This document shows, one piece after another, positions 1-64,000 of a DNA stretch of 64,000 bases. This DNA comes from an uncultured Oscillospiraceae bacterium (GTDB lineage Bacteria; Bacillota; Clostridia; Oscillospirales; Acutalibacteraceae), in NCBI GenBank assembly GCA_900541975.1, contig UQLR01000009.1, forward strand, positions 29,979 to 93,978, written 5' to 3'. The notes beneath the pieces were generated by a model, which searched no databases, had not been told where the DNA came from, and was given only the letters and a program-made list of their open reading frames with translations. The translations under genes were made by a program, and so were the position numbers. The stretch's first letter is position 1. Every line of letters starts with the position of its first letter.

Positions 1-211
1 GTTCAACCGCTACTGTGTGGGCGGGGGCGTTTCCTCTGCTCCACAAAAGGGGGATCGTACCACATCCACTGCCAAGATCGACGGCTTTTTCACGCGCTGC
101 AGGCTTTGCAAAATCTGCAAGCAGCACGGTGTCTGTAGCAAAATGATGGTCGTCCGATACAATGATCTGCACGCCGTTTCCCAAGGGTTCTGTACGCTGG
201 CCGTCAACCAT
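1..211 (-). CDS. trmN6: tRNA1(Val) A37 N6-methyltransferase-like protein, N-terminal part (cut by window edge)
   Basis: Partial gene running off the left edge; the first 70 residues are present. The reading frame has the SAM-binding motif DLGSGCGTIPLLW at about residues 46-58, preceded by an opening typical of the TrmN6/YabB family. These enzymes methylate adenosine next to the anticodon of tRNA-Val. The ATG at 209-211 follows a GGCAGGTGG ribosome site. Its neighbours on the same strand (holB, ricT) match the Firmicutes holB-yaaT-yabA-yabB order, which supports the call. The catalytic NPP[FYW] motif lies outside the window, so substrate specificity is inferred from context. Confidence 0.8.
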   Translation of the reverse strand, partial: MVDGQRTEPLGNGVQIIVSDDHHFATDTVLLADFAKPAAREKAVDLGSGCGTIPLLWSRGNAPAHTVAVE

Positions 212-245
212 ATTTGTCCACCTGCCGTTGAAAAGATTTGTATCT

Positions 246-274
246 ATTATAGCAAAAAAAAAGCGGCGGGACAA
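246..274 (-). promoter_or_regulatory. predicted sigma-A promoter for trmN6
   Basis: On the minus strand TTGTCC (269-274) and TATAAT (246-251) are separated by 17 bases, 35 bases before the trmN6 start. The -35 box falls inside the hairpin at 254-324. Confidence 0.6.
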
Positions 275-324
275 TGCCTGTATGTTGTTCCGCGTTTACG
301 GTTTTTAAACAGGCAGCACGCCGC
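254..324 (-). terminator. terminator-like long hairpin upstream of trmN6
   Basis: Minus-strand hairpin with two helical parts: GCGGCG/CGCCGC (263-268 with 319-324) and ACAGGC/GCCTGT (276-281 with 309-314). A run of nine T follows at 254-262. It could stop read-through from the ferredoxin gene before the trmN6 promoter. The long loop makes it weaker than a standard terminator. Confidence 0.4.
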
Positions 325-371
325 TGCTATGAAATCTTTTTATTTTTTACAGTTAGCCATTGGTTCATAAA

Positions 372-412
372 TAAAAAAACAACGGCAGGGCCAGACATGG
401 CCGCCTGCCGTT
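372..412 (-). terminator. intrinsic terminator of the ferredoxin gene
   Basis: Stem AACGGCAGG/CCTGCCGTT (381-389 with 404-412), with additional GGCC pairing inside, followed on the minus strand by seven T (372-378). It lies 26 bases past the ferredoxin stop. Confidence 0.8.
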
Positions 413-437
413 TATTTTCTGATGTACACGGAGGTCA

Positions 438-608
438 TCAACCCTGCTGCGGAGCGCCCACGGGGCAGGTGTCTGCGCATGCACCGCACTCTGTGCAGGT
501 ATCTGCGTCTATTACGTATTTTCCATCCCCTTCAGAAATAGCGCTGACGGGACATTCAGCCTCACACGCGCCGCAGGAAATGCAATCATCATTTATTACA
601 TATGCCAT
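438..608 (-). CDS. 2[4Fe-4S] ferredoxin (56 aa)
   Basis: Short gene encoding a bacterial-type ferredoxin. Two clusters of the form CxxCxxCxxxCP occur: CISCGACEAECP at residues 9-20 and CTECGACADTCP at 38-49. Each ligates one [4Fe-4S] cluster in the usual crossed arrangement. The protein is a small acidic cytosolic electron carrier for anaerobic redox enzymes. The ATG at 606-608 has an excellent AGGAGGTG ribosome site. It has its own promoter (641-668) and terminator (372-412), so it looks monocistronic. The redox partner cannot be told from sequence. Confidence 0.93.
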   Translation of the reverse strand: MAYVINDDCISCGACEAECPVSAISEGDGKYVIDADTCTECGACADTCPVGAPQQG

Positions 609-640
609 TTGGAAACACCTCCTTTTAAAATTACACCTCT

Positions 641-668
641 ATTGTATCATTGTTCAAAAAAAAAGCAA
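641..668 (-). promoter_or_regulatory. predicted promoter for the ferredoxin gene
   Basis: TTGCTT (663-668) and TACAAT (641-646) on the minus strand, 16-base spacer, 32 bases before the ferredoxin start. Confidence 0.5.
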
Positions 669-712
669 CTGTTTTCCTGAAAAAAGTAAGATTTACATCT
701 CATGTATAAAAT

Positions 713-1576
713 TTACTCCAAGCCTTTTAATTCTTCTATTTCTTTTTTCTCAAGGCGGATTTGCGCGTCTTTTAAAACCTTGACCTCTTTTACCTTAAAG
801 GTTAACGGTGCCGCTTCGGGGGATCTGTCCATGCGCACCTTTAAAACGCCGGTGAGCAGATTTTGGTCGACCACAACGCCGCGCCCTTCCGGTGTGCCTA
901 CGATGGCGCCTACCTTTGGGGTTGTTTTTAAAAGGTCTGTATAAGCTTCCTGCTCATATTTTAAACAGCACATCAGCCTGCCGCAGGTTCCGGAAATCTT
1001 TACAGGGCTTAAGGACAGCCCCTGTTCCTTTGCCATTCGAATAGAAACCGGCTGGAATTCACCCAGGAAGGTGGAGCAGCAAAACGGTTTGCCGCAGATG
1101 CCAAGCCCGCCGAGCATTTTTGCTTCGTCGCGCACGCCGATTTGGCGCAGTTCGATCCTTGTGCGGAAGACAGACGCAAGATCCTTCACCAGCGCGCGAA
1201 AATCCACCCGCCCGTCCGCTGTAAAATAAAACAGAATTTTGCTGTTGTCAAATGTATATTCTACGTCTACCAGCTTCATATCCAGCTTATGAGCGAGGAT
1301 TTTCTTTTCGCAAATGCCAAACGCTTCTTTTTCCTTTTTTCTGTTTTCTTCTACGCGCACAAGGTCTTCCTGTGTGGCTTTACGTATGAGCTTTTTGAGC
1401 GGATGGACAATGTCTTCGTCCGGTATTTCCCTGTTTGCGGTAGCCACACGGCCGCATTCAACACCACGGGCCGTTTCTACTATGACTGCGTCCCCTTCTT
1501 GAAGGGTTGTATTGTCGGGGTCAAAGTAATATACTTTTCCAACGTCTTTAAAGCGTACACCAATTACTTCTGCCAT
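713..1576 (-). CDS. ricT: PSP1-domain protein RicT (YaaT)
   Basis: 287 aa. A PSP1 C-terminal region carries the characteristic cysteines: GLGICGKPFCCSTF (about 156-169) and GTCGRLMCCLKYE (about 197-209). In Bacillus, RicT joins RicA and RicF in a complex that carries [4Fe-4S] clusters and helps RNase Y mature mRNAs. The complex also affects sporulation, competence and biofilm formation. The gene lies 36 bases after holB on the same strand, the conserved Firmicutes order. The ATG at 1574-1576 follows AGGAGGA. Residues that would bind the Fe-S clusters are all present. Confidence 0.9.
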   Translation of the reverse strand: MAEVIGVRFKDVGKVYYFDPDNTTLQEGDAVIVETARGVECGRVATANREIPDEDIVHPLKKLIRKATQEDLVRVEENRKKEKEAFGICEKKILAHKLDMKLVDVEYTFDNSKILFYFTADGRVDFRALVKDLASVFRTRIELRQIGVRDEAKMLGGLGICGKPFCCSTFLGEFQPVSIRMAKEQGLSLSPVKISGTCGRLMCCLKYEQEAYTDLLKTTPKVGAIVGTPEGRGVVVDQNLLTGVLKVRMDRSPEAAPLTFKVKEVKVLKDAQIRLEKKEIEELKGLE

Positions 1577-1612
1577 TTTATCCTCCTGTATTATATCGGC
1601 TTTTTCTTTATT

Positions 1613-2485
1613 TTAACGATTTTTTTCTTGCCTGAACGCCGCGCACAGCCAGGTGCAGAAAAGTGCCATATTGACATTGCGTATAAGTTTTGCCTGCGCG
1701 GTGCTTATGACGTTTAGAAGATTTAAAAGTCCCTGTTTTCTGATATGCGCACAGAGCGCTGCTTCCTGCGGAGCGGCCCGCGTATTGCCGGTTACGGAGC
1801 AAACCAACGCGCCGCGGAGCAAAAGAGTGAGCTGTGCCAGCACGTCTGCGGCAAATGCTTTGTCTGAAAGCGCACCTGTCAACTCCAGAAGGCGCATTTC
1901 GCCGCCGGTGTAAAGCGCCTGACAAATTTGCAGTGCAAGCGCGTATGCCTTCTGTTCAGCGGGGATGTCCTGTATTTGCCCGGAAGATGTGGAAGACAGG
2001 TGAAAAACAGTCGCTCTGGAGCGGATTGTGGGCAAAAGGTTTTCCGCGTTTTCGCACGTCAGAATGAAAAGGATATTCTGCGGCGGTTCCTCCAATACTT
2101 TTAAAAAGGCGTTTTGCGCGCCTTGCTGCATATTATCTGTATCAAACAGCAGATATACCTTGACCGGGGCTTCGTTGGGGACAATATAAGCATCCATACA
2201 GATTTTGCGAATCTCGTCCACCGGAATGGCCCGTGTTTTCCCTGCGGTTTGCGCTGTGTAAATATCGGGATGGCTGTTTTTTACAGCTTTTATACATGCG
2301 TTGCATACACCGCATGGTTTTTCTTTGCCGGTGCACACCGCCCACCTGGAAAGATACAACGCGGTATCCAGAGCGGCCTGCTTGTCGCGGCATTCCAAAA
2401 CAACCGCGTGCGGCAGACAGCTATGTTCCAAAAGCGCCAGAAGTTCCTCTGGAAGGGAAAACGTTTCCGAACTTGCAGCGGGCAT
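1613..2485 (-). CDS. holB: DNA polymerase III subunit delta' (clamp-loader)
   Basis: 290 aa, slightly short for the family (about 320-330). It contains the zinc-binding CGVCNACIK segment, the ALLxxLEEPP-type sensor region (NAFLKVLEEPPQNILFILT) and the PTIRSRATVF arginine-finger/SRC-like motif. As in other delta' subunits, there is no functional Walker A motif. It loads the beta clamp during replication. I chose the ATG at 2483-2485, seven bases from AAAGGGGGT, over the GTG at 2492-2494, which has no spacing from it. It is the first gene of a minus-strand unit with ricT. Confidence 0.9.
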   Translation of the reverse strand: MPAASSETFSLPEELLALLEHSCLPHAVVLECRDKQAALDTALYLSRWAVCTGKEKPCGVCNACIKAVKNSHPDIYTAQTAGKTRAIPVDEIRKICMDAYIVPNEAPVKVYLLFDTDNMQQGAQNAFLKVLEEPPQNILFILTCENAENLLPTIRSRATVFHLSSTSSGQIQDIPAEQKAYALALQICQALYTGGEMRLLELTGALSDKAFAADVLAQLTLLLRGALVCSVTGNTRAAPQEAALCAHIRKQGLLNLLNVISTAQAKLIRNVNMALFCTWLCAAFRQEKNR

Positions 2486-2523
2486 TGCGCGCACCCCCTT
2501 TTATGATACTATCCAGTTTATTT

Positions 2524-2552
2524 ATACTACCATTTTTTCGCCTAAAAAGCAA
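2524..2552 (-). promoter_or_regulatory. predicted promoter for holB-ricT
   Basis: TTGCTT (2547-2552), 17-base spacer, TAGTAT (2524-2529) on the minus strand, 38 bases before the holB start. Confidence 0.5.
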
Positions 2553-2670
2553 ATCAAAGGACATATAGAAAAATGGTAAAAAATACAACAATACAAAGGT
2601 GAATTTTGTTTTAATTATTGGATATTTTAGACAAAAGTTTTTCCTGATATAATATTTTTACACAAATTTA

Positions 2671-2699
2671 ATGACTTTAAAAAATTTCTGTGTTATAAT
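2671..2699 (+). promoter_or_regulatory. predicted promoter for phoH operon
   Basis: ATGACT (2671-2676), 17-base spacer, TATAAT (2694-2699). A second TATAAT at 2648-2653 has no convincing -35. The surrounding 270-base divergent region between holB and phoH is very AT-rich and has no gene. Confidence 0.5.
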
Positions 2700-2767
2700 T
2701 ACAGATAATTTGAGTATAGTAGGGTTATATTGTGTATTTCCCATAATTTATTTTTCTGTAAGACCAC

Positions 2768-3751
2768 TTGGATGAAGGTGAAGATGCACTGGAGCAAATT
2801 GTAAATGTAGACAGAATGGAGCATGCCGTAGCGTTATTTGGCAGCTTTGATGAAAACATTAAGCTGATAGAAAACGAATATGCAGTTGGTGTAATTGGCA
2901 GAGGCTCCGATTTGAAAATTACAGGCGAACCGGAGGCTGTTTCAAAGGCGGCGAAAGTGATTGAAAGTCTTTTAAAGCTTATTAACCGGGGCGAAAGTTT
3001 AAGCGAGCAAAACGTTCGTTATTGCATGTCGCTTGTCAATGACGGAAGCGAAGAGAAAATTGAACAGTTGGCGGGCGATTGCATTTGTATAACGTCGAAA
3101 GGCAAGCCTGTAAAACCCAAAACGCTTGGGCAAAAGCAATACTGTAACGCAATCCGAGACAATACAATTACCATAGGTGTTGGACCTGCCGGCACGGGAA
3201 AAACCTATCTGGCGGTCGCTATGGCGGTAACAGCATTTCGTTCCAGGCAGATCAACCGGATTATTTTGACGCGTCCGGCTGTAGAGGCGGGAGAAAAGCT
3301 GGGATTTTTGCCAGGAGATTTGCAGAGCAAGGTAGACCCCTATCTGCGCCCGCTGTATGACGCGCTGTTTGACATGCTTGGCGCCGAAACCTATCAGAAA
3401 TATGTGGAACGGGGCAATATTGAGGTTGCACCGCTTGCCTATATGCGCGGCCGCACGCTGGACGACAGCTTTATTATTCTGGATGAGGCGCAGAATACAA
3501 CCAGCGAGCAAATGAAAATGTTTTTGACAAGGCTTGGGTTTAACTCAAAAATGGTGATCACCGGCGATATTACACAAATTGATCTGCCGCCGGGATGCCG
3601 GTCTGGATTAAAGGAATGTGTCAGGGTTTTAAAGAATATTAAAGATATCTGCCATGTGACCTTTAACGAGAAGGACGTTGTCAGACACAAGCTTGTACAA
3701 GATATAATAAGAGCCTATGAAAAAAATGAGGAGGTCAGACATAACAGATAA
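2768..3751 (+). CDS. phoH: PhoH family NTPase
   Basis: 327 aa. Walker A GPAGTGKT at about residues 139-146 and Walker B FIILDEAQ at about 236-243 mark a PhoH-type (superfamily 1 helicase-like) ATPase. An N-terminal KH-like part (GRGSDLKITGE) is also present. PhoH acts in RNA metabolism with YbeY. The frame opens after a TAA at 2759-2761, and the first possible start is TTG at 2768. A clear ribosome site is missing, and the ATG at 2816 is also possible, so the N-terminus is uncertain. The stop overlaps the ybeY start by one base, indicating translational coupling. Confidence 0.88.
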   Translation: MDEGEDALEQIVNVDRMEHAVALFGSFDENIKLIENEYAVGVIGRGSDLKITGEPEAVSKAAKVIESLLKLINRGESLSEQNVRYCMSLVNDGSEEKIEQLAGDCICITSKGKPVKPKTLGQKQYCNAIRDNTITIGVGPAGTGKTYLAVAMAVTAFRSRQINRIILTRPAVEAGEKLGFLPGDLQSKVDPYLRPLYDALFDMLGAETYQKYVERGNIEVAPLAYMRGRTLDDSFIILDEAQNTTSEQMKMFLTRLGFNSKMVITGDITQIDLPPGCRSGLKECVRVLKNIKDICHVTFNEKDVVRHKLVQDIIRAYEKNEEVRHNR

Positions 3752-4248
3752 TGGATAAGATAAGAGTAATTATTACAAACAAGCAGAAAGAAGTAAAAAT
3801 TCCTACAGGACTGCGCATGCTGGTGCGCCGTTGCTGCAATGCGGTTTTACGTTTGGAAGAATTTAAGGGTCCGGCAGAAATTAGTGTGACCTTTGTAGAT
3901 AATGCGCAGATTAAGGAGTATAATAAGCAGTACCGCGACAAGGATATGGTTACGGACGTTCTTTCCTTTGGAATGGGGGAAAACGGCGTTTACGACACAG
4001 ACCCTGAAACGGGTGCGCAGATTTTGGGAGACGTAGTGATTTCCATGGAAAAAGCGCAGGAGCAGGCAAGACGCTTTGACCACAGCCTGCAGCGGGAGGT
4101 TGGGTACCTTACGGCGCATTCTGTGCTGCACCTTCTTGGTTATGACCATGAAGACAACCTGGAACGGGTACGTATGCGCGAAAAGGAAGAGTTTATTATG
4201 GATCAGTTGGGGCTCCCGGCGTCCTCCAGCTATGTAATCAATGAATAA
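3751..4248 (+). CDS. ybeY: 16S rRNA maturation endoribonuclease YbeY
   Basis: 165 aa. The metal-binding motif HSVLHLLGYDHE (about residues 129-140) has the three histidines that hold the catalytic Zn. YbeY takes part in 16S rRNA 3'-end maturation and ribosome quality control. It overlaps phoH and dgkA by one base on each side (taatg junctions), so the three are co-translated. Length and order phoH-ybeY-dgkA-era are standard for Firmicutes. Confidence 0.95.
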   Translation: MDKIRVIITNKQKEVKIPTGLRMLVRRCCNAVLRLEEFKGPAEISVTFVDNAQIKEYNKQYRDKDMVTDVLSFGMGENGVYDTDPETGAQILGDVVISMEKAQEQARRFDHSLQREVGYLTAHSVLHLLGYDHEDNLERVRMREKEEFIMDQLGLPASSSYVINE

Positions 4249-4745
4249 TGCGTTTTTTTCGTGCTTTTAAATATGCTGTAAACGGTATTGCGCACTGCAT
4301 AAAAACAGAGCGGAATATACGGATACATATTGTGGTAACGGCCTATGTGCTGGTATTTGCAGCGTTTTTTGAATTGCCTGCGTTGCATTGGGCTTTACTT
4401 CTTCTGACGATTGCGGCGGTGTTGGCGGCGGAGCTTTTGAACACGGCGGTTGAACGCGTTTGCGATTACTGCGCAAAACAGCGCCATCCTTTGATTAAGG
4501 CGGCGAAAGATATGGCCGCCGGCGCGGTTCTTGTTTTGTCGGTTATTGCTGTGGCCGTGGGCGTATGCCTGTTCTGGCAGCCGCAAAAGCTTTGGGAGAT
4601 GGTTACTTTTTTATGTTCCGATCCCGCGCTGTTTACCATATTTATTTTAACGGTTGTCCTAAGCCTTCTGTTTGTGATAATTGGTCCGTCTGGTATGGCG
4701 GAAAATGCAAAATGGTTATGCAGCAGAAAAAAGGATAAGGATTAG
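4248..4745 (+). CDS. dgkA: diacylglycerol/undecaprenol kinase
   Basis: 165 aa integral membrane protein. It begins with the cytosolic RFFRAFKYAVNGIAHCIKTERNIRIH segment typical of the family. Several membrane helices and the active-site stretch AELLNTAVERVCDY follow. In Gram-positive bacteria the enzyme phosphorylates undecaprenol, recycling the lipid carrier for cell-wall synthesis. The protein is about 40 residues longer than the usual 120-130, because of an extra C-terminal hydrophobic segment (about 124-150) and a basic tail. A terminator-like hairpin follows. Confidence 0.85.
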   Translation: MRFFRAFKYAVNGIAHCIKTERNIRIHIVVTAYVLVFAAFFELPALHWALLLLTIAAVLAAELLNTAVERVCDYCAKQRHPLIKAAKDMAAGAVLVLSVIAVAVGVCLFWQPQKLWEMVTFLCSDPALFTIFILTVVLSLLFVIIGPSGMAENAKWLCSRKKDKD

Positions 4746-4765
4746 ATTTTGATGATACGAACAGC

Positions 4766-4794
4766 AGCGGAGAGTTGTCGGCTCTCCGCTTTTT
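4766..4794 (+). terminator. hairpin with T run between dgkA and era
   Basis: Perfect 9-bp stem AGCGGAGAG/CTCTCCGCT (4766-4774 with 4782-4790), 7-base loop, followed by TTTTT. It probably gives partial termination, because era follows 28 bases later with no obvious own promoter. Confidence 0.7.
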
Positions 4795-4822
4795 ACATAA
4801 AGCGTAAACATGGAGGGATATT

Positions 4823-5758
4823 TTGACTAGTACAGGTTATCATGCGGAAAACGGGCAGGAAAAAACAGCCTTTATTGCAATTGTGGGCAGGCCCAATGTG
4901 GGAAAGTCTTCTATACTGAATCAATTGCTGGGGCAAAAGGTGGCAATTGTTTCCAGCAAGCCGCAAACAACGCGCACCAGGATTATGGGAGTTTTGACAA
5001 AGGCGGATATTCAGCTTGTTTTTATTGACACGCCCGGTATGCATAAGCCCAAAACGCAGCTTGGCGATTATATGGTGCGTGCCGTCAGAGAATCTGTGTC
5101 CGGTGTGGACGCCTGCCTGCTTGTTGCGCAGGCGGGGAAAGCCCCGGCGGATATGGAACTTTTGCTGGTTGAAAAATTTAAGGCGCTTGGTATACCGGCG
5201 GTGCTGGCCTTAAATAAAATTGATCTTGTTAAAAACAAAGAGGATCTGATGCAGAATATTGCAGATTACAGTAAGCTGTTTGATTTTTCTGCGGTTGTAC
5301 CGGTTTCCGCACTGCATGCAAACGGTATGCAGGCGCTGGAGAACGAGCTGAAAAAACAGGCACGGCAGGGCCGGCACCTGTTTGAAGGGGATACTTTAAC
5401 CGACCAGCCTGAGCGGGTGCTTGCGGCAGAAATGATCCGTGAAAAGATTTTGCGGCAGTTGAATCACGAAATTCCGCACGGGACGGCGGTTATTGTGGAA
5501 AAAATGCAGGCAAGGGAAGAAAGCGGCATAATGGATATGGACGCGGTTATTTACTGCGAGAGGGAAAGCCATAAAGGAATTATTATTGGAAAAAACGGGG
5601 CAATGCTCAAAAGAATCGGTTCCTATGCGCGACAGGATATGGAGGCGTTTTTTGCCTGTAAAATAAACCTTTCGCTTTGGGTAAAGGTTAAAGAGGACTG
5701 GCGCAACAGGCGGGGGATTTTGCGGTCGCTAGGTTATGACAGCGATTATTTTCGTTAA
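4823..5758 (+). CDS. era: GTPase Era
   Basis: 311 aa. G1 GRPNVGKSS (about 22-30), G3 DTPG, G4 NKID and a C-terminal KH domain with GIIIGKNGAMLKRIG are visible. Era binds the 3' end of 16S rRNA and helps 30S assembly. The start is TTG, six bases after GGAGGG at 4811-4816. No ATG fits the expected N-terminus. It sits after ybeY/dgkA and before yqzL/recO, the usual Firmicutes order. Confidence 0.96.
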   Translation: MTSTGYHAENGQEKTAFIAIVGRPNVGKSSILNQLLGQKVAIVSSKPQTTRTRIMGVLTKADIQLVFIDTPGMHKPKTQLGDYMVRAVRESVSGVDACLLVAQAGKAPADMELLLVEKFKALGIPAVLALNKIDLVKNKEDLMQNIADYSKLFDFSAVVPVSALHANGMQALENELKKQARQGRHLFEGDTLTDQPERVLAAEMIREKILRQLNHEIPHGTAVIVEKMQAREESGIMDMDAVIYCERESHKGIIIGKNGAMLKRIGSYARQDMEAFFACKINLSLWVKVKEDWRNRRGILRSLGYDSDYFR

Positions 5759-5889
5759 TATAAAAACGGGAAAATTTAACTTTCATTTCTTCTACAATTT
5801 ACACGCTATATCATCAAGCCGGGTGCGTATACTGTTAATAGGGATGCAAAAAACCATTCCCGCTATTTAACGTTAAGGGTGTGTAAGGT

Positions 5890-6066
5890 ATGGATGAAAC
5901 GGATGCATGGACGGCCTTTTTGAAATCGGGCAGCGTTCTGGACTATTTAACGTATACAAGCATAAAAAACGGTAAGGATTTTGCAGACAACACGCAGGAG
6001 GCGGAGCATGAAAATCAGCACGGACGGCCTGATTATAAAGGAACAGAATATAGGGGAGCAAAATAG
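5890..6066 (+). CDS. yqzL: YqzL-like small protein
   Basis: 58 aa. The opening (W-x2-FLKSGSVLDYLTY at residues 8-22) resembles the small YqzL family found between era and recO in Bacillus and Clostridia, whose function is unknown. The C-terminal half is hydrophilic and overlaps the start of recO by 59 bases in another frame. A weak AAGGG ribosome site lies before the ATG. Position and N-terminal similarity are the main evidence. The overlap with recO is longer than usual, so the true end of the conserved part may be earlier. Confidence 0.65.
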   Translation: MDETDAWTAFLKSGSVLDYLTYTSIKNGKDFADNTQEAEHENQHGRPDYKGTEYRGAK

Positions 6067-6754
6067 ACTTGTGACAGCGCTTACAAAGAGTCATGGCATT
6101 ATACGGGCGTTTGTCAGGAATGCCCGCAGCATAAAAAGCCCCAAAGGTTCTGCAACACGGCTGTTGTGCTATTCCCGGCTTACTATTTTTATTGGCCGGG
6201 ATACATATACAATTGACGAGGCGCAATCGCAGGAAATGTTTGTAAGCCTGCGCACGGATATTGTAAAAATGTCTTTGGCGCAGTATTTTTGCGAACTTGC
6301 GTTGGCTTTTGCACCGGAAAATCTTCCGGCAGAGGAGTATTTGCGCCTGTTTTTAAACGGGTTGTACGTATTGTCCAGAGAAAAACGCCCCAGAGGGCTG
6401 GTAAAGGCGGCCGTGGAGCTGCGGCTTTTGTCCATTGCAGGTTACATGCCAGACCTTATGTGCTGCAACGGCTGCCAATGTTATGCGCATGAGAACATGT
6501 TTTTTTTACCGCAAAGCGGTATATTGCTGTGTGGAGATTGTATACAGGGAAGAGAAAAATACGGTATATTGCTTGGCATGGGTGTGACAACGGCAATGCG
6601 GCATTGTATTTACGCGCCGTTTGAAAAGCTTTTTGGCTTTACCCTGCCGGAGCCATCCGTTGCGCTTTTGGAGCAGGCAAGCGAGGCGTATGTGCTGCAT
6701 GTGAGCGAGCGTGTCTTTAAAACGCTTGATTTTTATAAAACGATTCAAAATTGA
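6008..6754 (+). CDS. recO: DNA repair protein RecO
   Basis: 248 aa. It has an N-terminal OB fold (TDGLIIKEQNIGEQNRLVTALT) and a zinc motif with paired cysteines: CCNGC (about 147-151) and CGDC (about 171-174). RecO loads RecA onto SSB-coated DNA together with RecR. I placed the start at ATG 6008, preceded by AGGAGGCGGAGC; a longer in-frame start at 5981 lacks a ribosome site. It overlaps yqzL and ends 22 bases before mutS2. Confidence 0.92.
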   Translation: MKISTDGLIIKEQNIGEQNRLVTALTKSHGIIRAFVRNARSIKSPKGSATRLLCYSRLTIFIGRDTYTIDEAQSQEMFVSLRTDIVKMSLAQYFCELALAFAPENLPAEEYLRLFLNGLYVLSREKRPRGLVKAAVELRLLSIAGYMPDLMCCNGCQCYAHENMFFLPQSGILLCGDCIQGREKYGILLGMGVTTAMRHCIYAPFEKLFGFTLPEPSVALLEQASEAYVLHVSERVFKTLDFYKTIQN

Positions 6755-6775
6755 CGACAAGTTGGAGATACATAT

Positions 6776-9133
6776 ATGAACAAACATGAAAAGGCTTTGG
6801 AGCTTGATAAAATACTGGACAGGTTATCACAGGAAACAACCTGCCCTGACGCACGCGATCTGGCGTTGCGTTTGGAGCCTGTGCATAACGCCGCGCAGGC
6901 GCGGCGTTTGCTGGAGGAAACGGCGGATGCGCATATGCTTGCAGGACGTTTTGGGGCGCCGTCATTTTACGGTATGGAAAATGTCACAAATGCGTTGAAA
7001 AGAGGGCAGGCGGGCGGTATTTTGACAATGAAGGAACTGCTTTTGATAGCACAGTGTCTTCGTGTAATTCGTTCAGTTGCCCAGTGGAGACAAAAGTCGC
7101 AGGCAATAAAAACGGCGCTGGATCTTCGTTTTGAAGGACTTATCCCCAATAAATATATGGAGGATAAAATTACCGGTGCGATTTTATCGGAAGATGAAAT
7201 GGCGGACCAGGCTTCGCACACGCTTGCGGAAATCCGAAAAAAAATAGCTGCAACGTCTGCAAAAGCAAGGGAAGCGCTTGAAAAAATGGTGCGCTCCGCT
7301 GCCTATCAGAAGTATTTGCAGGAAGCAATTATTACGATGCGCGACGGCAGATTTGTTGTGCCTGTCAAGGCGGAATGCAAGGGGAATATCAGCGGCCTGG
7401 TACACGATACTTCCGCCAGCGGCGCAACGCTTTTTATTGAGCCTATGAGCGTGGTAGAAGCCAATAATGAGATAAAAGTACTCAAGGCAAAGGAAGAGCA
7501 GGAAATAGAACGGATTTTATTTGCGCTTTCTGCAGAAGCAGGTTCGTTTGCAGATGCGATTATTGGCAGCTACGAAAACCTGGTGGAGCTAAATGTTATC
7601 TTTGCAAAAGCGCAGCTCGGCTATAAAATGAAAGCCAGTGTGCCTGTGCTTAACGAGGAGGGAATCATCCGTCTGCACAGCGCGCGCCATCCACTGATTG
7701 CTTCGGACCGGGTTGTGCCTACGGATATAGAGCTGGGCGACCGCTTTGATACGCTTGTGATTACAGGGCCAAACACAGGCGGAAAAACGGTGTCGCTGAA
7801 AACGCTGGGGCTTTTAACCCTGATGGCCATGTGCGGGCTTATGATCCCGGTGCGCGACAACAGCCAGATTTCTGTATTTCAAAATGTTTTAGTCGACATT
7901 GGCGACGAGCAGAGCATTGAGCAATCGCTTTCTACTTTTTCCGCACATATGACCAATATTACACAAATTTTAAAGCAGGCCGATGCAAACAGTTTGGTGT
8001 TAATTGATGAGCTTGGCGCGGGGACAGACCCTGTAGAGGGCGCGGCGCTGGCTATTGCCATATTGGAGCGTTTGCACGCGATAGGTGCGAAAACAGCCTC
8101 TACCACCCATTATGCAGAGCTTAAAGCATATGCACTGCAGACTAAACGTGTAGAGAACGGCTGCTGCGAATTTGACGTTGCGACTTTGCGACCAACCTAT
8201 AAGCTTTTAATTGGCGTGGCGGGCAAGTCGAATGCCTTTGCCATATCAGAACGCCTGGGACTGGAACAGGCGGTGGTGGAAAGGGCGCGCACGCTTGTTT
8301 CAAGGGAAAACAGAGCGTTTGAGGACGTTATGCAGACCTTGGAAAGCAAAAGACAGGAACTGGAAAAGCACTTAAAACAGGCGCAGCAGGCCGTCTTACA
8401 GGCGCAGGCAGACAGACAGGCTGCAAAAAAAGAGCTGGACGGCGTAAAACAGCAGACCGAGAAGGAAATAAAAAGGGCAAAGGAAGAGGCGCAGCGCATC
8501 AGCACACAGACAAAAGCGCAAGCCTATGCGATTTTGGACCACCTGGAAGAAGTACAGAAAAAGAAGGAGAGTCTTTCAGCAGAAGACAGAACGCGTTTAA
8601 AGGCCAAAATAAAGTCTATGGAGGACAGTGCAGACCCCATAAAAGAAAAGGAAAACGATGGATATAAGCTGCCAAGAAAACTTAAACCAGGGGACAGCGT
8701 ATTGATTTTTGATATTGACAAGGAGGGCGTGGTATTAAAGGAAGAGGATGCTGCCGGGCAGGTGCTTGTACAGGCGGGAATTATTAAAACAAAGGTTCCG
8801 GTCGCTAACCTGCGGCTGCTGGATCAAAAACCAAAGCAACAGGTTGTGCGCTCTGTATCAAGAAACGTCAGGGGAAGGTCGGATATACGGCCTGTAACGG
8901 AAGTAGACCTGCGGGGAATGACCGCAATAGAAGCTGTTATGGAGCTGGACAGCGCAATTGACGCTGCCGTGCTTTCCGGTTTAGGGCGGCTTACGGTGAT
9001 TCATGGCAAGGGAACAGGCGTTTTACGCCGTGAGGTGCACACGTTTTTAAAGGGACATAAGGCCGTTTGTTCGTTTCGTCTGGGCGTCTATGGAGAGGGT
9101 GAAACGGGTGTGACTATTGTGGAACTGAAATAA
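6776..9133 (+). CDS. mutS2: endonuclease MutS2
   Basis: 785 aa, the family's normal length. The MutS-type ATPase has Walker A GPNTGGKT at about 331-338 and Walker B LVLIDELGAGTDP at about 408-420. A long coiled coil (about 510-620) follows, then a KOW-like segment and a C-terminal Smr nuclease domain with VDLRGM at about 710 and HGKGTGVLR near 743. MutS2 suppresses recombination and resolves collided ribosomes. The ribosome site is GGAG, about nine bases before the ATG. Confidence 0.96.
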   Translation: MNKHEKALELDKILDRLSQETTCPDARDLALRLEPVHNAAQARRLLEETADAHMLAGRFGAPSFYGMENVTNALKRGQAGGILTMKELLLIAQCLRVIRSVAQWRQKSQAIKTALDLRFEGLIPNKYMEDKITGAILSEDEMADQASHTLAEIRKKIAATSAKAREALEKMVRSAAYQKYLQEAIITMRDGRFVVPVKAECKGNISGLVHDTSASGATLFIEPMSVVEANNEIKVLKAKEEQEIERILFALSAEAGSFADAIIGSYENLVELNVIFAKAQLGYKMKASVPVLNEEGIIRLHSARHPLIASDRVVPTDIELGDRFDTLVITGPNTGGKTVSLKTLGLLTLMAMCGLMIPVRDNSQISVFQNVLVDIGDEQSIEQSLSTFSAHMTNITQILKQADANSLVLIDELGAGTDPVEGAALAIAILERLHAIGAKTASTTHYAELKAYALQTKRVENGCCEFDVATLRPTYKLLIGVAGKSNAFAISERLGLEQAVVERARTLVSRENRAFEDVMQTLESKRQELEKHLKQAQQAVLQAQADRQAAKKELDGVKQQTEKEIKRAKEEAQRISTQTKAQAYAILDHLEEVQKKKESLSAEDRTRLKAKIKSMEDSADPIKEKENDGYKLPRKLKPGDSVLIFDIDKEGVVLKEEDAAGQVLVQAGIIKTKVPVANLRLLDQKPKQQVVRSVSRNVRGRSDIRPVTEVDLRGMTAIEAVMELDSAIDAAVLSGLGRLTVIHGKGTGVLRREVHTFLKGHKAVCSFRLGVYGEGETGVTIVELK

Positions 9134-9144
9134 GGAGGAAAACT

Positions 9145-9912
9145 ATGCCGGAAAGGGATCAACGCAAGCGGCAACCGGCGTTTGCAGATCAATATGGAGA
9201 TTCTTATGGGGAATTGCAAAATAGCGAGAAAAAACGCAGACATTTTGGAAGGAATATACTGATTACGCTAGGCGTTTTGATTGTTTTGCTGGCTGTTTCG
9301 TTCGTTGTAGTGGTTTGTTTGGCACTGCAGACGGAGGATCTGGAAAAATTTGATACGCCGCCGGATGACGGGCTGGTCTACACGTTGGCGCAGTCATTTA
9401 TTTTTGGACAAAGGCAGGAAATTACGGATGAGCAGATCAACGCGTTTTTCGCCTGTCTTTTTGATCAGAAGCAGGAATCTGTGCCAGAGGGTTTGCAAAT
9501 TTCGGCAGATGCGCTTGCTGTCTATTTTCACGATACGCAGCCAAGTGAAATTTATGTAAAACTGTTGTGTGGAAAGCAGGTGGTTGTACTTTCCGCGCTT
9601 GCAGATATATGGCTGGACACGGAGCAAAAGCAATTGATTGTGGACATAAAAGAAACCAGGATTGGCGCACTTGCGGTCGCGCCGGACTGGGTAATCCCGT
9701 TTTTGTTTGCGCATGAGGCGGTTACACCTGTTTCTGACCAAATTTCCTGCAGCGGCAATTTGGTATACGTGCCGTCTTACTGGACGGTGCAGGCGCTTTC
9801 AAACGAGGTGACATTTGAAGTGAAAGAATTTATTCCACAGCAGGCGCACGTGCAAATTCTTACTTCCAGCGCCGCAGATGTAATTGGGGGATTTTTTGAA
9901 GGGCTTTTTTAA
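9145..9912 (+). CDS. membrane-anchored protein of unknown function (possibly YpmS/DUF2140-like)
   Basis: 255 aa. A charged cytosolic N-terminus (about 1-35) is followed by one membrane helix (about 37-60), then a beta-rich extracytoplasmic domain of about 190 residues. The order of a segment ITDEQINAFF and several beta strands resembles the YpmS/DUF2140 layout, but I see no decisive motif. It is 11 bases after mutS2 with an AGGAGG ribosome site, so it is co-transcribed with mutS2. A terminator follows at 10009. The function is not recognised. Confidence 0.7.
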   Translation: MPERDQRKRQPAFADQYGDSYGELQNSEKKRRHFGRNILITLGVLIVLLAVSFVVVVCLALQTEDLEKFDTPPDDGLVYTLAQSFIFGQRQEITDEQINAFFACLFDQKQESVPEGLQISADALAVYFHDTQPSEIYVKLLCGKQVVVLSALADIWLDTEQKQLIVDIKETRIGALAVAPDWVIPFLFAHEAVTPVSDQISCSGNLVYVPSYWTVQALSNEVTFEVKEFIPQQAHVQILTSSAADVIGGFFEGLF

Positions 9913-10008
9913 AAGCAGAAAGACTTGCATAAAAACGGATAAACGGCGGTTGTGCAGAAAAGCTTAAAAACGTGAGCAGAAAAAGCGCTGTTAATATATC
10001 AGATGGAG

Positions 10009-10036
10009 AGCAGAGCGCTAATGCGCTCTGCTTTTT
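10009..10036 (+). terminator. intrinsic terminator ending the era/mutS2 transcript
   Basis: Perfect 10-bp stem AGCAGAGCGC/GCGCTCTGCT (10009-10018 with 10023-10032), loop TAAT, followed by TTTTT. Confidence 0.85.
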
Positions 10037-10063
10037 GCAAAAGCAAGCAGAATATGATACAAT
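10035..10063 (+). promoter_or_regulatory. predicted promoter for rimM-trmD
   Basis: TTGCAA (10035-10040), 17-base spacer, TACAAT (10058-10063). It starts in the T run of the preceding terminator and lies 38 bases before the rimM start. Confidence 0.6.
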
Positions 10064-10101
10064 CAACGTCAGATATAATAAAAGAAGAAAAGGAGAGCGG
10101 C

Positions 10102-10614
10102 ATGCGCAAAAGGTATTTGGAAATAGGTAAAATTGTTGGAACACACGGGCTAAGGGGCGAAATGCGGGTGGAACCCTGGTGCGATACGCCGGCTTTCTTT
10201 TGCAGGTTTCAAACACTGTATTTGCAAGAGGGGGAAAAAAAGCTGTCTGTTTGTTCCCGCGTACATAAGCGGCTGGCCATTATGAAGGCGGAAGGCATAG
10301 ACACGATAGAACAAGCAGACCTTATGCGGGGAAAAGTTTTGTATATGGACAGAAACGATGTTGCATTGGAAGAAGATGTGTACTTTATACAGGACATTAT
10401 TGGGCTTCGAGTGCTTGATATTGACAGCAACAAAGAATATGGGATTATAACGGATGTATTTAAAACCGGAGCAAATGATGTGTACCGGGTAATGGACAGT
10501 GAAAAAAAAGAGTTCCTTTTGCCGGTAATTGATGAAATTATCAAAAAAACAGATATTGAAGACGGTGTTGTGCTGATAAAACCAATGAAAGGACTTTTTG
10601 AAGATGCGGATTGA
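10102..10614 (+). CDS. rimM: ribosome maturation factor RimM
   Basis: 170 aa. It begins [19 protein letters not shown], the RimM signature, followed by a PRC-barrel C-terminal domain ([20 protein letters not shown] onward). RimM helps assemble the 30S head domain with S19. ATG 10102 has the AGGAGAG ribosome site; an upstream in-frame ATG at 10003 lies before the terminator and promoter and is rejected. It overlaps trmD. The usual upstream partners ffh, rpsP and the KH-domain gene are not here. Confidence 0.95.
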
Positions 10615-11344
10615 CCTGATTACGCTGTTCCCCGAAATGTGTGAGGCGGTTATGGCGGAAAGCATTATTGGACGGGCAAGACAGCGGGGCGCACTTGAAA
10701 TTGTGTGCCACCAGCTGCGAGATTTTGCCTTTAACAAACACAACCGCGTGGACGATGCACCATATGGCGGTGGGATGGGTATGCTGTTAATGGCGCAGCC
10801 TGTTGCGCTTTGCTTTGAGAATATTTGCGAAATTCTTGGAAAAAAGCCGCATTTTATCTATATGTCGCCGCAAGGAAAAGTTCTTACACAGCAAAGAATA
10901 AAGGAGCTGTCGCGGTATGATACTATCTGTATACTTTGCGGCCATTATGAGGGGGTCGATCAGCGTGTGATCGATGCATATGTAGATGAACAGATATCCA
11001 TAGGCGATTATGTTCTTACCGGCGGCGAACTTCCGGCGCTGATTCTTGCAGACGCTGTAAGCCGAATGGTCCCCGGCGTTTTATCAGACGATCTTTGCTT
11101 TGAAGAGGAAAGCCATTTTGGCGGGTTGTTGGAATATCCACAATATACGCGCCCGGCGGTTTGGCGTGAACGGGAAACGCCGCAGGTGCTGCTTTCCGGT
11201 CATCATGCAAATATTGAAAGATGGAGGAGGCAGCAGTCTTTGCTGCGTACCAGGCAACTTCGCCCCGATCTGCTTGCACAGGCGCAGCTGTCGTTGGAGG
11301 ATAGGCATTTTTTAGATGAAACAGCGGGGGAAATTGACGAATAA
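10604..11344 (+). CDS. trmD: tRNA (guanine-37 N1)-methyltransferase TrmD
   Basis: 246 aa. [12 protein letters not shown] start, [21 protein letters not shown] and [13 protein letters not shown] (trefoil-knot SAM site) are all present. It makes m1G37 in tRNA and prevents frameshifting. The ATG at 10604 overlaps the end of rimM by 11 bases. The TTG at 10598 is too close to the AAAGGA ribosome site and not needed for the conserved N-terminus. Confidence 0.96.
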
Positions 11345-11472
11345 ATTTTTTATAGAAATAAATACTGTATGTCTGAAACAAAAATCGCAATACTTTTTGG
11401 CAAAGTTGTACAAGAAAGCGCGGAGGTGTTCGTCGGCAAATCGTTCATCAATCCGAAAATAGAAAAATAATG

Positions 11473-11500
11473 TTGACGGTGGTTTTCTTTGTGCTATAAT
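11473..11500 (+). promoter_or_regulatory. predicted promoter for ptsH
   Basis: TTGACG (11473-11478), 16-base spacer, TATAAT (11495-11500), giving a leader of about 100 bases before the HPr start. Confidence 0.65.
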
Positions 11501-11608
11501 ACTAATTATTCATAAGAGGAAGTTTTTGTTTGGGAAACGCTTTTGGCATTACATGCAAATAGGTTTATAGTTTAAATGAAATTTATGTATGTAGGAGAGG
11601 GTTCAATT

Positions 11609-11872
11609 ATGTTTGTAAAAGATGTAGAAGTTCAAAATCAGGTAGGTCTTCACGCGCGCCCGGCAACTTTCTTTATTCAGAAAGCCAACGAGTATAAATC
11701 TTCCATTTGGGTTGAAAAGGAAGAAAGAAGAGTAAACGCAAAGAGCCTTCTGGGCGTTCTTTCGCTTGGTATTGTTGGGGGGACTTCCATCCGGATTATT
11801 GCGGACGGCGCGGATGAACAGGGTGCTGTAAACGATCTGGTAAAGCTTGTTGAGTCAGGGTTTGCAGAATAA
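11609..11872 (+). CDS. ptsH: HPr phosphocarrier protein
   Basis: 87 aa. GLHARPA places the phospho-accepting His at residue 15. The AKSLLGVLSLG segment has Ser46, the target of HPr kinase in Gram-positive bacteria. It can therefore act both in PTS phosphotransfer and as a CcpA co-regulator, unlike Crh which lacks His15. It is a single gene with its own promoter and terminator; ptsI is not adjacent. ATG 11609 is preceded by AGGAGAGG. Confidence 0.92.
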   Translation: MFVKDVEVQNQVGLHARPATFFIQKANEYKSSIWVEKEERRVNAKSLLGVLSLGIVGGTSIRIIADGADEQGAVNDLVKLVESGFAE

Positions 11873-11896
11873 TTGGAAAACAGGCGAAAAGTTTGT

Positions 11897-11924
11897 GGGC
11901 GGAGCTGTACTCCGCCCGTTTTTT
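11897..11924 (+). terminator. intrinsic terminator of ptsH
   Basis: Stem GGGCGGAG/CTCCGCCC (11897-11904 with 11910-11917), loop CTGTA, T run 11919-11924. Confidence 0.9.
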
Positions 11925-11967
11925 GTTATGATAAAAATGTTATGAAGAAAAGGGCTGGTGAAACGGC

Positions 11968-13794
11968 ATGAATCAAAATTTGGAGAGCTTGCGAAAAAAA
12001 TCCATGCGCCTGCCGCTTTTGCCAGGCGTATACATGATGCGCGACAAAAGTGGAAAGATAATTTATATCGGTAAGGCCAAGGCGTTAAAAAACCGGGTGA
12101 GTTCCTACTTTGGGTCCCAGAAAAATCACCAGGAAAAAGTCAGGCGGATGGTGGCGCAGGTACAGGATTTTGACTATATTATAACGGACAGTGAATTTGA
12201 AGCGCTGATTTTGGAGTGCAGTCTGATTAAGCAGTACACGCCCAAATATAATATTTTACTGAAGGACGACAAGGGATATAGTTATATTAAAATTACAAAG
12301 GAAGAATGGCCGAGAATATCGGAGTCCAAACAGGCGTCTGACAAGAATGCTGAATATATCGGTCCATATAGCAGCGGCTATTATGTAAAGAATGCAGTGG
12401 ACGAGGCAAGAAAGATTTTTAAACTTCCAGACTGTACCAGAAAATTTCCGCAAGAGTTTGGAAAGGGAAGGCCCTGTTTGAATTATCATATTAAGCAGTG
12501 CTGCGCTCTGTGCACGGGAAAAGTGTCCAATAAAGAGTATAATGAATATGTTGCGGAGGCCGTGGAGTTTCTTAAAGGAGGGAACAGCCTTTCCATCCGG
12601 GATCTGACAGAAAAAATGAATTCTGCGGCAGAAAATATGGAATATGAACGCGCGGCAAAAATTCGTGACCGCATCGCGGCGGTAAAGCGAATGAAGGAAA
12701 AGCAAAAGGTTGTTGCTACAAAGGTACGCGACCAGGATGTTATTGCACTTGTGCGCAACGGAACCACCGGTTGTTTTGAGGTTTTCCGGTTTAAGGACCG
12801 AAAGCTTTTTGACCGGGAGCATTTTATTATTTCGGATATTGGCGACCCGGTGCAGGCGCGCGCGGAATTTATTGTACAGTACTATTCTATCCGAGAATGG
12901 GTTCCCGGGCAGATTACGCTTGACGGAGGCTGCGACGATGGAGAAACGCTGGAGCAGTGGCTTTCACAAAAGGCCGGACGCCGTGTGCGGATTGTGGTAC
13001 CGCAAAAGGGCGAACAAATGCAGCTTGTGACCATGTGCAAAAATAACGCGGCGGAACGAATTGGGCAGATGAAGGGAAGCAGTGGGCGAGAAGCTTCTGC
13101 GCTGGACGAGCTTGCTTCTGTTTTAGGTCTTTCCAGTGTGCCTTCTTATATTGAGGCTTACGACATATCCAACCTTGCAGGAAATGAAAATGTTGCAGGA
13201 ATGATTGTATTTGAGAACGGACGTCCGCTGAAAAGCGCTTATAAGAAATTTAAAATTCAGGAAATTGCAGGGCAGGACGACTATGGTTCCATGTGTGAAG
13301 TCATTCGCCGCCGGTTTGAGGAATATAAGAAGGCGGAAAAAAACGGAGAAGGCTTTGGAAGGCTGCCCGACCTGATTTTGCTTGACGGGGGGAAAGGGCA
13401 TGTTTCAGCGGTTGAACCCGTTTTGCGTAAACTGGGGATACAGGTGCCGCTGTATGGTATGGTAAAAGATGACAAGCACCGGACCCGTGCAATTACAGGC
13501 GACGGCGGAGAGATTGCAATTCAGTCCAACAGACGGGCGTTTTCACTTGTTTCTGCTATTCAGGAAGAGGTGCACCGGTTTGCAATCGGTTATCACAGGC
13601 AAAAGCGCAGCAAAAATACGTTTAAAAGTTCGCTTACGGAAATTGAAACGATTGGGCCTGCGCGTGCAAAGGCGTTGCTGCGCCATTTTGGTACGATTAA
13701 AAATATTGAGCTGGCAGATCTGCAGGAGTTGCTTGCGGCACCTTCCATGAATAAGGCTTCGGCGCAGGCGGTGTACAACCATTTTCACGGTTGA
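11968..13794 (+). CDS. uvrC: excinuclease ABC subunit C
   Basis: 608 aa, full length. GIY-YIG nuclease at the N-terminus (PGVYMMRDKSGKIIYIGKAK), the Cys-rich CLNYHIKQCCALCTG segment, a UVR motif (about 200-235), the RNase H-like endonuclease (IEAYDISN, LILLDGGKGH, DDKHRTRA) and the C-terminal HhH domain are all present. UvrC makes both incisions in nucleotide excision repair. It starts 44 bases after the ptsH terminator. Confidence 0.96.
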   Translation: MNQNLESLRKKSMRLPLLPGVYMMRDKSGKIIYIGKAKALKNRVSSYFGSQKNHQEKVRRMVAQVQDFDYIITDSEFEALILECSLIKQYTPKYNILLKDDKGYSYIKITKEEWPRISESKQASDKNAEYIGPYSSGYYVKNAVDEARKIFKLPDCTRKFPQEFGKGRPCLNYHIKQCCALCTGKVSNKEYNEYVAEAVEFLKGGNSLSIRDLTEKMNSAAENMEYERAAKIRDRIAAVKRMKEKQKVVATKVRDQDVIALVRNGTTGCFEVFRFKDRKLFDREHFIISDIGDPVQARAEFIVQYYSIREWVPGQITLDGGCDDGETLEQWLSQKAGRRVRIVVPQKGEQMQLVTMCKNNAAERIGQMKGSSGREASALDELASVLGLSSVPSYIEAYDISNLAGNENVAGMIVFENGRPLKSAYKKFKIQEIAGQDDYGSMCEVIRRRFEEYKKAEKNGEGFGRLPDLILLDGGKGHVSAVEPVLRKLGIQVPLYGMVKDDKHRTRAITGDGGEIAIQSNRRAFSLVSAIQEEVHRFAIGYHRQKRSKNTFKSSLTEIETIGPARAKALLRHFGTIKNIELADLQELLAAPSMNKASAQAVYNHFHG

Positions 13795-13905
13795 CACATA
13801 AAGTAAGGTACGGTACTATGAAATAAATGAGTACGAAAGTACCGTTCAGTAAAAGAAGACATGTTCGGATTTGCTATGTACGATAAAGCGGAAGGATAAA
13901 GATTT

Positions 13906-14454
13906 ATGAGAGTCATTACCGGAAATGCGAGAGGAAGAAAACTGCTGACGCTGGCAGGGGAAGAGGTACGGCCAACGCCGGAGCGCGTGAAAGAGGCGGT
14001 TTTCAGCATTATACAGTTCCAGATAGAGGGCAGAAGCTTTCTGGACCTTTTTGCTGGGTCCGGGCAAATGGGGATAGAGGCTCTTAGCCGCGGCGCCAGA
14101 AAAAGCGTTTTTGTGGATGCAAAGCGTGAAAGCGTGGAAACGGTGAAGAAAAATCTGGAAAATACAGGCCTTAAAAAAGATGCAGAGGTGGTACTGGCTG
14201 ATGCATTAGCCTATTTGCGGCGATGCCGCGATACCTTTGACCTGGCTTTTTTGGACCCACCGTATTACAGCGGGTTGCTGCAGGAAACGTTACCAATGGT
14301 TGCCGAAATAATGAATCGGGGCGGTTTGATTATATGTGAAAGTCCACAAAATGAAGATTTATCACAGAAAATTGGTGATTTTGTGCTTGACAGAAGCTAT
14401 CGCTATGGTAAAATAAAAATTAACATATATTGTCATAAGGATGTGGTCAGATGA
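13906..14454 (+). CDS. rsmD: 16S rRNA (guanine-966 N2)-methyltransferase RsmD
   Basis: 182 aa. RVITGNARGRKLLT start, PTPERVKEAVFS, SAM motif FLDLFAGSGQMGIEA and catalytic LDPPY are all present. It methylates G966 of 16S rRNA. It is paired with coaD, with which it shares a four-base ATGA overlap; this pairing is conserved widely in bacteria. A 110-base gap separates it from uvrC. Confidence 0.94.
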   Translation: MRVITGNARGRKLLTLAGEEVRPTPERVKEAVFSIIQFQIEGRSFLDLFAGSGQMGIEALSRGARKSVFVDAKRESVETVKKNLENTGLKKDAEVVLADALAYLRRCRDTFDLAFLDPPYYSGLLQETLPMVAEIMNRGGLIICESPQNEDLSQKIGDFVLDRSYRYGKIKINIYCHKDVVR

Positions 14455-14936
14455 AAAGGACTGTAATCTGCCCAGGCAGCTTTGACCCAGTGACTTTGGG
14501 CCATGTGGATATTATCGGCAGAGCTGCAAAAATGTTTGACCATGTGATTGTGGCGGTGCTGACAAATCTTGCAAAACAGCCCAGTTTTGCGATTGAAGAA
14601 CGGATGTATCTTCTGAAGAAAGCGACAAAGGGTATAGAAAATATAGAAGTTGTGAGCTTTGACGGCCTTTTGGCGGAATATGCAAAGCAAAGAGGCGCAA
14701 TTGCCGTAGTGAAAGGCCTGCGCGCTGTTTCTGATTTTGAATACGAATTTCAAATGTCTCTTACCAATAAAAAATTAAACCCCAATTTGGAAACAGTTTT
14801 TTTAACTTCCAGCGCGGAAAACATGTATTTAAGTTCCAGCATTGTAAAGCAGGTTGCAAGCCTGGGGGGCGATATTACCAACTTTGTGCCGGAATGTATT
14901 CATGACGAAATCAAGGGAAGGCTCTATTCCAAATAA
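14451..14936 (+). CDS. coaD: phosphopantetheine adenylyltransferase
   Basis: 161 aa. CPGSFDPVTLGHVDII carries the HxGH-type nucleotidyltransferase motif (TLGH), and YLSSSIVKQVA matches the ISSTxVR-type motif. It makes dephospho-CoA in coenzyme A synthesis. It overlaps rsmD by four bases. Confidence 0.95.
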   Translation: MKRTVICPGSFDPVTLGHVDIIGRAAKMFDHVIVAVLTNLAKQPSFAIEERMYLLKKATKGIENIEVVSFDGLLAEYAKQRGAIAVVKGLRAVSDFEYEFQMSLTNKKLNPNLETVFLTSSAENMYLSSSIVKQVASLGGDITNFVPECIHDEIKGRLYSK

Positions 14937-15018
14937 ATATGTACTTTATGCTAACGTGTGCCAAGCTTTAGTTTTAGTTCAGTATTTTTGGGAATCAAGA
15001 GAAAGGAATGAGTGTGTA

Positions 15019-15480
15019 ATGAAGGTTGAAGATTTGATTATTGAATTGAGAGAGGTTATTGACGATGCAAAAACCCTGCCGCTTTCCGGTGGGAAATCCG
15101 TAATAGATGCGGAACATATTAAGGAAATTTTGGATGACATTGAAGAAACGCTGCCGCAAGAGGTAAGACAGGCAAAGGCAATTGTTGCAGATCGGGCACA
15201 AATTATTGCAGACGCAAAAAAAGAAGGCGAAAACATTGTGCGTTCTGCTGAGGAGCGGAAAAAGACCCTGGTCAATCAGAACGAAATTGTGCGCCAGGCA
15301 CAGCAGGAAGCAAGCGAGATTATTTCTGATGCAAAACTGAAAGCCAAGGAGATCAGAAAGGCCGCCAATGAATATGTAGAAGAGCTTATGCGTAAAACAG
15401 ACGAATTGATGACGGCGCAGGCAAACGAAATTAAGAAAACAAGGCAAAGTTTAAAAGCGAGCCAGCGTACGGGAAACTGA
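15019..15480 (+). CDS. coiled-coil protein of unknown function downstream of coaD
   Basis: 153 aa, almost entirely alpha-helical and charged. A central stretch rich in Ala/Lys/Glu (about 45-135) resembles ATP-synthase b/V-type H subunit coiled coils. Clostridial genomes often carry such a gene after coaD, commonly labelled ATPase-like, but no enzymatic motif is visible. ATG 15019 follows AAAGGA by about eleven bases. It could be a DivIVA-like structural protein; that is a guess from helix content. Confidence 0.65.
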   Translation: MKVEDLIIELREVIDDAKTLPLSGGKSVIDAEHIKEILDDIEETLPQEVRQAKAIVADRAQIIADAKKEGENIVRSAEERKKTLVNQNEIVRQAQQEASEIISDAKLKAKEIRKAANEYVEELMRKTDELMTAQANEIKKTRQSLKASQRTGN

Positions 15481-15510
15481 GAGGATCATTTTTTAATAAC
15501 AGCCCATTAA

Positions 15511-15554
15511 ACAATAAAACCGGCAAGTGGAATTCCACTTGCCGGTTTTATTGT
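15511..15554. terminator. perfect 44-bp palindrome, terminator
   Basis: Two 20-base arms (15511-15530 with 15535-15554) pair perfectly around AATT, with the GC core CCGGCAAGTGG. AT-rich outer arms and a following TTTTT act as a terminator for the plus-strand rsmD-coaD unit, and it could work in both directions. Confidence 0.85.
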
Positions 15555-15673
15555 TTTTAAGCGCAGGCAGAACTGCTGGCGGAGAAAAAGGCCGGAAAAA
15601 CGAGGGAAGGCTGAAAAACACATAAAAAATTAGAAAAAATGTGCTTTTTGGCATATCTTTTTTTAAAAACATA

Positions 15674-15702
15674 TTGCAATTTCTAAATCAATCGTCTATA
15701 AT
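15674..15702 (+). promoter_or_regulatory. predicted promoter of the dcw operon
   Basis: TTGCAA (15674-15679), 17-base spacer, TATAAT (15697-15702). Transcription would begin near 15709, immediately before the MraZ-box repeats. Confidence 0.75.
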
Positions 15703-15710
15703 TGAAACAC

Positions 15711-15750
15711 AAAGTGGCACTTTAGGCCATTTTGTGGCACACAATAGCAC
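15711..15750 (+). promoter_or_regulatory. MraZ-box-like operator: four 10-bp-spaced repeats
   Basis: Four decamers in register: AAAGTGGCAC, TTTAGGCCAT, TTTGTGGCAC and ACAATAGCAC. Units 1 and 3 carry GTGGCAC; units 2 and 4 are degenerate. MraZ is known to bind tandem GTGG-type repeats at 10-bp spacing upstream of its own gene, so autorepression at this site is expected. Confidence 0.7.
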
Positions 15751-15783
15751 TATAGTATGCATGTATGACATGGAAGTGATGTT

Positions 15784-16218
15784 ATGTTTATTGGGACTTA
15801 CCAACATAACATAGATGCGAAAGGCCGCATTATTATGCCCGCGAAGTTCCGTGAGGAGCTTGGCGAGGCTTTCTATGTCACAAAAGGGATCCATACAGGG
15901 CCGGAGGAAGGAAAAGGCTGCCTGCAGGTGCTTTCCCTTGCAAAATGGGAAGAGTTCCTGGCAAAAATTAGCGCTTTGCCGGTTTCAAAGGCGACAGGGC
16001 TGTACAGGTATTTCTGTGCGGGGGCAGATGTTTCTGAACCAAACGCACAGGGAAGAATTCTGATACCCGACCATTTACGGCAGCATGCCTGTTTGGAAAA
16101 AGAGGCCGTGATTATCGGCTGCGGCACAAGAGTGGAGATTTGGAACAGGGAAAACTGGGAAAATTATCTGGACCGTCAAGCAGGCGAGGATATTGTTGCT
16201 TTACTAGAAATGATTTAG
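15784..16218 (+). CDS. mraZ: transcriptional regulator MraZ
   Basis: 144 aa with two AbrB-like half-domains: FIGTYQHNIDAKGRIIMPAKFR (about 2-23) and SEPNAQGRILIPDHLR (about 83-98). MraZ is a ring-forming DNA-binding regulator of the division/cell-wall cluster. It is the first gene of the dcw operon, 20 bases before rsmH, and its presumed operator lies just upstream at 15711-15750. Confidence 0.95.
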   Translation: MFIGTYQHNIDAKGRIIMPAKFREELGEAFYVTKGIHTGPEEGKGCLQVLSLAKWEEFLAKISALPVSKATGLYRYFCAGADVSEPNAQGRILIPDHLRQHACLEKEAVIIGCGTRVEIWNRENWENYLDRQAGEDIVALLEMI

Positions 16219-16238
16219 CATGACGGAGGGTCCTACCG

Positions 16239-17162
16239 ATGGAGTTTTCCCATATACCGGTGCTGCTTACTGAAACCATACAGGCGCTTGCGATAAAACC
16301 AAACGGAATTTACGTGGATGGAACAGCCGGCGGAGGCGGCCACTCAGCTGAAATTTTAAAAAGGCTGAAAGCCGGGAGGCTAATTTCTATTGATCAGGAT
16401 CCCGACGCCATTGAAACAGTAACAAAGAGGTTTTTTGGAAACGGCAACTCCATGGTGGTGCAGGCCAATTTTAGTCAGATGGATACGATTGTACGGTCGC
16501 TTGGGTTTGAAGGCGTTGACGGAGTGCTGTTGGATATAGGGGTTTCCTCCAGACAGCTTGATACTGCGCAGCGTGGATTTTCCTTTCATCACGAGGCTCC
16601 GCTGGATATGCGTATGAGCAAACAGGGGACGACGGCATACGAGTTGGTTAACACTCTGCCGTATGTGGAACTTACAAAGATAATTCGCACTTATGGGGAA
16701 GAAAAATTTGCAGGGCCGATTGCAGGAGCAATTATAAAGACCAGGGAAAAAGAAGCGATACGGACAACCACGCAGCTTGCGGAAATTATTAAAAGCGCTG
16801 TACCTGCGGCCAGAAGGCGCGACGGGCATCCTGCAAGGAAGACGTTTCAGGCGCTCCGGATTGCTGTCAACGGCGAGCTTGACAGGCTTTCGCAAGGGCT
16901 GGACGCTGCGTTTTCCATTTTAAAACCCGGTGGACGTCTTGCGGTGATAAGTTTCCATTCGTTGGAGGACCGCATTGTTAAGCAGCGTATGGCGATGTGG
17001 TGCCAAGGATGTACTTGCCCAAAAGATTTTCCCATATGTGTTTGCGGGAAGAAGCCCAAAGCAAAGCTTATTTTTAAAAAGCCGGTGGAGGCCTCAGCGC
17101 AGGAGCTGCAGGAAAATCCAAGAAGCAGAAGTGCAAAGCTGCGAGCAATAGAAAAATTGTAA
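16239..17162 (+). CDS. rsmH: 16S rRNA (cytosine-1402 N4)-methyltransferase RsmH
   Basis: 307 aa. HIPVLLTETIQAL start, DGTAGGGGHS SAM loop, DGVLLDIGVSSRQLD, and C-terminal RSRSAKLRAIEK are all family marks. The enzyme modifies C1402 in the ribosomal P site. It is second in the dcw operon, with GGAGGG before its ATG. Confidence 0.96.
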   Translation: MEFSHIPVLLTETIQALAIKPNGIYVDGTAGGGGHSAEILKRLKAGRLISIDQDPDAIETVTKRFFGNGNSMVVQANFSQMDTIVRSLGFEGVDGVLLDIGVSSRQLDTAQRGFSFHHEAPLDMRMSKQGTTAYELVNTLPYVELTKIIRTYGEEKFAGPIAGAIIKTREKEAIRTTTQLAEIIKSAVPAARRRDGHPARKTFQALRIAVNGELDRLSQGLDAAFSILKPGGRLAVISFHSLEDRIVKQRMAMWCQGCTCPKDFPICVCGKKPKAKLIFKKPVEASAQELQENPRSRSAKLRAIEKL

Positions 17163-17191
17163 CAAAGTTGTAAAAATTGTTAAAAAAAGCT

Positions 17192-17220
17192 TTGACAAAA
17201 GCAGGTACATGTAGTAGACT
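17192..17220 (+). promoter_or_regulatory. predicted internal promoter before ftsL
   Basis: TTGACA (17192-17197), 17-base spacer, TAGACT (17215-17220). It would give a leader of about 230 bases. The rest of the 294-base rsmH-ftsL gap is AT-rich with no gene. Confidence 0.5.
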
Positions 17221-17456
17221 ATATATTGTGGTTGAATGAAAAAGTTTTGCAGGGAACACTACATATTGTGCATACATACGTTCGACTAACAAGCCGTAAA
17301 AAAATAGATAAAATTCAAAAAGTTACAAAAATAATACAAGGCAGTTTGCCACCTGAAATTACATAAAAAATACGTTTAAAACAGAAAAGAATATACAAAA
17401 ATACGACTTCGTTTATATATTATAGGATGTTAAGGGTTTACATAGAGGTGTAAGGA

Positions 17457-17975
17457 ATGGCTTTTGAAGAGAGAAATGCAGCGTATGATATTAGCCTGTT
17501 TGAAGCAGCCGAACAGATTGAGATAGAAGAACCGAAAAAGCAGGTTCACAGGAGAAAAAAGAATAATGTGCTGAGTATTCCTGAAGAGCAGCTGGATAAA
17601 ATACGCAGGCGTAAATATAACCCTGCGAAACTGTTTACAGGGTTTATGTTGGGATTGATTGTCACCGGTGCTGTGGTCATGATTGTACATGGACAGGTAC
17701 AGTTGACAGAGCTGAACCAGCAGATCAGCAACGCGGCAAGCGAGCTTGCAGATCAGGAAAGCCTGTATACGCAGCTGCAGATGAAGGTGGAGTCCAAACT
17801 TTCCCCATCTGTGGTAGAGGCGTATGCGTCGGAAGAATTGGGAATGTCCAGAGCCGACAATTATCAAAAAGAGTACATAAGTCTTTCACAGGGGGATAAA
17901 GCGGAAATCTCTCAGACAGACGGCGGTAATCTGTTTGAATCCATTGCTGATGCGATTGCAGGGCTTTGGTCATAA
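17457..17975 (+). CDS. ftsL: FtsL-type cell-division protein
   Basis: 172 aa. A long charged cytosolic N-terminus (about 57 residues) is followed by one membrane helix (about 58-79). A short extracellular coiled coil with leucine-zipper-like spacing comes next (QVQLTELNQQISNAASELAD), then a C-terminal tail with the EELGM segment typical of FtsL/DivIC. It belongs to the divisome core with DivIB and DivIC. Sequence is poorly conserved in this family; position and topology carry the call. Confidence 0.82.
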   Translation: MAFEERNAAYDISLFEAAEQIEIEEPKKQVHRRKKNNVLSIPEEQLDKIRRRKYNPAKLFTGFMLGLIVTGAVVMIVHGQVQLTELNQQISNAASELADQESLYTQLQMKVESKLSPSVVEAYASEELGMSRADNYQKEYISLSQGDKAEISQTDGGNLFESIADAIAGLWS

Positions 17976-18027
17976 CCAGAGCAGGTTTCTAATACACATA
18001 TATATAAGAATTATAAGAATGACGAAG

Positions 18028-18127
18028 CGGTTGTAACAGGGAGCGGCGGTCTGCCGTTTCTGAATGAGTTGGTAAACGGACGTATTACTGTTATGGGGTA
18101 ATTGCTGGCTGACTTATGTTACAACCG
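18028..18127 (+). other. structured leader region between ftsL and the SpoVD-like gene
   Basis: The 378-base gap 17976-18353 has no gene. It holds a 10-bp inverted repeat CGGTTGTAAC/GTTACAACCG (18028-18037 with 18118-18127) enclosing 80 bases. Nearer the next gene are small hairpins CAGCCG/CGGCTG and GGGG-AAGAA-CCCC. This suggests a folded 5' leader, but I recognise no riboswitch class. Confidence 0.45.
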
Positions 18128-18353
18128 TATTTTTATATGCAAAACGATATATGTAAGAAAGCCGAGGCAAAAATTTCAGGTTTACCCTGTGTGCAGGATA
18201 TGCTTATATTATATATGTAGACAGAATATAGGGAAAATATCCTGTAAAAAGGGATGAATAAGTAGTATAAAATGGTAACATTTCCCGGCAGCCGGTAAAA
18301 GCGGCTGTTTATAGGGGAAGAACCCCAGTGAGTTGGAAGGGAGTTTGTCTGAT

Positions 18354-20603
18354 ATGTCAAAAGGCGCAAATACAAAGCTGGTTCACAGGTCTGTAATTAT
18401 TTTGATATTAATCCTTGTGATTGGTTTTGGCAGCGCAATATTGCGGCTTACGCAGTTAAGCGTCGTACAGGGGGAAGAACTGCAGCAGGCGGCTGTGGCG
18501 CAGCAGCTGAACGATACGACGATCAGTGCAAGGAGAGGCACCATTTATGATACCAACGGAAAGGTGCTTGCGCAGAGCGCCACCGTTTGGAAGGTGGTAT
18601 TGTCCCCAATCAATTTTGAATCTGACGAGGAACGTACCATTGTTTCCCAGGGGCTGGCAGAGATACTGGATTTGGAACAGGCGGATATTTTTGAAAAAAC
18701 AAAGGAAAAGTCTTATTATGTGGTAGTAAAGCGGCAGATTGAAAGCGACGTCAGAGACGAAATTCTGAAGTTTGTAGACGAATTGGACGAAGAACATAAT
18801 ATTACCGGTGTAATCGACTTGATTGAGGACTATAAACGGTACTACCCATATGGCTCGTTTGCCTCTTCCCTGATTGGTTTTACAGGCAGCGACGACCAGG
18901 GGCTTTCCGGTATAGAATATCAGTATGACGAAAGCCTGACGGGAACGCCCGGCCGGCTGGTAACGGCGAAGAATGCAAACGGGACGGAAATGCCGTTTGA
19001 TTATGAGCAAAAAGTACAGGCGGAGGATGGGAACAGCCTGGTGCTGACGATTGACGAAACGATTCAGCATATTATGGAAAAGTATTTACAAAAGGGCATA
19101 GAAGAGCACAAGGTGTATAATCGCGCAGTGGCGATTATGATGGAGGTCAACACGGGCGCCATTTTAGGAATGGCGGTGGAAGAAGGGTATGACCTGAACG
19201 ACCCGTTTACTTTAGTCAGCCAGACGGCAAAAGATGAGATCGCGCAGCTGCCGGAGGATGAGAAGGCTGCGGCGGAAAGCGCCGCGCTTTCCAAACAATG
19301 GAGAAACAAGGCAGTCAGCGATACTTACTATCCCGGTTCGGTATGGAAAATTATCACGTCTTCCATGGCGCTGGAGGAAAACCTGGTCAATGATGAATCG
19401 CGCTTTTACTGCACGGGGTCTTATGTGCCGTTTGAGGGTGCGTCGTCTATCAGCTGTCATAATACGGCGGGACATGGTACACAGACTTTTGAAGAAGCAC
19501 TGTGTAATTCCTGCAACCCAGCATTTATGCAGATTGGTAATTTGATTGGCGCAACAAAATTCTGGGAATATTACCAGGCGTTTGGATTTTCTGAGAAAAC
19601 GGGGATTGACTTGCCGGGCGAATCGGAAGACATCTTTTTTAACGAGGACGGCTCAATGGGCCCTATGGATCTGGCGGTTGCATCGTTTGGGCAAAACTTT
19701 TCTGTAACTCCGATTCAGATGGTAACGGCTGTTTCTGCAGTTGCAAATGGGGGAAAACTTTTGCAGCCCTATATGGTAAGACAGATTCTTGACAGCGACG
19801 GCAATGTGGTAGAGTCGACAGATACAACAGTGAAACGACAAGTCATTTCGGAAGAGGTGTCCGAGAAGCTGTGCGCTGTACTGGAGGAAAATGCGATTAG
19901 CGGTGCGGCGACAAATGGTTACGTACAGGGGTACAGAATTGCCGGAAAAACGGGAACGTCTGAAAAACTGACTGATTCTAACGGCGATGGAATGGAGGAC
20001 TATATTGCATCTTTCTGCGGCTTCGCCCCGGCGGATGATCCACAGGTAGCGCTGCTTGTATACTTTGATACTCCCACTGGCGGACAGTATTACGGAAGCC
20101 AGGTGGCAGCGCCTGTGTTTGCGGAAATTATGGCAGAAGTGCTGCCGTATCTGGAGGTCGAAACACAGTATAATGAAGAAGAACTGTCGATGCTGGATAC
20201 AACAGCGGGCAATTACGTGGGCGAAAGTGTGGAGCAGGCGCAGGCTGCGGCTGAGAAAGACGGATTTGTATCTATTGTAAAGGGTGAAGGGACGACCGTT
20301 GCTGCACAGATTCCTGCGGCGGAGTCCAGAATCCCGCAGGGAGGTACGGTTGTACTTTATACAGATACAGCCGGCGTAGACGAGGATATGGTGGAAGTCC
20401 CCGATCTTACAGGGCTTTCCATATCGGATGTAAACAGTATAGCCTCTCAGTATAATTTAAATATCAGCATTGCAGGCGCAAGCGCTGCCGGCGAGGGAAT
20501 TTCCCAATCGCAAAGTGTTGCACAGGGAACCATGGTAAGCCAGGGGACGGTCGTTATTGTGACGTTTGTGCAGGACAGCAGCTACGGAGAACCAATCTTT
20601 TAG
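18354..20603 (+). CDS. class B penicillin-binding protein with two PASTA domains (SpoVD/PBP2-like)
   Basis: 749 aa. There is one N-terminal membrane helix (about 13-33) and a PBP dimerisation domain. The transpeptidase has SxxK as SVWK (about 330), SxN as SCN (about 386) and KTG in AGKTGTSE (about 531). Two C-terminal PASTA repeats follow (about 615-680, 683-746). It cross-links peptidoglycan at the septum or spore cortex. In Clostridia the PASTA-bearing enzyme at this dcw position is usually called SpoVD, but with no second class B PBP nearby it may also serve as FtsI. ATG 18354 is chosen over upstream TTG codons. Confidence 0.9.
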   Translation: MSKGANTKLVHRSVIILILILVIGFGSAILRLTQLSVVQGEELQQAAVAQQLNDTTISARRGTIYDTNGKVLAQSATVWKVVLSPINFESDEERTIVSQGLAEILDLEQADIFEKTKEKSYYVVVKRQIESDVRDEILKFVDELDEEHNITGVIDLIEDYKRYYPYGSFASSLIGFTGSDDQGLSGIEYQYDESLTGTPGRLVTAKNANGTEMPFDYEQKVQAEDGNSLVLTIDETIQHIMEKYLQKGIEEHKVYNRAVAIMMEVNTGAILGMAVEEGYDLNDPFTLVSQTAKDEIAQLPEDEKAAAESAALSKQWRNKAVSDTYYPGSVWKIITSSMALEENLVNDESRFYCTGSYVPFEGASSISCHNTAGHGTQTFEEALCNSCNPAFMQIGNLIGATKFWEYYQAFGFSEKTGIDLPGESEDIFFNEDGSMGPMDLAVASFGQNFSVTPIQMVTAVSAVANGGKLLQPYMVRQILDSDGNVVESTDTTVKRQVISEEVSEKLCAVLEENAISGAATNGYVQGYRIAGKTGTSEKLTDSNGDGMEDYIASFCGFAPADDPQVALLVYFDTPTGGQYYGSQVAAPVFAEIMAEVLPYLEVETQYNEEELSMLDTTAGNYVGESVEQAQAAAEKDGFVSIVKGEGTTVAAQIPAAESRIPQGGTVVLYTDTAGVDEDMVEVPDLTGLSISDVNSIASQYNLNISIAGASAAGEGISQSQSVAQGTMVSQGTVVIVTFVQDSSYGEPIF

Positions 20604-20631
20604 TTTTAGATGAATGAAGGCAGGGAAAGCG

Positions 20632-21219
20632 ATGAAAAACAGAAAATCAGGCGGCGGCGTACCTCCATACGGGCAGATTACAGCAGTGGGAAGGCAGCCA
20701 TTGGTGGAACGTTCCTTAAAAGCGCTGGAGTATGTGCTTGCAGCGGCGGGAAAAAGTGTAACGGCAAAAAGCATGTCTGTTCAAACAGAGCATCCCTGTT
20801 GCGTTGGAAGTATTACCTGTGCGGCGGGACAACGTGTGATCGACACGGTGCTGTTTACAGATGAGAGTGCCTGTCCATATGAGCAGAAGTGGCTGCAAAC
20901 ATGCACTGCGCTGGTTCTTCCCTATGAGGAGCCAAGAAAACAGCGGCTGGAAGAAAAGCAAAGAGAAAAAATTGTAGAATATTCCTATAATGACGACCGG
21001 GCGGACCTTGTTGCAAAGAATATAACGCAAACGCCGGAGCATATAAATTTTGAACTTGTAGGCACAGGGCTGATTGGCCGGATTAAGTTAAAAGAAGGCT
21101 GCGGCCTTTCAGTTGAAAGTGCACTTGCGCTTGCAGGCGCGCTGCTTGCTTCGGGTATTGCGCTGAAAGAGATAGCAGACGGGCTCAATGCCCTTGAAAG
21201 CCTGACGGCCTTTGCATAA
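20632..21219 (+). CDS. short Mur-ligase-like protein lacking the ATP-binding motif
   Basis: 195 aa, in the place where murE/murF normally sit. The C-terminal half resembles the end of the central domain of MurE/MurF-type ligases. It has a YSY-x-DDRADLVAKNI strand, FELVGTGLIGRIKL, then a helix ESALALAGALLASGIALKEI like the NxxNALAAIAxAxxLGI region of true ligases. No GTNGKTT P-loop and no C-terminal ligase domain are present, and full enzymes are 450-490 aa. It is therefore a pseudoenzyme or a remnant kept in frame. ATG 20632 follows CAGGGA; ATG 20614 has no ribosome site. The homology is my reading and is tentative. Confidence 0.6.
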   Translation: MKNRKSGGGVPPYGQITAVGRQPLVERSLKALEYVLAAAGKSVTAKSMSVQTEHPCCVGSITCAAGQRVIDTVLFTDESACPYEQKWLQTCTALVLPYEEPRKQRLEEKQREKIVEYSYNDDRADLVAKNITQTPEHINFELVGTGLIGRIKLKEGCGLSVESALALAGALLASGIALKEIADGLNALESLTAFA

Positions 21220-21249
21220 TTTGAGGTTGAAAATGATGGAGGTTTTTCT

Positions 21250-22269
21250 ATGAACGTTGGTTGGATTTTGGGAAGTGCGGTGGTTTCGTTTGCAATTGCC
21301 GCTATTTTAGGAAAATGGCTTGTTCCTTTTTTACAGAAGCTGAAGTACGGACAGACGATTTTAGATATAGGACCAAAATGGCACAAAGGAAAACAGGGTA
21401 CGCCAACTATGGGCGGTCTGATGTTTGTAGCCAGTACCATTGTGACGTCTGTCGCCGGCGTTTTACTTTGCAGCGCGTTTGCTTCGGGAGAAGACCCTGT
21501 GTTTACACAGGTGACGCTTTCTTTCAATAAGGTATTTGCGGGCCTTGCCATGGCGGCGGCATTTGGCGCAATTGGTTTTTTTGACGATTATATTAAGGTG
21601 GTAAAGAAGCGAAATTTGGGCCTTACGGCAAAGCAAAAGCTCCTTTTGCAGTTTGGCGTTGCAGCTGCATATTTGTTTACACTGTCTTTAACCGGCGTTA
21701 CTTCTGAAACGCTGCTCCCCTTTATTGGGCCGGTAGATCTGGGGTGGCTTTACTGGATATTATCTGCGATACTGATTGTGGGCGTTGTGAACGCCGTTAA
21801 CCTTTCAGACGGGATAGACGGACTGGTGGGTTCTATGACCTTTTTTGCCGCGCTTGCTTTTATGCTGATTGCTTCTACTTTGGTTTCGCAGGGAATCGGG
21901 ATTATGTCTGCAGCTCTGGCAGGCGGATGCCTTGGCTTTCTGATCTGGAACTTTCATCCGGCAAAGGTTTTTATGGGCGATACGGGCTCCTTGTATCTTG
22001 GAGGTTTTTTATGCGCGTTGGCATTTGGAATGAATATGCCGGTTATTTTAATTCCCATTGCGCTTGTATATTTGCTTGAGATGCTTTCAGTCGTTTTGCA
22101 GGTTGTATATTTTAAAGCGACAAAAGGAAAAAGGCTGTTTAAAATGAGCCCGATTCATCACCATTTTGAAATGTGCGGATGGTCGGAAGTGAAAATTGTA
22201 GTTGTGTTCAGCCTGGCAACGGCGCTATGCGGCGTGTTGGCGCTTGCGTTGGTAATGACGGGTTTTTAA
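21250..22269 (+). CDS. mraY: phospho-MurNAc-pentapeptide transferase
   Basis: 339 aa polytopic membrane enzyme. TMGGLMF, FFDDYIKVVKKRN (catalytic Asp pair), NAVNLSDGIDGL, FMGDTGSLYLGG and the PIHHHFE loop are all intact. It forms lipid I from UDP-MurNAc-pentapeptide and undecaprenyl phosphate. It is preceded by GGAGG and follows the Mur-ligase-like gene by 30 bases. Confidence 0.96.
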   Translation: MNVGWILGSAVVSFAIAAILGKWLVPFLQKLKYGQTILDIGPKWHKGKQGTPTMGGLMFVASTIVTSVAGVLLCSAFASGEDPVFTQVTLSFNKVFAGLAMAAAFGAIGFFDDYIKVVKKRNLGLTAKQKLLLQFGVAAAYLFTLSLTGVTSETLLPFIGPVDLGWLYWILSAILIVGVVNAVNLSDGIDGLVGSMTFFAALAFMLIASTLVSQGIGIMSAALAGGCLGFLIWNFHPAKVFMGDTGSLYLGGFLCALAFGMNMPVILIPIALVYLLEMLSVVLQVVYFKATKGKRLFKMSPIHHHFEMCGWSEVKIVVVFSLATALCGVLALALVMTGF

Positions 22270-22316
22270 AATGAGGCTGGCGCGCGTTTTATGTATAACT
22301 GTATGGTGGTGGAAAG

Positions 22317-23585
22317 ATGGATAGAAAATACCCCTTAAGATATGAGGCGGAGCTTAAACGAAAAGCACAGGAAGCATATAACAAAAGGCGCAGTTACTAT
22401 GCTTCTGCAGCGGCGCGCGAAAAAACGGCGGATACAAAACGCCGTGGTATACGGAAAAAACTCAAGCTGTTTTCAGTACGTGCCGGGTTGGATATGCCTT
22501 TTTTGCTTTTAATCCTGATTTTGCTTGTTATTGGAATTATTATGATGTTTTCCGCAAGCTATCCGGTTGCTTATTTTACCAACGGAGATAGTTACCTGTA
22601 TTTGAAAAGACAAGTCATTTTTGCAGTGATTGGCGTTGCTGCAATGCTTGCTATTTCTTTTTTTGATTATCATCACTTCCATAAACTGGCGGTGTGGGTT
22701 TTAGCCCTTGCGTTTTTACTTTTGGTTGTTGTGCTGTTTATTCCGTCTGAAACGGGTGTGCACCGATGGATTGACCTGGGCATAGCAAGTTTCCAGGCGT
22801 CTGAGCTTATGAAATTTGCGTTGATTTTGTTTTTGGCCCATTGGAGTTCTGTGTATTTTTATAAAATGGAAACGTTTAAATACGGTGTTTTACCGGCAAT
22901 TGTAATCCTTGTTCCCACAGTGTTGCTGCTGCTGTTGGAACCGCATTATTCCGGTATTGTTATTGTAACGCTTTTAACGGCGCTGATGATGTATATATCG
23001 GGTGTGAAGGGAAAATGGTTTTTATTTGCAGGCGGCGGCATATTGGTTATTTTTCTTGTTATGTCGGCTACCGGACTGCTTTCTTATGCAATGGAGCGCA
23101 TGGAAGGCTGGGGGCAGGCGCTGGAATATACAACGCCTGAGATGTGGCAGACGACATGGCAGACCAGAAATTCCATGTATGCAATTGGCTCCGGCGGGCT
23201 TATGGGCCTGGGGTTAGGGCAGTCCAGGCAAAAATATCTGTATCTGCCGGAACCGCAAAACGACTTTATCTTTGCGATTGTCTGTGAAGAGCTGGGGTTG
23301 ATCGGCGCAGTGATTATCCTTGCAATTTTTGGACTTCTTGTATGGCGCGGGATTACCATATCGATGCGTGCAAAGGATAAGTTCGGTACGCTTTTAGGCG
23401 TGGGGCTGACCGCACAAATTGGGCTGCAGGTAATTTTGAATATTCTGGTTATTACCGATTTGCTTCCAAACACCGGAATCAGCCTGCCGTTTTTCAGCTC
23501 AGGCGGAAGTTCGCTTGTTATGTTGTTGGCGCAGATGGGGATTGTGCTTTCGATTTCAAGGACGTCTAATATTAATAAAGCATAA
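22317..23585 (+). CDS. ftsW: FtsW/SpoVE family lipid II polymerase
   Basis: 422 aa. A basic cytosolic N-terminus of about 55 residues precedes around ten membrane helices. SEDS signatures are visible: HRWIDLG, FQASELMK, PEPQNDFIFA and the GISLPFFSSGGSS loop. It polymerises lipid II with a partner class B PBP, most likely the SpoVD-like protein two genes upstream. Whether it serves vegetative septation (FtsW) or the spore cortex (SpoVE) cannot be separated here. Confidence 0.92.
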   Translation: MDRKYPLRYEAELKRKAQEAYNKRRSYYASAAAREKTADTKRRGIRKKLKLFSVRAGLDMPFLLLILILLVIGIIMMFSASYPVAYFTNGDSYLYLKRQVIFAVIGVAAMLAISFFDYHHFHKLAVWVLALAFLLLVVVLFIPSETGVHRWIDLGIASFQASELMKFALILFLAHWSSVYFYKMETFKYGVLPAIVILVPTVLLLLLEPHYSGIVIVTLLTALMMYISGVKGKWFLFAGGGILVIFLVMSATGLLSYAMERMEGWGQALEYTTPEMWQTTWQTRNSMYAIGSGGLMGLGLGQSRQKYLYLPEPQNDFIFAIVCEELGLIGAVIILAIFGLLVWRGITISMRAKDKFGTLLGVGLTAQIGLQVILNILVITDLLPNTGISLPFFSSGGSSLVMLLAQMGIVLSISRTSNINKA

Positions 23586-23621
23586 GCCTGTGGCGGGTTG
23601 TGTGACAAGGGAGGAGCGTCT

Positions 23622-24749
23622 ATGAGAATTTTATTTGCAGGCGGCGGCACGGCGGGCCATATTAACCCTGCGCTTGCAGTAGCCGGTTATATAAGGAAAA
23701 AAGAGCCGGATGTGCAGATTTTGTATGTGGGAGCAAAAGGCGGTATGGAGGAACGCCTGGTGCCGCAGGCCGGTTTTGCTTTTAAAGGGATTTCTGTGTC
23801 CGGGTTTAAGCGGAGCTTTTCTCCAGGAGCCATAAAGGACAATATCATTACAGTAAAAAAGGCGTTGCAGGCGGGGGCTGTGTCAAAAGGAATTATCCGG
23901 GATTTCAGGCCGGATATTTGTATGGGAACGGGCGGCTATGTGAGCGGTCCGGTGATTCGGGCGGCAGCAAAGCTTTCTGTCCCGACGGTGATTCATGAGC
24001 AGAACGCTTTTCCGGGCGTTACTACAAAAATGTTGTCCAGATATGCAAAGCGCGTAATGCTTGCAATGCCGGAGGCAAAACGCTATTTAAGCAGCGGATG
24101 CCACTGCGTTACGACGGGCAACCCCGTAAGGCAGGAGATTTTAACAGCAGACAAAACGGCGTGCAGAAAGAAGCTGGGGCTGGATAGCCGCCCTGTGATT
24201 TTGTCGTTTGGTGGAAGCCTGGGCGCCAGGAAGATCAACGAGAGCGTTGCAGGAATGATAGCGCGCAGTGCCAGGGACGGAAGATACCAAATTATACACG
24301 CTTACGGCCAATATGGGAAATGGTTTCCCGATCTTTTGCGAAAGATGGGGGCGGACCCGGATGGTTGTGAAAATTTAGATATAAGAGAATATATTGACGA
24401 TATGCCTGTGTGCCTTGCGGCGGCAGACCTTGTTATATGCAGGGCGGGGGCAATTACGTTAAGCGAGCTGCAGGCGCAGGGAAAACCCGCTATTTTGATT
24501 CCTTCGCCCAATGTAGCGGAAAACCACCAGTATCACAACGCTATGGCGATGGCTGACCAGAAGGCGGCCCGCGTTTTAAAAGAAGAGGCATTGACCCGGG
24601 AATCGGTTATGCAGGCGGTGGACGATATGGTAAGCGATCCGGAAAAGCTAAAAAAGTATAGTGAAAACGCCAGAAGGCTTGCAATTACAGATGCAAACGA
24701 AAGGATTTATTCGGTTATTAAAAAAGTGCTTGGCACAGCAACAGTTTAA
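23622..24749 (+). CDS. murG: UDP-GlcNAc:lipid I N-acetylglucosaminyltransferase MurG
   Basis: 375 aa GT-B glycosyltransferase. The N-terminal GGGTAGHINPALA loop, GTGGYVSGP, the HEQNAFPG motif, and the C-terminal UDP-GlcNAc site (CRAGAITLSELQAQGKPAI) are intact. It makes lipid II on the inner membrane face. ATG 23622 follows GGGAGGAGCGTCT; the ATG at 23598 is less well placed. Confidence 0.96.
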   Translation: MRILFAGGGTAGHINPALAVAGYIRKKEPDVQILYVGAKGGMEERLVPQAGFAFKGISVSGFKRSFSPGAIKDNIITVKKALQAGAVSKGIIRDFRPDICMGTGGYVSGPVIRAAAKLSVPTVIHEQNAFPGVTTKMLSRYAKRVMLAMPEAKRYLSSGCHCVTTGNPVRQEILTADKTACRKKLGLDSRPVILSFGGSLGARKINESVAGMIARSARDGRYQIIHAYGQYGKWFPDLLRKMGADPDGCENLDIREYIDDMPVCLAAADLVICRAGAITLSELQAQGKPAILIPSPNVAENHQYHNAMAMADQKAARVLKEEALTRESVMQAVDDMVSDPEKLKKYSENARRLAITDANERIYSVIKKVLGTATV

Positions 24750-24879
24750 CCGTTGAGATGCGCCGGCTGTATGGAAACGTTTTGGCTTTTGTACCTGTGT
24801 AACAACAGACAGCCTTAAAACATAAGATATCAAGGGTTGATTTTCAGCTCTAAAGCTTTTGTTGGAAAGGGTGTTCTGT

Positions 24880-26133
24880 GTGTCGAAGCTTATGATAGAG
24901 GGATGCAACAGACTAAACGGCAGTATTTCTGTACAGGGGGCTAAAAACAGTGCGCTCCCTGTTCTGGCGGCAACACTGTTATCAGGTGACCGCTGTGTGT
25001 TACATAACTGCCCGCACCTTTCCGATGTGGAGACTTCTATCAAAATTTTACGTTATCTGGGCTGCAACGTCAGCCGCAGCGGCAGCACCCTAACTGTGGA
25101 TACACACAATATGTACCGGTATGATATACCGGATGAGCTAATGCGGGAGATGCGATCTTCTATTGTCTTTTTAGGTGCGATTATTGCCACCATGGGAAGG
25201 GCAAGGCTGTCTTTTCCGGGCGGATGTGAGCTGGGACCGCGCCCGATTGATTTGCACTTAAAGGCGTTGCGCCTGATGGGGCTGGAAATCACGGAGCATC
25301 ATGGGATTTTAGATTGCAGCGTTCCCAACGGCTTACACGGTGCAAAGGTTACGTTGTCTTTTCCAAGTGTGGGTGCTACTGAAAATATTATGCTTTCGGC
25401 TGTGCTTGCCAAGGGAACGACGATCATTACAAACGCGGCAAGAGAACCGGAAATCTGCGACCTTGCGGACTTTTTAAACGGCTGCGGTGCAAAGATTTCC
25501 GGCGCCGGCGAAGGGACCATTTTTATTGACGGTGTAGAACGGCTTACAGGAACGCAGCATACGATTATTCCGGACAGAATTGTAACCGCAACTTATATGG
25601 CTGCAGCGGCTGTGACCGGCGGCAGTCTGGAACTGAAACATGTTGTTCCCGCGCATCTGGGTTCTATTATTTCCGTTTTTGAAGAAGCTGGTTGTACGAT
25701 CCGGATCAGCGGAAATACACTGCATATTTTTGCACCGCAGCGGCTTAAGGCGGTAAAGTTTATAAGGACGATGCCGTATCCCGGTTTTCCTACAGATGCG
25801 CAGGCGCCTATTATGGCGATGACGGCTCTTGCAAATGGAACAAGCGTGTTTGTGGAAAATATTTTTGAAAGCCGTTATAAGCATGTGGGGGAACTGTTGC
25901 GTCTTGGTGCAAATATCAAGGTGGAAGGCAGAGTTGCTGTTGTAGAGGGCGTAAAACATTTTTACGGCGCTTCTGTGGAGGCGCTTGACCTGCGCGGCAG
26001 TGCCGCATTGGTGGTAGCAGCGCTTGCGGCGGAGGGCGTAACTGAGCTTAAGGGCGTAAATTTTCTGGAACGCGGTTATGAAGATATAGAGCTTTATTTA
26101 TCCAACGTGGGAGCAACGGTTAAAAAGGTGTAA
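24880..26133 (+). CDS. murA: UDP-N-acetylglucosamine 1-carboxyvinyltransferase
   Basis: 417 aa EPSP-synthase fold. The QGAKNSALPVLAATLL segment and the active-site loop GGCELGPRPIDLH are present, with the catalytic Cys at residue 116, so it should be fosfomycin-sensitive. It catalyses the first committed step of peptidoglycan synthesis. The GTG at 24880 lies nine bases after GGAAAGG and gives the expected N-terminus; other starts (TTG 24859, ATG 24892) are possible. Confidence 0.94.
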   Translation: MSKLMIEGCNRLNGSISVQGAKNSALPVLAATLLSGDRCVLHNCPHLSDVETSIKILRYLGCNVSRSGSTLTVDTHNMYRYDIPDELMREMRSSIVFLGAIIATMGRARLSFPGGCELGPRPIDLHLKALRLMGLEITEHHGILDCSVPNGLHGAKVTLSFPSVGATENIMLSAVLAKGTTIITNAAREPEICDLADFLNGCGAKISGAGEGTIFIDGVERLTGTQHTIIPDRIVTATYMAAAAVTGGSLELKHVVPAHLGSIISVFEEAGCTIRISGNTLHIFAPQRLKAVKFIRTMPYPGFPTDAQAPIMAMTALANGTSVFVENIFESRYKHVGELLRLGANIKVEGRVAVVEGVKHFYGASVEALDLRGSAALVVAALAAEGVTELKGVNFLERGYEDIELYLSNVGATVKKV

Positions 26134-26188
26134 AACAGAGAACAACCGGAGAAAGATATGGACTTCAATCTGTAAGGATGTAGAAAAG

Positions 26189-27622
26189 ATGGAAAACAAG
26201 AACAAAGGCAGCAATCAAAATCAGCAAAGCAAGCGGGCGCCCGCACAGGGGCCAGGTATGCAAAATAGCAGCCGGAAGCTGCGCAGCACAAGAAAACCGG
26301 CAGGCGAAAGAAGGACCGCGGCGGCTCCGGGCAATAAACGGGCTGCCACGGAAAAAAGCGCTGGGCGGCCTTTTTCTGGGGAAAAAGAGAAAAAACAACA
26401 GACAAAGCGCAGCTCCGCTGCGAAAACGGTGCAAAAGGCTGCGGGGAAATCAACGCGCATGCCTCAAAACGGGGGTAAGAAGGGAAATAACGCGGCAAGA
26501 AGAAGCAGAAGCGGCGCGGTAAGAAAGGCGTACACAGAGGAGCCGATTATCCGGCGGGATGATTACGGCGACGGCTTTTACACGGATGAAGTCGCCATGA
26601 AGCGAAATGCCGCTATGCAGGCCGAGGAAGAGGCAAGGATCCAGGAGGAACTCAGCAGAGAGCCGTTTTCCAGAAAAACCAGAAAGGCTATTAACATTGC
26701 CGTTTGCGGCGCAATCCTGCTGGTTATACTGATCACAGGCATTGTGCTTTCATTGACGGTGTTTTTTAAATCAGAGCAAATTGAGGTGGAAGGTTCTGCA
26801 CATTACAGTAATCAGGAGATTATTGATGCAAGCGGTCTGACGCTGGGGGAAAATTTGTTTTTAAGCGATAAAAAAACAGGGGAAGAGAAGATTAAGCAGG
26901 CGCTCCCATATGTGGAAGAGGCGAAAATTGATATACGAATCCCCGATACGATGGTCATACATATCACAGAAGCGCAGCCGGCGTATGTGATTGCACAAGG
27001 GAAAGAATTTGTGGTCATTTCCTCTGAGGGAAGGGTGCTGGAGCGAATCAGTAAAAATACATATGACGCACCGGTCATCAAAGGCTGCACGCTGGAAAAG
27101 GCCGAGGTGGGGAACGCGGCTCAGGTAAAGAATAAGAATATTATGCCGATCTTAAACGAAGTTACCGAGGTCTTGCAAAAAAATGAATTTAACGGTATAC
27201 GGGAAATTGATGTTTCAAGCACAGCCAATATTACGTTGAATTATGCAGACAGAATTCAGATTGTTCTGGGAATGCCGGAGGATATTGATTATAAAATCCG
27301 TACGGCGCAGACGATTATTAACCAGAAGCTTGCCCAGACAGATATGGGCGTTTTAGATGTCTCCGCCTGCAATGGAAGTAAAAAGGCGTCTTATTACAAT
27401 CCGGACAATACGTTGTATGCCACCGAGCCCGCTACTGAGCCCGCAACCGCTGCTACCGAGCCTGTAACAGATTATACCTGGCAGGACAGCGGTGATGGAT
27501 ATACCGACAGCTATTCCGCAGAGGGATATGACTATGACGACGGCTATTCCGACGAGGGGTATTACTATGACGACGGGTACACCGACGGAACAGACGGGTA
27601 TAACGCCGGGGTATATGCCTGA
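26189..27622 (+). CDS. divIB: cell-division protein DivIB/FtsQ with long disordered ends
   Basis: 477 aa. A very basic, disordered cytosolic N-terminus (about 1-165) is followed by a membrane helix (about 168-193). A POTRA domain comes next (FFKSEQIEVEGSAHYSNQEI to IHITEAQPAYVI), then a beta domain. The C-terminal tail of about 70 residues begins with TEP-rich repeats and becomes rich in Asp, Tyr and Gly. DivIB links the divisome with FtsL/DivIC. Both tails are much longer than in the Bacillus protein. Confidence 0.88.
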   Translation: MENKNKGSNQNQQSKRAPAQGPGMQNSSRKLRSTRKPAGERRTAAAPGNKRAATEKSAGRPFSGEKEKKQQTKRSSAAKTVQKAAGKSTRMPQNGGKKGNNAARRSRSGAVRKAYTEEPIIRRDDYGDGFYTDEVAMKRNAAMQAEEEARIQEELSREPFSRKTRKAINIAVCGAILLVILITGIVLSLTVFFKSEQIEVEGSAHYSNQEIIDASGLTLGENLFLSDKKTGEEKIKQALPYVEEAKIDIRIPDTMVIHITEAQPAYVIAQGKEFVVISSEGRVLERISKNTYDAPVIKGCTLEKAEVGNAAQVKNKNIMPILNEVTEVLQKNEFNGIREIDVSSTANITLNYADRIQIVLGMPEDIDYKIRTAQTIINQKLAQTDMGVLDVSACNGSKKASYYNPDNTLYATEPATEPATAATEPVTDYTWQDSGDGYTDSYSAEGYDYDDGYSDEGYYYDDGYTDGTDGYNAGVYA

Positions 27623-27700
27623 TCTTTCCGTGGTACCTGGGTAAAAGGCGTTGAAATCGAGAATATTTGCTGAATTTTTAAATTTTTCTGCAAGAACTTA

Positions 27701-27729
27701 TTGAAATTTTTCAGCGCTTGTGATACATT
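27701..27729 (+). promoter_or_regulatory. predicted promoter for ftsZ
   Basis: TTGAAA (27701-27706), 17-base spacer, TACATT (27724-27729). It leaves a leader of about 90 bases before ftsZ and would allow ftsZ expression independent of the dcw operon. Confidence 0.6.
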
Positions 27730-27824
27730 ATTAAATAGGCGTATAGTCGATTGGATTATAGATTGAAAACATCAGGCTTTTTTAATTGGATAAGCAATCA
27801 GATGTTGATTAGGAGGAAGTTCAA

Positions 27825-28976
27825 ATGGCATTCGAGCTTGAAAAAGAGTACAGCAACAACATCCCTGTTATTAAGGTCATTGGCGTAGGCGGCGGCGGCG
27901 GAAACGCTGTAAACCGCATGGTAAAAATGGGTGTGCGCTGTGTTGAATTTATTGCAATTAATACCGACGACCATGTTTTGCAGTTTTCCAACGCTTCACA
28001 GAAGCTTCAGATAGGCGAAAAAATTACGCATGGAAAAGGCGCTGGATCCAAGCCGGAGGTTGGCAGAGAGGCGGCGGAAGAAAACCGCGAGGAAATCACC
28101 GCTGTGCTGCAGGGGACGGACATGGTCTTTATTACTGCCGGTATGGGCGGCGGAACCGGCACGGGCGCCGCACCAATTGTTGCGGAAATTGCAAAAGATA
28201 TGGGTGTGTTGACAGTTGCCATTGTAACAAAGCCTTTTGCATTTGAGGGTAAAAAGCGTATGGAGCAGGCGGAAGCCGGTATTGCGGCTTTAAGGGAGCA
28301 TGTGGATTCGCTGATTGTTGTACCGAACGAAAGGTTGAAATATGCAAGCGAACAGCGCATTACATTAAAAAATGCGTTTGATCTGGCGGACGATGTGCTG
28401 CGTCAGGGCGTACAAAGTATTTCGGACCTGATCTTAATTCCCGGTTTGGTCAACCTGGACTTTGCGGATGTAACCGCTATCATGAACAACGCGGGTTATG
28501 CGCACATGGGAATTGGCTATGCACAGGGGAAGGACAAGGCCGAAGAAGCTGCAAGAATGGCGATTACAAGCCCGCTGCTTGAAACCTCGATTGACGGCGC
28601 CAAGGGTGTGATTGTCAATATTACGGCTTCTGCGGATATTGGGCTGGATGAAATTGATACGGCTTCCGCCATGATCACAGACCAGGCCGACCCGGAAGCA
28701 AATATTATCTGGGGTGCTGTTTTGGATGAAAATATGGAAGACGAAATGAGCGTTACAGTGATTGCCACAGGCTTTGCGTCGTTTGACGGCGGAAAGAAGG
28801 ATAATGCGTCTGCGTCCAGAATGTCGATGACCTCTTCACGGACGGAAATGCTCAGAAACCAGGCGGCCTCTGTTGCAGCGGCAAAGGATGTGGCGGCAAG
28901 AAAAACGGGCAATGTGGATGTAGCCGACGACGACGATACTTTCTATGACATTATGTCTATTTTTAACCGTAAATAA
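27825..28976 (+). CDS. ftsZ: cell-division GTPase FtsZ
   Basis: 383 aa. [15 protein letters not shown], the tubulin signature [12 protein letters not shown] (about 105-116), and the T7 loop region NLDFADV are present. A linker of about 45 residues leads to a C-terminal peptide ([16 protein letters not shown]) that could bind FtsA/SepF-type anchors. It forms the Z ring. No ftsA is present beside it. AGGAGG precedes the ATG. Confidence 0.97.
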
Positions 28977-28999
28977 TAAAGTGTAAAATGAAAAAAAAG

Positions 29000-29036
29000 A
29001 GCAGGAGAACAGCGGCGACTTGTTTTCCTGCTTTTT
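29000..29036 (+). terminator. intrinsic terminator after ftsZ
   Basis: Twelve-base arms AGCAGGAGAACA and TGTTTTCCTGCT (29000-29011 with 29021-29032) pair with one G-U, followed by TTTTT. It ends the dcw cluster. Confidence 0.85.
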
Positions 29037-29065
29037 GTATGTGCAAACGGAAAGAGGGTTTTTGT

Positions 29066-29884
29066 GTGCAGATAGATACAATTGATAAGGGAAAAGCTTT
29101 TGATTTTGGAAACACAGCGCGGGAGTACGGAAAATACAGGGATATTTACCCGCAAAGTATGTATAATAAGCTTTATGCCTTTGGGATTGGCAGGTCGGGG
29201 CAAAAAATACTGGACCTGGGCAGCGGCACGGCTGTGCTGCCGCGCAATATGTATGCTGCAGGCGCGAGCTTTACCGCGACAGACCCTTCCCGGGAGCAGC
29301 TGGCTGCAGGCAAAAGGCTTGCAGAAAGGGCCGGCATGGATGCAATTGCGTTTCAAGTGTGCGCCGCGGAGGATACCGGTTTTGCAGACAGGCAGTTTGA
29401 CGCGGTAACCGCCGCGCAATGCTTTTGGTATTTTGACGTAAAGCGCGCAGTGCCGGAAATTGCGCGTGTTTTGCGGCCCGGCGGGGCGTTTTGTAAAATT
29501 TCCATGGAATGGCTGCCGTTCGAAGATGCCGTTGTAAAGGAAATGGAAGCGCTTGTACTGCAGTATAATCCGGACTGGACAGGAGGCGGGTTTTGCCCGG
29601 GCGTCTATTCGTTTCCAGCGTGGGCGAAACCGCATTTTACATTGGAGACTGTCCATGTATATAAAGAGAAAATTGTCTTTGCTAAAGACGCATGGCGCGG
29701 CAGAATCCGGACCTGCAGGGGGGTGGGTGCAAGCCTGCCGGAAGAAAGGGTGCGGGCGTTTGACCGTGCGTACAAGGCACTTTTGTCAAAATACCCCGGC
29801 AACACGGTTGCGATCCGGCATCAGATTCAGATAGAAGTTTACAGGCGCATGGAAGAGCCCGCCAACCGGACCGCGCCGCAATAA
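29066..29884 (+). CDS. class I SAM-dependent methyltransferase
   Basis: 272 aa. Motif I ILDLGSGTAVLP, a motif II-like acidic strand (TDPSREQL), and FDAVTAAQCFWYFD with VLRPGG (motif III/post-III) define a UbiE/Methyltransf_11-type small-molecule methyltransferase. The substrate is unknown. I placed the start at GTG 29066 after GAGGG; the frame extends upstream into the ftsZ terminator, which cannot be coding. The stop sits at the edge of the cysK terminator hairpin. Confidence 0.85.
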   Translation: MQIDTIDKGKAFDFGNTAREYGKYRDIYPQSMYNKLYAFGIGRSGQKILDLGSGTAVLPRNMYAAGASFTATDPSREQLAAGKRLAERAGMDAIAFQVCAAEDTGFADRQFDAVTAAQCFWYFDVKRAVPEIARVLRPGGAFCKISMEWLPFEDAVVKEMEALVLQYNPDWTGGGFCPGVYSFPAWAKPHFTLETVHVYKEKIVFAKDAWRGRIRTCRGVGASLPEERVRAFDRAYKALLSKYPGNTVAIRHQIQIEVYRRMEEPANRTAPQ

Positions 29885-29915
29885 AAAAAGCCCGCCGGGG
29901 TGCTCCCGGGCGGGC
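29883..29915 (-). terminator. intrinsic terminator of cysK
   Basis: GC-rich stem GCCCGCC/GGCGGGC (29890-29896 with 29909-29915) with further G-C pairs inside, followed on the minus strand by seven T (29883-29889). Confidence 0.85.
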
Positions 29916-29935
29916 CTGGTCTGTAAAAATAAAAA

Positions 29936-30862
29936 TCAGGTGAAAAGCGGCGTGCTGAAATAACGCTCGGCAGTGTCTGGCAGCACGGTGATAACGGTTT
30001 TGCCGGGTCCAAGCTTTTTTGCCATTTTTAAGGCGGCTGCTACGTTTGTGCCGGAGGAAATCCCGCACATAAGCCCTTCCAGGCGCGCAAGATCTTTGGC
30101 GGTTTGTATGGCTTCTTCGTCACTTACAATGTAGATATCGTCATAAATCTGTGTGTTCAGGTTGCGGGGAATCAGGCCGTCACCTATCCCCATCTGCAAA
30201 TGGGCGCCTATGGTGCCGCCTGCCAGAATCGCCGCGTTTTCCGGCTCGACCGCCCAGATGAGAATATCAGGATATTGCGCCTTGAGCACCTCGCCTATAC
30301 CGGTAATGGTGCCGCCTGTTCCTATACCGGAGCAAAAGCCGTCGATTGGCTGCGCAACCTGCTCCATAATCTCCAGAGCGGTGTGGCGCTTATGTACAAG
30401 CGGGTTTGCGGGGTTTTCAAACTGCTGCGGAACGTAAACGCGCGGGTCTTCTTTTACCATTTGCAGCGCCGTTTGCAGGCAGGTTTCTATACATTTGCCA
30501 ATGTTGCCGTCGTCATGAATTAAAATGACCTTTGCGCCGTAATGCTCAACCAGCTTTCTGCGCTCGTAGCTGACCGAGTCCGGCATAATGATCACCGTTT
30601 GGTAACCGCGTACCGCGCCCACAAGCGCCAGGCCAATGCCCTGGTTGCCGCTGGTGGGCTCTACTATGATGGTATCTTTATGGATAAGCCCGTCTTTTTC
30701 GGCCTGCAGGATCATGTTATAGGCGGTTCTGGTTTTAATCGACCCACCTACGTTGAGCCCTTCGTATTTTACAAGCACCTGCGCGCCGTTTTTGTCGGCC
30801 ATCCTGTTTAAGCGTATGACCGGCGTATGGCCAATTGCTTCGAGCACGTTGTCATAAATCAT
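29936..30862 (-). CDS. cysK: cysteine synthase family PLP enzyme
   Basis: 308 aa. The PLP lysine lies in NVGGSIKTRTA (about 37-47). The TSGNQGIGLA loop (phosphate and substrate carboxylate) and GIGTGGTITGIG are present. It makes cysteine from O-acetylserine and sulfide. The lysine motif differs from the usual NPGGSxKDR in lacking Pro and Asp; this variant occurs in a subgroup of clostridial enzymes. The start has AAAGGGGCGG before the ATG. It stands alone with its own terminator. Confidence 0.88.
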   Translation of the reverse strand: MIYDNVLEAIGHTPVIRLNRMADKNGAQVLVKYEGLNVGGSIKTRTAYNMILQAEKDGLIHKDTIIVEPTSGNQGIGLALVGAVRGYQTVIIMPDSVSYERRKLVEHYGAKVILIHDDGNIGKCIETCLQTALQMVKEDPRVYVPQQFENPANPLVHKRHTALEIMEQVAQPIDGFCSGIGTGGTITGIGEVLKAQYPDILIWAVEPENAAILAGGTIGAHLQMGIGDGLIPRNLNTQIYDDIYIVSDEEAIQTAKDLARLEGLMCGISSGTNVAAALKMAKKLGPGKTVITVLPDTAERYFSTPLFT

Positions 30863-30960
30863 AATGCCGCCCCTTTTCCATATGTAGATTCACACGAAAG
30901 AAATTATACACCGAAATTGCCGTTTGTGCAATTGCAAAGCAGAGAATAAAACCGGTTGCG

Positions 30961-30989
30961 TTGTTGTTTGCCCGCAATTGTGGTATAAT
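30961..30989 (+). promoter_or_regulatory. predicted promoter for nfo
   Basis: TTGTTG (30961-30966), 17-base spacer, TATAAT (30984-30989), 40 bases before the nfo start. Confidence 0.55.
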
Positions 30990-31028
30990 AACTACAATAT
31001 GCAATTATATGAAAGGACGGAAAAAAAC

Positions 31029-31877
31029 ATGCTGCATATTGGTTCGCATTTGTCGGCCGCCAAAGGGTTTACCCATATGGCGCAGGAGGCGGTGTCCATA
31101 GGCGCCAACACGTTCCAGTTTTTTACGCGCAACCCCAGAGGGTTTGCTGCAAAGGAGATAGACCCGGAAGATATTGCGCAGTTTCACGCATATATAGCAG
31201 ATAAAGGCTTCGCGCCAATTTTGGCGCACGCGCCGTATACGCTCAATGCCTGCTCTGCAGACGCCCGCACCAGAGAGCTGGCGCAGATGATTATGGAAGA
31301 CGACCTTAAGCGGATGGAGTATGTGCCGCATAATTATTATAATTTTCATCCGGGCAGCCATGTAAAGCAGGGGGCGGAAGCGGGCATTGAGATGATTGCG
31401 GCGCTTTTAAACAGAATTTTAAAGCCGGAGCAGACCACAACCGTGCTGCTGGAAACCATGGCGGGCAAGGGCAGCGAGGTGGGACGCAGTTTTGAAGAGC
31501 TGCGCGCAATTTTAGACCGCGTGCAGCTAAAAGAGAAAATGGGTGTGTGCCTGGATACCTGCCATGTAAACGACGCGGGGTATGACATTGTGCATAACTT
31601 GGACGGCGTTTTGGAGGAGTTTGACCGGGTGATCGGCCTGGAGCGGCTGTACGCCGTCCATCTAAACGACAGCAAAACCCCCGGCGGCAGCCATAAAGAC
31701 AGGCATGAAACCATTGGCAACGGCTATTTGGGGCTGGAGGCCATTGCCCGGGTGATCAACCACCCCAGGCTTCGGCATTTGCCGTTTTATCTGGAAACGC
31801 CGAACGACCTTGCGGGTTATGCGCAGGAGATCCGGCTTTTGCGGGGCCTGTATCAGGAAGACGGCGCACCGGCATAG
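31029..31877 (+). CDS. nfo: deoxyribonuclease IV (AP endonuclease Nfo)
   Basis: 282 aa TIM-barrel nuclease. Zn ligands occur in the conserved places: [56 protein letters not shown]. It cuts DNA 5' to abasic sites in base-excision repair. The ATG at 31029 follows GAAAGGACGG; an upstream in-frame ATG at 30924 would place the promoter inside the gene and is rejected. Confidence 0.95.
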
Positions 31878-31904
31878 CGGGCCGCGCGCCGTTTACAGGC
31901 GGGC

Positions 31905-32089
31905 TTATTCTTTTTTATACCTTTGCTGTAAAATTTTCAGCTGTGTCTCCAGCATGCTGGTGGCAACATTGTTAAAACTGGAATCGGTCATGCTTGCAAT
32001 TTCTTCAATACCGGCAATATAAATGGATTTACTGCTGCATTTTTTCTTTGCCGGATCCCCAGTTCATCAAAATCAAACGCAAAGCTCAT
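31905..32089 (-). pseudogene. ribbon-helix-helix protein, frameshifted copy
   Basis: The ATG at 32087-32089 (after GAAGGGAAG) opens MSFAFDFDELGIRQRKN. The later part, KSIYIAGIEEIASMTDSSFN and onward to QRYKKE and TAA at 31905-31907, is in another frame. The join is at a run of six A near 32038-32043; adding one A gives one continuous 61-residue protein. The second half matches the intact neighbour at 32240-32425 (IEE-x-TSFN pattern). Either a recent frameshift or programmed slippage would explain it. The helical region looks like a small DNA-binding RHH regulator. Confidence 0.6.
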
Positions 32090-32165
32090 AAGGCCGTGTC
32101 TTCCCTTCAAATTTGTTTTTACGTTTTTCTTTATACAAGTTGTTTTTAACCCAACGGTTTTTTCT

Positions 32166-32207
32166 GTTTATATACATTTCTTCTAATAAGTTTTTGTTCA
32201 TTTCTTA
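32166..32207. repeat. 42-bp direct repeat, copy 1
   Basis: About 42 bases containing TTCTTCTAATAAGTTTTTG, repeated with a few changes at 32490-32531. Each copy lies 65-77 bases upstream of a ribbon-helix-helix gene on the minus strand, suggesting a tandem duplication of gene plus upstream region of about 325 bases. Confidence 0.75.
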
Positions 32208-32222
32208 CGGAAGCCTTTTTAA

Positions 32223-32259
32223 AAAACCGCTGTGTGGATTTATTTCACACAGCGGTTTT
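32223..32259 (-). terminator. terminator overlapping the end of the intact RHH gene
   Basis: Fourteen-bp perfect stem AAAACCGCTGTGTG/CACACAGCGGTTTT (32223-32236 with 32246-32259), followed by T on the minus strand. The stop codon (32240-32242) lies in the nine-base loop. Confidence 0.8.
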
Positions 32260-32425
32260 CCGGTTGTTCCGGGAACAGCGTTTTTTCCAGTATAGAAACA
32301 AGCGCAAAGTTAAAACTGGTATCGTTTTTTATGGAGACTTCTTCTATTTTGTCGGCAAGCGCTTCCGGCAAGTAAACGGTTTTGTAGATGTGAGGAGTTT
32401 TTTTTCGCGGGGACACCCTGTACAT
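32240..32425 (-). CDS. ribbon-helix-helix-like small DNA-binding protein
   Basis: 61 aa. The basic N-terminus RVSPRKKTPHIYKTVYLP gives a beta strand, followed by helices ALADKIEEVSIKNDTSFNFA and VSILEKTLF: the strand-helix-helix order of RHH/Arc repressors. The start has an AAAGGAGG ribosome site. No toxin or partner gene adjoins; the neighbour downstream is a frameshifted paralogue. Such proteins often regulate their own operon or a plasmid or phage element, but the target here is unknown. Confidence 0.7.
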   Translation of the reverse strand: MYRVSPRKKTPHIYKTVYLPEALADKIEEVSIKNDTSFNFALVSILEKTLFPEQPENRCVK

Positions 32426-32489
32426 GCTTTTTCCTCCTTTCCTAAGTTTTCTTTATACGGGCTTTTATTTTACCCGCCGGCTATGATAT

Positions 32490-32531
32490 GTTTATATAGC
32501 TTTCTTCTAAAAAGTTTTTGTTCATTTCTTA
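32490..32531. repeat. 42-bp direct repeat, copy 2
   Basis: Second copy of the repeat at 32166-32207, with four or so differences. Its right part also forms the left arm of the 46-bp palindrome at 32510-32555. Confidence 0.75.
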
Positions 32532-32555
32532 TAAAAGAAATGAACAAAAACTTTT
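32510..32555. repeat. 46-bp palindrome (21-bp perfect arms, ATAA loop)
   Basis: The left arm (32510-32530, AAAAGTTTTTG at its start) and right arm (32535-32555) pair perfectly. AT-rich throughout. It lies between the intact RHH gene and the unknown gene at 32598, which points left as well. It may be a terminator for the minus-strand pfkB unit, or an inserted inverted copy of the direct repeat. Confidence 0.8.
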
Positions 32556-32597
32556 CTGTCCGCGTAGCGGCTTTTCGTTCTATGCTGGATTGTTTAT

Positions 32598-33146
32598 TTA
32601 AATGGAATACCCATCCTCCGGCTTAATCCCGCACAGCAAAAGCGTACCGCACACGGCAAGCAGCGGGTAAACTTCTGTCTTTTCAGAAAGATGCGCAATA
32701 AAATCGTGTGGCTCGTATGCTTCCCCGTTTATGGAAGTCAGCTCGCGCTGCAGGCTGATGGTGGCGCGCGCATCGTCCAGGCTTGCAATGCTTAAAGTGT
32801 CGCGCAGGCCGGTGCCGCAGGTAATGGCGATATGGCTTGCGTCTTTCAGGCGGGAAACCGCCTTTTTATTATTGCTTTCCAAAACGGGGATCAACCCCTG
32901 AGAAAGCGGAAAACTGCCCGCGCTTTTAAAATTTTCGTCAAATACCAAAACGCCCTTTGCGCTGCCGGCGCGTGGCGCGCTGTGCGTACAAAAAAGCGTA
33001 AAGCGCGGGTCTTTGCAGCTTGTATACAGGGTGTTGCCAAGCATACCCTGCACGCCGCCATAATTGGAAAGCGCGCGCAAAAAGGTATGGTGCAGGCTTT
33101 GATCCCTGCGGCAGGAGCATAACACGACAACGGGCATAAGAATCAT
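32598..33146 (-). CDS. protein of unknown function next to a PfkB kinase
   Basis: 182 aa. I do not recognise the family. It starts MILMPVVVLCSCRRDQS and contains a GGVQGMLGNTLY segment, a beta-alpha pattern and a few scattered cysteines (6 in all). There is no clear signal peptide; the short hydrophobic N-terminus fits a buried beta strand. It lies 65 bases after pfkB on the same strand, so the two are probably co-expressed. The ribosome site is weak and ATG 33137 is an alternative start. Confidence 0.6.
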   Translation of the reverse strand: MILMPVVVLCSCRRDQSLHHTFLRALSNYGGVQGMLGNTLYTSCKDPRFTLFCTHSAPRAGSAKGVLVFDENFKSAGSFPLSQGLIPVLESNNKKAVSRLKDASHIAITCGTGLRDTLSIASLDDARATISLQRELTSINGEAYEPHDFIAHLSEKTEVYPLLAVCGTLLLCGIKPEDGYSI

Positions 33147-33211
33147 CCATTTCTATTGTATTATGTAGCATTGCGTTTATTATTTGCCTTTGCCGCCGTT
33201 GTATACGCCTG

Positions 33212-34111
33212 TTATGCGTTTATCAACGCGTCAAGCGCCGTTTCGTCTGTAAAGCCGTTTGCCGCTCCCGCTTCGCCAATTTTATAAGAGGCAAAATACA
33301 CGGCGCGCCGCAAAGAGAAGAGCGCGTCGTTTGTTTTTGTATAAAAATGCATAAAGGCGGAAAAAAGCGCGTCGCCCGCGCCGACCGTATTCACAACCGG
33401 GCGGGTATAAACAGCGGGGATATGAATGCACTGCCGGTTTTCCCTTGTGTAAAGTAAAGCGCCTTTATGCCCAAGCCCTACGGCGATGACCTTACAGCAG
33501 TAAACGCCGGCGAGCGCTTTTACAAAGTCAGAAACTTCTCCTGGGATTGCTTCGTCGCTTAAAAAAAGCACGTCGGCGCTGTGCATGAAGTCCGCGTTAA
33601 AGGCGTCGTGCAGATCGGAAAGGACATGCACGTCCGTAGCGATTAAAACGCCGGCCTTTTTTGCAACGGACAAAAGCGGGCGGTTAAAATTGATGTTGCA
33701 TAATACGGTCGTTTTGCAGCCTGTAAGCGCTTTTGTAAAAAGCGCGGGGTCGCACACGGCCTGCTGAATGTCTTTCAGGTCGCAGTAGATCTGGCGCTTT
33801 CCGCTTTTGTCATATAAAACGACCGTTTGGGGCGACAGTGCCAGAGCAGGGCGGATATATGCAGTTTCCAGTCCTGCTTCCTGCACAGCCTGCAAAATGG
33901 CCTGCCCGGCCTGGTCGCGGCCTGTCAGGGAAAACAGCGTTACGCTGTCGCCCAGTGTGCGCAGCGCCTTTGCAACGTTAAAGCCCACCCCGGATACAGT
34001 GGCGTCGATACCGAAAAACGGAAAATGGATGGGGCAGTATTCTATGGGAAAGCGCTCCACCTGCACGGTTGTTTCCGTATTTAAAAGACCCGATACTAAA
34101 ATTTGTTCCAC
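33212..34111 (-). CDS. PfkB-family carbohydrate kinase
   Basis: 299 aa ribokinase fold. GVGFNVAKALRTLGDSV near the N-terminus (first PfkB signature) and NTVGAGDALFSAFMHF at the C-terminus, with the catalytic Asp and anion hole, are intact. It phosphorylates a sugar or nucleoside; the exact substrate cannot be read. It is followed by an unknown gene and has a divergent promoter against trxB. Confidence 0.87.
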   Translation of the reverse strand: MEQILVSGLLNTETTVQVERFPIEYCPIHFPFFGIDATVSGVGFNVAKALRTLGDSVTLFSLTGRDQAGQAILQAVQEAGLETAYIRPALALSPQTVVLYDKSGKRQIYCDLKDIQQAVCDPALFTKALTGCKTTVLCNINFNRPLLSVAKKAGVLIATDVHVLSDLHDAFNADFMHSADVLFLSDEAIPGEVSDFVKALAGVYCCKVIAVGLGHKGALLYTRENRQCIHIPAVYTRPVVNTVGAGDALFSAFMHFYTKTNDALFSLRRAVYFASYKIGEAGAANGFTDETALDALINA

Positions 34112-34157
34112 GACGAAATTCTCCTGTTCTGTTGAAAGTATTTATGCTATACTAATA

Positions 34158-34186
34158 TAAATACACAATATCCCGGATTTTGTCAA
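34158..34186 (-). promoter_or_regulatory. predicted promoter for pfkB
   Basis: TTGACA (34181-34186), 17-base spacer, TATTTA (34158-34163) on the minus strand. Confidence 0.5.
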
Positions 34187-34220
34187 TACACACCGGGACG
34201 CATGAAGAAGGGGAAGAAAA

Positions 34221-35135
34221 ATGCTGGATATTTTGATTATCGGCGCGGGACCCGCCGGCATGAGCGCCGCAATTTACGCGCTACGCGCAGGAAAACGCGT
34301 CGCCGTGTTTGACAAGGCCATGTACGGGGGGCAAACCGTCAACACCTATGAAATTGAAAATTATCCGGGAATCCGCAGGATCAGCGGAACGGATTTTGCC
34401 ATGCAGCTGTACGAGCAGGCCGCCGCGCTGGGCGCGCAGTTTGTATTTGCGGATGTTGCGCCGCTTTGCCTGGAGGGAAAGGAAAAAAAGCTTATGGCTG
34501 GCGAACAGGAATATACGGCCAAAGCGGTTATTATTGCAAACGGTGCGGCGCGCAGGAAGCTTGAATGCAACGGCGAGCAGCGGCTTACAGGGCGCGGCGT
34601 GTCTTACTGTGCAACGTGCGACGGCGCGTTTTTCAAGGGCAAACAGGCAATTGTGGCTGGCAGCGGCAACACGGCGCTGGAAGACGCGCTGTACCTTGCC
34701 AATATTTGTGCAGAGGTCAGGCTGCTGATCCGCGGGGACCGGATTAAGGGAGAAGAAACAACGGCGCAGCGGCTGAAGAAAAAGAAGAATGTAACCATTA
34801 TTTTTAACGAAAGCATAGCGGAAATTTTGGGGGAAAACCGTGTGGAAGCGGTGCGGACCGTTCACAGGGAAACGGGAAAGGAACAGGTTTACCACACAGA
34901 CGCGGTGTTTGTGGCGGTTGGGCAGGCTCCAAACAACGAGCCGTTTCGGGACTTTGTAAAACTGGACAAGGACGGCTATATTATAGCGGGGGAAGATTGC
35001 AAAACCAACATGGAGGGCGTGTATGCGGCGGGCGATACACGCGCCAAACGTTTGCGGCAGATTGTAACGGCGGCCGCAGACGGCGCAATTGCGGCCGTAT
35101 ATGCAGCAGAATATATAGAAAAACTGGAATTTTAG
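34221..35135 (+). CDS. trxB: thioredoxin-disulfide reductase
   Basis: 304 aa flavoprotein. The FAD loop GAGPAGMSAAIYALRAG (7-23), the redox-active pair CATCDGAFF (about 130-138), the NADPH loop GSGNTALEDAL and the C-terminal YAAGDTR motif are all present. It reduces thioredoxin with NADPH. AAGGGGAAG precedes the ATG. No thioredoxin gene is adjacent. Confidence 0.93.
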   Translation: MLDILIIGAGPAGMSAAIYALRAGKRVAVFDKAMYGGQTVNTYEIENYPGIRRISGTDFAMQLYEQAAALGAQFVFADVAPLCLEGKEKKLMAGEQEYTAKAVIIANGAARRKLECNGEQRLTGRGVSYCATCDGAFFKGKQAIVAGSGNTALEDALYLANICAEVRLLIRGDRIKGEETTAQRLKKKKNVTIIFNESIAEILGENRVEAVRTVHRETGKEQVYHTDAVFVAVGQAPNNEPFRDFVKLDKDGYIIAGEDCKTNMEGVYAAGDTRAKRLRQIVTAAADGAIAAVYAAEYIEKLEF

Positions 35136-35221
35136 TTTAAATATGTTGCTTATTTTTTAAATTTCGATTATCATAAAAGAAAAAGGGGCGCGGCCTCTGA
35201 AAGAAATGGACGGCGGAAAAG

Positions 35222-35716
35222 ATGGGAGTAAACCGTATAGACAAGAAGAATTATTATCTGGATATAGCGGAAACGGTTTTGGAAAGGGGCACGTGCCTGA
35301 GACGGAACTTTGGGGCGATTATAGTAAAAAACGATCAGATTGTTTCGACCGGCTATGTGGGAGCGCCAAGAGGCAGACATAACTGCATCGACCTGGGGGT
35401 GTGCATCCGCGAAAGTATGCAGGTGCCCAGGGGCGAGCGCTATGAGCTTTGCAGAAGCGTGCATGCAGAGGCAAACGCAATTATTCATGCTTCCAGGAAT
35501 GATATGATTGGCGCGACGATGTACCTGGTGGGAAAGGACGCCAAGACCGGCGAATATGTAAAGGACGCAAATTCATGCGCCATGTGTAAGCGCATGATTA
35601 TCAACGCGGGGATCAAGCGCGTGATCATACGCAATTCCAGGGATACTTTTACGGCCATCTATGTGGACGACTGGATTGCAAACGACGAATCGCTTCACGG
35701 AGAAATGGGATATTGA
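35222..35716 (+). CDS. dCMP/cytidine deaminase family protein (ComEB-like)
   Basis: 164 aa. Zn ligands are in HAEANAI (about 80-86) and SCAMC (about 118-122), with Glu as proton shuttle; the usual PC of the second motif is replaced by SC. An N-terminal YYLDIAETVLERGTCLRRNFGAIIV segment is typical of dCMP deaminases that feed dUMP synthesis. The ribosome site is weak (GGCGGA). A strong terminator follows. Confidence 0.87.
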   Translation: MGVNRIDKKNYYLDIAETVLERGTCLRRNFGAIIVKNDQIVSTGYVGAPRGRHNCIDLGVCIRESMQVPRGERYELCRSVHAEANAIIHASRNDMIGATMYLVGKDAKTGEYVKDANSCAMCKRMIINAGIKRVIIRNSRDTFTAIYVDDWIANDESLHGEMGY

Positions 35717-35746
35717 AAGAAAAGGGGAAAAGCCATTCAGACAAAA

Positions 35747-35775
35747 AAACCCGGCACGGAAGTGCCGGGTTTTTT
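35747..35775. terminator. intrinsic terminator between dCMP deaminase and abrB-like gene
   Basis: Perfect 11-bp stem AAACCCGGCAC/GTGCCGGGTTT (35747-35757 with 35762-35772) with loop GGAA, T run on the plus side and A/T run on the other. It can serve both converging genes. Confidence 0.9.
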
Positions 35776-35820
35776 CATGAAAAATTTTCAAGGTGCATAT
35801 ATTTACTATGCGCCTTTTTG

Positions 35821-36099
35821 TCATTCTGCGGGGTCCACCTCATTTTTTTCAGAAAGCTTATTTTCCAGCTCTTCGATGCAGTCTTCGCAAATCAGCTTTC
35901 CTTCATGGGAGATAAGGTTTGAAATACTGTTGCAAAAGGTGCATCCAGGCGTATATTTTCTGATAACAATGGTGTCTTCTGTGGGGAAAAGCTCAATGGA
36001 AGTACCGCTTTCCAATTCGTAAGATTTTCTTAATGGTTTTGGAATAACAATACGACCCAGGTTGTCGACCGTGGCAAAAAAGTTTGTGGCGTTTTTCAT
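35821..36099 (-). CDS. AbrB/SpoVT-family transcription regulator
   Basis: 92 aa. The N-terminal swapped-hairpin AbrB domain (ATVDNLGRIVIPKPLR, about 9-24) is followed by a C-terminal pair CTFC (about 53-56) and CEDC (about 71-74) that could hold zinc. This two-part layout is common in clostridial AbrB-like transition-state or sporulation regulators. It lies between a nucleotide gene and spmA/spmB and has its own near-consensus promoter. Confidence 0.9.
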   Translation of the reverse strand: MKNATNFFATVDNLGRIVIPKPLRKSYELESGTSIELFPTEDTIVIRKYTPGCTFCNSISNLISHEGKLICEDCIEELENKLSEKNEVDPAE

Positions 36100-36160
36100 A
36101 CTAAGGACTCCTTTCTACGATTTCTTGTAAAAAATATAGTGGTTTAGCAGAATTTCTTTC

Positions 36161-36189
36161 ATTTTACCAAAAAATGCCATAATTGTCAA
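36161..36189 (-). promoter_or_regulatory. strong predicted promoter for the abrB-like gene
   Basis: TTGACA (36184-36189), 17-base spacer, TAAAAT (36161-36166) on the minus strand. Confidence 0.75.
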
Positions 36190-36234
36190 TAAATATAACA
36201 TCTTTGTTATTTTTCCGTAGTGAGGTGACAAATA

Positions 36235-36825
36235 GTGCTAAACTATATATGGGGCGCAATTTTGCTAATAAGCATAATATGTGGTGTTTTTACAGGAAAA
36301 ACAGCGCAATTAAGCCAGGGTGCGCTCAACGGCGCGCAGGAGGCAATAGAGCTGCTGCTCACCATGTGCGGTATGATGTGCCTGTGGTCGGGCCTGATGG
36401 CGATTGCTGAGCGGGGAGGTATTACCGCGCTGCTTGCAAAAATTTTTTCCCCTGTGCTGGGAAGGCTGTTTCCCCAGTATAAAGAGGACGAAAAGGCCTG
36501 CAGCGCAATTTGTTCTAATGTGACGGCGAACCTGCTGGGGCTTGGCAACGCTGCCACACCGCTTGGAATAGAGGCCATGCGCAGGATGCAGCTGAAAAAC
36601 CCGGAACAGGAGCGGGCAAACGACAGTATGGTTATGTTTGTTGTGCTCAATACGGCGTCGATCCAGCTTATTCCGACAACAATTGCCGTTTTGCGGCAGA
36701 GCCATGGCGCAGGCGCGCCGTTTGATATTTTACCGTGCGTGTGGGTAAGCTCTGTTTTTGCGCTTGCAGTAGGCATTACGACGGCAAAGCTGTTACAAAA
36801 ATGCAGGGCAAGGAAGGTGGGTTAG
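36235..36825 (+). CDS. spmA: spore maturation protein SpmA
   Basis: 196 aa membrane protein with a nucleoside-recognition (Gate) domain. About four or five hydrophobic helices surround the conserved NVTANLLGLGNAATPLGIEAM segment (about 98-119). SpmA with SpmB is needed for spore-core dehydration in Bacillus. The GTG start at 36235 follows GAGGTGACAAATA. It ends with TAG directly in frame with spmB. Confidence 0.93.
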   Translation: MLNYIWGAILLISIICGVFTGKTAQLSQGALNGAQEAIELLLTMCGMMCLWSGLMAIAERGGITALLAKIFSPVLGRLFPQYKEDEKACSAICSNVTANLLGLGNAATPLGIEAMRRMQLKNPEQERANDSMVMFVVLNTASIQLIPTTIAVLRQSHGAGAPFDILPCVWVSSVFALAVGITTAKLLQKCRARKVG

Positions 36826-37347
36826 ATCGAACAGCTTGGAAATTATGTAATCCCAATTGTAATTTTTTTGATTATTCTATTTGCTTTTATCAGAAAAGTT
36901 CCCTGCTTTGACACCTTTTTGGACGGGGCAAAGCAGGGGCTGGTTTCTACTTATAAAATTGCGCCTTCGCTGATTGGGCTGATTGTTGCGGTCAACATGC
37001 TCAAGGCTTCGGGCGCGCTGGAAATGCTGATCAACTTTATAAGACCTGCGGCGGAATTTTTGGGGTTTCCGGCGGAGGTAGTCCCGCTGGCGCTGCTGCG
37101 CCCGGTATCTGGCAGCGGTTCGACGGCAATTTTAAACAGTATTTTACAGGATTACGGCCCGGACAGCTTTATTGGGCGCGCAGCCAGCGTAATGGCGGGC
37201 TCTACAGAAACGACGTTTTATGCAATTGCCGTATATTATGGGGCGGTAGGGATCCGGAAAATCCGCCATACCGTCCCTGCCGCGCTGTGTGCGGATTTTG
37301 CAGGGATGGTTATGGCGGTTTTGAGCGTGCGTTTTTTTTACCCGTAG
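36826..37347 (+). CDS. spmB: spore maturation protein SpmB (apparent ATC start)
   Basis: About 173 aa. The Gate domain has AAEFLGFPAEVVPLALLRP and GSGSTAILNSIL. The conserved N-terminus (NYVIPIVIFLIILFAF) begins upstream of the first standard start, TTG 36868, which would cut off half of the first membrane helix. The ribosome site AAGGTGG at 36814-36820 is five bases from ATC 36826, immediately after the spmA TAG in the same frame. I infer either initiation at ATC or read-through of the TAG to give an SpmA-SpmB fusion, a form known in other species. Confidence 0.85.
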   Translation: MEQLGNYVIPIVIFLIILFAFIRKVPCFDTFLDGAKQGLVSTYKIAPSLIGLIVAVNMLKASGALEMLINFIRPAAEFLGFPAEVVPLALLRPVSGSGSTAILNSILQDYGPDSFIGRAASVMAGSTETTFYAIAVYYGAVGIRKIRHTVPAALCADFAGMVMAVLSVRFFYP

Positions 37348-37351
37348 GCGT

Positions 37352-38770
37352 TTATTTTGTCAGCGGCGTGCGGATCAGTTTGCGTGCGAGAGCTTTGCCG
37401 TTAAACGGGATGAGGGGGTACAGATAACTTTTGCCCGATACCGTTTTGTTTGTCAGCAACAGGATAAAAGTCAGGACAATGCCCGCGCAAAAGCCCCATA
37501 TATTAAACAGCTGGGTCAGGATCAGCAAAAGCATGCGCAGAAATTTGAGTGAATAGCCCAGTTCATAGCTTGGCTGCGTATAGTTGGCAATGGCGACAAA
37601 GGCCATATAAAGGATGGCTTCTGTAGAAAACCAGCCTACGGTAACGGCAAAATCGCTCAGGGCGATTGCGCCGATGATGCTTAAAGAGGTACTTAAGCTG
37701 TTTGGTGTGTTGACAGAGGCAAGGCGCAGGCCATCTATGCCCAGTTCCAGAAGCATTAACTGCCAGAAAACAGGGATATTGACAGGCTCTGTGATCAATA
37801 TAAATGAAAAAGCTTTGGGGACAAGATCCGGGTTTTTCAGGGCAAGCAGCCACAGCGGTGTAATGACCAGTGTGGCCAGCGTAACAATATAACGTGCAAA
37901 GCGGATATAAGTGCCGGTAAGCGGTGGAAAGTAATAATCGTCGGCTTCCTCGATAATATCAAAAATTGAGGTTGGCAAAATCAGAACAGAGGGAGAATTG
38001 TCAACAAGAATAACGATGTTGCCCTCAAGCAGTGAAGAGGCGGCGGTATCCGGACGCTCGGTGTATTTAATTTTTGGAAAGGGATTATACCATTTGTGTT
38101 TATAAATTGCTTCGATGAGGCTTTGCTGGTTCATTGTGAGCGAATGGACGTTGATCGCTTCAATCTGCTTTGTAATTTTTGCAAGGAGCTGTTTGTCTAC
38201 TTTATCGTCCATATAGCAGACAGCCACGTCTGTTTTAGATTCTCTGCCTACGACAAAGGCGTTTATGCGCAGGTTTGTGTCGCGTATGCGCCGCCGGAGC
38301 AGGGCGGTGTTGCTGATCAGGGTTTCTACAAAGCCGTCTTTGGAGCCGCGCAGAGATTTGTCTTTTTCCGGTTCGCTGGTCTGGCGCTGTGGATAGGTGC
38401 GACTGTCAATCATGATGGCCTGTTCAAAGCCGTCTATAAATAGTGCGGAAACGCCGGAAAGGATATTCATACAGATTTGTTGTAAATTGTCTGCAACGGC
38501 TACCTCTACGTATGGAACGCAGTTTTTGACAAAAGTGTGTGCGTCGCGCATATCCTCTTCTTTGTCAAGTGAATAAAAAAATTCTAAAACCTTTTCCATG
38601 ACCTCGTCCTTGATCAGCCCATCTATAAAAAACAGGCAGCAGCGGCGGCTGTTAATCTGTACGGGCCTGCAGATTAAGTCAAAGCTTTCATCTGTATGCA
38701 GTGTTTTTCTGAATAAAGCTATATTGTCGTCAATATGTGTAGAAAGCGGCATGTTTTCACTCTTTTCCAT
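37352..38770 (-). CDS. GerA-family spore germination protein (SpoVAF-like)
   Basis: 472 aa. An N-terminal soluble domain of about 245 residues (FFIDGLIKDEVMEKVLEFF, RRRIRDTNLRINAFVVGR) precedes a membrane half with several helices and the conserved PFPKIKYTERPD and SVNTPNSLSTSLSIIGAIALSD-like segments. It belongs to the A subunits of germinant receptors or SpoVAF in the inner spore membrane. No B or C subunit genes adjoin, which fits SpoVAF better than a GerABC operon, but no spoVA genes are nearby either. Confidence 0.87.
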   Translation of the reverse strand: MEKSENMPLSTHIDDNIALFRKTLHTDESFDLICRPVQINSRRCCLFFIDGLIKDEVMEKVLEFFYSLDKEEDMRDAHTFVKNCVPYVEVAVADNLQQICMNILSGVSALFIDGFEQAIMIDSRTYPQRQTSEPEKDKSLRGSKDGFVETLISNTALLRRRIRDTNLRINAFVVGRESKTDVAVCYMDDKVDKQLLAKITKQIEAINVHSLTMNQQSLIEAIYKHKWYNPFPKIKYTERPDTAASSLLEGNIVILVDNSPSVLILPTSIFDIIEEADDYYFPPLTGTYIRFARYIVTLATLVITPLWLLALKNPDLVPKAFSFILITEPVNIPVFWQLMLLELGIDGLRLASVNTPNSLSTSLSIIGAIALSDFAVTVGWFSTEAILYMAFVAIANYTQPSYELGYSLKFLRMLLLILTQLFNIWGFCAGIVLTFILLLTNKTVSGKSYLYPLIPFNGKALARKLIRTPLTK

Positions 38771-38898
38771 TGATAACGTTCTTTTTTATAGTCTGTGCTG
38801 TTTTTTTTCTGTCATACAATGAAAAACAGAAATCAAGAAATCTCCATACCTGCTGTTGGTGCCTTTTTACCGTATAATGGCGAAGTGAAAAATACAGG

Positions 38899-38927
38899 TT
38901 GACAAAACAGAATAAGTGGGATATAAT
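38899..38927 (+). promoter_or_regulatory. consensus promoter of the T-box-trpB unit
   Basis: Exact TTGACA (38899-38904), 17-base spacer, exact TATAAT (38922-38927). Transcription should start near 38934. Confidence 0.85.
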
Positions 38928-38940
38928 GCAGATAAATGGT

Positions 38941-39190
38941 AAACCGATGATTAAGAGGAGTACCTGTAAACGAGAGGGTTTGAAGAGAGCTGCAGACGGT
39001 GGAAGTGCGGCAGCCCTTTTACAGGGAATGGGCTTATGAGGGCCGGGTGAAATAGCAGTAGCCAGGACGGGAACTCCACCCGTTACCAAGGGAGCATACG
39101 TAACAGCGTATGGGAAGAGAGGGCCTTTTGGCCAATTTGGGTGGTACCACGGAAGTTTGCTTTCGTCCCTTTGGGGCGAGGGCTTTTTTT
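38941..39190 (+). ncRNA. T-box riboswitch, tryptophan (UGG specifier)
   Basis: The stem I specifier loop has AGTA at 38959-38962. It is closed by CCTGTAAA pairing with TTTACAGG, followed by GAA and the specifier TGG (39029-39031). The conserved T-box TGGGTGGTACCACG lies at 39138-39151. A terminator follows (stem GCTTTCG-CCC with GGGCGAGGGC, then seven T at 39184-39190). Uncharged tRNA-Trp should pair with the specifier and the T-box and prevent termination, so trpB is made when tryptophan is short. Confidence 0.92.
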
Positions 39191-39222
39191 ATTTTTCAGA
39201 CAAAAAGAGAGGAGTTTTTACT

Positions 39223-40602
39223 ATGGCAAAAGTACCTTATAGATTTTATCTTTCTGAGGATCAGATTCCAAAGCAGTGGTATAATATGCGTGCGGATATG
39301 AAGGAACAGCCGGATCCGATTATCAATCCTGCTACAATGCAGCCTGCAACGGAAGAGGACTTATATCCGGTATTTTGCAAAAAGCTTGCACACCAGGAGA
39401 TGGACGCGCAAACGCGCTATGTAGATATTCCTGAGGAAATACGGGAAATGTACAAAATATACCGTCCGGCCCCTCTGATCCGTGCTTATAATTTGGAGAA
39501 AGAACTGAAAACGCCGGCAAAGATTTATTATAAGTTTGAGGGGAACAATACTTCGGGCAGCCATAAGCTGAATTCTGCTATTGCGCAGGCATATTATGCC
39601 AAGGAGCAAGGGCTTACCTCGCTTACGACGGAAACAGGAGCCGGGCAGTGGGGGACGGCCTTGAGCGAGGCATGCGCGTATTTTAAACTGCCTTTGACGG
39701 TATATATGGTTAAGGTGTCTTATGAGCAAAAGCCGTTTCGCAAGGCGGTTATGCAGACATTTGACGCCAATGTGATCCCCAGCCCCAGTGATACAACAAA
39801 AGTGGGACGGGCGATTCTTCAGAAAAATCCGGGGACTGGTGGAAGCCTTGGATGCGCTATTTCTGAGGCGGTAGAAAAGGCAGTAACGACAGAGGGCTGC
39901 CGGTATGTACTGGGTTCTGTGCTCAACCAGGTTTTACTGCACCAGTCCGTGATTGGGCTGGAAGCAAAAAAAGCGATGGAAATTCTGGATGAATACCCGG
40001 ATGTGGTTATTGGCTGCGCAGGCGGCGGGTCCAACCTGGGAGGGCTGATTGCACCGTTTATGCAGGATAAGCTTACCGGTATGGCTGACCCGCGTATTGT
40101 TGCGGTGGAGCCTGCATCCTGCCCCTCGTTTACCAGAGGGAAGTATGCGTATGACTTCTGCGACACGGGAAAGATTACGCCGCTTGCCAAAATGTATACG
40201 TTGGGCAGCAGCTTTATGCCGAGTGCAAATCACGCAGGCGGGTTGCGTTACCATGGTATGTCGCCGATTTTGTCAAAGCTGTATCACGATGGATACATGG
40301 AAGCGGTAGCAGTGGAACAAACTAAAGTATTTGAAGCCGCCACGCTTTTTGCAAAGGTAGAAACAATTTTACCGGCACCTGAATCTGCACATGCGATTCG
40401 TGTGGCAATGGACGAAGCGATCCGCTGCAGAGAAACGGGGGAGAAAAAGACGATCCTGTTCGGATTGACAGGGACGGGTTATTTTGACATGACCGCATAT
40501 GCTGCGTTCCATGACGGAAAAATGAGCGACTATATTCCCACAGATGAGGATTTACAGAAGGGCTTTGATCAGCTCCCAAAGATTCCGGGGGTACAGGAAT
40601 AA
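39223..40602 (+). CDS. trpB: tryptophan synthase beta chain, TrpB2 type
   Basis: 459 aa, longer than the roughly 400 aa of TrpB1. The PLP lysine lies in EGNNTSGSHKLNSA (about 103-116), the ETGAGQWG motif with catalytic Glu at about 138, and CAGGGSNLGG phosphate loop follow. The N-terminus YRFYLSEDQIPKQWYN is typical of TrpB2. It condenses indole or indole derivative with serine. No trpA or other trp genes adjoin. ATG 39223 follows GAGAGGAG. Regulation is by the T-box leader upstream. Confidence 0.94.
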   Translation: MAKVPYRFYLSEDQIPKQWYNMRADMKEQPDPIINPATMQPATEEDLYPVFCKKLAHQEMDAQTRYVDIPEEIREMYKIYRPAPLIRAYNLEKELKTPAKIYYKFEGNNTSGSHKLNSAIAQAYYAKEQGLTSLTTETGAGQWGTALSEACAYFKLPLTVYMVKVSYEQKPFRKAVMQTFDANVIPSPSDTTKVGRAILQKNPGTGGSLGCAISEAVEKAVTTEGCRYVLGSVLNQVLLHQSVIGLEAKKAMEILDEYPDVVIGCAGGGSNLGGLIAPFMQDKLTGMADPRIVAVEPASCPSFTRGKYAYDFCDTGKITPLAKMYTLGSSFMPSANHAGGLRYHGMSPILSKLYHDGYMEAVAVEQTKVFEAATLFAKVETILPAPESAHAIRVAMDEAIRCRETGEKKTILFGLTGTGYFDMTAYAAFHDGKMSDYIPTDEDLQKGFDQLPKIPGVQE

Positions 40603-40618
40603 TGAAATAAAAAATAGC

Positions 40619-40660
40619 AAAGACGGTATGCACAATACATCTGTGCATACCGTCTTTTTT
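40619..40660 (+). terminator. intrinsic terminator of trpB
   Basis: Perfect 16-bp stem (AAAGACGGTATGCACA, 40619-40634, with 40642-40657), 7-base loop, T run to 40660. Confidence 0.92.
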
Positions 40661-40838
40661 ATCGTTTAAGGCTGCTCTCTTTGCTCACCAGTTTTGGTTT
40701 TAAAATTTTGTTTTGTACTTTCTGGCAACGTCTGTTAATGATGCCAAGCAGAATTTGGACAGCATTGGCTCCGGTTGCTTTGTATAAGCAAAACTTTTTG
40801 CCATAGGTTAACACCTTTTTGTTTTCATGGATTTGCAT
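40659..40838 (-). pseudogene. C-terminal remnant of a LacI-family regulator
   Basis: An open frame of 59 codons from ATG 40836-40838 to TAA 40659-40661. The sequence ATGANAVQILLGIINRR and then KILKPKLVSKESSL matches the end of LacI/PurR-type repressors (the G-x2-A-x3-L-L helix and P-x-LV-x-R-x-S motif). The DNA-binding domain and most of the sugar-binding domain are absent, and a stop (TAG) lies a short way upstream. It is therefore probably the tail of a lost gene next to the phage-like insertion. The match is short and is my reading. Confidence 0.5.
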
Positions 40839-40881
40839 GCATTGTTTCTTGAAAAATAATGTTTTTGCCTAAATAGCAATC

Positions 40882-40918
40882 AAAAGTTGACCGATCCAGG
40901 TCAACTTTTTCTTTTTTT
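40882..40918 (+). terminator. strong terminator before the phage-like operon
   Basis: Perfect 11-bp stem AAAAGTTGACC/GGTCAACTTTT (40882-40892 with 40899-40909), 6-base loop, then TCTTTTTTT. It isolates the phage-like genes from upstream transcription. The rest of 40839-40990 has no gene and no clear promoter. Confidence 0.85.
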
Positions 40919-40990
40919 AACCGTTTTATGTAAGAGGGGCGGCATACGTCAGCGCCTCCTTTTACGGGAATAGCGAAAGGGGGATAAGGC

Positions 40991-41497
40991 GTGGAAAAAA
41001 ATACGGTACAAAGGTTGACAAAACAGCAGCGTCTTTTTTGCCGGTGCTATGTCAATACCGGCAATGCCAGAGAAGCCGCCGTACAGGCCGGCTTTATCTC
41101 TGACGCACAGAAAAACGGAGAAGCACTTTTATGCAAAAGCGCAATTACAAAAGAGATTGCACGGTTGCTTAAGCAACGCAGAGAAATGCTTTCCTTGAAA
41201 GCGCTCAGCGGTTACGAACGACTGGCTTTTGGCAGCATTGCGGATGGTATTCGTCTGCTATATATAGAAGATCCGCTGCAGACTGACCTGGAAAGTATGG
41301 ACCTTTTTAATATTGCAGAAATAAAAAGGCCAAAAGACGGGGCTATGGAAATTAAATTTTTTGATCGGCTCAAGGCCCTTGAAAAGCTTATGCAGGCAAG
41401 AACAGAAGAAGATACGCCCTGTGTTCCGTTTTATGCGGCTTTACAACAGGGAGCGCAGGCGCTTGAAAGGTATGGCAATGAGAGGCTGGAGGAATAG
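40991..41497 (+). CDS. phage terminase small subunit-like protein
   Basis: 168 aa. N-terminal helix-turn-helix-like part (RLTKQQRLFCRCYVNTGNAREAAVQAGF, residues 8-35) matches terminase_2/TerS proteins that bind the packaging site. GTG start after AAAGGGGGATAAGGC. It is first in the operon, four bases before terL. Confidence 0.85.
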   Translation: MEKNTVQRLTKQQRLFCRCYVNTGNAREAAVQAGFISDAQKNGEALLCKSAITKEIARLLKQRREMLSLKALSGYERLAFGSIADGIRLLYIEDPLQTDLESMDLFNIAEIKRPKDGAMEIKFFDRLKALEKLMQARTEEDTPCVPFYAALQQGAQALERYGNERLEE

Positions 41498-41500
41498 CCA

Positions 41501-42772
41501 TTGGAGTTTAAAGCTTTTTCTGAAAAACAGCTTCGTGTTTTGACATGGTGGTGTGAAAAAAGCAGGTATGCAAAAAAGGATGCAATTATTTGTGACGGCG
41601 CGGTAAGAAGCGGAAAAACCGTTTGCATGGGTATTTCTTTTATCGCATGGGCTTTTTACCGGTTTGACGGGGCAAATTTTGCAATGTGTGGGAAAACAAT
41701 ACGTTCTTTAAAAAGAAATGTGGTCACGGCAATTTTGCCCGTTTTAAAGCAGTTGGGTTTTGCCTGCACGGAAAAGCTGTCTCAAAACCTTTTAGAGGTC
41801 AGCATAGGCGGCCGTACAAACTGCTTTTATCTGTTTGGCGGGAGGGATGAATCTTCGGCTTCACTGATACAGGGGATGACGCTTTCGGGCGTGCTGTTTG
41901 ACGAAGTGGCGCTGATGCCCAAATCGTTTGTAGAGCAGGCGCTGGCAAGATGTTCTGTAGAAGGGTCCAAGTTTTGGTTCAATTGCAATCCACAATATCC
42001 GCAGCACTGGTTCAGACAGGAGTGGATTTTAGATAAAGCAGGAAAAAATGCGCTTTATATTCATTTTAAGATGGAAGATAACCCCTCTCTTTCTCCTAAG
42101 ATGCTTGCGCGCTACAAAAATCTGTATACAGGAACCTTTTACCAACGGTTTATTGAGGGAAAATGGGTGTCGGCACAAGGGCTGGTATACCCGTTTATGA
42201 CCGCTGATAATATGTGTTGGGATACACCAAAAACAGACGCGGACGAGTTCGTGATTTCCTGCGACTATGGAACCGTAAACCCGGCTTCGTTCGGGTTGTG
42301 GGGTCATTACATAGATGGATGGTACAGAGTGGACGAGTATTATTATGACTCCAGAAAAGAGGGCGTGCAAAAGACAGATGAAGAACATTACCAGGGCTTA
42401 TGCAGGCTTGCGCAGGAAAAGACTGTCCGCTGTGTAATTGTCGATCCATCTGCGGCAAGCTTTATGGAGGTTATACGCAGACATGGACGCTTCAAGGTAT
42501 TGCCTGCAAGTAATTGTGTGCTGGACGGAATTCGCAGCGTTGCGAGCGCGCTGAAGCAGGGGGAAATTAAAATTTGCAAAAGCTGTACAGACGCTCTGCG
42601 GGAGTTTGGGCTTTACCGTTGGAAAGAGAACGGGCTGCACGATGCGCCTGTTAAAGAAAACGACCATGCCATGGACGATATACGCTATTTTGTTTCAACC
42701 TATTTAAACCGGAGCGACGATGGTATATTTGCCATTGCCGCGCGACGCACAGGAGGTAAAGCGTGGGATTAA
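41501..42772 (+). CDS. phage terminase large subunit (PBSX-like)
   Basis: 423 aa. ATPase Walker A GAVRSGKT (about 32-39), Walker B GVLFDEVALM (about 131-140), and nuclease acidic residues in VISCDYGTVNPAS and CVIVDPSAAS are intact. It packages DNA into the capsid. TTG start with GGAGG seven bases before it. The intact motor implies that capsids would be filled with DNA. It overlaps the portal gene by 10 bases. Confidence 0.93.
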   Translation: MEFKAFSEKQLRVLTWWCEKSRYAKKDAIICDGAVRSGKTVCMGISFIAWAFYRFDGANFAMCGKTIRSLKRNVVTAILPVLKQLGFACTEKLSQNLLEVSIGGRTNCFYLFGGRDESSASLIQGMTLSGVLFDEVALMPKSFVEQALARCSVEGSKFWFNCNPQYPQHWFRQEWILDKAGKNALYIHFKMEDNPSLSPKMLARYKNLYTGTFYQRFIEGKWVSAQGLVYPFMTADNMCWDTPKTDADEFVISCDYGTVNPASFGLWGHYIDGWYRVDEYYYDSRKEGVQKTDEEHYQGLCRLAQEKTVRCVIVDPSAASFMEVIRRHGRFKVLPASNCVLDGIRSVASALKQGEIKICKSCTDALREFGLYRWKENGLHDAPVKENDHAMDDIRYFVSTYLNRSDDGIFAIAARRTGGKAWD

Positions 42773-43971
42773 TAGATAGAAGAAAAAAGAAAAAACAAAC
42801 TTTTTCCGCTGTGCAGACGGCCTGCACGGAGCGCCGCAGCGTGCATCCGTTTACAGAGTTCAACGGATATATACCGTTAAAGACGGCGCAGCACGGGTTA
42901 TATGCCGCTATGCGGGAGGCAATCCCTATTGTTGACGCCGCAATTTTAAAAACGGTGCGGCTTGTGGGAGACTTTACAGTGGAATGCCAGAGCTTGCAGG
43001 CGCAACGGCAGCTGGCTGATTTTTTAAAAAATGTGCAGGTAGGCGGATGTTCCCGCGGGATTGTGCCGTTTTTATCTTCTTATCTGGAGCAGATGCTGAC
43101 CTATGGTACGGCGGCAGGGGAAATCGTATTATCGGCAGATGGGAGGTCGATTGGCGCGCTGTACAATGCAGATCTGGACAATATTGCGCTGCGGGCAGAG
43201 CAGAATCCACTGGAGGCAACGGTTTACTGCCGGGATGAAACAGGGCGCTGCATCCCGGCTCCATACCAGGCATTGCTTTGTGTGACGCCGTTAAACCCCA
43301 GGCCGGGAGCGCTTACAGGAACATCTGTACTTAGCGGACTGCCGTTTGTAAGCGGAATTCTTTTAAAAATTCTGCATACGATCGGCCTCAATTGGGAACG
43401 TGTGGGGAATGTGCGCTTTGCGGTAACATATAAGCCCTCCGGGGATGTATCGGAACGCGCTTTTACAAAGGAGCGCGCGCAGCAGATTGCCGACCAGTGG
43501 GGGAAAGCCATGCGCAATACAGGGCAGATCAGTGATTTTATTTCGGTCGGAGATGTAAATATCCGGGTTATTGGCGCAGACAACCAGGTGCTGGACAGCG
43601 AAGTACCGGTCAGGCAAATATTGGAACAAATTGTTGCAAAGCTTTCTATTCCTCCGTTTTTGCTTGGGCTTTCCTGGTCAAGCACAGAGCGGATGTCCAG
43701 CCAGCAGGCAGATATCCTGACCAGCGAGCTGGAATATTACAGAAATCTTTTAAACCCTGTTATTTGTAAAATATGCAGCTTGTGGCTGCGGTTGCACGGC
43801 TTTGAAGAAACGTTTGAGGTGTGCTGGAACAATATCAATTTGCAAGATGAAGTAGAGCTTGCAAACGCAAGGCTTTTACGTGCGCAGGCAGAAAAAACAG
43901 AGCAAGAAACACAAGAGGGGATGAAAAATGAAACAGGGACAAATTATCAAGAGCGCGGCGCAGGCGCTTAA
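42763..43971 (+). CDS. phage portal protein
   Basis: 402 aa. It has a DUF935/SPP1-type portal pattern: YAAMREAIPIVDAAI-x-KTVRLVG, TYGTAAGEIV, YNADLDNIALR, and a stem helix KLSIPPFLLGL. GTG start with AGGAGGT. It forms the dodecameric ring through which DNA enters and leaves the head. Confidence 0.85.
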   Translation: MGLIDRRKKKKQTFSAVQTACTERRSVHPFTEFNGYIPLKTAQHGLYAAMREAIPIVDAAILKTVRLVGDFTVECQSLQAQRQLADFLKNVQVGGCSRGIVPFLSSYLEQMLTYGTAAGEIVLSADGRSIGALYNADLDNIALRAEQNPLEATVYCRDETGRCIPAPYQALLCVTPLNPRPGALTGTSVLSGLPFVSGILLKILHTIGLNWERVGNVRFAVTYKPSGDVSERAFTKERAQQIADQWGKAMRNTGQISDFISVGDVNIRVIGADNQVLDSEVPVRQILEQIVAKLSIPPFLLGLSWSSTERMSSQQADILTSELEYYRNLLNPVICKICSLWLRLHGFEETFEVCWNNINLQDEVELANARLLRAQAEKTEQETQEGMKNETGTNYQERGAGA

Positions 43972-44902
43972 ACCGGAAGAGCTGGCGCAAATTCATACCT
44001 ATACCCGCAGGGAAATGGCACAGGAAGAAATTTACACCTTTTCGGTTGTTTTATGCGACAACGATATTGACCGCGATTTTGAATGCTTTGACGAGGAAGC
44101 GCTTTATACGCTTAAGAGACTTTTTGTGGGAAAAACAGGCATTTTTGACCACGACTTAAAAGCGGAAAACCAAACGGCACGTATTTATGACTGCTATGTG
44201 GAACGGCTGCAGGACAAAAAAACACAGACAGGCAAGCCTTATATGCGTCTTGTGGGCAAGGCGTACCTGCCGCGTTGCGCAAAAAATGAGGATCTGATTC
44301 TGGCGTTGGACAGCGGTATCCAAAAAGAGGTCAGCGTAGGTTGCGCGATAAGCAGGCGTACATGCTCTGTCTGTGGGGAAGATATGGGCGCCTGTGCGCA
44401 TCAAAAAGGCAAAAAGTACCGCGGACGGCTATGCTACGCTACATTAAGCGGCATAACGGACGCTTACGAGTGGAGTTTTGTCGCAGTGCCGGCACAAAGG
44501 CAGGCCGGTGTATTGAAAGCTTTAAAAAAAGAGGATATGGAGGGGAATACCTTGCAGAACATTATAAAAAGCCTTTGTGCGCAGCAGCCGGTTATGCTGT
44601 CTGCGCAGGACGCACAGGCATTATATGCACACATTCGCGGGCTGGAATGCGACGCAGGCTACGGAAGCGCTTACAGGCAGGAGCTAAAGGATGAGGTTGT
44701 CCGGCTGAGCATGCTGGTGCAGCCGGAAATTGCAAAGGAAACAATGCAAAGTTTAACCGAAAAAATGGATATAGAAGAGCTCAAGGCGTTTAAAAAAGGA
44801 TATATGGAAAAAAGCGCAAAGGTTTTGCCGTTGCGGCCGCAGCTTTTTGGGCCCAGAGAAAGCGGGAAGAAGACGGAAGAAAATACCGATTATAAAATTT
44901 AA
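43928..44902 (+). CDS. prohead protease with scaffold-like C-terminus
   Basis: 324 aa. The N-terminal part (about 1-200) resembles HK97-type proteases, with FDHDLKAENQTARIYDC, SGIQKEVSVGCAI and AYEWSFVAVPAQRQAG. A Cys/His insertion CSVCGEDMGACAH (about 146-158) could bind zinc. The C-terminal 120 residues are helical and charged, like a scaffold. It overlaps the end of the portal gene in another frame by 44 bases. It would process the capsid protein during head assembly. Confidence 0.75.
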   Translation: MKQGQIIKSAAQALKPEELAQIHTYTRREMAQEEIYTFSVVLCDNDIDRDFECFDEEALYTLKRLFVGKTGIFDHDLKAENQTARIYDCYVERLQDKKTQTGKPYMRLVGKAYLPRCAKNEDLILALDSGIQKEVSVGCAISRRTCSVCGEDMGACAHQKGKKYRGRLCYATLSGITDAYEWSFVAVPAQRQAGVLKALKKEDMEGNTLQNIIKSLCAQQPVMLSAQDAQALYAHIRGLECDAGYGSAYRQELKDEVVRLSMLVQPEIAKETMQSLTEKMDIEELKAFKKGYMEKSAKVLPLRPQLFGPRESGKKTEENTDYKI

Positions 44903-45016
44903 CGGATAAAACAGATCCGGCGGCAGGAAACGCGGCCCGTAAGGTGAAAAAGATTGCCTGAACCAGGCCGGGTTTGATTTTTCTATGTAAAAAAACAACG
45001 GAAAGGAAGCTAAAAA

Positions 45017-45352
45017 ATGAATGTGAGTTTTAACGGATATGATGAAAAAGTATTAACTTTTGTATGCACAGACAAGCTGGAAAAGGGTACGCCGGTAAAG
45101 CTTTCGGGCAACGGTACGGTTACGGCTTGTGCAGACGACGACGTATTTATTGGCATTGTGCTTTCTGTGCGGGACGGGTTTGCCGCTGTGCAAACAGGAG
45201 GCTATGTACAGCTGGTACCTTCCGGCAGTATTGCGATTGGGTATCAGAAAATTTCGGCTGCAACAGATGGCAAGGTCAAGGCGGACACAGACAATGGGCG
45301 TGAATATCTGGTGCTGCATACAGAGCAGGACAATGTAGGCGTCATTCTTTGA
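45017..45352 (+). CDS. putative head decoration or minor capsid protein
   Basis: 111 aa, beta-rich, with no helices of note (segments FVCTDKLEKGTPVKLSG and FIGIVLSVRDGFAAVQTGG). Its size and place between protease and major capsid match capsid-stabilising decoration proteins. Function inferred from position. AGGAAG precedes the ATG. Confidence 0.6.
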   Translation: MNVSFNGYDEKVLTFVCTDKLEKGTPVKLSGNGTVTACADDDVFIGIVLSVRDGFAAVQTGGYVQLVPSGSIAIGYQKISAATDGKVKADTDNGREYLVLHTEQDNVGVIL

Positions 45353-45380
45353 CAATAGGGATATAAGGAGGCAATAGATT

Positions 45381-46388
45381 ATGGCATTATATGAAACAAT
45401 AGCGCTGGAAAAGGGTATGTACGGGGCAAGAGGAAAAAGCATGACGCAGGTATTGGAGGAGATGGATCCTTCAGAAAACTACCGCGACACACCTCTTGAA
45501 GGCTTGGACGCTTTTCAGCGACAGCTTAAACGGTTTGATATTAAGGTAAGCGGTGCGCATTCGGACAGTGTGGAAAAGTTTTTTCAGAGCAGTTCATCCG
45601 CGGCCCTTTTTCCGGAATATATAGGCCGCGCCGTTAAACAAGGGATGGAGGCGGCGGACATCCTTCCCAATATCATTGCCGCGGTAACTAAAATTGAGGG
45701 AATGGATTACCGCAGCATTGTGTCTACACCCACACAGGACGACAAGGAATTAAAGCCGGTGGCAGAGGGCGCAATGATTCCGCAGACTGTAGTAAAAACA
45801 CAGGAAAACCTGGTGAAGCTTCATAAAAGAGGCAGAATGCTGGTATCTTCCTATGAAGCGCTGCGTTTTCAGAGGCTGGATCTGTTTACCGTAACGCTGC
45901 GGCAGATCGGTGCGTATATTGCAAGGGCGCAGTTGAAAGACGCGGTAAATGTACTGCTAAACGGCGACGGAAACAGCAACCCGGCCGGTGCAGTTGCGGC
46001 TGACGGCGAAACGCTTGCATACAGCGACCTGCTAAAGCTTTGGGGCGCGCTTTCCCCCTATGAGCTTAATACTATTTTGGCTCCAACGGCGGTCGTCCAG
46101 AAGATTTTGGCCATGACGCAAATGCAGGACGCACAGGCGGGGCTGACATTTCAGGGGACAGGTAAAATGGTAACGCCTATGGGCGCCACACTGTTGCACG
46201 TACCTTCTATTGAAGGAAATACGATTATTGGGCTTGATAAAAACTGCGCGCTGGAAATGGTGCAGGCAGGGGAGGTCATCACCGATTATGACAAGCTGAT
46301 TGACCGGCAGCTGGAACGCGCTACAATCAGTTGTATTGCCGGGTTTGCCAAAATTTTTACTGACTCTGCCAAAAAGCTTACATTTTAA
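45381..46388 (+). CDS. phage major capsid protein (HK97 fold)
   Basis: 335 aa. Helix-rich N-terminal part (about 1-70), then the HK97-like core with KGRMLVSSYEALRFQ-like segments, LKDAVNVLLNGDGNSNPAG and IIGLDKNCALEMVQAGEV. AGGAGG precedes the ATG. The size fits a small to medium icosahedral head. Confidence 0.85.
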   Translation: MALYETIALEKGMYGARGKSMTQVLEEMDPSENYRDTPLEGLDAFQRQLKRFDIKVSGAHSDSVEKFFQSSSSAALFPEYIGRAVKQGMEAADILPNIIAAVTKIEGMDYRSIVSTPTQDDKELKPVAEGAMIPQTVVKTQENLVKLHKRGRMLVSSYEALRFQRLDLFTVTLRQIGAYIARAQLKDAVNVLLNGDGNSNPAGAVAADGETLAYSDLLKLWGALSPYELNTILAPTAVVQKILAMTQMQDAQAGLTFQGTGKMVTPMGATLLHVPSIEGNTIIGLDKNCALEMVQAGEVITDYDKLIDRQLERATISCIAGFAKIFTDSAKKLTF

Positions 46389-46405
46389 CACATGGGGGCG
46401 GCGGT

Positions 46406-46768
46406 ATGAACTTTAAAGAGGTATATGAACGTTTTTTATTGATTGCGGATATGGATCAGGAAGAGGGTTCTAAGTGGGCCGTACTGTGCAACGAAGCAAT
46501 AGAGGATATACAGAATATGTGCAAAAGCGGTACGGATATACAGTTAAACGGCAGGCGGCTTTCAGCCGCTGCCGCTGCCCTGGCGTTTTATAAAATGGCG
46601 CTTATGCAAAACGCTGCAGAGGACGTTTCTTCTTTTAAAGCGGGCGACATAAGCATTCAAATGGGAAGTCGCTGTACAAAAGCGCAGCAGGCCTGGCTGT
46701 GTGCAAAAGCGCATATCAGCGACCTGATACGCGACGAAGATTTCCTTTTTGAACAGGTGACAATATGA
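46406..46768 (+). CDS. head-tail connector-like protein
   Basis: 120 aa, mainly helical (YERFLLIADMD, NEAIEDIQNMC, ALAFYKMALMQ), as in gp6/gp15-type adaptors that sit under the portal. Call based on position after the capsid gene and size. It overlaps the next gene by 4 bases. Confidence 0.55.
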   Translation: MNFKEVYERFLLIADMDQEEGSKWAVLCNEAIEDIQNMCKSGTDIQLNGRRLSAAAAALAFYKMALMQNAAEDVSSFKAGDISIQMGSRCTKAQQAWLCAKAHISDLIRDEDFLFEQVTI

Positions 46769-47157
46769 ACACGTATACGATGAAAACCATACAAAGGTTG
46801 ATTAAAACTTTTGGAAATACAATTGAGGTACTGCTGGACGGACAGCTGCAGGAAACGGGAAGAGCGTTTATACAGCCTTTGCGCTATAAGAACAAGATTT
46901 ATCTAGATGGCTATTATTTGCCGCCGGGCTATTGCGACGGGGGACATTTTCTTTATATAGGTCCACCTGATATTCATTTTGTACGCCCGTATGAAAATCT
47001 TGTGATCCGATGTGAAGAGCTAAGTGAAAGCTATACGGTTAAGCGTGCGGAAACATATAAATTTGCAGGCAGACCCGTTTATGTATGGGCTGTGCTTACG
47101 CCCTGCACTGCCGATTTGGAAGAAAGCGCGCAGAGTCGACAGGAGGGAGCGGTATGA
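46765..47157 (+). CDS. head-closure/minor head-tail protein
   Basis: 130 aa beta-rich protein (TIEVLLDGQLQETGRAFIQPL, PPGYCDGGHFLYIGPPDIHF, YTVKRAETYKFAGRPVYVW). This matches the stopper or head-completion position in the order connector-stopper-terminator. It overlaps the neighbours by four bases on each side. Confidence 0.55.
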   Translation: MNTYTMKTIQRLIKTFGNTIEVLLDGQLQETGRAFIQPLRYKNKIYLDGYYLPPGYCDGGHFLYIGPPDIHFVRPYENLVIRCEELSESYTVKRAETYKFAGRPVYVWAVLTPCTADLEESAQSRQEGAV

Positions 47158-47924
47158 AAACGGCGCAGGAAACCGTGCAATCTGTTTTAGAATGGCTAAA
47201 AACCGGGGATGAACTGCAGGAGGTTTCTTTTGTTCCGTCTTACCAAAGCAAAAGCTTTGCAGTTCCGGTAAAAAAGCCAGTGGCTGCGGTAGGGAAGCAC
47301 AGTATTTTTGCCTGTGCAGAGGCCAAAAGCAGCGAAATACAGGCGGTACAGGAAAAAGGGCTTAGGATCGCTGTGGATGTATTTGTCCCTGTTCTGGATG
47401 GCGGCGAGGCCTGCGCGCAACTGCTGGATAAAATAAGCGCCAGGCTTCTGGAGCATGTACAGGAAGGCCGGTATGAGATCAAAACGGGCGCAGTACAATA
47501 TCAGAGCAGCACAGGTGCATTTACAGCACAGCTTCTGCTTACCATCATGCAGATACAGGCGGCCCAGCAGGAAGCAGACAAGAGAAATGTGGTTATGCAT
47601 GTAAACGGCGCCCGGTTTTATGCGCAAAATGTAACGGTAACAGAAACAGAAGACCTGTACCCGATAGAGTGTTATGGGGAAAGGGTGCCGTATGCTTCAA
47701 TCAACCGCGGACGGCGCTATGAAGTTATGATTCAAAAACCTGTAACAAAGGACAATCTCTCGGAAGCGTTTACACAGATAAATGCAACGGTATCTGTACG
47801 CAATGCAGGCGGCGGCATTTATCTGTATGGGTGTAATGTAAAGCGTATAGAAAGCCATGTGGAAAACGGGCTTTATTATATGGATACGATTGTACTGACG
47901 GCACAAAGAAAAGAAACCGTATAG
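47154..47924 (+). CDS. tail-terminator-like protein with an extra C-terminal domain
   Basis: 256 aa, nearly twice the usual length of a tail-terminator protein. Residues 1-145 look like an ordinary terminator: alpha/beta, with LRIAVDVFVPVLDGGEACAQ. Residues 150-256 form a separate beta-rich module (VVMHVNGARFYAQNVTVTE, YGERVPYASINRGRRYEV, YLYGCNVKRIESH) that could be a tube-like domain. ATG 47154 follows GGAGGGAGC. Sheath, tube and tape-measure genes normally follow here but are absent. Confidence 0.55.
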   Translation: MKTAQETVQSVLEWLKTGDELQEVSFVPSYQSKSFAVPVKKPVAAVGKHSIFACAEAKSSEIQAVQEKGLRIAVDVFVPVLDGGEACAQLLDKISARLLEHVQEGRYEIKTGAVQYQSSTGAFTAQLLLTIMQIQAAQQEADKRNVVMHVNGARFYAQNVTVTETEDLYPIECYGERVPYASINRGRRYEVMIQKPVTKDNLSEAFTQINATVSVRNAGGGIYLYGCNVKRIESHVENGLYYMDTIVLTAQRKETV

Positions 47925-47937
47925 AAAGGGGCGTAAA

Positions 47938-48096
47938 ATGGAAACGCAGACAAAATATACAGCTGTACAACAGGAACTGTCCCAACGGTATATGGAGCAA
48001 GCGGAAAACGCAAGGTTGTTGTCGGATGTTTTCGAACGCGACAGCCGCCGTTACTCAAATACGCTCAAAGAAGAAGAGGAGGTGCAGGCTCTGTGA
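47938..48096 (+). CDS. 52-aa helical protein in the tape-measure position
   Basis: Sequence METQTKYTAVQQELSQRYME then a continuous highly charged helix to the C-terminus. It has a good AAAGGGG ribosome site. Its stop overlaps the following GTG start by 4 bases, which supports real translation. In contractile-tail phages this is the place of tape-measure and chaperone genes; a 52-residue helix could be a minimal tape-measure or a plug. No homologue is known to me. Confidence 0.6.
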   Translation: METQTKYTAVQQELSQRYMEQAENARLLSDVFERDSRRYSNTLKEEEEVQAL

Positions 48097-48617
48097 ACCA
48101 CCCACCTATACGGTACAGAGGCGTAGAGCTGCACCATAATCCTAAAAGCATACAAATTGAAGAGAACAAAAGCTATAGCGAACATTTTTTTGTCAACGCC
48201 CTCGGGGCGGTGCAGGAATCCGGAAGAAAGGCGCGGGTTGTGTCAGGAGAAGGGGAATTCTTTGGAAAGGATTGCCTTACGCAATATAATGCGGTATTGG
48301 AGTTGTTTACAAGCAGAGAAGGCGGGCTTTTGTCTGTAAGCGGCTATACGCCCTTTTATGCGCGTTTTGTTTTATTTACGCTGACACAGCCGCCTCTGGA
48401 AAATTTTTTAAGTTACCGTTTTGTTTTTATAGAGGACATGTCGCTGATGCCGCAGGGAATAAAAGTCAGACAGCAGACCCATACGGTAACGGAAAACCAA
48501 ACGCTTTGGGATATTGCTTACCTGTATGGTATACCGGTAGAGTCGCTTTTGATAAATAATCCCGGGATAAGCAGGCCAGATGCACTGACAAGCGGACAAG
48601 AGGTGAAACTTTTATGA
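48093..48617 (+). CDS. LysM-domain baseplate protein (XkdP/gp53-like)
   Basis: 174 aa. The N-terminal part (about 1-120) is beta-rich. The C-terminal LysM (HTVTENQTLWDIAYLYGIPV and onward, about 130-174) matches tail proteins placed between tape-measure and hub in myophages and PBSX. GTG start with AGGAGGTG. LysM might touch peptidoglycan or the tail. Confidence 0.8.
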   Translation: MNHPPIRYRGVELHHNPKSIQIEENKSYSEHFFVNALGAVQESGRKARVVSGEGEFFGKDCLTQYNAVLELFTSREGGLLSVSGYTPFYARFVLFTLTQPPLENFLSYRFVFIEDMSLMPQGIKVRQQTHTVTENQTLWDIAYLYGIPVESLLINNPGISRPDALTSGQEVKLL

Positions 48618-49555
48618 CTTTTACGGCAATTACCGCCGACAGAAAAATGTTTACGCTTTGCAGTCCGCTGTCCTGTTGTATGGAATATGAGCAGGGGATA
48701 CCGGCAGACGCTTTAACAGCCGCGTTTCCTTACAGATCCGACATACCGCAGCTTGCGTATATTGTGGTGCAGAAGGATAAAAAGCCTGTTTTTACAGGCG
48801 TAATTGACGAACAGCGCTTTTTATCTGTAGAAGGAGAAGGCATGGTTATGCTTTCTGCCAGAAGCCTGGCGGCGCTGCTGCTGGACAATGAAGCAATGCC
48901 GCAAAACTATAACAACCCGGATGCACAGACAATTTTTTTGCGGCATATACAACCTCTTGGCATTACACAGTACAGCTGCGAAAAAAAACCAAGAGCAGCA
49001 AGCTTTACGGTGGATAAGGGGTCGACGCATTGGCAGGTTCTTGAAAGTTTTTGCAGGGTTTGTCTGGACAGTTACCCTGCAGTGGATGAAACCGGACGTG
49101 TATGTATGTGCGGACGTCCGGGCGGGGAAAACGCGCTTTTGTTTGCAAATACAGGCGAAGGAATCCGTTTTACCAGGTTTGAAAAAACAGTGAAACGGTG
49201 CAAGCGACTGTCGGAAGTGCTTGTAAAAACATCTGTAGACGGCGCCTATTCGACGCCGGTGCGAAACGCCGTCGCCCTTTCAGAAGGCGTTATAAGGCGG
49301 CGGTATTTAAATGCATCGGAACTGTCTGGGAACAGTGTATTGGACGCAGATAAAATGATCCGGGAAGGGGAGTATGCATCGGTTGAAATTACACTTAGCT
49401 GCCCCAGTCCCCTTTTAGGGTGTATGGGACGTACCGCACGGATTCTGTATGGAGAAGAAACATACGACGGATTATATATTAGCGGGCTGCAGTATACCTG
49501 TGCACGGGAAGAGGAAAAAACGGTTCTGTTATTTTCAAAATACAGGAAGGAATAA
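48614..49555 (+). CDS. baseplate hub protein (gpD/XkdQ-like)
   Basis: 313 aa. Domain order and beta content match late-control gpD/gp27-like hubs: YIVVQKDKKPVFTGVIDEQ, LSARSLAALLLDNEA, STHWQVLESFCRVCL, and a long beta C-terminus. It would form the central trimer on which the spike sits. Overlaps the LysM gene by four bases. Confidence 0.8.
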   Translation: MTFTAITADRKMFTLCSPLSCCMEYEQGIPADALTAAFPYRSDIPQLAYIVVQKDKKPVFTGVIDEQRFLSVEGEGMVMLSARSLAALLLDNEAMPQNYNNPDAQTIFLRHIQPLGITQYSCEKKPRAASFTVDKGSTHWQVLESFCRVCLDSYPAVDETGRVCMCGRPGGENALLFANTGEGIRFTRFEKTVKRCKRLSEVLVKTSVDGAYSTPVRNAVALSEGVIRRRYLNASELSGNSVLDADKMIREGEYASVEITLSCPSPLLGCMGRTARILYGEETYDGLYISGLQYTCAREEEKTVLLFSKYRKE

Positions 49556-49559
49556 AATT

Positions 49560-49907
49560 ATGTGGCTTTTAAAAAATATGGCGCAAAATGGAAGGACAGA
49601 GAAAAAAGCAGATAAAGGAAAAATATCGTCTGTATCTCAATCTTTTGTTACGGTACAAACAGCGCTTGAACATCGGAAAATTCCAGTGGTCTGTCCATAT
49701 GGGCTTGCATATGTACCGGCCCCGGGGGAAGAGTGTGTAACGCTTCCTCTGCAAAACGGGCAAATCTGCATTGGTGCTCCCGTAAAAGACAAGGAGTTGC
49801 AGCCGGGGGAAATTATGCTGTATTCTGCCGGCGGCGCGACGTTGGTTTTAAAAAATGACGGAACGATTTTGGCGAATGGAAAAGTCCTGGAAAGCGGGGA
49901 TGGATAA
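49560..49907 (+). CDS. baseplate spike protein (gpV/gp45-like)
   Basis: 115 aa. An OB-like start (GKISSVSQSFVTVQTALE) and end with repeated beta strands (TLVLKNDGTILANGKVLES), resembling the shaft of central spikes. ATG 49560 follows AGGAAGGA; earlier in-frame starts overlap the hub gene. Very short for a spike, in line with the small size of the whole system. Confidence 0.65.
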   Translation: MWLLKNMAQNGRTEKKADKGKISSVSQSFVTVQTALEHRKIPVVCPYGLAYVPAPGEECVTLPLQNGQICIGAPVKDKELQPGEIMLYSAGGATLVLKNDGTILANGKVLESGDG

Positions 49908-50255
49908 ATGGATACAGCATTAAATGACGCTGGGGATTTTGCTCTGGACGGCAGAGGAATGCCTTATCTTTTGAGCGGCCTTGCGGAACTAATGCAGCGG
50001 GTGAAGCTGTGTTTACAGATCAAAAAGGGAAGTTTTCTTTATGACCGCAACCTGGGGTCTGAACTTCATACCTTGGAGCACGGCACGGAGCTTTTGCAGC
50101 AGAGAGCGCAGATGCTTGTATATGAAGCGGTTGCCGCGGTGCCGCAGGTCAGGCTTTACAACATTCAGGCTGATTTTCCTCAGGACGGCCCTTTGAAATT
50201 ATCACTCGATATTGATTTTGCCGGCGAAACGGGAACGCTGGAGGTGACGCTTTAA
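49908..50255 (+). CDS. baseplate wedge protein gp25/gpW-like
   Basis: 115 aa. The gp25 fold is suggested by DFALDGRGMPYLLSGLAELMQRVKLCL, LYDRNLGSELHTL and a final beta strand (LKLSLDIDFAGETGTLEVTL). It is the standard partner placed before gpJ. The next gene overlaps its stop by one base. Confidence 0.8.
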   Translation: MDTALNDAGDFALDGRGMPYLLSGLAELMQRVKLCLQIKKGSFLYDRNLGSELHTLEHGTELLQQRAQMLVYEAVAAVPQVRLYNIQADFPQDGPLKLSLDIDFAGETGTLEVTL

Positions 50256-51325
50256 TGGACAGCTATCAGGAAATTTTGGACAGAATGAAAGAAAAATATA
50301 AGGAACTCAGCGGATATGAGGCCGACGGGGCGTCGGACATTGGTATACGAATGCAAGTGCTTGCAGGCGAAGTTTTTTCGCTGAATTGCTATGCACAGTG
50401 GATGATCAGACAAATGTTCCCGCAAACGGCGCAGGGGCAACAGCTGGATTATCATGCGCTTGAGCAGGGGCTTACCAGAAAACCCGCAATTGCGGCAAAG
50501 GGGACTTTGTCTTTTTATCTGGAAGAGGCGGCCGGCGAGGACATACAGATTCCTGCCGGTACGGTGTGCGCAACGGCGGGCGAAGACGCCATGCGTTTTG
50601 TAACAACACAGGACGCGACGCTTTCTCAGGGAAGCATTGTGGCAGCCGTTCCGGCTGCGGCGCAGGAAGAAGGAGCAAAGGGAAATGTGGCGCCCCAGAG
50701 TATAAGCGTCATGGTCACACCGCCGGCGGGGATTGCTTATGTAAAAAATACCGTTCCTTTTACAGGCGGAGAAGACGAAGAGACAGACGAACATCTGCGG
50801 CGGCGCATATTGGAAAATCTGCGAAATCCGCCGCGCGGGACAAACAGTGCTTTTTATAAACAGGCAGCTGAAAGCGTAGACGGCGTATATTCTGCCGGCG
50901 TAGCGCCGAAGGCGCGCGGGACGGGAACCGTTAATGTATATATTGCAAAACAGGGGACGGCGGCGCCGCAATCGCTTGTGGAGCAGGTACAGGAAAAATT
51001 GGAGGCGGAAAGGGAAATTAACGTGGACGTCCTTGTGGCGTCTGCACAGGCGGTTCCGTATGATGTACATGCTGAAATAGAGATTGCAGACGGATATACA
51101 TGGAGTACAATAGAAAGCCAGTGCGAGCAGGCAATTCGTGCGTATTTTGATACAGTCGGCGTTGGACAGGCGGTACGGACTTCTGGTATAGGCGAGGCAA
51201 TTTTTCACGTGGCGGGAGTAAAAAGCTATATTTTTGACGATTATTATACAAACGATATACAGGCGCTTGCATCCCAGCTTTATGTAGTCAGAAATATTGT
51301 ATTGACAGAAAGAGGGAGTACATAA
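50255..51325 (+). CDS. baseplate J-like protein
   Basis: 356 aa. Full-length gpJ/gp47/XkdT layout: GSDIGIRMQVLAGEVFSLN-like start, the QGQQLDYHALEQGLTRKPA motif (about 62-80), TGGEDEETDEHLRRRILE and the C-terminal NDIQALASQLYVVRNIVL. It links wedge to fibre in contractile or short tails. The gene is intact. Confidence 0.9.
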   Translation: MDSYQEILDRMKEKYKELSGYEADGASDIGIRMQVLAGEVFSLNCYAQWMIRQMFPQTAQGQQLDYHALEQGLTRKPAIAAKGTLSFYLEEAAGEDIQIPAGTVCATAGEDAMRFVTTQDATLSQGSIVAAVPAAAQEEGAKGNVAPQSISVMVTPPAGIAYVKNTVPFTGGEDEETDEHLRRRILENLRNPPRGTNSAFYKQAAESVDGVYSAGVAPKARGTGTVNVYIAKQGTAAPQSLVEQVQEKLEAEREINVDVLVASAQAVPYDVHAEIEIADGYTWSTIESQCEQAIRAYFDTVGVGQAVRTSGIGEAIFHVAGVKSYIFDDYYTNDIQALASQLYVVRNIVLTERGST

Positions 51326-51891
51326 TGGGCGCAGTGGCATCTATGATCCAAAAACTTGCGCCGCTTGGTGTTTATGCACTGCAACAGAACAGCGCGGTTT
51401 ATAAAGAACTGTGCGCGTATGCGGCGGCTCTGGATATCCTTGAAGCAACGCTTTTGCAGGCACAGCAGGAATGCTTTATTTGTACGGCGCAATCATACGG
51501 GTTGTCGCATAGAGAGATTAATATAGGGCCGGTCAGGGAAGAACTTACCCTGGAAAAACGCAGAGAAATGTTGTTGTCCAGAGCGGCTCTAAAGCAGGAC
51601 GATTTTAATAGAAGCGGCGTCGAACAGATGTTAAGTGCGCTTGGACTGGAATTTACGCTTTTTGAGCTTCCACATCAGCAAACGCTCCATATTGATTGTA
51701 AAGGCAGCTATACGCAGGCACAGCGCAAATGGATTTCTTCGCAGGCAATTGCGCAGCTTCCTGCGCATCTGGATGTGCTTTTGGACTTTAGAAACCTGCA
51801 ATGGAGCACAATTGATGCAAAAAACCTGACGTTTGCTTCTATGGACGCCAAAGCAATGACATGGAAACAGATTGAGAGCTACGGAGTATGA
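51325..51891 (+). CDS. phage tail protein gpI/YmfQ-like
   Basis: 188 aa. YmfQ/DUF2313-type layout: N-terminal helices (YKELCAYAAALDILEATLLQ), RREMLLSRAALKQDDFNRSG, a GLEFTLFELP strand, and LPAHLDVLLDFRNLQWSTID. It attaches the fibre to gpJ. It overlaps gpJ by one base. The position and size match. Confidence 0.8.
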   Translation: MGAVASMIQKLAPLGVYALQQNSAVYKELCAYAAALDILEATLLQAQQECFICTAQSYGLSHREINIGPVREELTLEKRREMLLSRAALKQDDFNRSGVEQMLSALGLEFTLFELPHQQTLHIDCKGSYTQAQRKWISSQAIAQLPAHLDVLLDFRNLQWSTIDAKNLTFASMDAKAMTWKQIESYGV

Positions 51892-51909
51892 TGAAAGGAA
51901 GGACAGAAA

Positions 51910-52374
51910 ATGGCATCTTCAGAAAAAACGGCAAATTTGGGGTTGAACCTGTGGGAACCGGAAGATAAACCGATCAGGGCCGACTTTGTGGCTGATAACC
52001 AGCTGATTGATCAGGTAGTCGGTACACATACAAAAAATTCCAATATCCACATAACAGCGTCGGAAAAAACAAAGCTCAACGAGCCTTATCAGGTAAAAAT
52101 GTTTGCCGGAACAGGAAGCGCCAGTTTTACCTATACGTTCGATTTTTCCCCTAAATTTGTAGTGGTCTATAAAAAGAACGCCCCCATGTTTGTGTATAGT
52201 GGCGGCGCAAGTGTTATAAACGGGGCGCTTGCAGCCTCTGTTTATGGCGCGACGCAGGGCGCGCAGCTAAATGCGAACAAGCTGACGCTGACGCAACAAT
52301 CTGCGTCGGTCAACGGCATACGCTGCAATTTAAATGAAGAAGACGGACAGTATGTAATTGTGGCGTACCGGTGA
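51910..52374 (+). CDS. fibre or receptor-binding-like tail protein
   Basis: 154 aa. The N-terminus (NLGLNLWEPEDKPIRADFVADNQ) is typical of proteins that dock on the baseplate. A short beta region follows (SFTYTFDFSPKFVVVYKKNA) with a jelly-like C-terminus rich in Asn and Gln (about 100-154). Last gene of the operon; it could bind a cell-surface receptor. No trimer repeats are visible. Confidence 0.65.
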   Translation: MASSEKTANLGLNLWEPEDKPIRADFVADNQLIDQVVGTHTKNSNIHITASEKTKLNEPYQVKMFAGTGSASFTYTFDFSPKFVVVYKKNAPMFVYSGGASVINGALAASVYGATQGAQLNANKLTLTQQSASVNGIRCNLNEEDGQYVIVAYR

Positions 52375-52391
52375 CATTAAAAGACCGTACA

Positions 52392-52427
52392 AAAAGGCGG
52401 AAGCTTCTTAAGAAGCTTCCGCCTTTT
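52392..52427. terminator. perfect 36-bp palindrome closing the phage-like operon
   Basis: Eighteen-base arms (52392-52409 with 52410-52427, GC core GGCGGAAGC/GCTTCCGCC) pair without a spacer, so the real loop is TTAA. A and T runs outside make it a two-way terminator, serving also the minus-strand gene ending at 52440. Confidence 0.88.
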
Positions 52428-52439
52428 ACGTTTAAAGCA

Positions 52440-53252
52440 TTAGCGGTCTTTTCGGTCCGCACCCAGGTCGATATCAATTTCTGCCGTATCGTATTTTTGC
52501 AGTTTGTTCTTTTTAGGCTGATAAATCGTTTTAGAAGGGGCTTTTCCCTGTAAACGGCCACGTCTGCCGCCAGAGGCTGCGGCAAGCATTTTTCTGCGTT
52601 TGTTTATACAGGTAAATACTACGCAGATGACGCCGATTACTGCGCCCACAATCATGGCAACGCCTAAATACAGCATCCACTGAAAGGTGGTCTCGTCATC
52701 TGCCGATTTGTTGTTTTTTATAAAGTTAAAATCGTTTGTACCATCCATACTTCCGGAAAAATCAAGCGCCATTTCCCAGTCGGAAGCATCCAGCTCGTTT
52801 GTATCGACCGATTTGCTTACGTCATACAATTCGTTGGGGGCACTGGAAACGGAGCCGTCATTATTATAGTCTGCATAGCCATCGTCCGATGAAGTGGAAT
52901 AACCGTCTGGCGACGGTTCCACAAAAGAAAAATTGTTCTGATATGAATCGTCATAGTAGTCATCGTAATCGTTGTAGTCATTATAATCGTTGTATGAGGA
53001 AGTTTGGCCGCTGGAATCCGGTTGAGAATCGTAGTTGTCTTCAACAGTGCTGGAATCCGGCAATGGCTCCGGCTGCGGCGGCTCTGTCTGCGATTCGACA
53101 CCGCTGTCAGAGTATGTGGGGTCTTCATAAATATCATCCGGTTCTCCAACCACGTTGCTGCTGTCTGTCACGGCAGCTGCATAGTAGCTGCAAAGACAGG
53201 CCAGAAAAACGGGAAGGAGCAATTGCACAAATATACGCAGGCGTTGTTTCAT
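52440..53252 (-). CDS. secreted, Asp/Tyr-rich single-pass membrane protein of unknown function
   Basis: 270 aa. Signal peptide at the N-terminus (RLRIFVQLLLPVFLACLCSYYAAA), then about 150 residues of low complexity with many Asp, Tyr, Ser and Asn, including runs like NDYNDYNDYDDYYDD (near 88-102). A membrane helix follows at about 192-213 and a basic cytosolic tail. ATG 53252 lies eight bases after GGAGG. The function is unknown; an acidic extracellular stalk or metal binding is conceivable. Confidence 0.75.
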   Translation of the reverse strand: MKQRLRIFVQLLLPVFLACLCSYYAAAVTDSSNVVGEPDDIYEDPTYSDSGVESQTEPPQPEPLPDSSTVEDNYDSQPDSSGQTSSYNDYNDYNDYDDYYDDSYQNNFSFVEPSPDGYSTSSDDGYADYNNDGSVSSAPNELYDVSKSVDTNELDASDWEMALDFSGSMDGTNDFNFIKNNKSADDETTFQWMLYLGVAMIVGAVIGVICVVFTCINKRRKMLAAASGGRRGRLQGKAPSKTIYQPKKNKLQKYDTAEIDIDLGADRKDR

Positions 53253-53391
53253 TTGCCATGCCTCCAAAAAAGATTAATACGACTTATAATACCACACAAT
53301 GGACAAATTTTTCAATACAGATGCAGATTTTCAATTGTTTTTCTGCAAACTGTGCAGTAAAAACCGGTTAACAGAAAGCAATAACGGCATA

Positions 53392-54525
53392 TTACAGCAC
53401 GTCTTTAAACATGGTCGGCTGGTAACTGTTGATAGCGGCGTCATTTTTCTCGCATTCATACGCTTTGGCCTGCGCATCCATATCTTTTTGATATTCTTCA
53501 AATTTCATGGAATACAGCACCGAGCTGCGCTGGGATTCTTCAAAAACATTTTCCGCTTCTTTATTGATGTCGCCCTTATAGACAAGGTATAAAACAGCGG
53601 TGGAATCTTCCCCCACCTGAATTACAGTTGCCTGATTGGCGTCAAGCCCTTCCAGCGCTTCTTTCAGTTCGTCACCCAGAGAAGAATCTTCTAAAATTTC
53701 CGTATTTGTAACGGAAGGATCTTCTTCCAAACCCGCGGCTGTGGTGTAAGCCTGCGCAATTTCGTCATAGGTTTTGCTGCCGTTGTTGATCTGCTGTGCA
53801 TAAGCGTTGAAATCGTCTGTGGCTTGTTTGACTTCCTCCTCACTGAAAGCTACAGAGGTTGAATCGGTGGAGGAAGCGTCGTCGCTCTCACTGTCGGTTG
53901 TTGTATACAAATTCATAGGCAAATATGCGTAATTGGTATAGTTTTCTATGAAATAGGCCTTAATTTCGTCGTCAGAAACAGCCTTTTCACCGCCTATGCC
54001 GTAGATTGCGTCAAAAAGCGCGTTGTATTTGGCGGCAAACAGATATTCTGCACGATAAAAAGAGTCCTTGGAAATCCCCAGCTTTTCATACGTTTGTCCG
54101 TAATAGCTCCATGCCTGGTCCGCATTGCTTTCTGCAGCAGTAAGCTCCGTTTCCGAAAGAGTCAGACCCTTCTGAGCAAAAAGCTTTTCAGTGTTTAACA
54201 GGTTTTTGCAAGCGTTTTCAGCCTCCTGCAAAATATAATCCTGTGCGTTTACCTTGTCGCCGTTTGGATCTTCAATTTCCTGCGTAAGAACGTCCACCGC
54301 TTCTGTTGCGGCTTCTGTTCCCGATTGCGTTGCGCTTTCTGTTTGGGCGGAAGAAACCTGGTTGGAAGCATATCCGTACGCACCCGACATATAGTAGATA
54401 TATGTGCCGATAGAAAGCGTGTTTATGTCGTCTTTATATGACCATGATTGGTCAGCGCAACTGGCGCTGACTGTAAGCATACCCATTGCAAGGGCCAAAG
54501 CAAGCAGCTTTTTTGTTGTTTTCAT
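53392..54525 (-). CDS. PrsA/SurA-like foldase, secreted
   Basis: 377 aa. A signal sequence with a Cys at residue 23 (TVSASCADQ) could be a lipoprotein site, although the residue at -3 is Ser rather than the usual Leu or Val. The body is helical like SurA/PrsA N-terminal chaperone domains. Its C-terminal half (DFNAYAQQINNGSKTYDEIA to LDANQATVIQVG) resembles parvulin-type folding domains, without a clear catalytic set. It lies after mfd on the same strand, as in many Firmicutes. The ATG 54525 has a distant AAAGGA. Confidence 0.75.
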   Translation of the reverse strand: MKTTKKLLALALAMGMLTVSASCADQSWSYKDDINTLSIGTYIYYMSGAYGYASNQVSSAQTESATQSGTEAATEAVDVLTQEIEDPNGDKVNAQDYILQEAENACKNLLNTEKLFAQKGLTLSETELTAAESNADQAWSYYGQTYEKLGISKDSFYRAEYLFAAKYNALFDAIYGIGGEKAVSDDEIKAYFIENYTNYAYLPMNLYTTTDSESDDASSTDSTSVAFSEEEVKQATDDFNAYAQQINNGSKTYDEIAQAYTTAAGLEEDPSVTNTEILEDSSLGDELKEALEGLDANQATVIQVGEDSTAVLYLVYKGDINKEAENVFEESQRSSVLYSMKFEEYQKDMDAQAKAYECEKNDAAINSYQPTMFKDVL

Positions 54526-54647
54526 AATGGTATGATCGTTCCTTTCGTTTAATACAAATCGTAAGTAATTATACACGTTTGGGACAAATTTGTCTATAAT
54601 AATTCCATCATTTTAAAAGGAGTTCACAATTTAATTAGAAACAAAAG

Positions 54648-57600
54648 TCATCCGCGCAGGGCAAAAATCGTATGCAACGCCGCTTGTACAGAAAGATTTT
54701 TCCCCATTTTTACCGCAATATAAGGCTTACTTCCGGCGTTTAAGAGCGCCTTGCCTTTCAGGCGCGCGATAATATCTGCTACCGCAGGCGACTTTATCTG
54801 TTTGACATAGAGCAGAAACGTATAGCCCTGTTGTTTAATTTCATAAATGCCCATAGCTGCGGCAGCGCTGCGTACCAACGCTATATCAATCAGCCCAAGC
54901 ACAGCCTGCGGGGGCTCGCCGAAACGGTCAATCAGCTCGTCTGTAACATCGCGCGCATCCTCTTTGTTGCGGATGTCTGAAATATGACGGTAAATATCAA
55001 GCCGTTGGCTTAAGCTTTGAATGTAATCTTCCGGGATATGCGCCTGAATCTGCACGTCGATCAGGCATTCCAGTTCCGCGCTGCTGTTAGACTGTCCCTT
55101 TTCTTCGTTGACAGCCTCGCTAAGCAGCTTTAAATACATATCATAGCCAACGTCTTCCATATGCCCGTGCTGCTGCGCGCCGAGAATATTTCCTGCGCCG
55201 CGCAGTTCCAGGTCGCGCATGGCAATTTTAAAGCCGGAGCCAAACTGTGTGAATTCCCGTATGGCGGTTAGGCGCTTTTGCGATATTTCGCTGAGCACTT
55301 TGTTTTGAACAAACGTAAAATAGGCATAGGCCCGCCTGGAAGAGCGGCCTACGCGCCCGCGCAGCTGGTGCAATTGGGAAAGCCCCATACAGTCTGCGTT
55401 TTCTATAATCAGCGTGTTGGCGTTTGGGAGGTCAATTCCCGTTTCAATAATAGTGGTACATACAAGCACGTTCACTTCCTGCTCAAGCATCTTGCGCCAA
55501 ACGCTGGAAAGCTCCTGTTCGGTCATTTTTCCATGTCCAACGGCGATTTTGGCTTCCGGCATCATAGTTCGCAGTTTTTGGGCCTTTTGCTCTATGCTTT
55601 CGACTTTGTTGTGCAGATAGAACACCTGGCCGCCGCGGCGGAGCTCACGGCGGATCGCTTCACAAATTACAGCATCGTCATGTTCCAGCACATAGGTTTG
55701 TACGGGGTATCTGTCTTGCGGCGCTTCTTCCAAAATCGACATATCGCGTATGCCGCTCATTGCCATATTCAGCGTTCTTGGAATGGGCGTGGCGGAAAGC
55801 GTCAGGACGTCTACATTTTTACAAAGCGCTTTAAACCGTTCCTTTTGCGCCACGCCAAAGCGCTGTTCTTCATCAATAATACATAATCCCAAGTCGTGAA
55901 ACTGCACGTCCTTTTGCACCAGCCGATGGGTTCCAACGACCATATCTATGTCGCCGCGCCGCAAACGCCGGATTATGTCGGCCTGCTGCTTGGAGGAACG
56001 AAAACGGGACAAAAGCTCGATCCTTACAGGGTAACCTTCAAAACGACGCAGAACCGTCTGATAATGCTGCCAGGCAAGAATCGTTGTTGGGCAAAGCAGC
56101 GCGCACTGCTTGGAGTCTGTCACACATTTAAATGCGGCGCGCAGCGCAACTTCTGTTTTTCCAAAGCCCACGTCGCCGCATAAAAGCCGGTCCATGGGGG
56201 CTGTATGCTCCATATCGTTTTTTATTTCGTCTATACAGCGAATCTGGTCTTCCGTTTCTTCATATTCAAAACGTGCTTCAAAATCTCTCTGCCAGTCAGA
56301 ATCCGGCGGGAAGGCGTGACCCTGCGCCTGCATGCGCTGGGCATACAGGGCGATCAGCTCCTTAGCCATATCTTTAACGGCGCTCCTGACGCGGGCTTTT
56401 GCTTTTTGCCAATCCGTACTGCCCAGCCGGCTTAAACGCACTGCGGAGTTTTCGCGTGGACCAATGTATTTTGAAATTAAATCTAACTGGGTAACGGGGA
56501 CGTAAAGTGCATCTTTCTTTGCATATTCGACCTTGATATAGTCCTTTACAATCCCTTGTGTTTCTATTTTGTGAATACCGCTGAAAATACCAATGCCATG
56601 CGTGGAATGGACAACATAATCCCCAACGTTCAGCTCTGCCAGACTGTAAATTTGCCGGGCGTTTTTATTTTTTGCCTTCTTTTTTCTGGAAGCATGGACA
56701 ACCTGCCCGTGGGTAATAAGTATGAAATGTAAAGCCGGGTATTCAAACCCGGACGACAGGCAGCCTTCCATTACATAAATTTTTCCCTGTACAGGCTGCG
56801 AAAGCTGCTCTGTTAACTGTACGGGGAATCCTTTTTCTGAAAGAGCCTGCACAACAGACTGCGCGCTGCGCGCGGTACCGGCCAGAACGACCACGCTGCT
56901 GTTTTTGTGAAAAGCAGCCTGCAGGTCTTCGCAAAGCACCTGGATTGAGCCGCTCCAGGTTGAAAGTTGCTTGGCGGTGAAAGAAACAAGCTCATGCAGC
57001 GGCAGGTCGTAACTGCCGTGTGTAAAATTGTCCAAATAGATCAGCCTTGCCCGCCTGAAAATGTCAAGCAGGTCTGTCTGGTCAAGGAAATAGGTGTCAT
57101 ATCCTTTGCACAGTGCACCGGTGGAAAAGCAGTCTTTCAGTTCTTCCTCAAACAGACGCGTATACGCACGCATGCGGTCGTTTGTTTTGACAGGCTCAGA
57201 GATAAAAAGAAAGTCTTCCCCGCCCATATAATCAAAAAGTGTAGCCGGCTTTTCATAAACCAGACTGATAAATTTATCTTTAGAAGCAATTGTAAGCCCG
57301 TTTTTCAAAGCGTCTGCTTCATTTTGCAAAACCTGGCGCGCAAGCGGCGCCGCTTTGCCGCGCAGCAAGGCGGCGTGGCGCTCAATTTGTAGGGCGAGCG
57401 CGTTTTTATCCTGGATCAGAACTTCGGTGGAGGGGGTAAGCGTCAGTTCTTCAATATATTCGGTTCTGCGTTGGGTTTCCGGATCAAAATAATTGAGCGT
57501 GTCAACCTGGTCGCCCCAGAATTCTGCACGCACAGGAGCCGGGGCATCCGGCATGTAAAAGTCCAGAATACCGCCTCTTACAGCAAACTGGCCGGCGCCT

Positions 57601-58100
57601 TCGACCTGCTCACAACGTTCATAACCAATGCGTATTAGCGCTTGCACGGCTGCTTCCATAGACAAGTTGCCGCTGGAGCGGAAGTTGAGCGTGGCTTTTT
57701 TTAGAAATTCAGGGGGAATGGTGTATTGGCTTGCTGCATCTATACAGGCAATGACTACGGAAAACTCACCGCGCAGCATTTTGGAAAGTACGCTTAAACG
57801 TTTATGCTCATACTCGTGCGACTGCCCCTGCACGTCCCGAAACGTAAAGTCGCGCAGCGGGTATACAAGCGCTCTGGAGCCCATAGAGGACAGGTCGTTT
57901 GCAAGTGTTTGCGCTTCGGCTTCGTTCGACACGGCAACCAGAGCCCGGTTGCCGGTTTCGCTGCATAGCGAATGAATTATATGCGCCTTATGAATTGCGG
58001 CCAAGCCGGTGGCGGCCAATGTAGAGCAGGGTAGCGCCGCGCAGTCGCGCAGCCGACGGTATTCCGGCAATTGTTGCAGAATGCTTGTTAAAAATTTCAT
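54648..58100 (-). CDS. mfd: transcription-repair coupling factor Mfd
   Basis: 1150 aa, full length. UvrB-like N-terminal domains are followed by the RNA-polymerase interaction domain (LNVGDYVVHSTHGIGIF). The RecG-like motor has Walker A GDVGFGKTEVA, DEEQRFGV (motif II), and the TRG region. Mfd removes stalled RNA polymerase and recruits UvrA to lesions. ATG 58100, after GGTTGGGAAATTC, gives the conserved start MKFLTSIL; a longer frame at 58178 is rejected. It lies next to pth, as is usual. Confidence 0.95.
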   Translation of the reverse strand: MKFLTSILQQLPEYRRLRDCAALPCSTLAATGLAAIHKAHIIHSLCSETGNRALVAVSNEAEAQTLANDLSSMGSRALVYPLRDFTFRDVQGQSHEYEHKRLSVLSKMLRGEFSVVIACIDAASQYTIPPEFLKKATLNFRSSGNLSMEAAVQALIRIGYERCEQVEGAGQFAVRGGILDFYMPDAPAPVRAEFWGDQVDTLNYFDPETQRRTEYIEELTLTPSTEVLIQDKNALALQIERHAALLRGKAAPLARQVLQNEADALKNGLTIASKDKFISLVYEKPATLFDYMGGEDFLFISEPVKTNDRMRAYTRLFEEELKDCFSTGALCKGYDTYFLDQTDLLDIFRRARLIYLDNFTHGSYDLPLHELVSFTAKQLSTWSGSIQVLCEDLQAAFHKNSSVVVLAGTARSAQSVVQALSEKGFPVQLTEQLSQPVQGKIYVMEGCLSSGFEYPALHFILITHGQVVHASRKKKAKNKNARQIYSLAELNVGDYVVHSTHGIGIFSGIHKIETQGIVKDYIKVEYAKKDALYVPVTQLDLISKYIGPRENSAVRLSRLGSTDWQKAKARVRSAVKDMAKELIALYAQRMQAQGHAFPPDSDWQRDFEARFEYEETEDQIRCIDEIKNDMEHTAPMDRLLCGDVGFGKTEVALRAAFKCVTDSKQCALLCPTTILAWQHYQTVLRRFEGYPVRIELLSRFRSSKQQADIIRRLRRGDIDMVVGTHRLVQKDVQFHDLGLCIIDEEQRFGVAQKERFKALCKNVDVLTLSATPIPRTLNMAMSGIRDMSILEEAPQDRYPVQTYVLEHDDAVICEAIRRELRRGGQVFYLHNKVESIEQKAQKLRTMMPEAKIAVGHGKMTEQELSSVWRKMLEQEVNVLVCTTIIETGIDLPNANTLIIENADCMGLSQLHQLRGRVGRSSRRAYAYFTFVQNKVLSEISQKRLTAIREFTQFGSGFKIAMRDLELRGAGNILGAQQHGHMEDVGYDMYLKLLSEAVNEEKGQSNSSAELECLIDVQIQAHIPEDYIQSLSQRLDIYRHISDIRNKEDARDVTDELIDRFGEPPQAVLGLIDIALVRSAAAAMGIYEIKQQGYTFLLYVKQIKSPAVADIIARLKGKALLNAGSKPYIAVKMGKNLSVQAALHTIFALRG

Positions 58101-58181
58101 GAATTTCCCAACCGTATCCTTTGTAAAATAAAATATGTAAACAGCAAAGGAAGCGCCCGGCGGCATTATGCCGGGCAAAGG

Positions 58182-58790
58182 TCAGCTGTTGTAAAGGTTC
58201 ATGGCTTTATCGATTTCGCCGTTGATGATAAGTTCCACAGCTGCGCAGGCGTTGCAGGCTGCTGTATCCAAACGCTCCAGCTCGTCTGGCGTAAAACGGG
58301 ACAATACCCAGTCTGCAAGTTCCCACCCTGGGTTTGGTTTAGCGCCGATCCCCAGCTTTATGCGGGGAAAATCGTCTTTACCGGAAAGGTAAATAATGCT
58401 GCGCATACCTTTTTGCCCGCCATCGCTGCCTTTTCTGCGGATGCGCAGGCGGCCTACATCCAGAGAAACGTCATCAAACAGTATAATGACATGTGCAGGC
58501 GGAATTTTGTAGAAAGACATCGCCTGTGTCACAGACTGTCCGCTGTGATTCATAAAGGTCTGCGGTTTTAAAAGCAAGGTCCGGCGTCCGCTGATTGTAC
58601 ATTCTCCATACAGCGCCTTAAACTTCAAACGGTTAAGCTGTGTCCCGTGCTTTTCAGCGAGCTTTTCTATGGTGATATAGCCTGCGTTGTGCCGCGTGTT
58701 TTCATATTCACGCCCGGGGTTCCCAAGACCGGCAACAATATATTCCACCGGTCCGGTCAAAGGTTTGCTTTTTTTTAAAAAATGCATCAT
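58182..58790 (-). CDS. pth: peptidyl-tRNA hydrolase
   Basis: 202 aa. YIVAGLGNPGREYENTRHNAGY contains the catalytic His, and the FMNHSGQSV, FDDVSLDVGRLRIR and GSDGGQKGMRSI motifs are intact. It recycles peptidyl-tRNA that has dropped from ribosomes. Order prs-pth-mfd is typical. ATG with GGAGACG before it. A GC-rich hairpin (58153-58175) follows pth on the way to mfd but lacks a T run. Confidence 0.95.
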   Translation of the reverse strand: MMHFLKKSKPLTGPVEYIVAGLGNPGREYENTRHNAGYITIEKLAEKHGTQLNRLKFKALYGECTISGRRTLLLKPQTFMNHSGQSVTQAMSFYKIPPAHVIILFDDVSLDVGRLRIRRKGSDGGQKGMRSIIYLSGKDDFPRIKLGIGAKPNPGWELADWVLSRFTPDELERLDTAACNACAAVELIINGEIDKAMNLYNS

Positions 58791-58875
58791 GATTTCGTCT
58801 CCGTTTTGGCGGCATGGGCCATACAGCGCTGGAGTCCGCCTGTTTTTTCAGCGCTGTTTTTATTTTTATACGGCT

Positions 58876-58902
58876 AAAAGGCGGCATAAACTGTATGCCG
58901 CC
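58876..58902 (-). terminator. terminator of prs
   Basis: Stem GGCGGCATA/TATGCCGCC (58880-58888 with 58894-58902), followed by TTTT on the minus strand. Confidence 0.75.
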
Positions 58903-58932
58903 TGGAAAGTTTATCTGTATGGATGGAAAAGA

Positions 58933-59892
58933 TCAGCCAAACATGGGGGAAACAGGTTTGTCGGCATAAATTCTTTCGATTGCTTCGGCAAATACGGGCG
59001 CTACGGGAAGAATGGTAAATTTATCCAGCATTTTGTCGTCTGGGATCGGAACGGTGTCAAGTAAAATCAGTTCTTTAATAGGGCTTTTTTCAATTCTCTC
59101 GATCGCCGGGCCGGAAAGGACAGAATGCGTAGCACAGGCATAAACGCTTGTTGCGCCGCCCTTTTCTATAATGGCGGTTGCAGCGTTGCAAAGTGTGCCG
59201 GCAGTGTCGATCATATCGTCGACAAGGATAACCTTTTTGCCCTCTACATCGCCGATAATGTTCATAACTTCAGAAACGTTGGCCTTCTGGCGGCGCTTAT
59301 CAATAATAGCAAGCGGACAGCCGATTTTTGCGGCAAAATTTCTGGCCCTTGTAACGGACCCCAGGTCGGGCGAAACAACAACATACTCGTCTGTTTTGGT
59401 AGCAATCTGTTCTCTTAAATGTGCAGCCAGCATGGGCGCGCCCAGCAAATGGTCAACAGGAATATTGAAAAAGCCCTGAATCTGCGCTGCATGCAGGTCC
59501 ATTGTAAGCACACGGTCCGCCCCGGCGACGGTAATCAGGTCGGCAACCAGCTTTGCAGAGATTGGATCTCTGGCCTTAGCCTTTCTGTCCTGCCTTGCAT
59601 AGCCAAAATACGGCATAACGGCCGTAATGCGCGCGGCAGAAGCGCGCTTCATAGCGTCGATCATAATTAAAAGCTCCATGATGTTGTTGTTTACAGGCGC
59701 GCAGGTCGACTGTACAATAAAGCACTCGGAGCCTCTGACTGATTCATGCAGCGAAACGGAAATTTCCCCGTCGCTGAAGGTAGAGCAGTCGGACTTTCCA
59801 AGCGGAAGGCCAAGGCAGCCTGCAATGCCCTGCGCCACGTCTTTATTGGAGCTTCCTGTGAAAATTTTAATGTCCTTACCGTGAAAATTCAT
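58933..59892 (-). CDS. prs: ribose-phosphate diphosphokinase (PRPP synthetase)
   Basis: 319 aa, class I. FSDGEISVSLHESVRGSECF, YFGYARQDRK, MDLHAAQIQGFF, and the PRPP loop VILVDDMIDTAGT are intact. It makes PRPP for nucleotide, His and Trp synthesis. It is 54 bases after the GlmU-like gene, with which it is usually co-transcribed, with a terminator-like hairpin between them. Confidence 0.95.
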   Translation of the reverse strand: MNFHGKDIKIFTGSSNKDVAQGIAGCLGLPLGKSDCSTFSDGEISVSLHESVRGSECFIVQSTCAPVNNNIMELLIMIDAMKRASAARITAVMPYFGYARQDRKAKARDPISAKLVADLITVAGADRVLTMDLHAAQIQGFFNIPVDHLLGAPMLAAHLREQIATKTDEYVVVSPDLGSVTRARNFAAKIGCPLAIIDKRRQKANVSEVMNIIGDVEGKKVILVDDMIDTAGTLCNAATAIIEKGGATSVYACATHSVLSGPAIERIEKSPIKELILLDTVPIPDDKMLDKFTILPVAPVFAEAIERIYADKPVSPMFG

Positions 59893-59913
59893 GATTGATC
59901 CCCCTGATATAAA

Positions 59914-59946
59914 TTAAAATGTGCAGCCCAAAAGGCCATGCACATT
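59914..59946 (-). terminator. hairpin between the GlmU-like gene and prs
   Basis: Arms AAATGTGCA/TGCACATTT (59914-59922 with 59937-59945, approximately) with inner pairs GCC/GGC, followed by TTTTAATTT on the minus strand. It overlaps the end of the GlmU-like gene. It may give partial termination before prs. Confidence 0.55.
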
Positions 59947-60710
59947 TATACATGCAAGCTTCCGTATTTTTTTTCTGCAAGCCTGTTTAATTCTGCAAGC
60001 TGCTGCGGGTCGTTCGCCCCCAAAACCGCGTCTGCGCACGGCGCAGTAAACGCCTGCACGGTTTTGCCCTTCTGCAAGAGCAGCTTCAGCGCGTCGGGCA
60101 GGTAATATTCCCGCGCGTTGTTATTTGTGGTAATATCGCCAAGCACTTCTAAAAGCGCATCTATATGAAACCAGTAGGCGCCGGAGTTGACTTCCCGGAT
60201 CAGCGCGGTTTTCCCGTCTGTATCCTTTTGCTCTACAACGGCGCGCAGCGCGCCTGTATGATTATCCCTGATAATTCTGCCATAACCGGAAGGGTCGTCC
60301 ACATTTGCAGAAATAACCGTTGCGCTGCTTTGCTTTTTTTTGTGCAGCGCATATGCGTCCCGGATTGTTTCACCGTTGATAAACGGTGCGTCGCCGTTTA
60401 AAACAACAACGTCGCCCCCGCCGTTTTTCTGTAAAAAATCCTTTGCCGTCATGACAGCGTGGCCTGTTCCAAGGCGTTCAGACTGAAATACAGTTTCAAG
60501 CGGATAGGGCAGCGTTTTTATATATGCGTCTATACATTCGTGCTTATACCCGGTAACAATGCATATACGGTCAATGCCGCTTTCTTTTAAAGCGTCTAGT
60601 ACCCATTGCAGCATGGGCTTTTCAAGCACCATGGAAAGTGTTTTGGGCTTTTGCGAGCGCATGCGCGTTCCCTCGCCGCCTGCTAAAATTACGGCGCACT
60701 GCTGTGACAT
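59946..60710 (-). CDS. GlmU-like UDP-GlcNAc pyrophosphorylase, uridyltransferase domain only
   Basis: 254 aa. The nucleotidyltransferase motif LAGGEGTRMRSQKPK (9-23) and NGDAPFI, plus substrate loop GRIIRD and REYYLPD, match the N-terminal half of GlmU. The left-handed beta-helix acetyltransferase half (another ~200 residues in usual GlmU) is missing and the gene ends normally, so it is a one-domain form. It would make UDP-GlcNAc from GlcNAc-1-P if that is supplied by another enzyme. ATG 60710 follows AAGGAG. Confidence 0.85.
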   Translation of the reverse strand: MSQQCAVILAGGEGTRMRSQKPKTLSMVLEKPMLQWVLDALKESGIDRICIVTGYKHECIDAYIKTLPYPLETVFQSERLGTGHAVMTAKDFLQKNGGGDVVVLNGDAPFINGETIRDAYALHKKKQSSATVISANVDDPSGYGRIIRDNHTGALRAVVEQKDTDGKTALIREVNSGAYWFHIDALLEVLGDITTNNNAREYYLPDALKLLLQKGKTVQAFTAPCADAVLGANDPQQLAELNRLAEKKYGSLHV

Positions 60711-60824
60711 AAGAGCACTCCTTTTTACATGCTGTTTTTTTGCAGCCTGCAAAGCCCCGTTTCCCAGCTATACAGTGCAAAGCGGGTGCAAATGCACGTT
60801 ATTTTTTGTCCTACAGATATTCAT

Positions 60825-60852
60825 ATTATCGCACAGATATTATATTTTTCAA
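60825..60852 (-). promoter_or_regulatory. predicted promoter for the GlmU-like gene
   Basis: TTGAAA (60847-60852), 16-base spacer, GATAAT (60825-60830) on the minus strand, in an AT-rich divergent region against ppdK. Confidence 0.5.
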
Positions 60853-60967
60853 GTTTTAAATTACACTTTCTGACAATTTTAACGTTTTCAACAGTATTAT
60901 GTTTTATAATAATCATTAAATTAGTCTGTTTTTATTGGAAAAAAGTATAGCCTTTTCAGGAAATCTT

Positions 60968-60976
60968 TGCTATAAT
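60968..60976 (+). promoter_or_regulatory. extended -10 promoter for ppdK
   Basis: TGC followed by TATAAT at 60971-60976, an extended -10 element with no convincing -35 box, 84 bases before the ppdK start. Confidence 0.5.
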
Positions 60977-61059
60977 ACAACGTGGACTTGTAAAGTCAGT
61001 TTATCTTGTAAATGGTGCAAATGCATTTTGCACGGAAAAAATTTTAGGAGGTCATTCCA

Positions 61060-63696
61060 ATGAGCCATAAGTATGTTTATCTTTTCTCCGAAGGCGACGA
61101 AACCATGAGAGAGCTTCTTGGCGGAAAAGGCGCGAACCTTGCCGGCATGGTCAAGCTTGGTATGCCGGTTCCTCAGGGTTTTACGGTTTCTACAGAAGCC
61201 TGCACCCGTTATTATGAAGATGGAAGAAAAATCGGCGCAGATATTGAAGAGCAGATCTATCAGGCGCTGGCAAAGGTCGAAGAGATCAACGGCAAAAAAT
61301 TTGGCGACACAAAAAATCCGCTGCTTGTATCTGTCCGCAGCGGTGCAAGAGCGTCTATGCCGGGTATGATGGACACGATTTTGAACCTGGGCTTGAACGA
61401 CGACGTTGTCGCCGGCCTGATTGCGGGCAATCCGGATCCTAAATTTGAGCGGTTTGTGTATGACTCCTACCGCCGTTTTATCCAGATGTTCTCCGACGTT
61501 GTTATGGAAATTTCCAAAAAACGTTTTGAGGTTATCATTGACGAAGTAAAAGAAAAGAAAGGCATTAAGGACGACATTGATCTGGATGCCGACGATATGA
61601 AGCAGCTGGTTGTTCTGTTTAAGGACTTTTACAGGCAGGAAAAGGGCGAGGATTTCCCGACTGATCCAAAAGTACAGATGATGGAGGCTGTAAAGGCTGT
61701 TTTCCGTTCTTGGGACAACCCCCGCGCAAACGTATACCGCCGTATGAACGATATCCCCTATTCCTGGGGTACCGCCGTCAACGTACAGCCCATGGTGTTT
61801 GGTAACCTGAATGAAAACTCAGGTACGGGCGTTGCTTTTACGCGCGACCCTGCAACGGGCGAAAAAGCGCTGTTTGGCGAATACCTTATCAACGCGCAGG
61901 GTGAAGACGTTGTTGCCGGTGTACGTACACCCAGCCATATTACAAAGCTTGCGGAAGACATGCCCGAGGTGTACAAGCAGTTTGTAGATATTGCAAACCG
62001 GCTGGAAAAGCATTACAGAGATATGCAGGATATGGAATTTACCATTGAAAACGGAAAACTTTATATGCTGCAGACGAGAAACGGCAAGAGAACCGCTGCG
62101 GCGGCGCTGAAAATAGCAGTGGACCTTGTAAAAGAAGGCATGATTACAGAGGAAGAGGCTGTTTTGCGCGTTGACCCCAAGCAGCTTGACGCATTGCTCC
62201 ACCCGCAGTTCGACGCAAGTGCATTGAAGGCCGCAACGCCGATTGGCAAGGGCTTGGCTGCATCTCCCGGCGCTGCATGCGGTAAGGTTGTGTTTACTGC
62301 CGAAGACGCCAAAACGTGGGTTGAAAAGGGCGAAAAAGTTGTTTTGGTCCGTTTGGAAACTTCCCCGGAAGACATTGAAGGCATGAATGCTGCTGAAGGT
62401 ATTTTGACCGTGAGGGGCGGTATGACCTCCCACGCTGCCGTTGTTGCGCGCGGTATGGGTACCTGCTGTGTTTCCGGCTGCGGTGAGATCAGCATTGACG
62501 AAGAAGCAAAAATGTTTACCCTTGGCGGCAAGACGATTAAAGAAGGCGACTATATATCTCTCAACGGTTCAACCGGCGACATTTACGGCGAAGCCATCCC
62601 CACAGTGGACGCTGCAATTGTAGGCGACTTTGACGTATTTATGAAGTGGGCGGACGCGGCCAGAACGCTGCAGGTAAGGACCAATGCAGACAACCCCCGC
62701 GACACGGCGCAGGCTGTAAAATTTGGCGCAGAGGGTATTGGCCTTTGCCGCACCGAGCATATGTTCTTTGAAGGCGATAGGATTAAGGCGATCCGTGAAA
62801 TGATCGTTTCCGACACGGTTGAGGAAAGAAAGAACGCGCTTGCAAAGATCATGCCGTACCAGCAGGGCGACTTTGAAGCCATGTACAGGGTTCTGGAAGG
62901 ACGTCCCATGACGATCCGCTTCCTTGACCCCCCGCTGCATGAATTTGTTCCTACAAAGGAAGAAGATATTGTAGAGCTTGCAAAAGAAATGAACATTACG
63001 GTTGAGCACCTGAAAAGCGTGATCAGCGGCCTGCACGAGTTTAACCCGATGATGGGCCACCGCGGCTGCCGTCTGGCGGTAACGTACCCGGAAATTGCAG
63101 AAATGCAGACGACTGCCGTAATCAACGCGGCGATCACGGTTAATAAAGAACATCCGGAATACAACATTGTACCGGAAATCATGATCCCGCTGGTAGGCGA
63201 GCTCAAAGAGCTCAAGTATGTAAAGGATGTTGTAACGGCAACGGCCGACAAGCTGATTGCAGAAGCGGGCGTGAACATGCAGTACCATGTGGGTACGATG
63301 ATCGAAATCCCAAGGGCTGCGCTTACCGCGGACGAAATTGCAAAAGAAGCAGAGTTCTTCAGCTTTGGTACAAACGACCTGACGCAGATGACATTTGGTT
63401 TCAGCCGTGACGATGCAGGCAAGTTCCTGGATGCATACTATGAAAAGAAAATCTACGAATTTGACCCGTTTGCGAAGCTTGACCAGACAGGCGTTGGCAA
63501 ACTGGTAAAGATGGCGGCCGAGCTTGGCAGAGCAACGCGCCCGGATATTAAGCTGGGTATTTGCGGCGAGCACGGCGGTGATCCTTCTTCTGTTGAGTTT
63601 TGCCACAACGTTGGCCTCAATTATGTATCCTGCTCCCCGTTCCGCGTGCCGATCGCACGTCTGGCTGCAGCACAGGCTGCTATTAAAAGCAAATAA
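61060..63696 (+). CDS. ppdK: pyruvate, phosphate dikinase
   Basis: 878 aa, normal length. The N-terminal ATP-grasp begins LFSEGDETMRELLGGKGANLAGM. The phospho-His domain has GGMTSHAAVVARGMG with the catalytic His at about 456. The C-terminal PEP/pyruvate barrel has the GICGEHGGDPSSV loop with Cys at about 834. It interconverts pyruvate, ATP and Pi with PEP, AMP and PPi, a central step in anaerobic glycolysis and gluconeogenesis. AGGAGG before the ATG. A strong terminator follows. Confidence 0.97.
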   Translation: MSHKYVYLFSEGDETMRELLGGKGANLAGMVKLGMPVPQGFTVSTEACTRYYEDGRKIGADIEEQIYQALAKVEEINGKKFGDTKNPLLVSVRSGARASMPGMMDTILNLGLNDDVVAGLIAGNPDPKFERFVYDSYRRFIQMFSDVVMEISKKRFEVIIDEVKEKKGIKDDIDLDADDMKQLVVLFKDFYRQEKGEDFPTDPKVQMMEAVKAVFRSWDNPRANVYRRMNDIPYSWGTAVNVQPMVFGNLNENSGTGVAFTRDPATGEKALFGEYLINAQGEDVVAGVRTPSHITKLAEDMPEVYKQFVDIANRLEKHYRDMQDMEFTIENGKLYMLQTRNGKRTAAAALKIAVDLVKEGMITEEEAVLRVDPKQLDALLHPQFDASALKAATPIGKGLAASPGAACGKVVFTAEDAKTWVEKGEKVVLVRLETSPEDIEGMNAAEGILTVRGGMTSHAAVVARGMGTCCVSGCGEISIDEEAKMFTLGGKTIKEGDYISLNGSTGDIYGEAIPTVDAAIVGDFDVFMKWADAARTLQVRTNADNPRDTAQAVKFGAEGIGLCRTEHMFFEGDRIKAIREMIVSDTVEERKNALAKIMPYQQGDFEAMYRVLEGRPMTIRFLDPPLHEFVPTKEEDIVELAKEMNITVEHLKSVISGLHEFNPMMGHRGCRLAVTYPEIAEMQTTAVINAAITVNKEHPEYNIVPEIMIPLVGELKELKYVKDVVTATADKLIAEAGVNMQYHVGTMIEIPRAALTADEIAKEAEFFSFGTNDLTQMTFGFSRDDAGKFLDAYYEKKIYEFDPFAKLDQTGVGKLVKMAAELGRATRPDIKLGICGEHGGDPSSVEFCHNVGLNYVSCSPFRVPIARLAAAQAAIKSK

Positions 63697-63761
63697 GCAT
63701 GGCGCATGGCTGTTAAAGTGCAAATCAATTTTTACAAAAAATTTGTGCTAAACTAAAGAAT

Positions 63762-63803
63762 AGACCTTGTGAGTCATTTCGGCTCACAGGGTCTTATTTT
63801 TTT
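63762..63803 (+). terminator. intrinsic terminator of ppdK
   Basis: Twelve-bp stem AGACCTTGTGAG/CTCACAGGGTCT (63762-63773 with 63783-63794, one G-U), followed by a T-rich run to 63803. Confidence 0.88.
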
Positions 63804-63876
63804 GCGACATGGCAAAAAACCTTAAAAATACGGTATTTTTGATAATAAAATAAAGTTTTGTTGTGATTTGGATTTT

Positions 63877-63903
63877 GCAAACCCTCGCAGTAGAGGCGTT
63901 TGC
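63877..63903 (+). other. hairpin in the otherwise empty right end
   Basis: GCAAAC-CCTC and GAGG-C-GTTTGC (63877-63886 with 63893-63903) form a stem with one bulge and a six-base loop. The bases 63804-64000 show no gene; the next gene must begin beyond the edge. Confidence 0.35.
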
Positions 63904-64000
63904 TGGGGCAAGAATTTTTTACAAAACCATTTTTTGCCGTGATAATGGCCGGGGAGCTGGCGATGTCTAGATAAAATGCGCATACCGCTTAAAACAGCGG

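Follow-up and report, generated by a model that had tools for sequence, protein, structure and literature searches.

On the forward strand of the 64,000-nucleotide stretch of DNA analysed here (the window), positions 40991-52374 hold 16 intact phage structural genes and one 52-residue ORF, overlapping or nearly so (Table 1), which bears out the count of seventeen intact genes in an earlier note on this DNA. Both flanks of the cluster are host genes by our reading, one of which we take to be prsA, and an SpmB-like ORF lies near the site. From the ORFs and from Pfam and PHROGs searches, the cluster has neither a sheath nor a long tape measure, and it lacks genes for lysis, integration and replication; the integrase, repressor, lysis genes and attachment sites of an ordinary prophage were not found at it. 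No att-like long direct repeats occur between 40300 and 53300 and no tRNA in the window, and a sheath HMM that detects sheaths in seven relatives found none across the 64 kb.

Table 1. Features of the cluster and its flanks (positions in the window)
Feature	Position	Strand	Evidence
gerA	37352..38770	-	PF03323 E 3e-146; conserved host neighbour marking the site; adjoins terS in 22 relatives
Hairpin then T-run	40882..40909	+	Scan; just upstream of terS
Terminase small subunit (TerS)	40991..41497	+	PF03592 E 6e-17
Terminase large subunit (TerL)	41501..42772	+	phrog_2 E 2e-46; conserved ATPase- and nuclease-type residues
Portal	42763..43971	+	phrog_30703 E 4e-140
Probable head maturation protease	43928..44902	+	phrog_16951 E 2e-94 (unknown function); phrog_18299 E 1e-4 (weak)
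Head decoration / virion structural protein	45017..45352	+	phrog_4588 E 4e-19
Major capsid protein	45381..46388	+	PF25209 E 7e-17; phrog_3922 E 2e-99
Putative head-tail adaptor	46406..46768	+	Position only, conserved; no Pfam/PHROGs family match
Probable head-closure (stopper) protein	46765..47157	+	VIA-align Z of model; no Pfam/PHROGs family match
Tail terminator fused to tail tube	47154..47924	+	AlphaFold2 model
52-residue ORF	47938..48096	+	Tape-measure position; coiled-coil-like by eye
LysM / DNA-circulation-like tail protein	48093..48617	+	PF01476 E 1.5e-8; PF07157 E 6e-4, just below cut-off
Baseplate hub (Mu gp44-like)	48614..49555	+	phrog_177 E 7e-13
Spike (Mu gp45-like, weak)	49560..49907	+	phrog_25991 E 2e-13 (unknown function); PF06890 E 0.03; start 49560 inferred
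gp25-like baseplate wedge / sheath initiator	49908..50255	+	PF10934 E 7.5e-5, below cut-off; phrog_120 E 2e-6
Baseplate J (gpJ)	50255..51325	+	PF04865 E 1.4e-57
Baseplate I / Mu gp48-like	51325..51891	+	PF10076 E 2e-6, below cut-off; phrog_521 E 1e-10
Short tail fibre (weak)	51910..52374	+	phrog_33092 E 2e-4; phrog_12796 tail fiber E 0.016
prsA-like gene and mfd	53392..58178	-	Host neighbours on the other side; tblastn matches in 19 and 16 loci; mfd domains

The packaging genes are intact. Across all 20 rows of an alignment that includes the window, TerL does not vary at seven residues that we take to be the Walker and nuclease residues (K39, D134, E135, D255, D315, D388 and D392). Because TerS gives a normal Terminase_2 match, sequence-specific packaging may still be possible. 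The hairpin and T-run upstream of terS form a candidate transcription attenuator of the operon: similar hairpins occur in 42 of 90 upstream regions, the window included, against a mean of 0.1 in dinucleotide shuffles. A promoter scan gave fewer matches than in shuffles.

Between head and baseplate, the earlier reading had been of a particle lacking a tail shaft, whose baseplate might be fixed almost directly to the portal. The absence of a sheath and of a long tape measure held, but that of the tube did not: in the AlphaFold2 model, terminators match residues 1-140 and tubes match residues 139-256, so that on this model a tube domain does exist, as the C-terminal part of a fusion with the terminator. 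Since a stopper fold, the terminator and the tube lie between them, the baseplate would not sit on the portal. Foldseek returned no match to the stopper model at E <= 0.001; by sequence, the stopper profile matched solved structures at chance level only, and the portal and capsid profiles had no match. Only 169 nt separate the tube from the LysM gene in the window, with a median of 133 nt across 98 sheathless loci, a gap too short to accommodate a long tape measure. An iterated HMM built from the 52-residue ORF matched in 99 loci, the length of this small protein being counted in 21. A helix rises 1.5 angstrom per residue and a tail tube about 4 nm per ring; because a helix of 52 residues would span at most about 8 nm, the tube may comprise about one or two rings.

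Downstream, the contractile-phage or tailocin wedge genes gp25, J and I are present together with hub and spike, the matches of gp25, I and spike being weak or below cut-off. The complete genome G001 carries one gpJ; it also holds a siphoprophage-like region, in contrast to the cluster. The wedge genes have been lost in some lineages. Divergent copies occur in six genomes of unstated completeness (G031, G084, G125, G162, G198 and G185) in which gpJ had no match anywhere, and around the head genes of G185 no element from beyond the terminator turned up; the baseplate is therefore either dispensable in these genomes or the copies are failing.

In two bacterial families (centre genome included) the portal matched in 144 of 250 genomes of one and 104 of 247 of the other, and class-wide in 6 of 291, one of these marginal and 5 strong; the cluster is nearly always single-copy per genome. 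Gene order and strand were identical in 127 of 128 scored loci, which excludes a chance arrangement, and all 16 scored elements were present in 76. Order was scored only for loci with at least 6 of the 16 elements; the HMM synteny was run without L115-L145 (about 4 kb each), and three duplicates (L002, L004 and L007, of L058, L066 and L093) were left out of the tree and kept in the synteny count. gerA adjoins terS in 22 of the 75 loci with enough upstream sequence, the remaining loci having other flanks; mfd lies downstream in 16, and the two occur together in 5 loci and the window. The cluster co-diverges with gerA: distances in gerA and in TerL, portal and capsid combined gave a Mantel r of 0.928 (n=23; 0 of 2000 permutations). 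Two records from human faeces named as phages are pieces of bacterial chromosome around the cluster.

Seven relatives (L026, L030, L060, L146, L156, L158 and L162) retain a sheath, unlike the cluster in the window, and in six of them it lies between terminator and tube; their sheath ORFs are about 343-380 aa long, with PF04984/PF17482 in 3 of 3 tested. Their head genes are alike, and their baseplate genes stand in the same order where the contig covers them. In six sheath-bearing loci the tube-to-LysM distance is 194-1254 nt, into which the usual long tape measure still would not fit. Because deep relatives keep the sheath at the same position, the shaft appears to have been lost. The earlier note had considered that a full tail module at the very same place in relatives would point to a recent deletion. 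Such relatives do exist, but the deletion does not look recent: since the sheath-bearing loci sit on deep branches of the tree (midpoint-rooted, branch support not inspected), the loss of the shaft reads as old and fixed. It was probably lost more than once, the reduced form then being kept.

Sheath genes elsewhere in the genome would suit a satellite or phage dependent on a resident helper prophage for sheath, tape measure, lysis and integration, and 10 of 40 cluster-bearing genomes (hand-picked from 144) do have them. The other 30 and the complete genome G001 show no PF04984 sheath, so that in these the case that the earlier note named as contrary to its reading, a sheath elsewhere acting with the cluster, does not arise; moreover, the site is conserved in part of the relatives, inheritance is vertical, and a tape measure would not fit between tube and LysM. 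We regard such a satellite as extremely improbable.

The relatives are under purifying selection. We took dN/dS from 20 of 293 candidate pairs, ordered by capsid identity and with capsid dS of 0.1-1.5, and dropped gene pairs whose dS was <= 0.05 or undefined; the pairs share members, L066-L054 and L054-L004 are one comparison, and the window is in no pair. Medians over 14-20 pairs of relatives ranged from 0.05 (capsid) and 0.07 (TerL) up to 0.23 (tube), low in all 16 scored elements, with the fibre and the 52-residue ORF outside the scoring. A stop fell inside the portal match in 20 of the 248 genomes with a match; for the capsid match the count was 0 of 33. Neither relaxed selection nor an abundance of stops is thus seen, and with the near-uniform synteny this upholds the earlier suggestion of a particle kept by its host rather than wreckage. 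An old defective prophage remnant without present function would account for the absent replication, integration and lysis genes, for the stops in some copies and for the wedge genes lost in some lineages; low dN/dS throughout, conserved order and co-divergence with gerA make it highly improbable.

PBSX has a contractile tail and keeps its sheath and long tape measure. Like the cluster, PBSX-type elements of Bacillus are Gram-positive and domesticated, with contractile-phage-type baseplate proteins, and conservation of the baseplate, LysM and spike would suit a PBSX-like particle that packages host DNA without delivering it and kills related strains through its baseplate and LysM/spike proteins. 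Against this, the cluster has neither sheath nor long tape measure, and among the scored genes constraint is strongest on capsid and TerL, so that selection is preserving the DNA-filled head; we consider a killing particle unlikely. The site beside the germination gene gerA, with the SpmB-like ORF near, might instead suggest that the host owns a particle whose cargo is protein, or whose target is the cell that makes it (as in sporulation or lysis), rather than one carrying DNA. Against this, TerS, TerL and the portal are conserved and constrained, and no family match in the cluster suggests an effector, which leaves this reading very unlikely.

Gene transfer agents (GTAs) carry mostly random host DNA, 4-14 kb in a head too small for their own genes, and RcGTA homologues are inherited vertically (PMC11841831). 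Two features of such agents are present here: the head and tail genes form a compact cluster of phage origin that lacks replication and integration genes, and the host lineage has conserved it by vertical inheritance. The tail of RcGTA and other alphaproteobacterial GTAs is of the siphophage type, whereas the cluster combines a Mu/T4-type baseplate with a stub tube. We favour, as the likely reading, a family of domesticated GTAs with a stub tail: vertically inherited, host-owned and phage-derived.

The earlier claim that no described system is alike is tempered by FpGTA of Faecalibacterium prausnitzii (PMC12946183, Nat Commun, January 2026), reported as 40-nm particles with no identifiable tails and about 9 kb of DNA, an analogy that favours the GTA reading. 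Its authors' homologue search across all their scaffolds reported FpGTA-type operons in Faecalibacterium only (PMC12946183). FpGTA has a head scaffolding gene, and a second operon of 5.5 kb supplies its baseplate, fibre and lysis functions, the FpGTA I proteins being encoded at 2536737-2546346 of CP030777; here a single operon includes the baseplate, and no lysis gene turned up in it. FpGTA is the nearest published system and looks similar by description; the two may be homologous. A 16S probe (CGCCTACCTCTGCACTAC), which we take to mark Faecalibacterium and which literature listings show together with that genus name, matched 3 of 247 genomes, and the portal of the cluster family had no match in these three, whose genus is assigned by the probe only. 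TerL matched in two of them, G424 and, weakly, G353, in neither case inside a similar cluster; in G424 the TerL match, a sheath and gpJ share one contig, and G353 may not be Faecalibacterium, because only 7 of the genomes covered belong to its genus. For Ruminococcus callidus, the FpGTA paper reports random packaging of 4.6-kb DNA and names no operon (PMC12946183); the family described here is a candidate for it. A literature search with limited subscription coverage returned no title or abstract start naming such an operon in Ruminococcus. We propose only tentatively, and with some doubt, that Ruminococcus-type bacteria of gut and rumen share a widespread GTA family not described before, that a myovirus baseplate on a one- or two-ring tube after sheath loss is a new architecture, and that the family is the source of the R. 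callidus packaging.

As a GTA, the particle would work as follows. TerS and TerL would package fragments of host DNA at random into a small head, and the DNA would be delivered through the stub tail, the baseplate serving as a static plate for adsorption and cell-wall piercing by LysM, spike and fibre. The leader hairpin may keep transcription in check, and release would need lysis factors coded elsewhere. The ancestor was probably a contractile-tailed relative that then lost its sheath.

If this is correct, host-owned gene-transfer particles would be found in about half of the sampled species (248/497) of two gut and rumen families, and the operon, its site and a complete genome carrying it (Ruminococcus sp. 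FMBCY1, at about 1.848-1.859 Mb of NZ_CP074197.1) now offer a starting point for testing. Virus collections, as a warning, hold such chromosomal clusters named as phages. The family would also record the stepwise taming of a contractile phage, in which the tape measure shrinks, the sheath is lost, terminator and tube fuse in some lineages, and the baseplate is kept.

Family searches of the cluster, in which 11.4 kb of the + strand encode 16 structural genes of phage type plus a single 52-aa ORF, recovered a packaging and head set together with a Mu/T4-type baseplate set, some of whose members are weak matches only. These searches bore out the earlier note in finding neither a sheath nor any integrase, replication or lysis gene in the cluster, and its claim of intact terminase ATPase and nuclease residues holds in that the TerL residues interpreted as catalytic are invariant across a 20-row alignment. 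The flanking genes in the window look like ordinary chromosome genes. Median dN/dS (NG86; rough values, since many pairs have a dS close to 1 or higher) ranged across 16 scored elements, fibre, 52-aa ORF and the window itself left out, from 0.05 (capsid) to 0.23 (tube), with 0.07 for TerL, 0.09 for portal, 0.12 for gpJ and 0.19 for gp25; single pairs reached 0.51.

All capsid candidates scored, at least 7999, matched at E <= 0.001, and a scan of genome contigs confirmed at least 558 loci, 80 of which were kept. Among the loci listed, most titles point to MAGs of Ruminococcus, Clostridia, Clostridiales or Oscillospiraceae, often of gut or rumen origin, and one to a complete genome. The capsid occurs in 33/197 genomes of the order, as a single copy with no stops in each. 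Counting the centre genome each time, the portal was found in 144/250 genomes of the family that includes Ruminococcus sp. FMBCY1, 104/247 of a second family and 6/291 of the class (one match marginal); we take the two families to be Acutalibacteraceae and Ruminococcaceae of GTDB. Stops fall within the portal match in 12 of the 144 and 8 of the 104. Where a genome gave a second portal match, it was either weak (E >= 6.9e-5, five genomes) or a fragment (genomes G278 and G206); in G206 the two fragments cover overlapping parts of the model, making a second copy possible there. For the capsid of the second family, the homologues that carry a name come from an Oscillospiraceae bacterium (68% identity) and from Ruminococcus (55-61%).

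Where at least 1.5 kb of upstream sequence was available, gerA divergently adjoins terS in 22/75 loci. In the window a T-box leader and a trpB-like gene intervene; since none of the relatives' loci compared gave a trpB match, this looks like a local insertion. Matches to the prsA-like gene (19 loci) and mfd (16) lie downstream of the cluster except in locus L099. Both gerA and mfd are present in five loci as well as in the window, and other loci have different flanks. The dCMP-deaminase-like, SpmB-like and GerA genes ahead of the window's cluster have similar ORFs upstream in 10-11 relatives. Protein distances of gerA and of TerL+portal+capsid are similar on average (0.37 and 0.33) and strongly correlated (r 0.928, n=23; 0/2000 permutations as high), as vertical inheritance predicts.

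Coordinates of features in the window and in the FMBCY1 genome (G001)
Feature	Sequence	Position
dCMP-deaminase-like and SpmB-like (presumed names) and GerA genes, ahead of cluster	window	35222-38770
T-box leader and trpB-like gene, between gerA and cluster	window	38938-40602
Hairpin and T-run, directly upstream of terS	window	40882-40909
Cluster	window	40991-52374
Siphoprophage-like region (loci L201, L202)	G001	C1:2026000-2060000

By a uniform criterion, the leader hairpin was detected in 42/90 upstream regions (shuffle mean 0.1, max 1) and in 16/23 of those marked by gerA, window included, with arm sequences differing between loci on both sides. With gerA as divergent neighbour, the hairpin cannot terminate an upstream gene; in the window, trpB is provided with a separate terminator-like hairpin. 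We infer a candidate attenuation or antitermination control of the cluster.

A sheath is present in seven loci (L026, L030, L060, L146, L156, L158, L162), between terminator and tube in all six where both were found; Pfam sheath domains match 3/3 sheath ORFs tested, L030 and L060 falling below the cut-off. The earlier note had taken relatives with a full tail module at this position as a sign of recent deletion. Sheath-bearing relatives exist, but they sit on deep branches of a TerL+portal+capsid tree (120 rows, FastTree, midpoint root, branch support not inspected), in which sheathless loci such as L101 adjoin sheath-bearing L060. The simplest reading would be a contractile ancestor whose sheath was lost more than once. 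In genome G118 one border of the sheath-bearing cluster is formed by rpsF and ssb and the opposite border by host genes, among them recG about 10 kb along, with no integrase seen on inspection, a setting that suggests that domestication may predate sheath loss. The sheath-bearing version in this genome (L158, L186, L187), among host genes and with no visible integrase, has a short tape-measure region; an ultra-short contractile particle may exist. A still more reduced form, L147-L151 (capsid or portal 40-46% identical to that of the window), keeps head and hub genes with no spike, gp25, J or I adjoining, and L153 (genome G185) has head genes and terminator only. A gpJ match is absent from six genomes with divergent cluster copies, at least one of them belonging to the first family.

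A sheath encoded elsewhere, which by the earlier note would count against its reading if acting with the cluster, was found by PF04984 at places other than the cluster in 10/40 picked cluster-bearing genomes, but not in the other 30 or in complete G001, although this domain could miss a sheath as Pfam-weak as that of L030. G001 has one gpJ, and also a separate siphoprophage-like region (functions read by eye) with a TerL of the same family as the cluster's (E 4e-185) and a 1083-aa tape-measure-like ORF.

For comparison with gene transfer agents (GTAs), traits were taken from passages of PMC11841831. PMC12946183 describes the Faecalibacterium prausnitzii agent (FpGTA) as a 10.5 kb operon I and a 5.5 kb operon II (baseplate, fibre, holin, endolysin), forming particles of ~40 nm with no identifiable tails and ~9 kb of DNA, and reports that Gemmiger, CAG-115, R. 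callidus (4.6 kb) and others likewise package DNA at random. As described there, a first operon search was run on four MAGs, R. callidus not among them, and a follow-up homologue search of all scaffolds and 16 genomes reported FpGTA operons for Faecalibacterium, not Gemmiger or Subdoligranulum. Two human faecal records from Mexico filed as Bacteriophage sp., MT835508 (L192) and MT835952 (L193), contain the cluster. The former also carries rpoA, secY, ribosomal L6 and nrdD-type genes, the first three of which mark it as chromosome sequence, and in the latter gerA adjoins terS; both are bacterial chromosome sequence under a phage name. They may derive from the study of DNase-treated VLPs in PMC8361208, a link we infer, as the accessions do not appear in the passages checked; that origin would be in keeping with packaging but also with contamination.

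The gpJ-less copies, including that of the first family, and the wider search by the FpGTA authors slightly weaken a GTA reading, both in its main form and as a new GTA family behind the R. callidus packaging. A PBSX-like particle, which would package DNA and kill without delivery, gains slightly but stays an unlikely rival. GTA function is still the best explanation of these sequences, though unproven. That the host has domesticated the cluster is near certain, and what is new is the baseplate architecture without a sheath.
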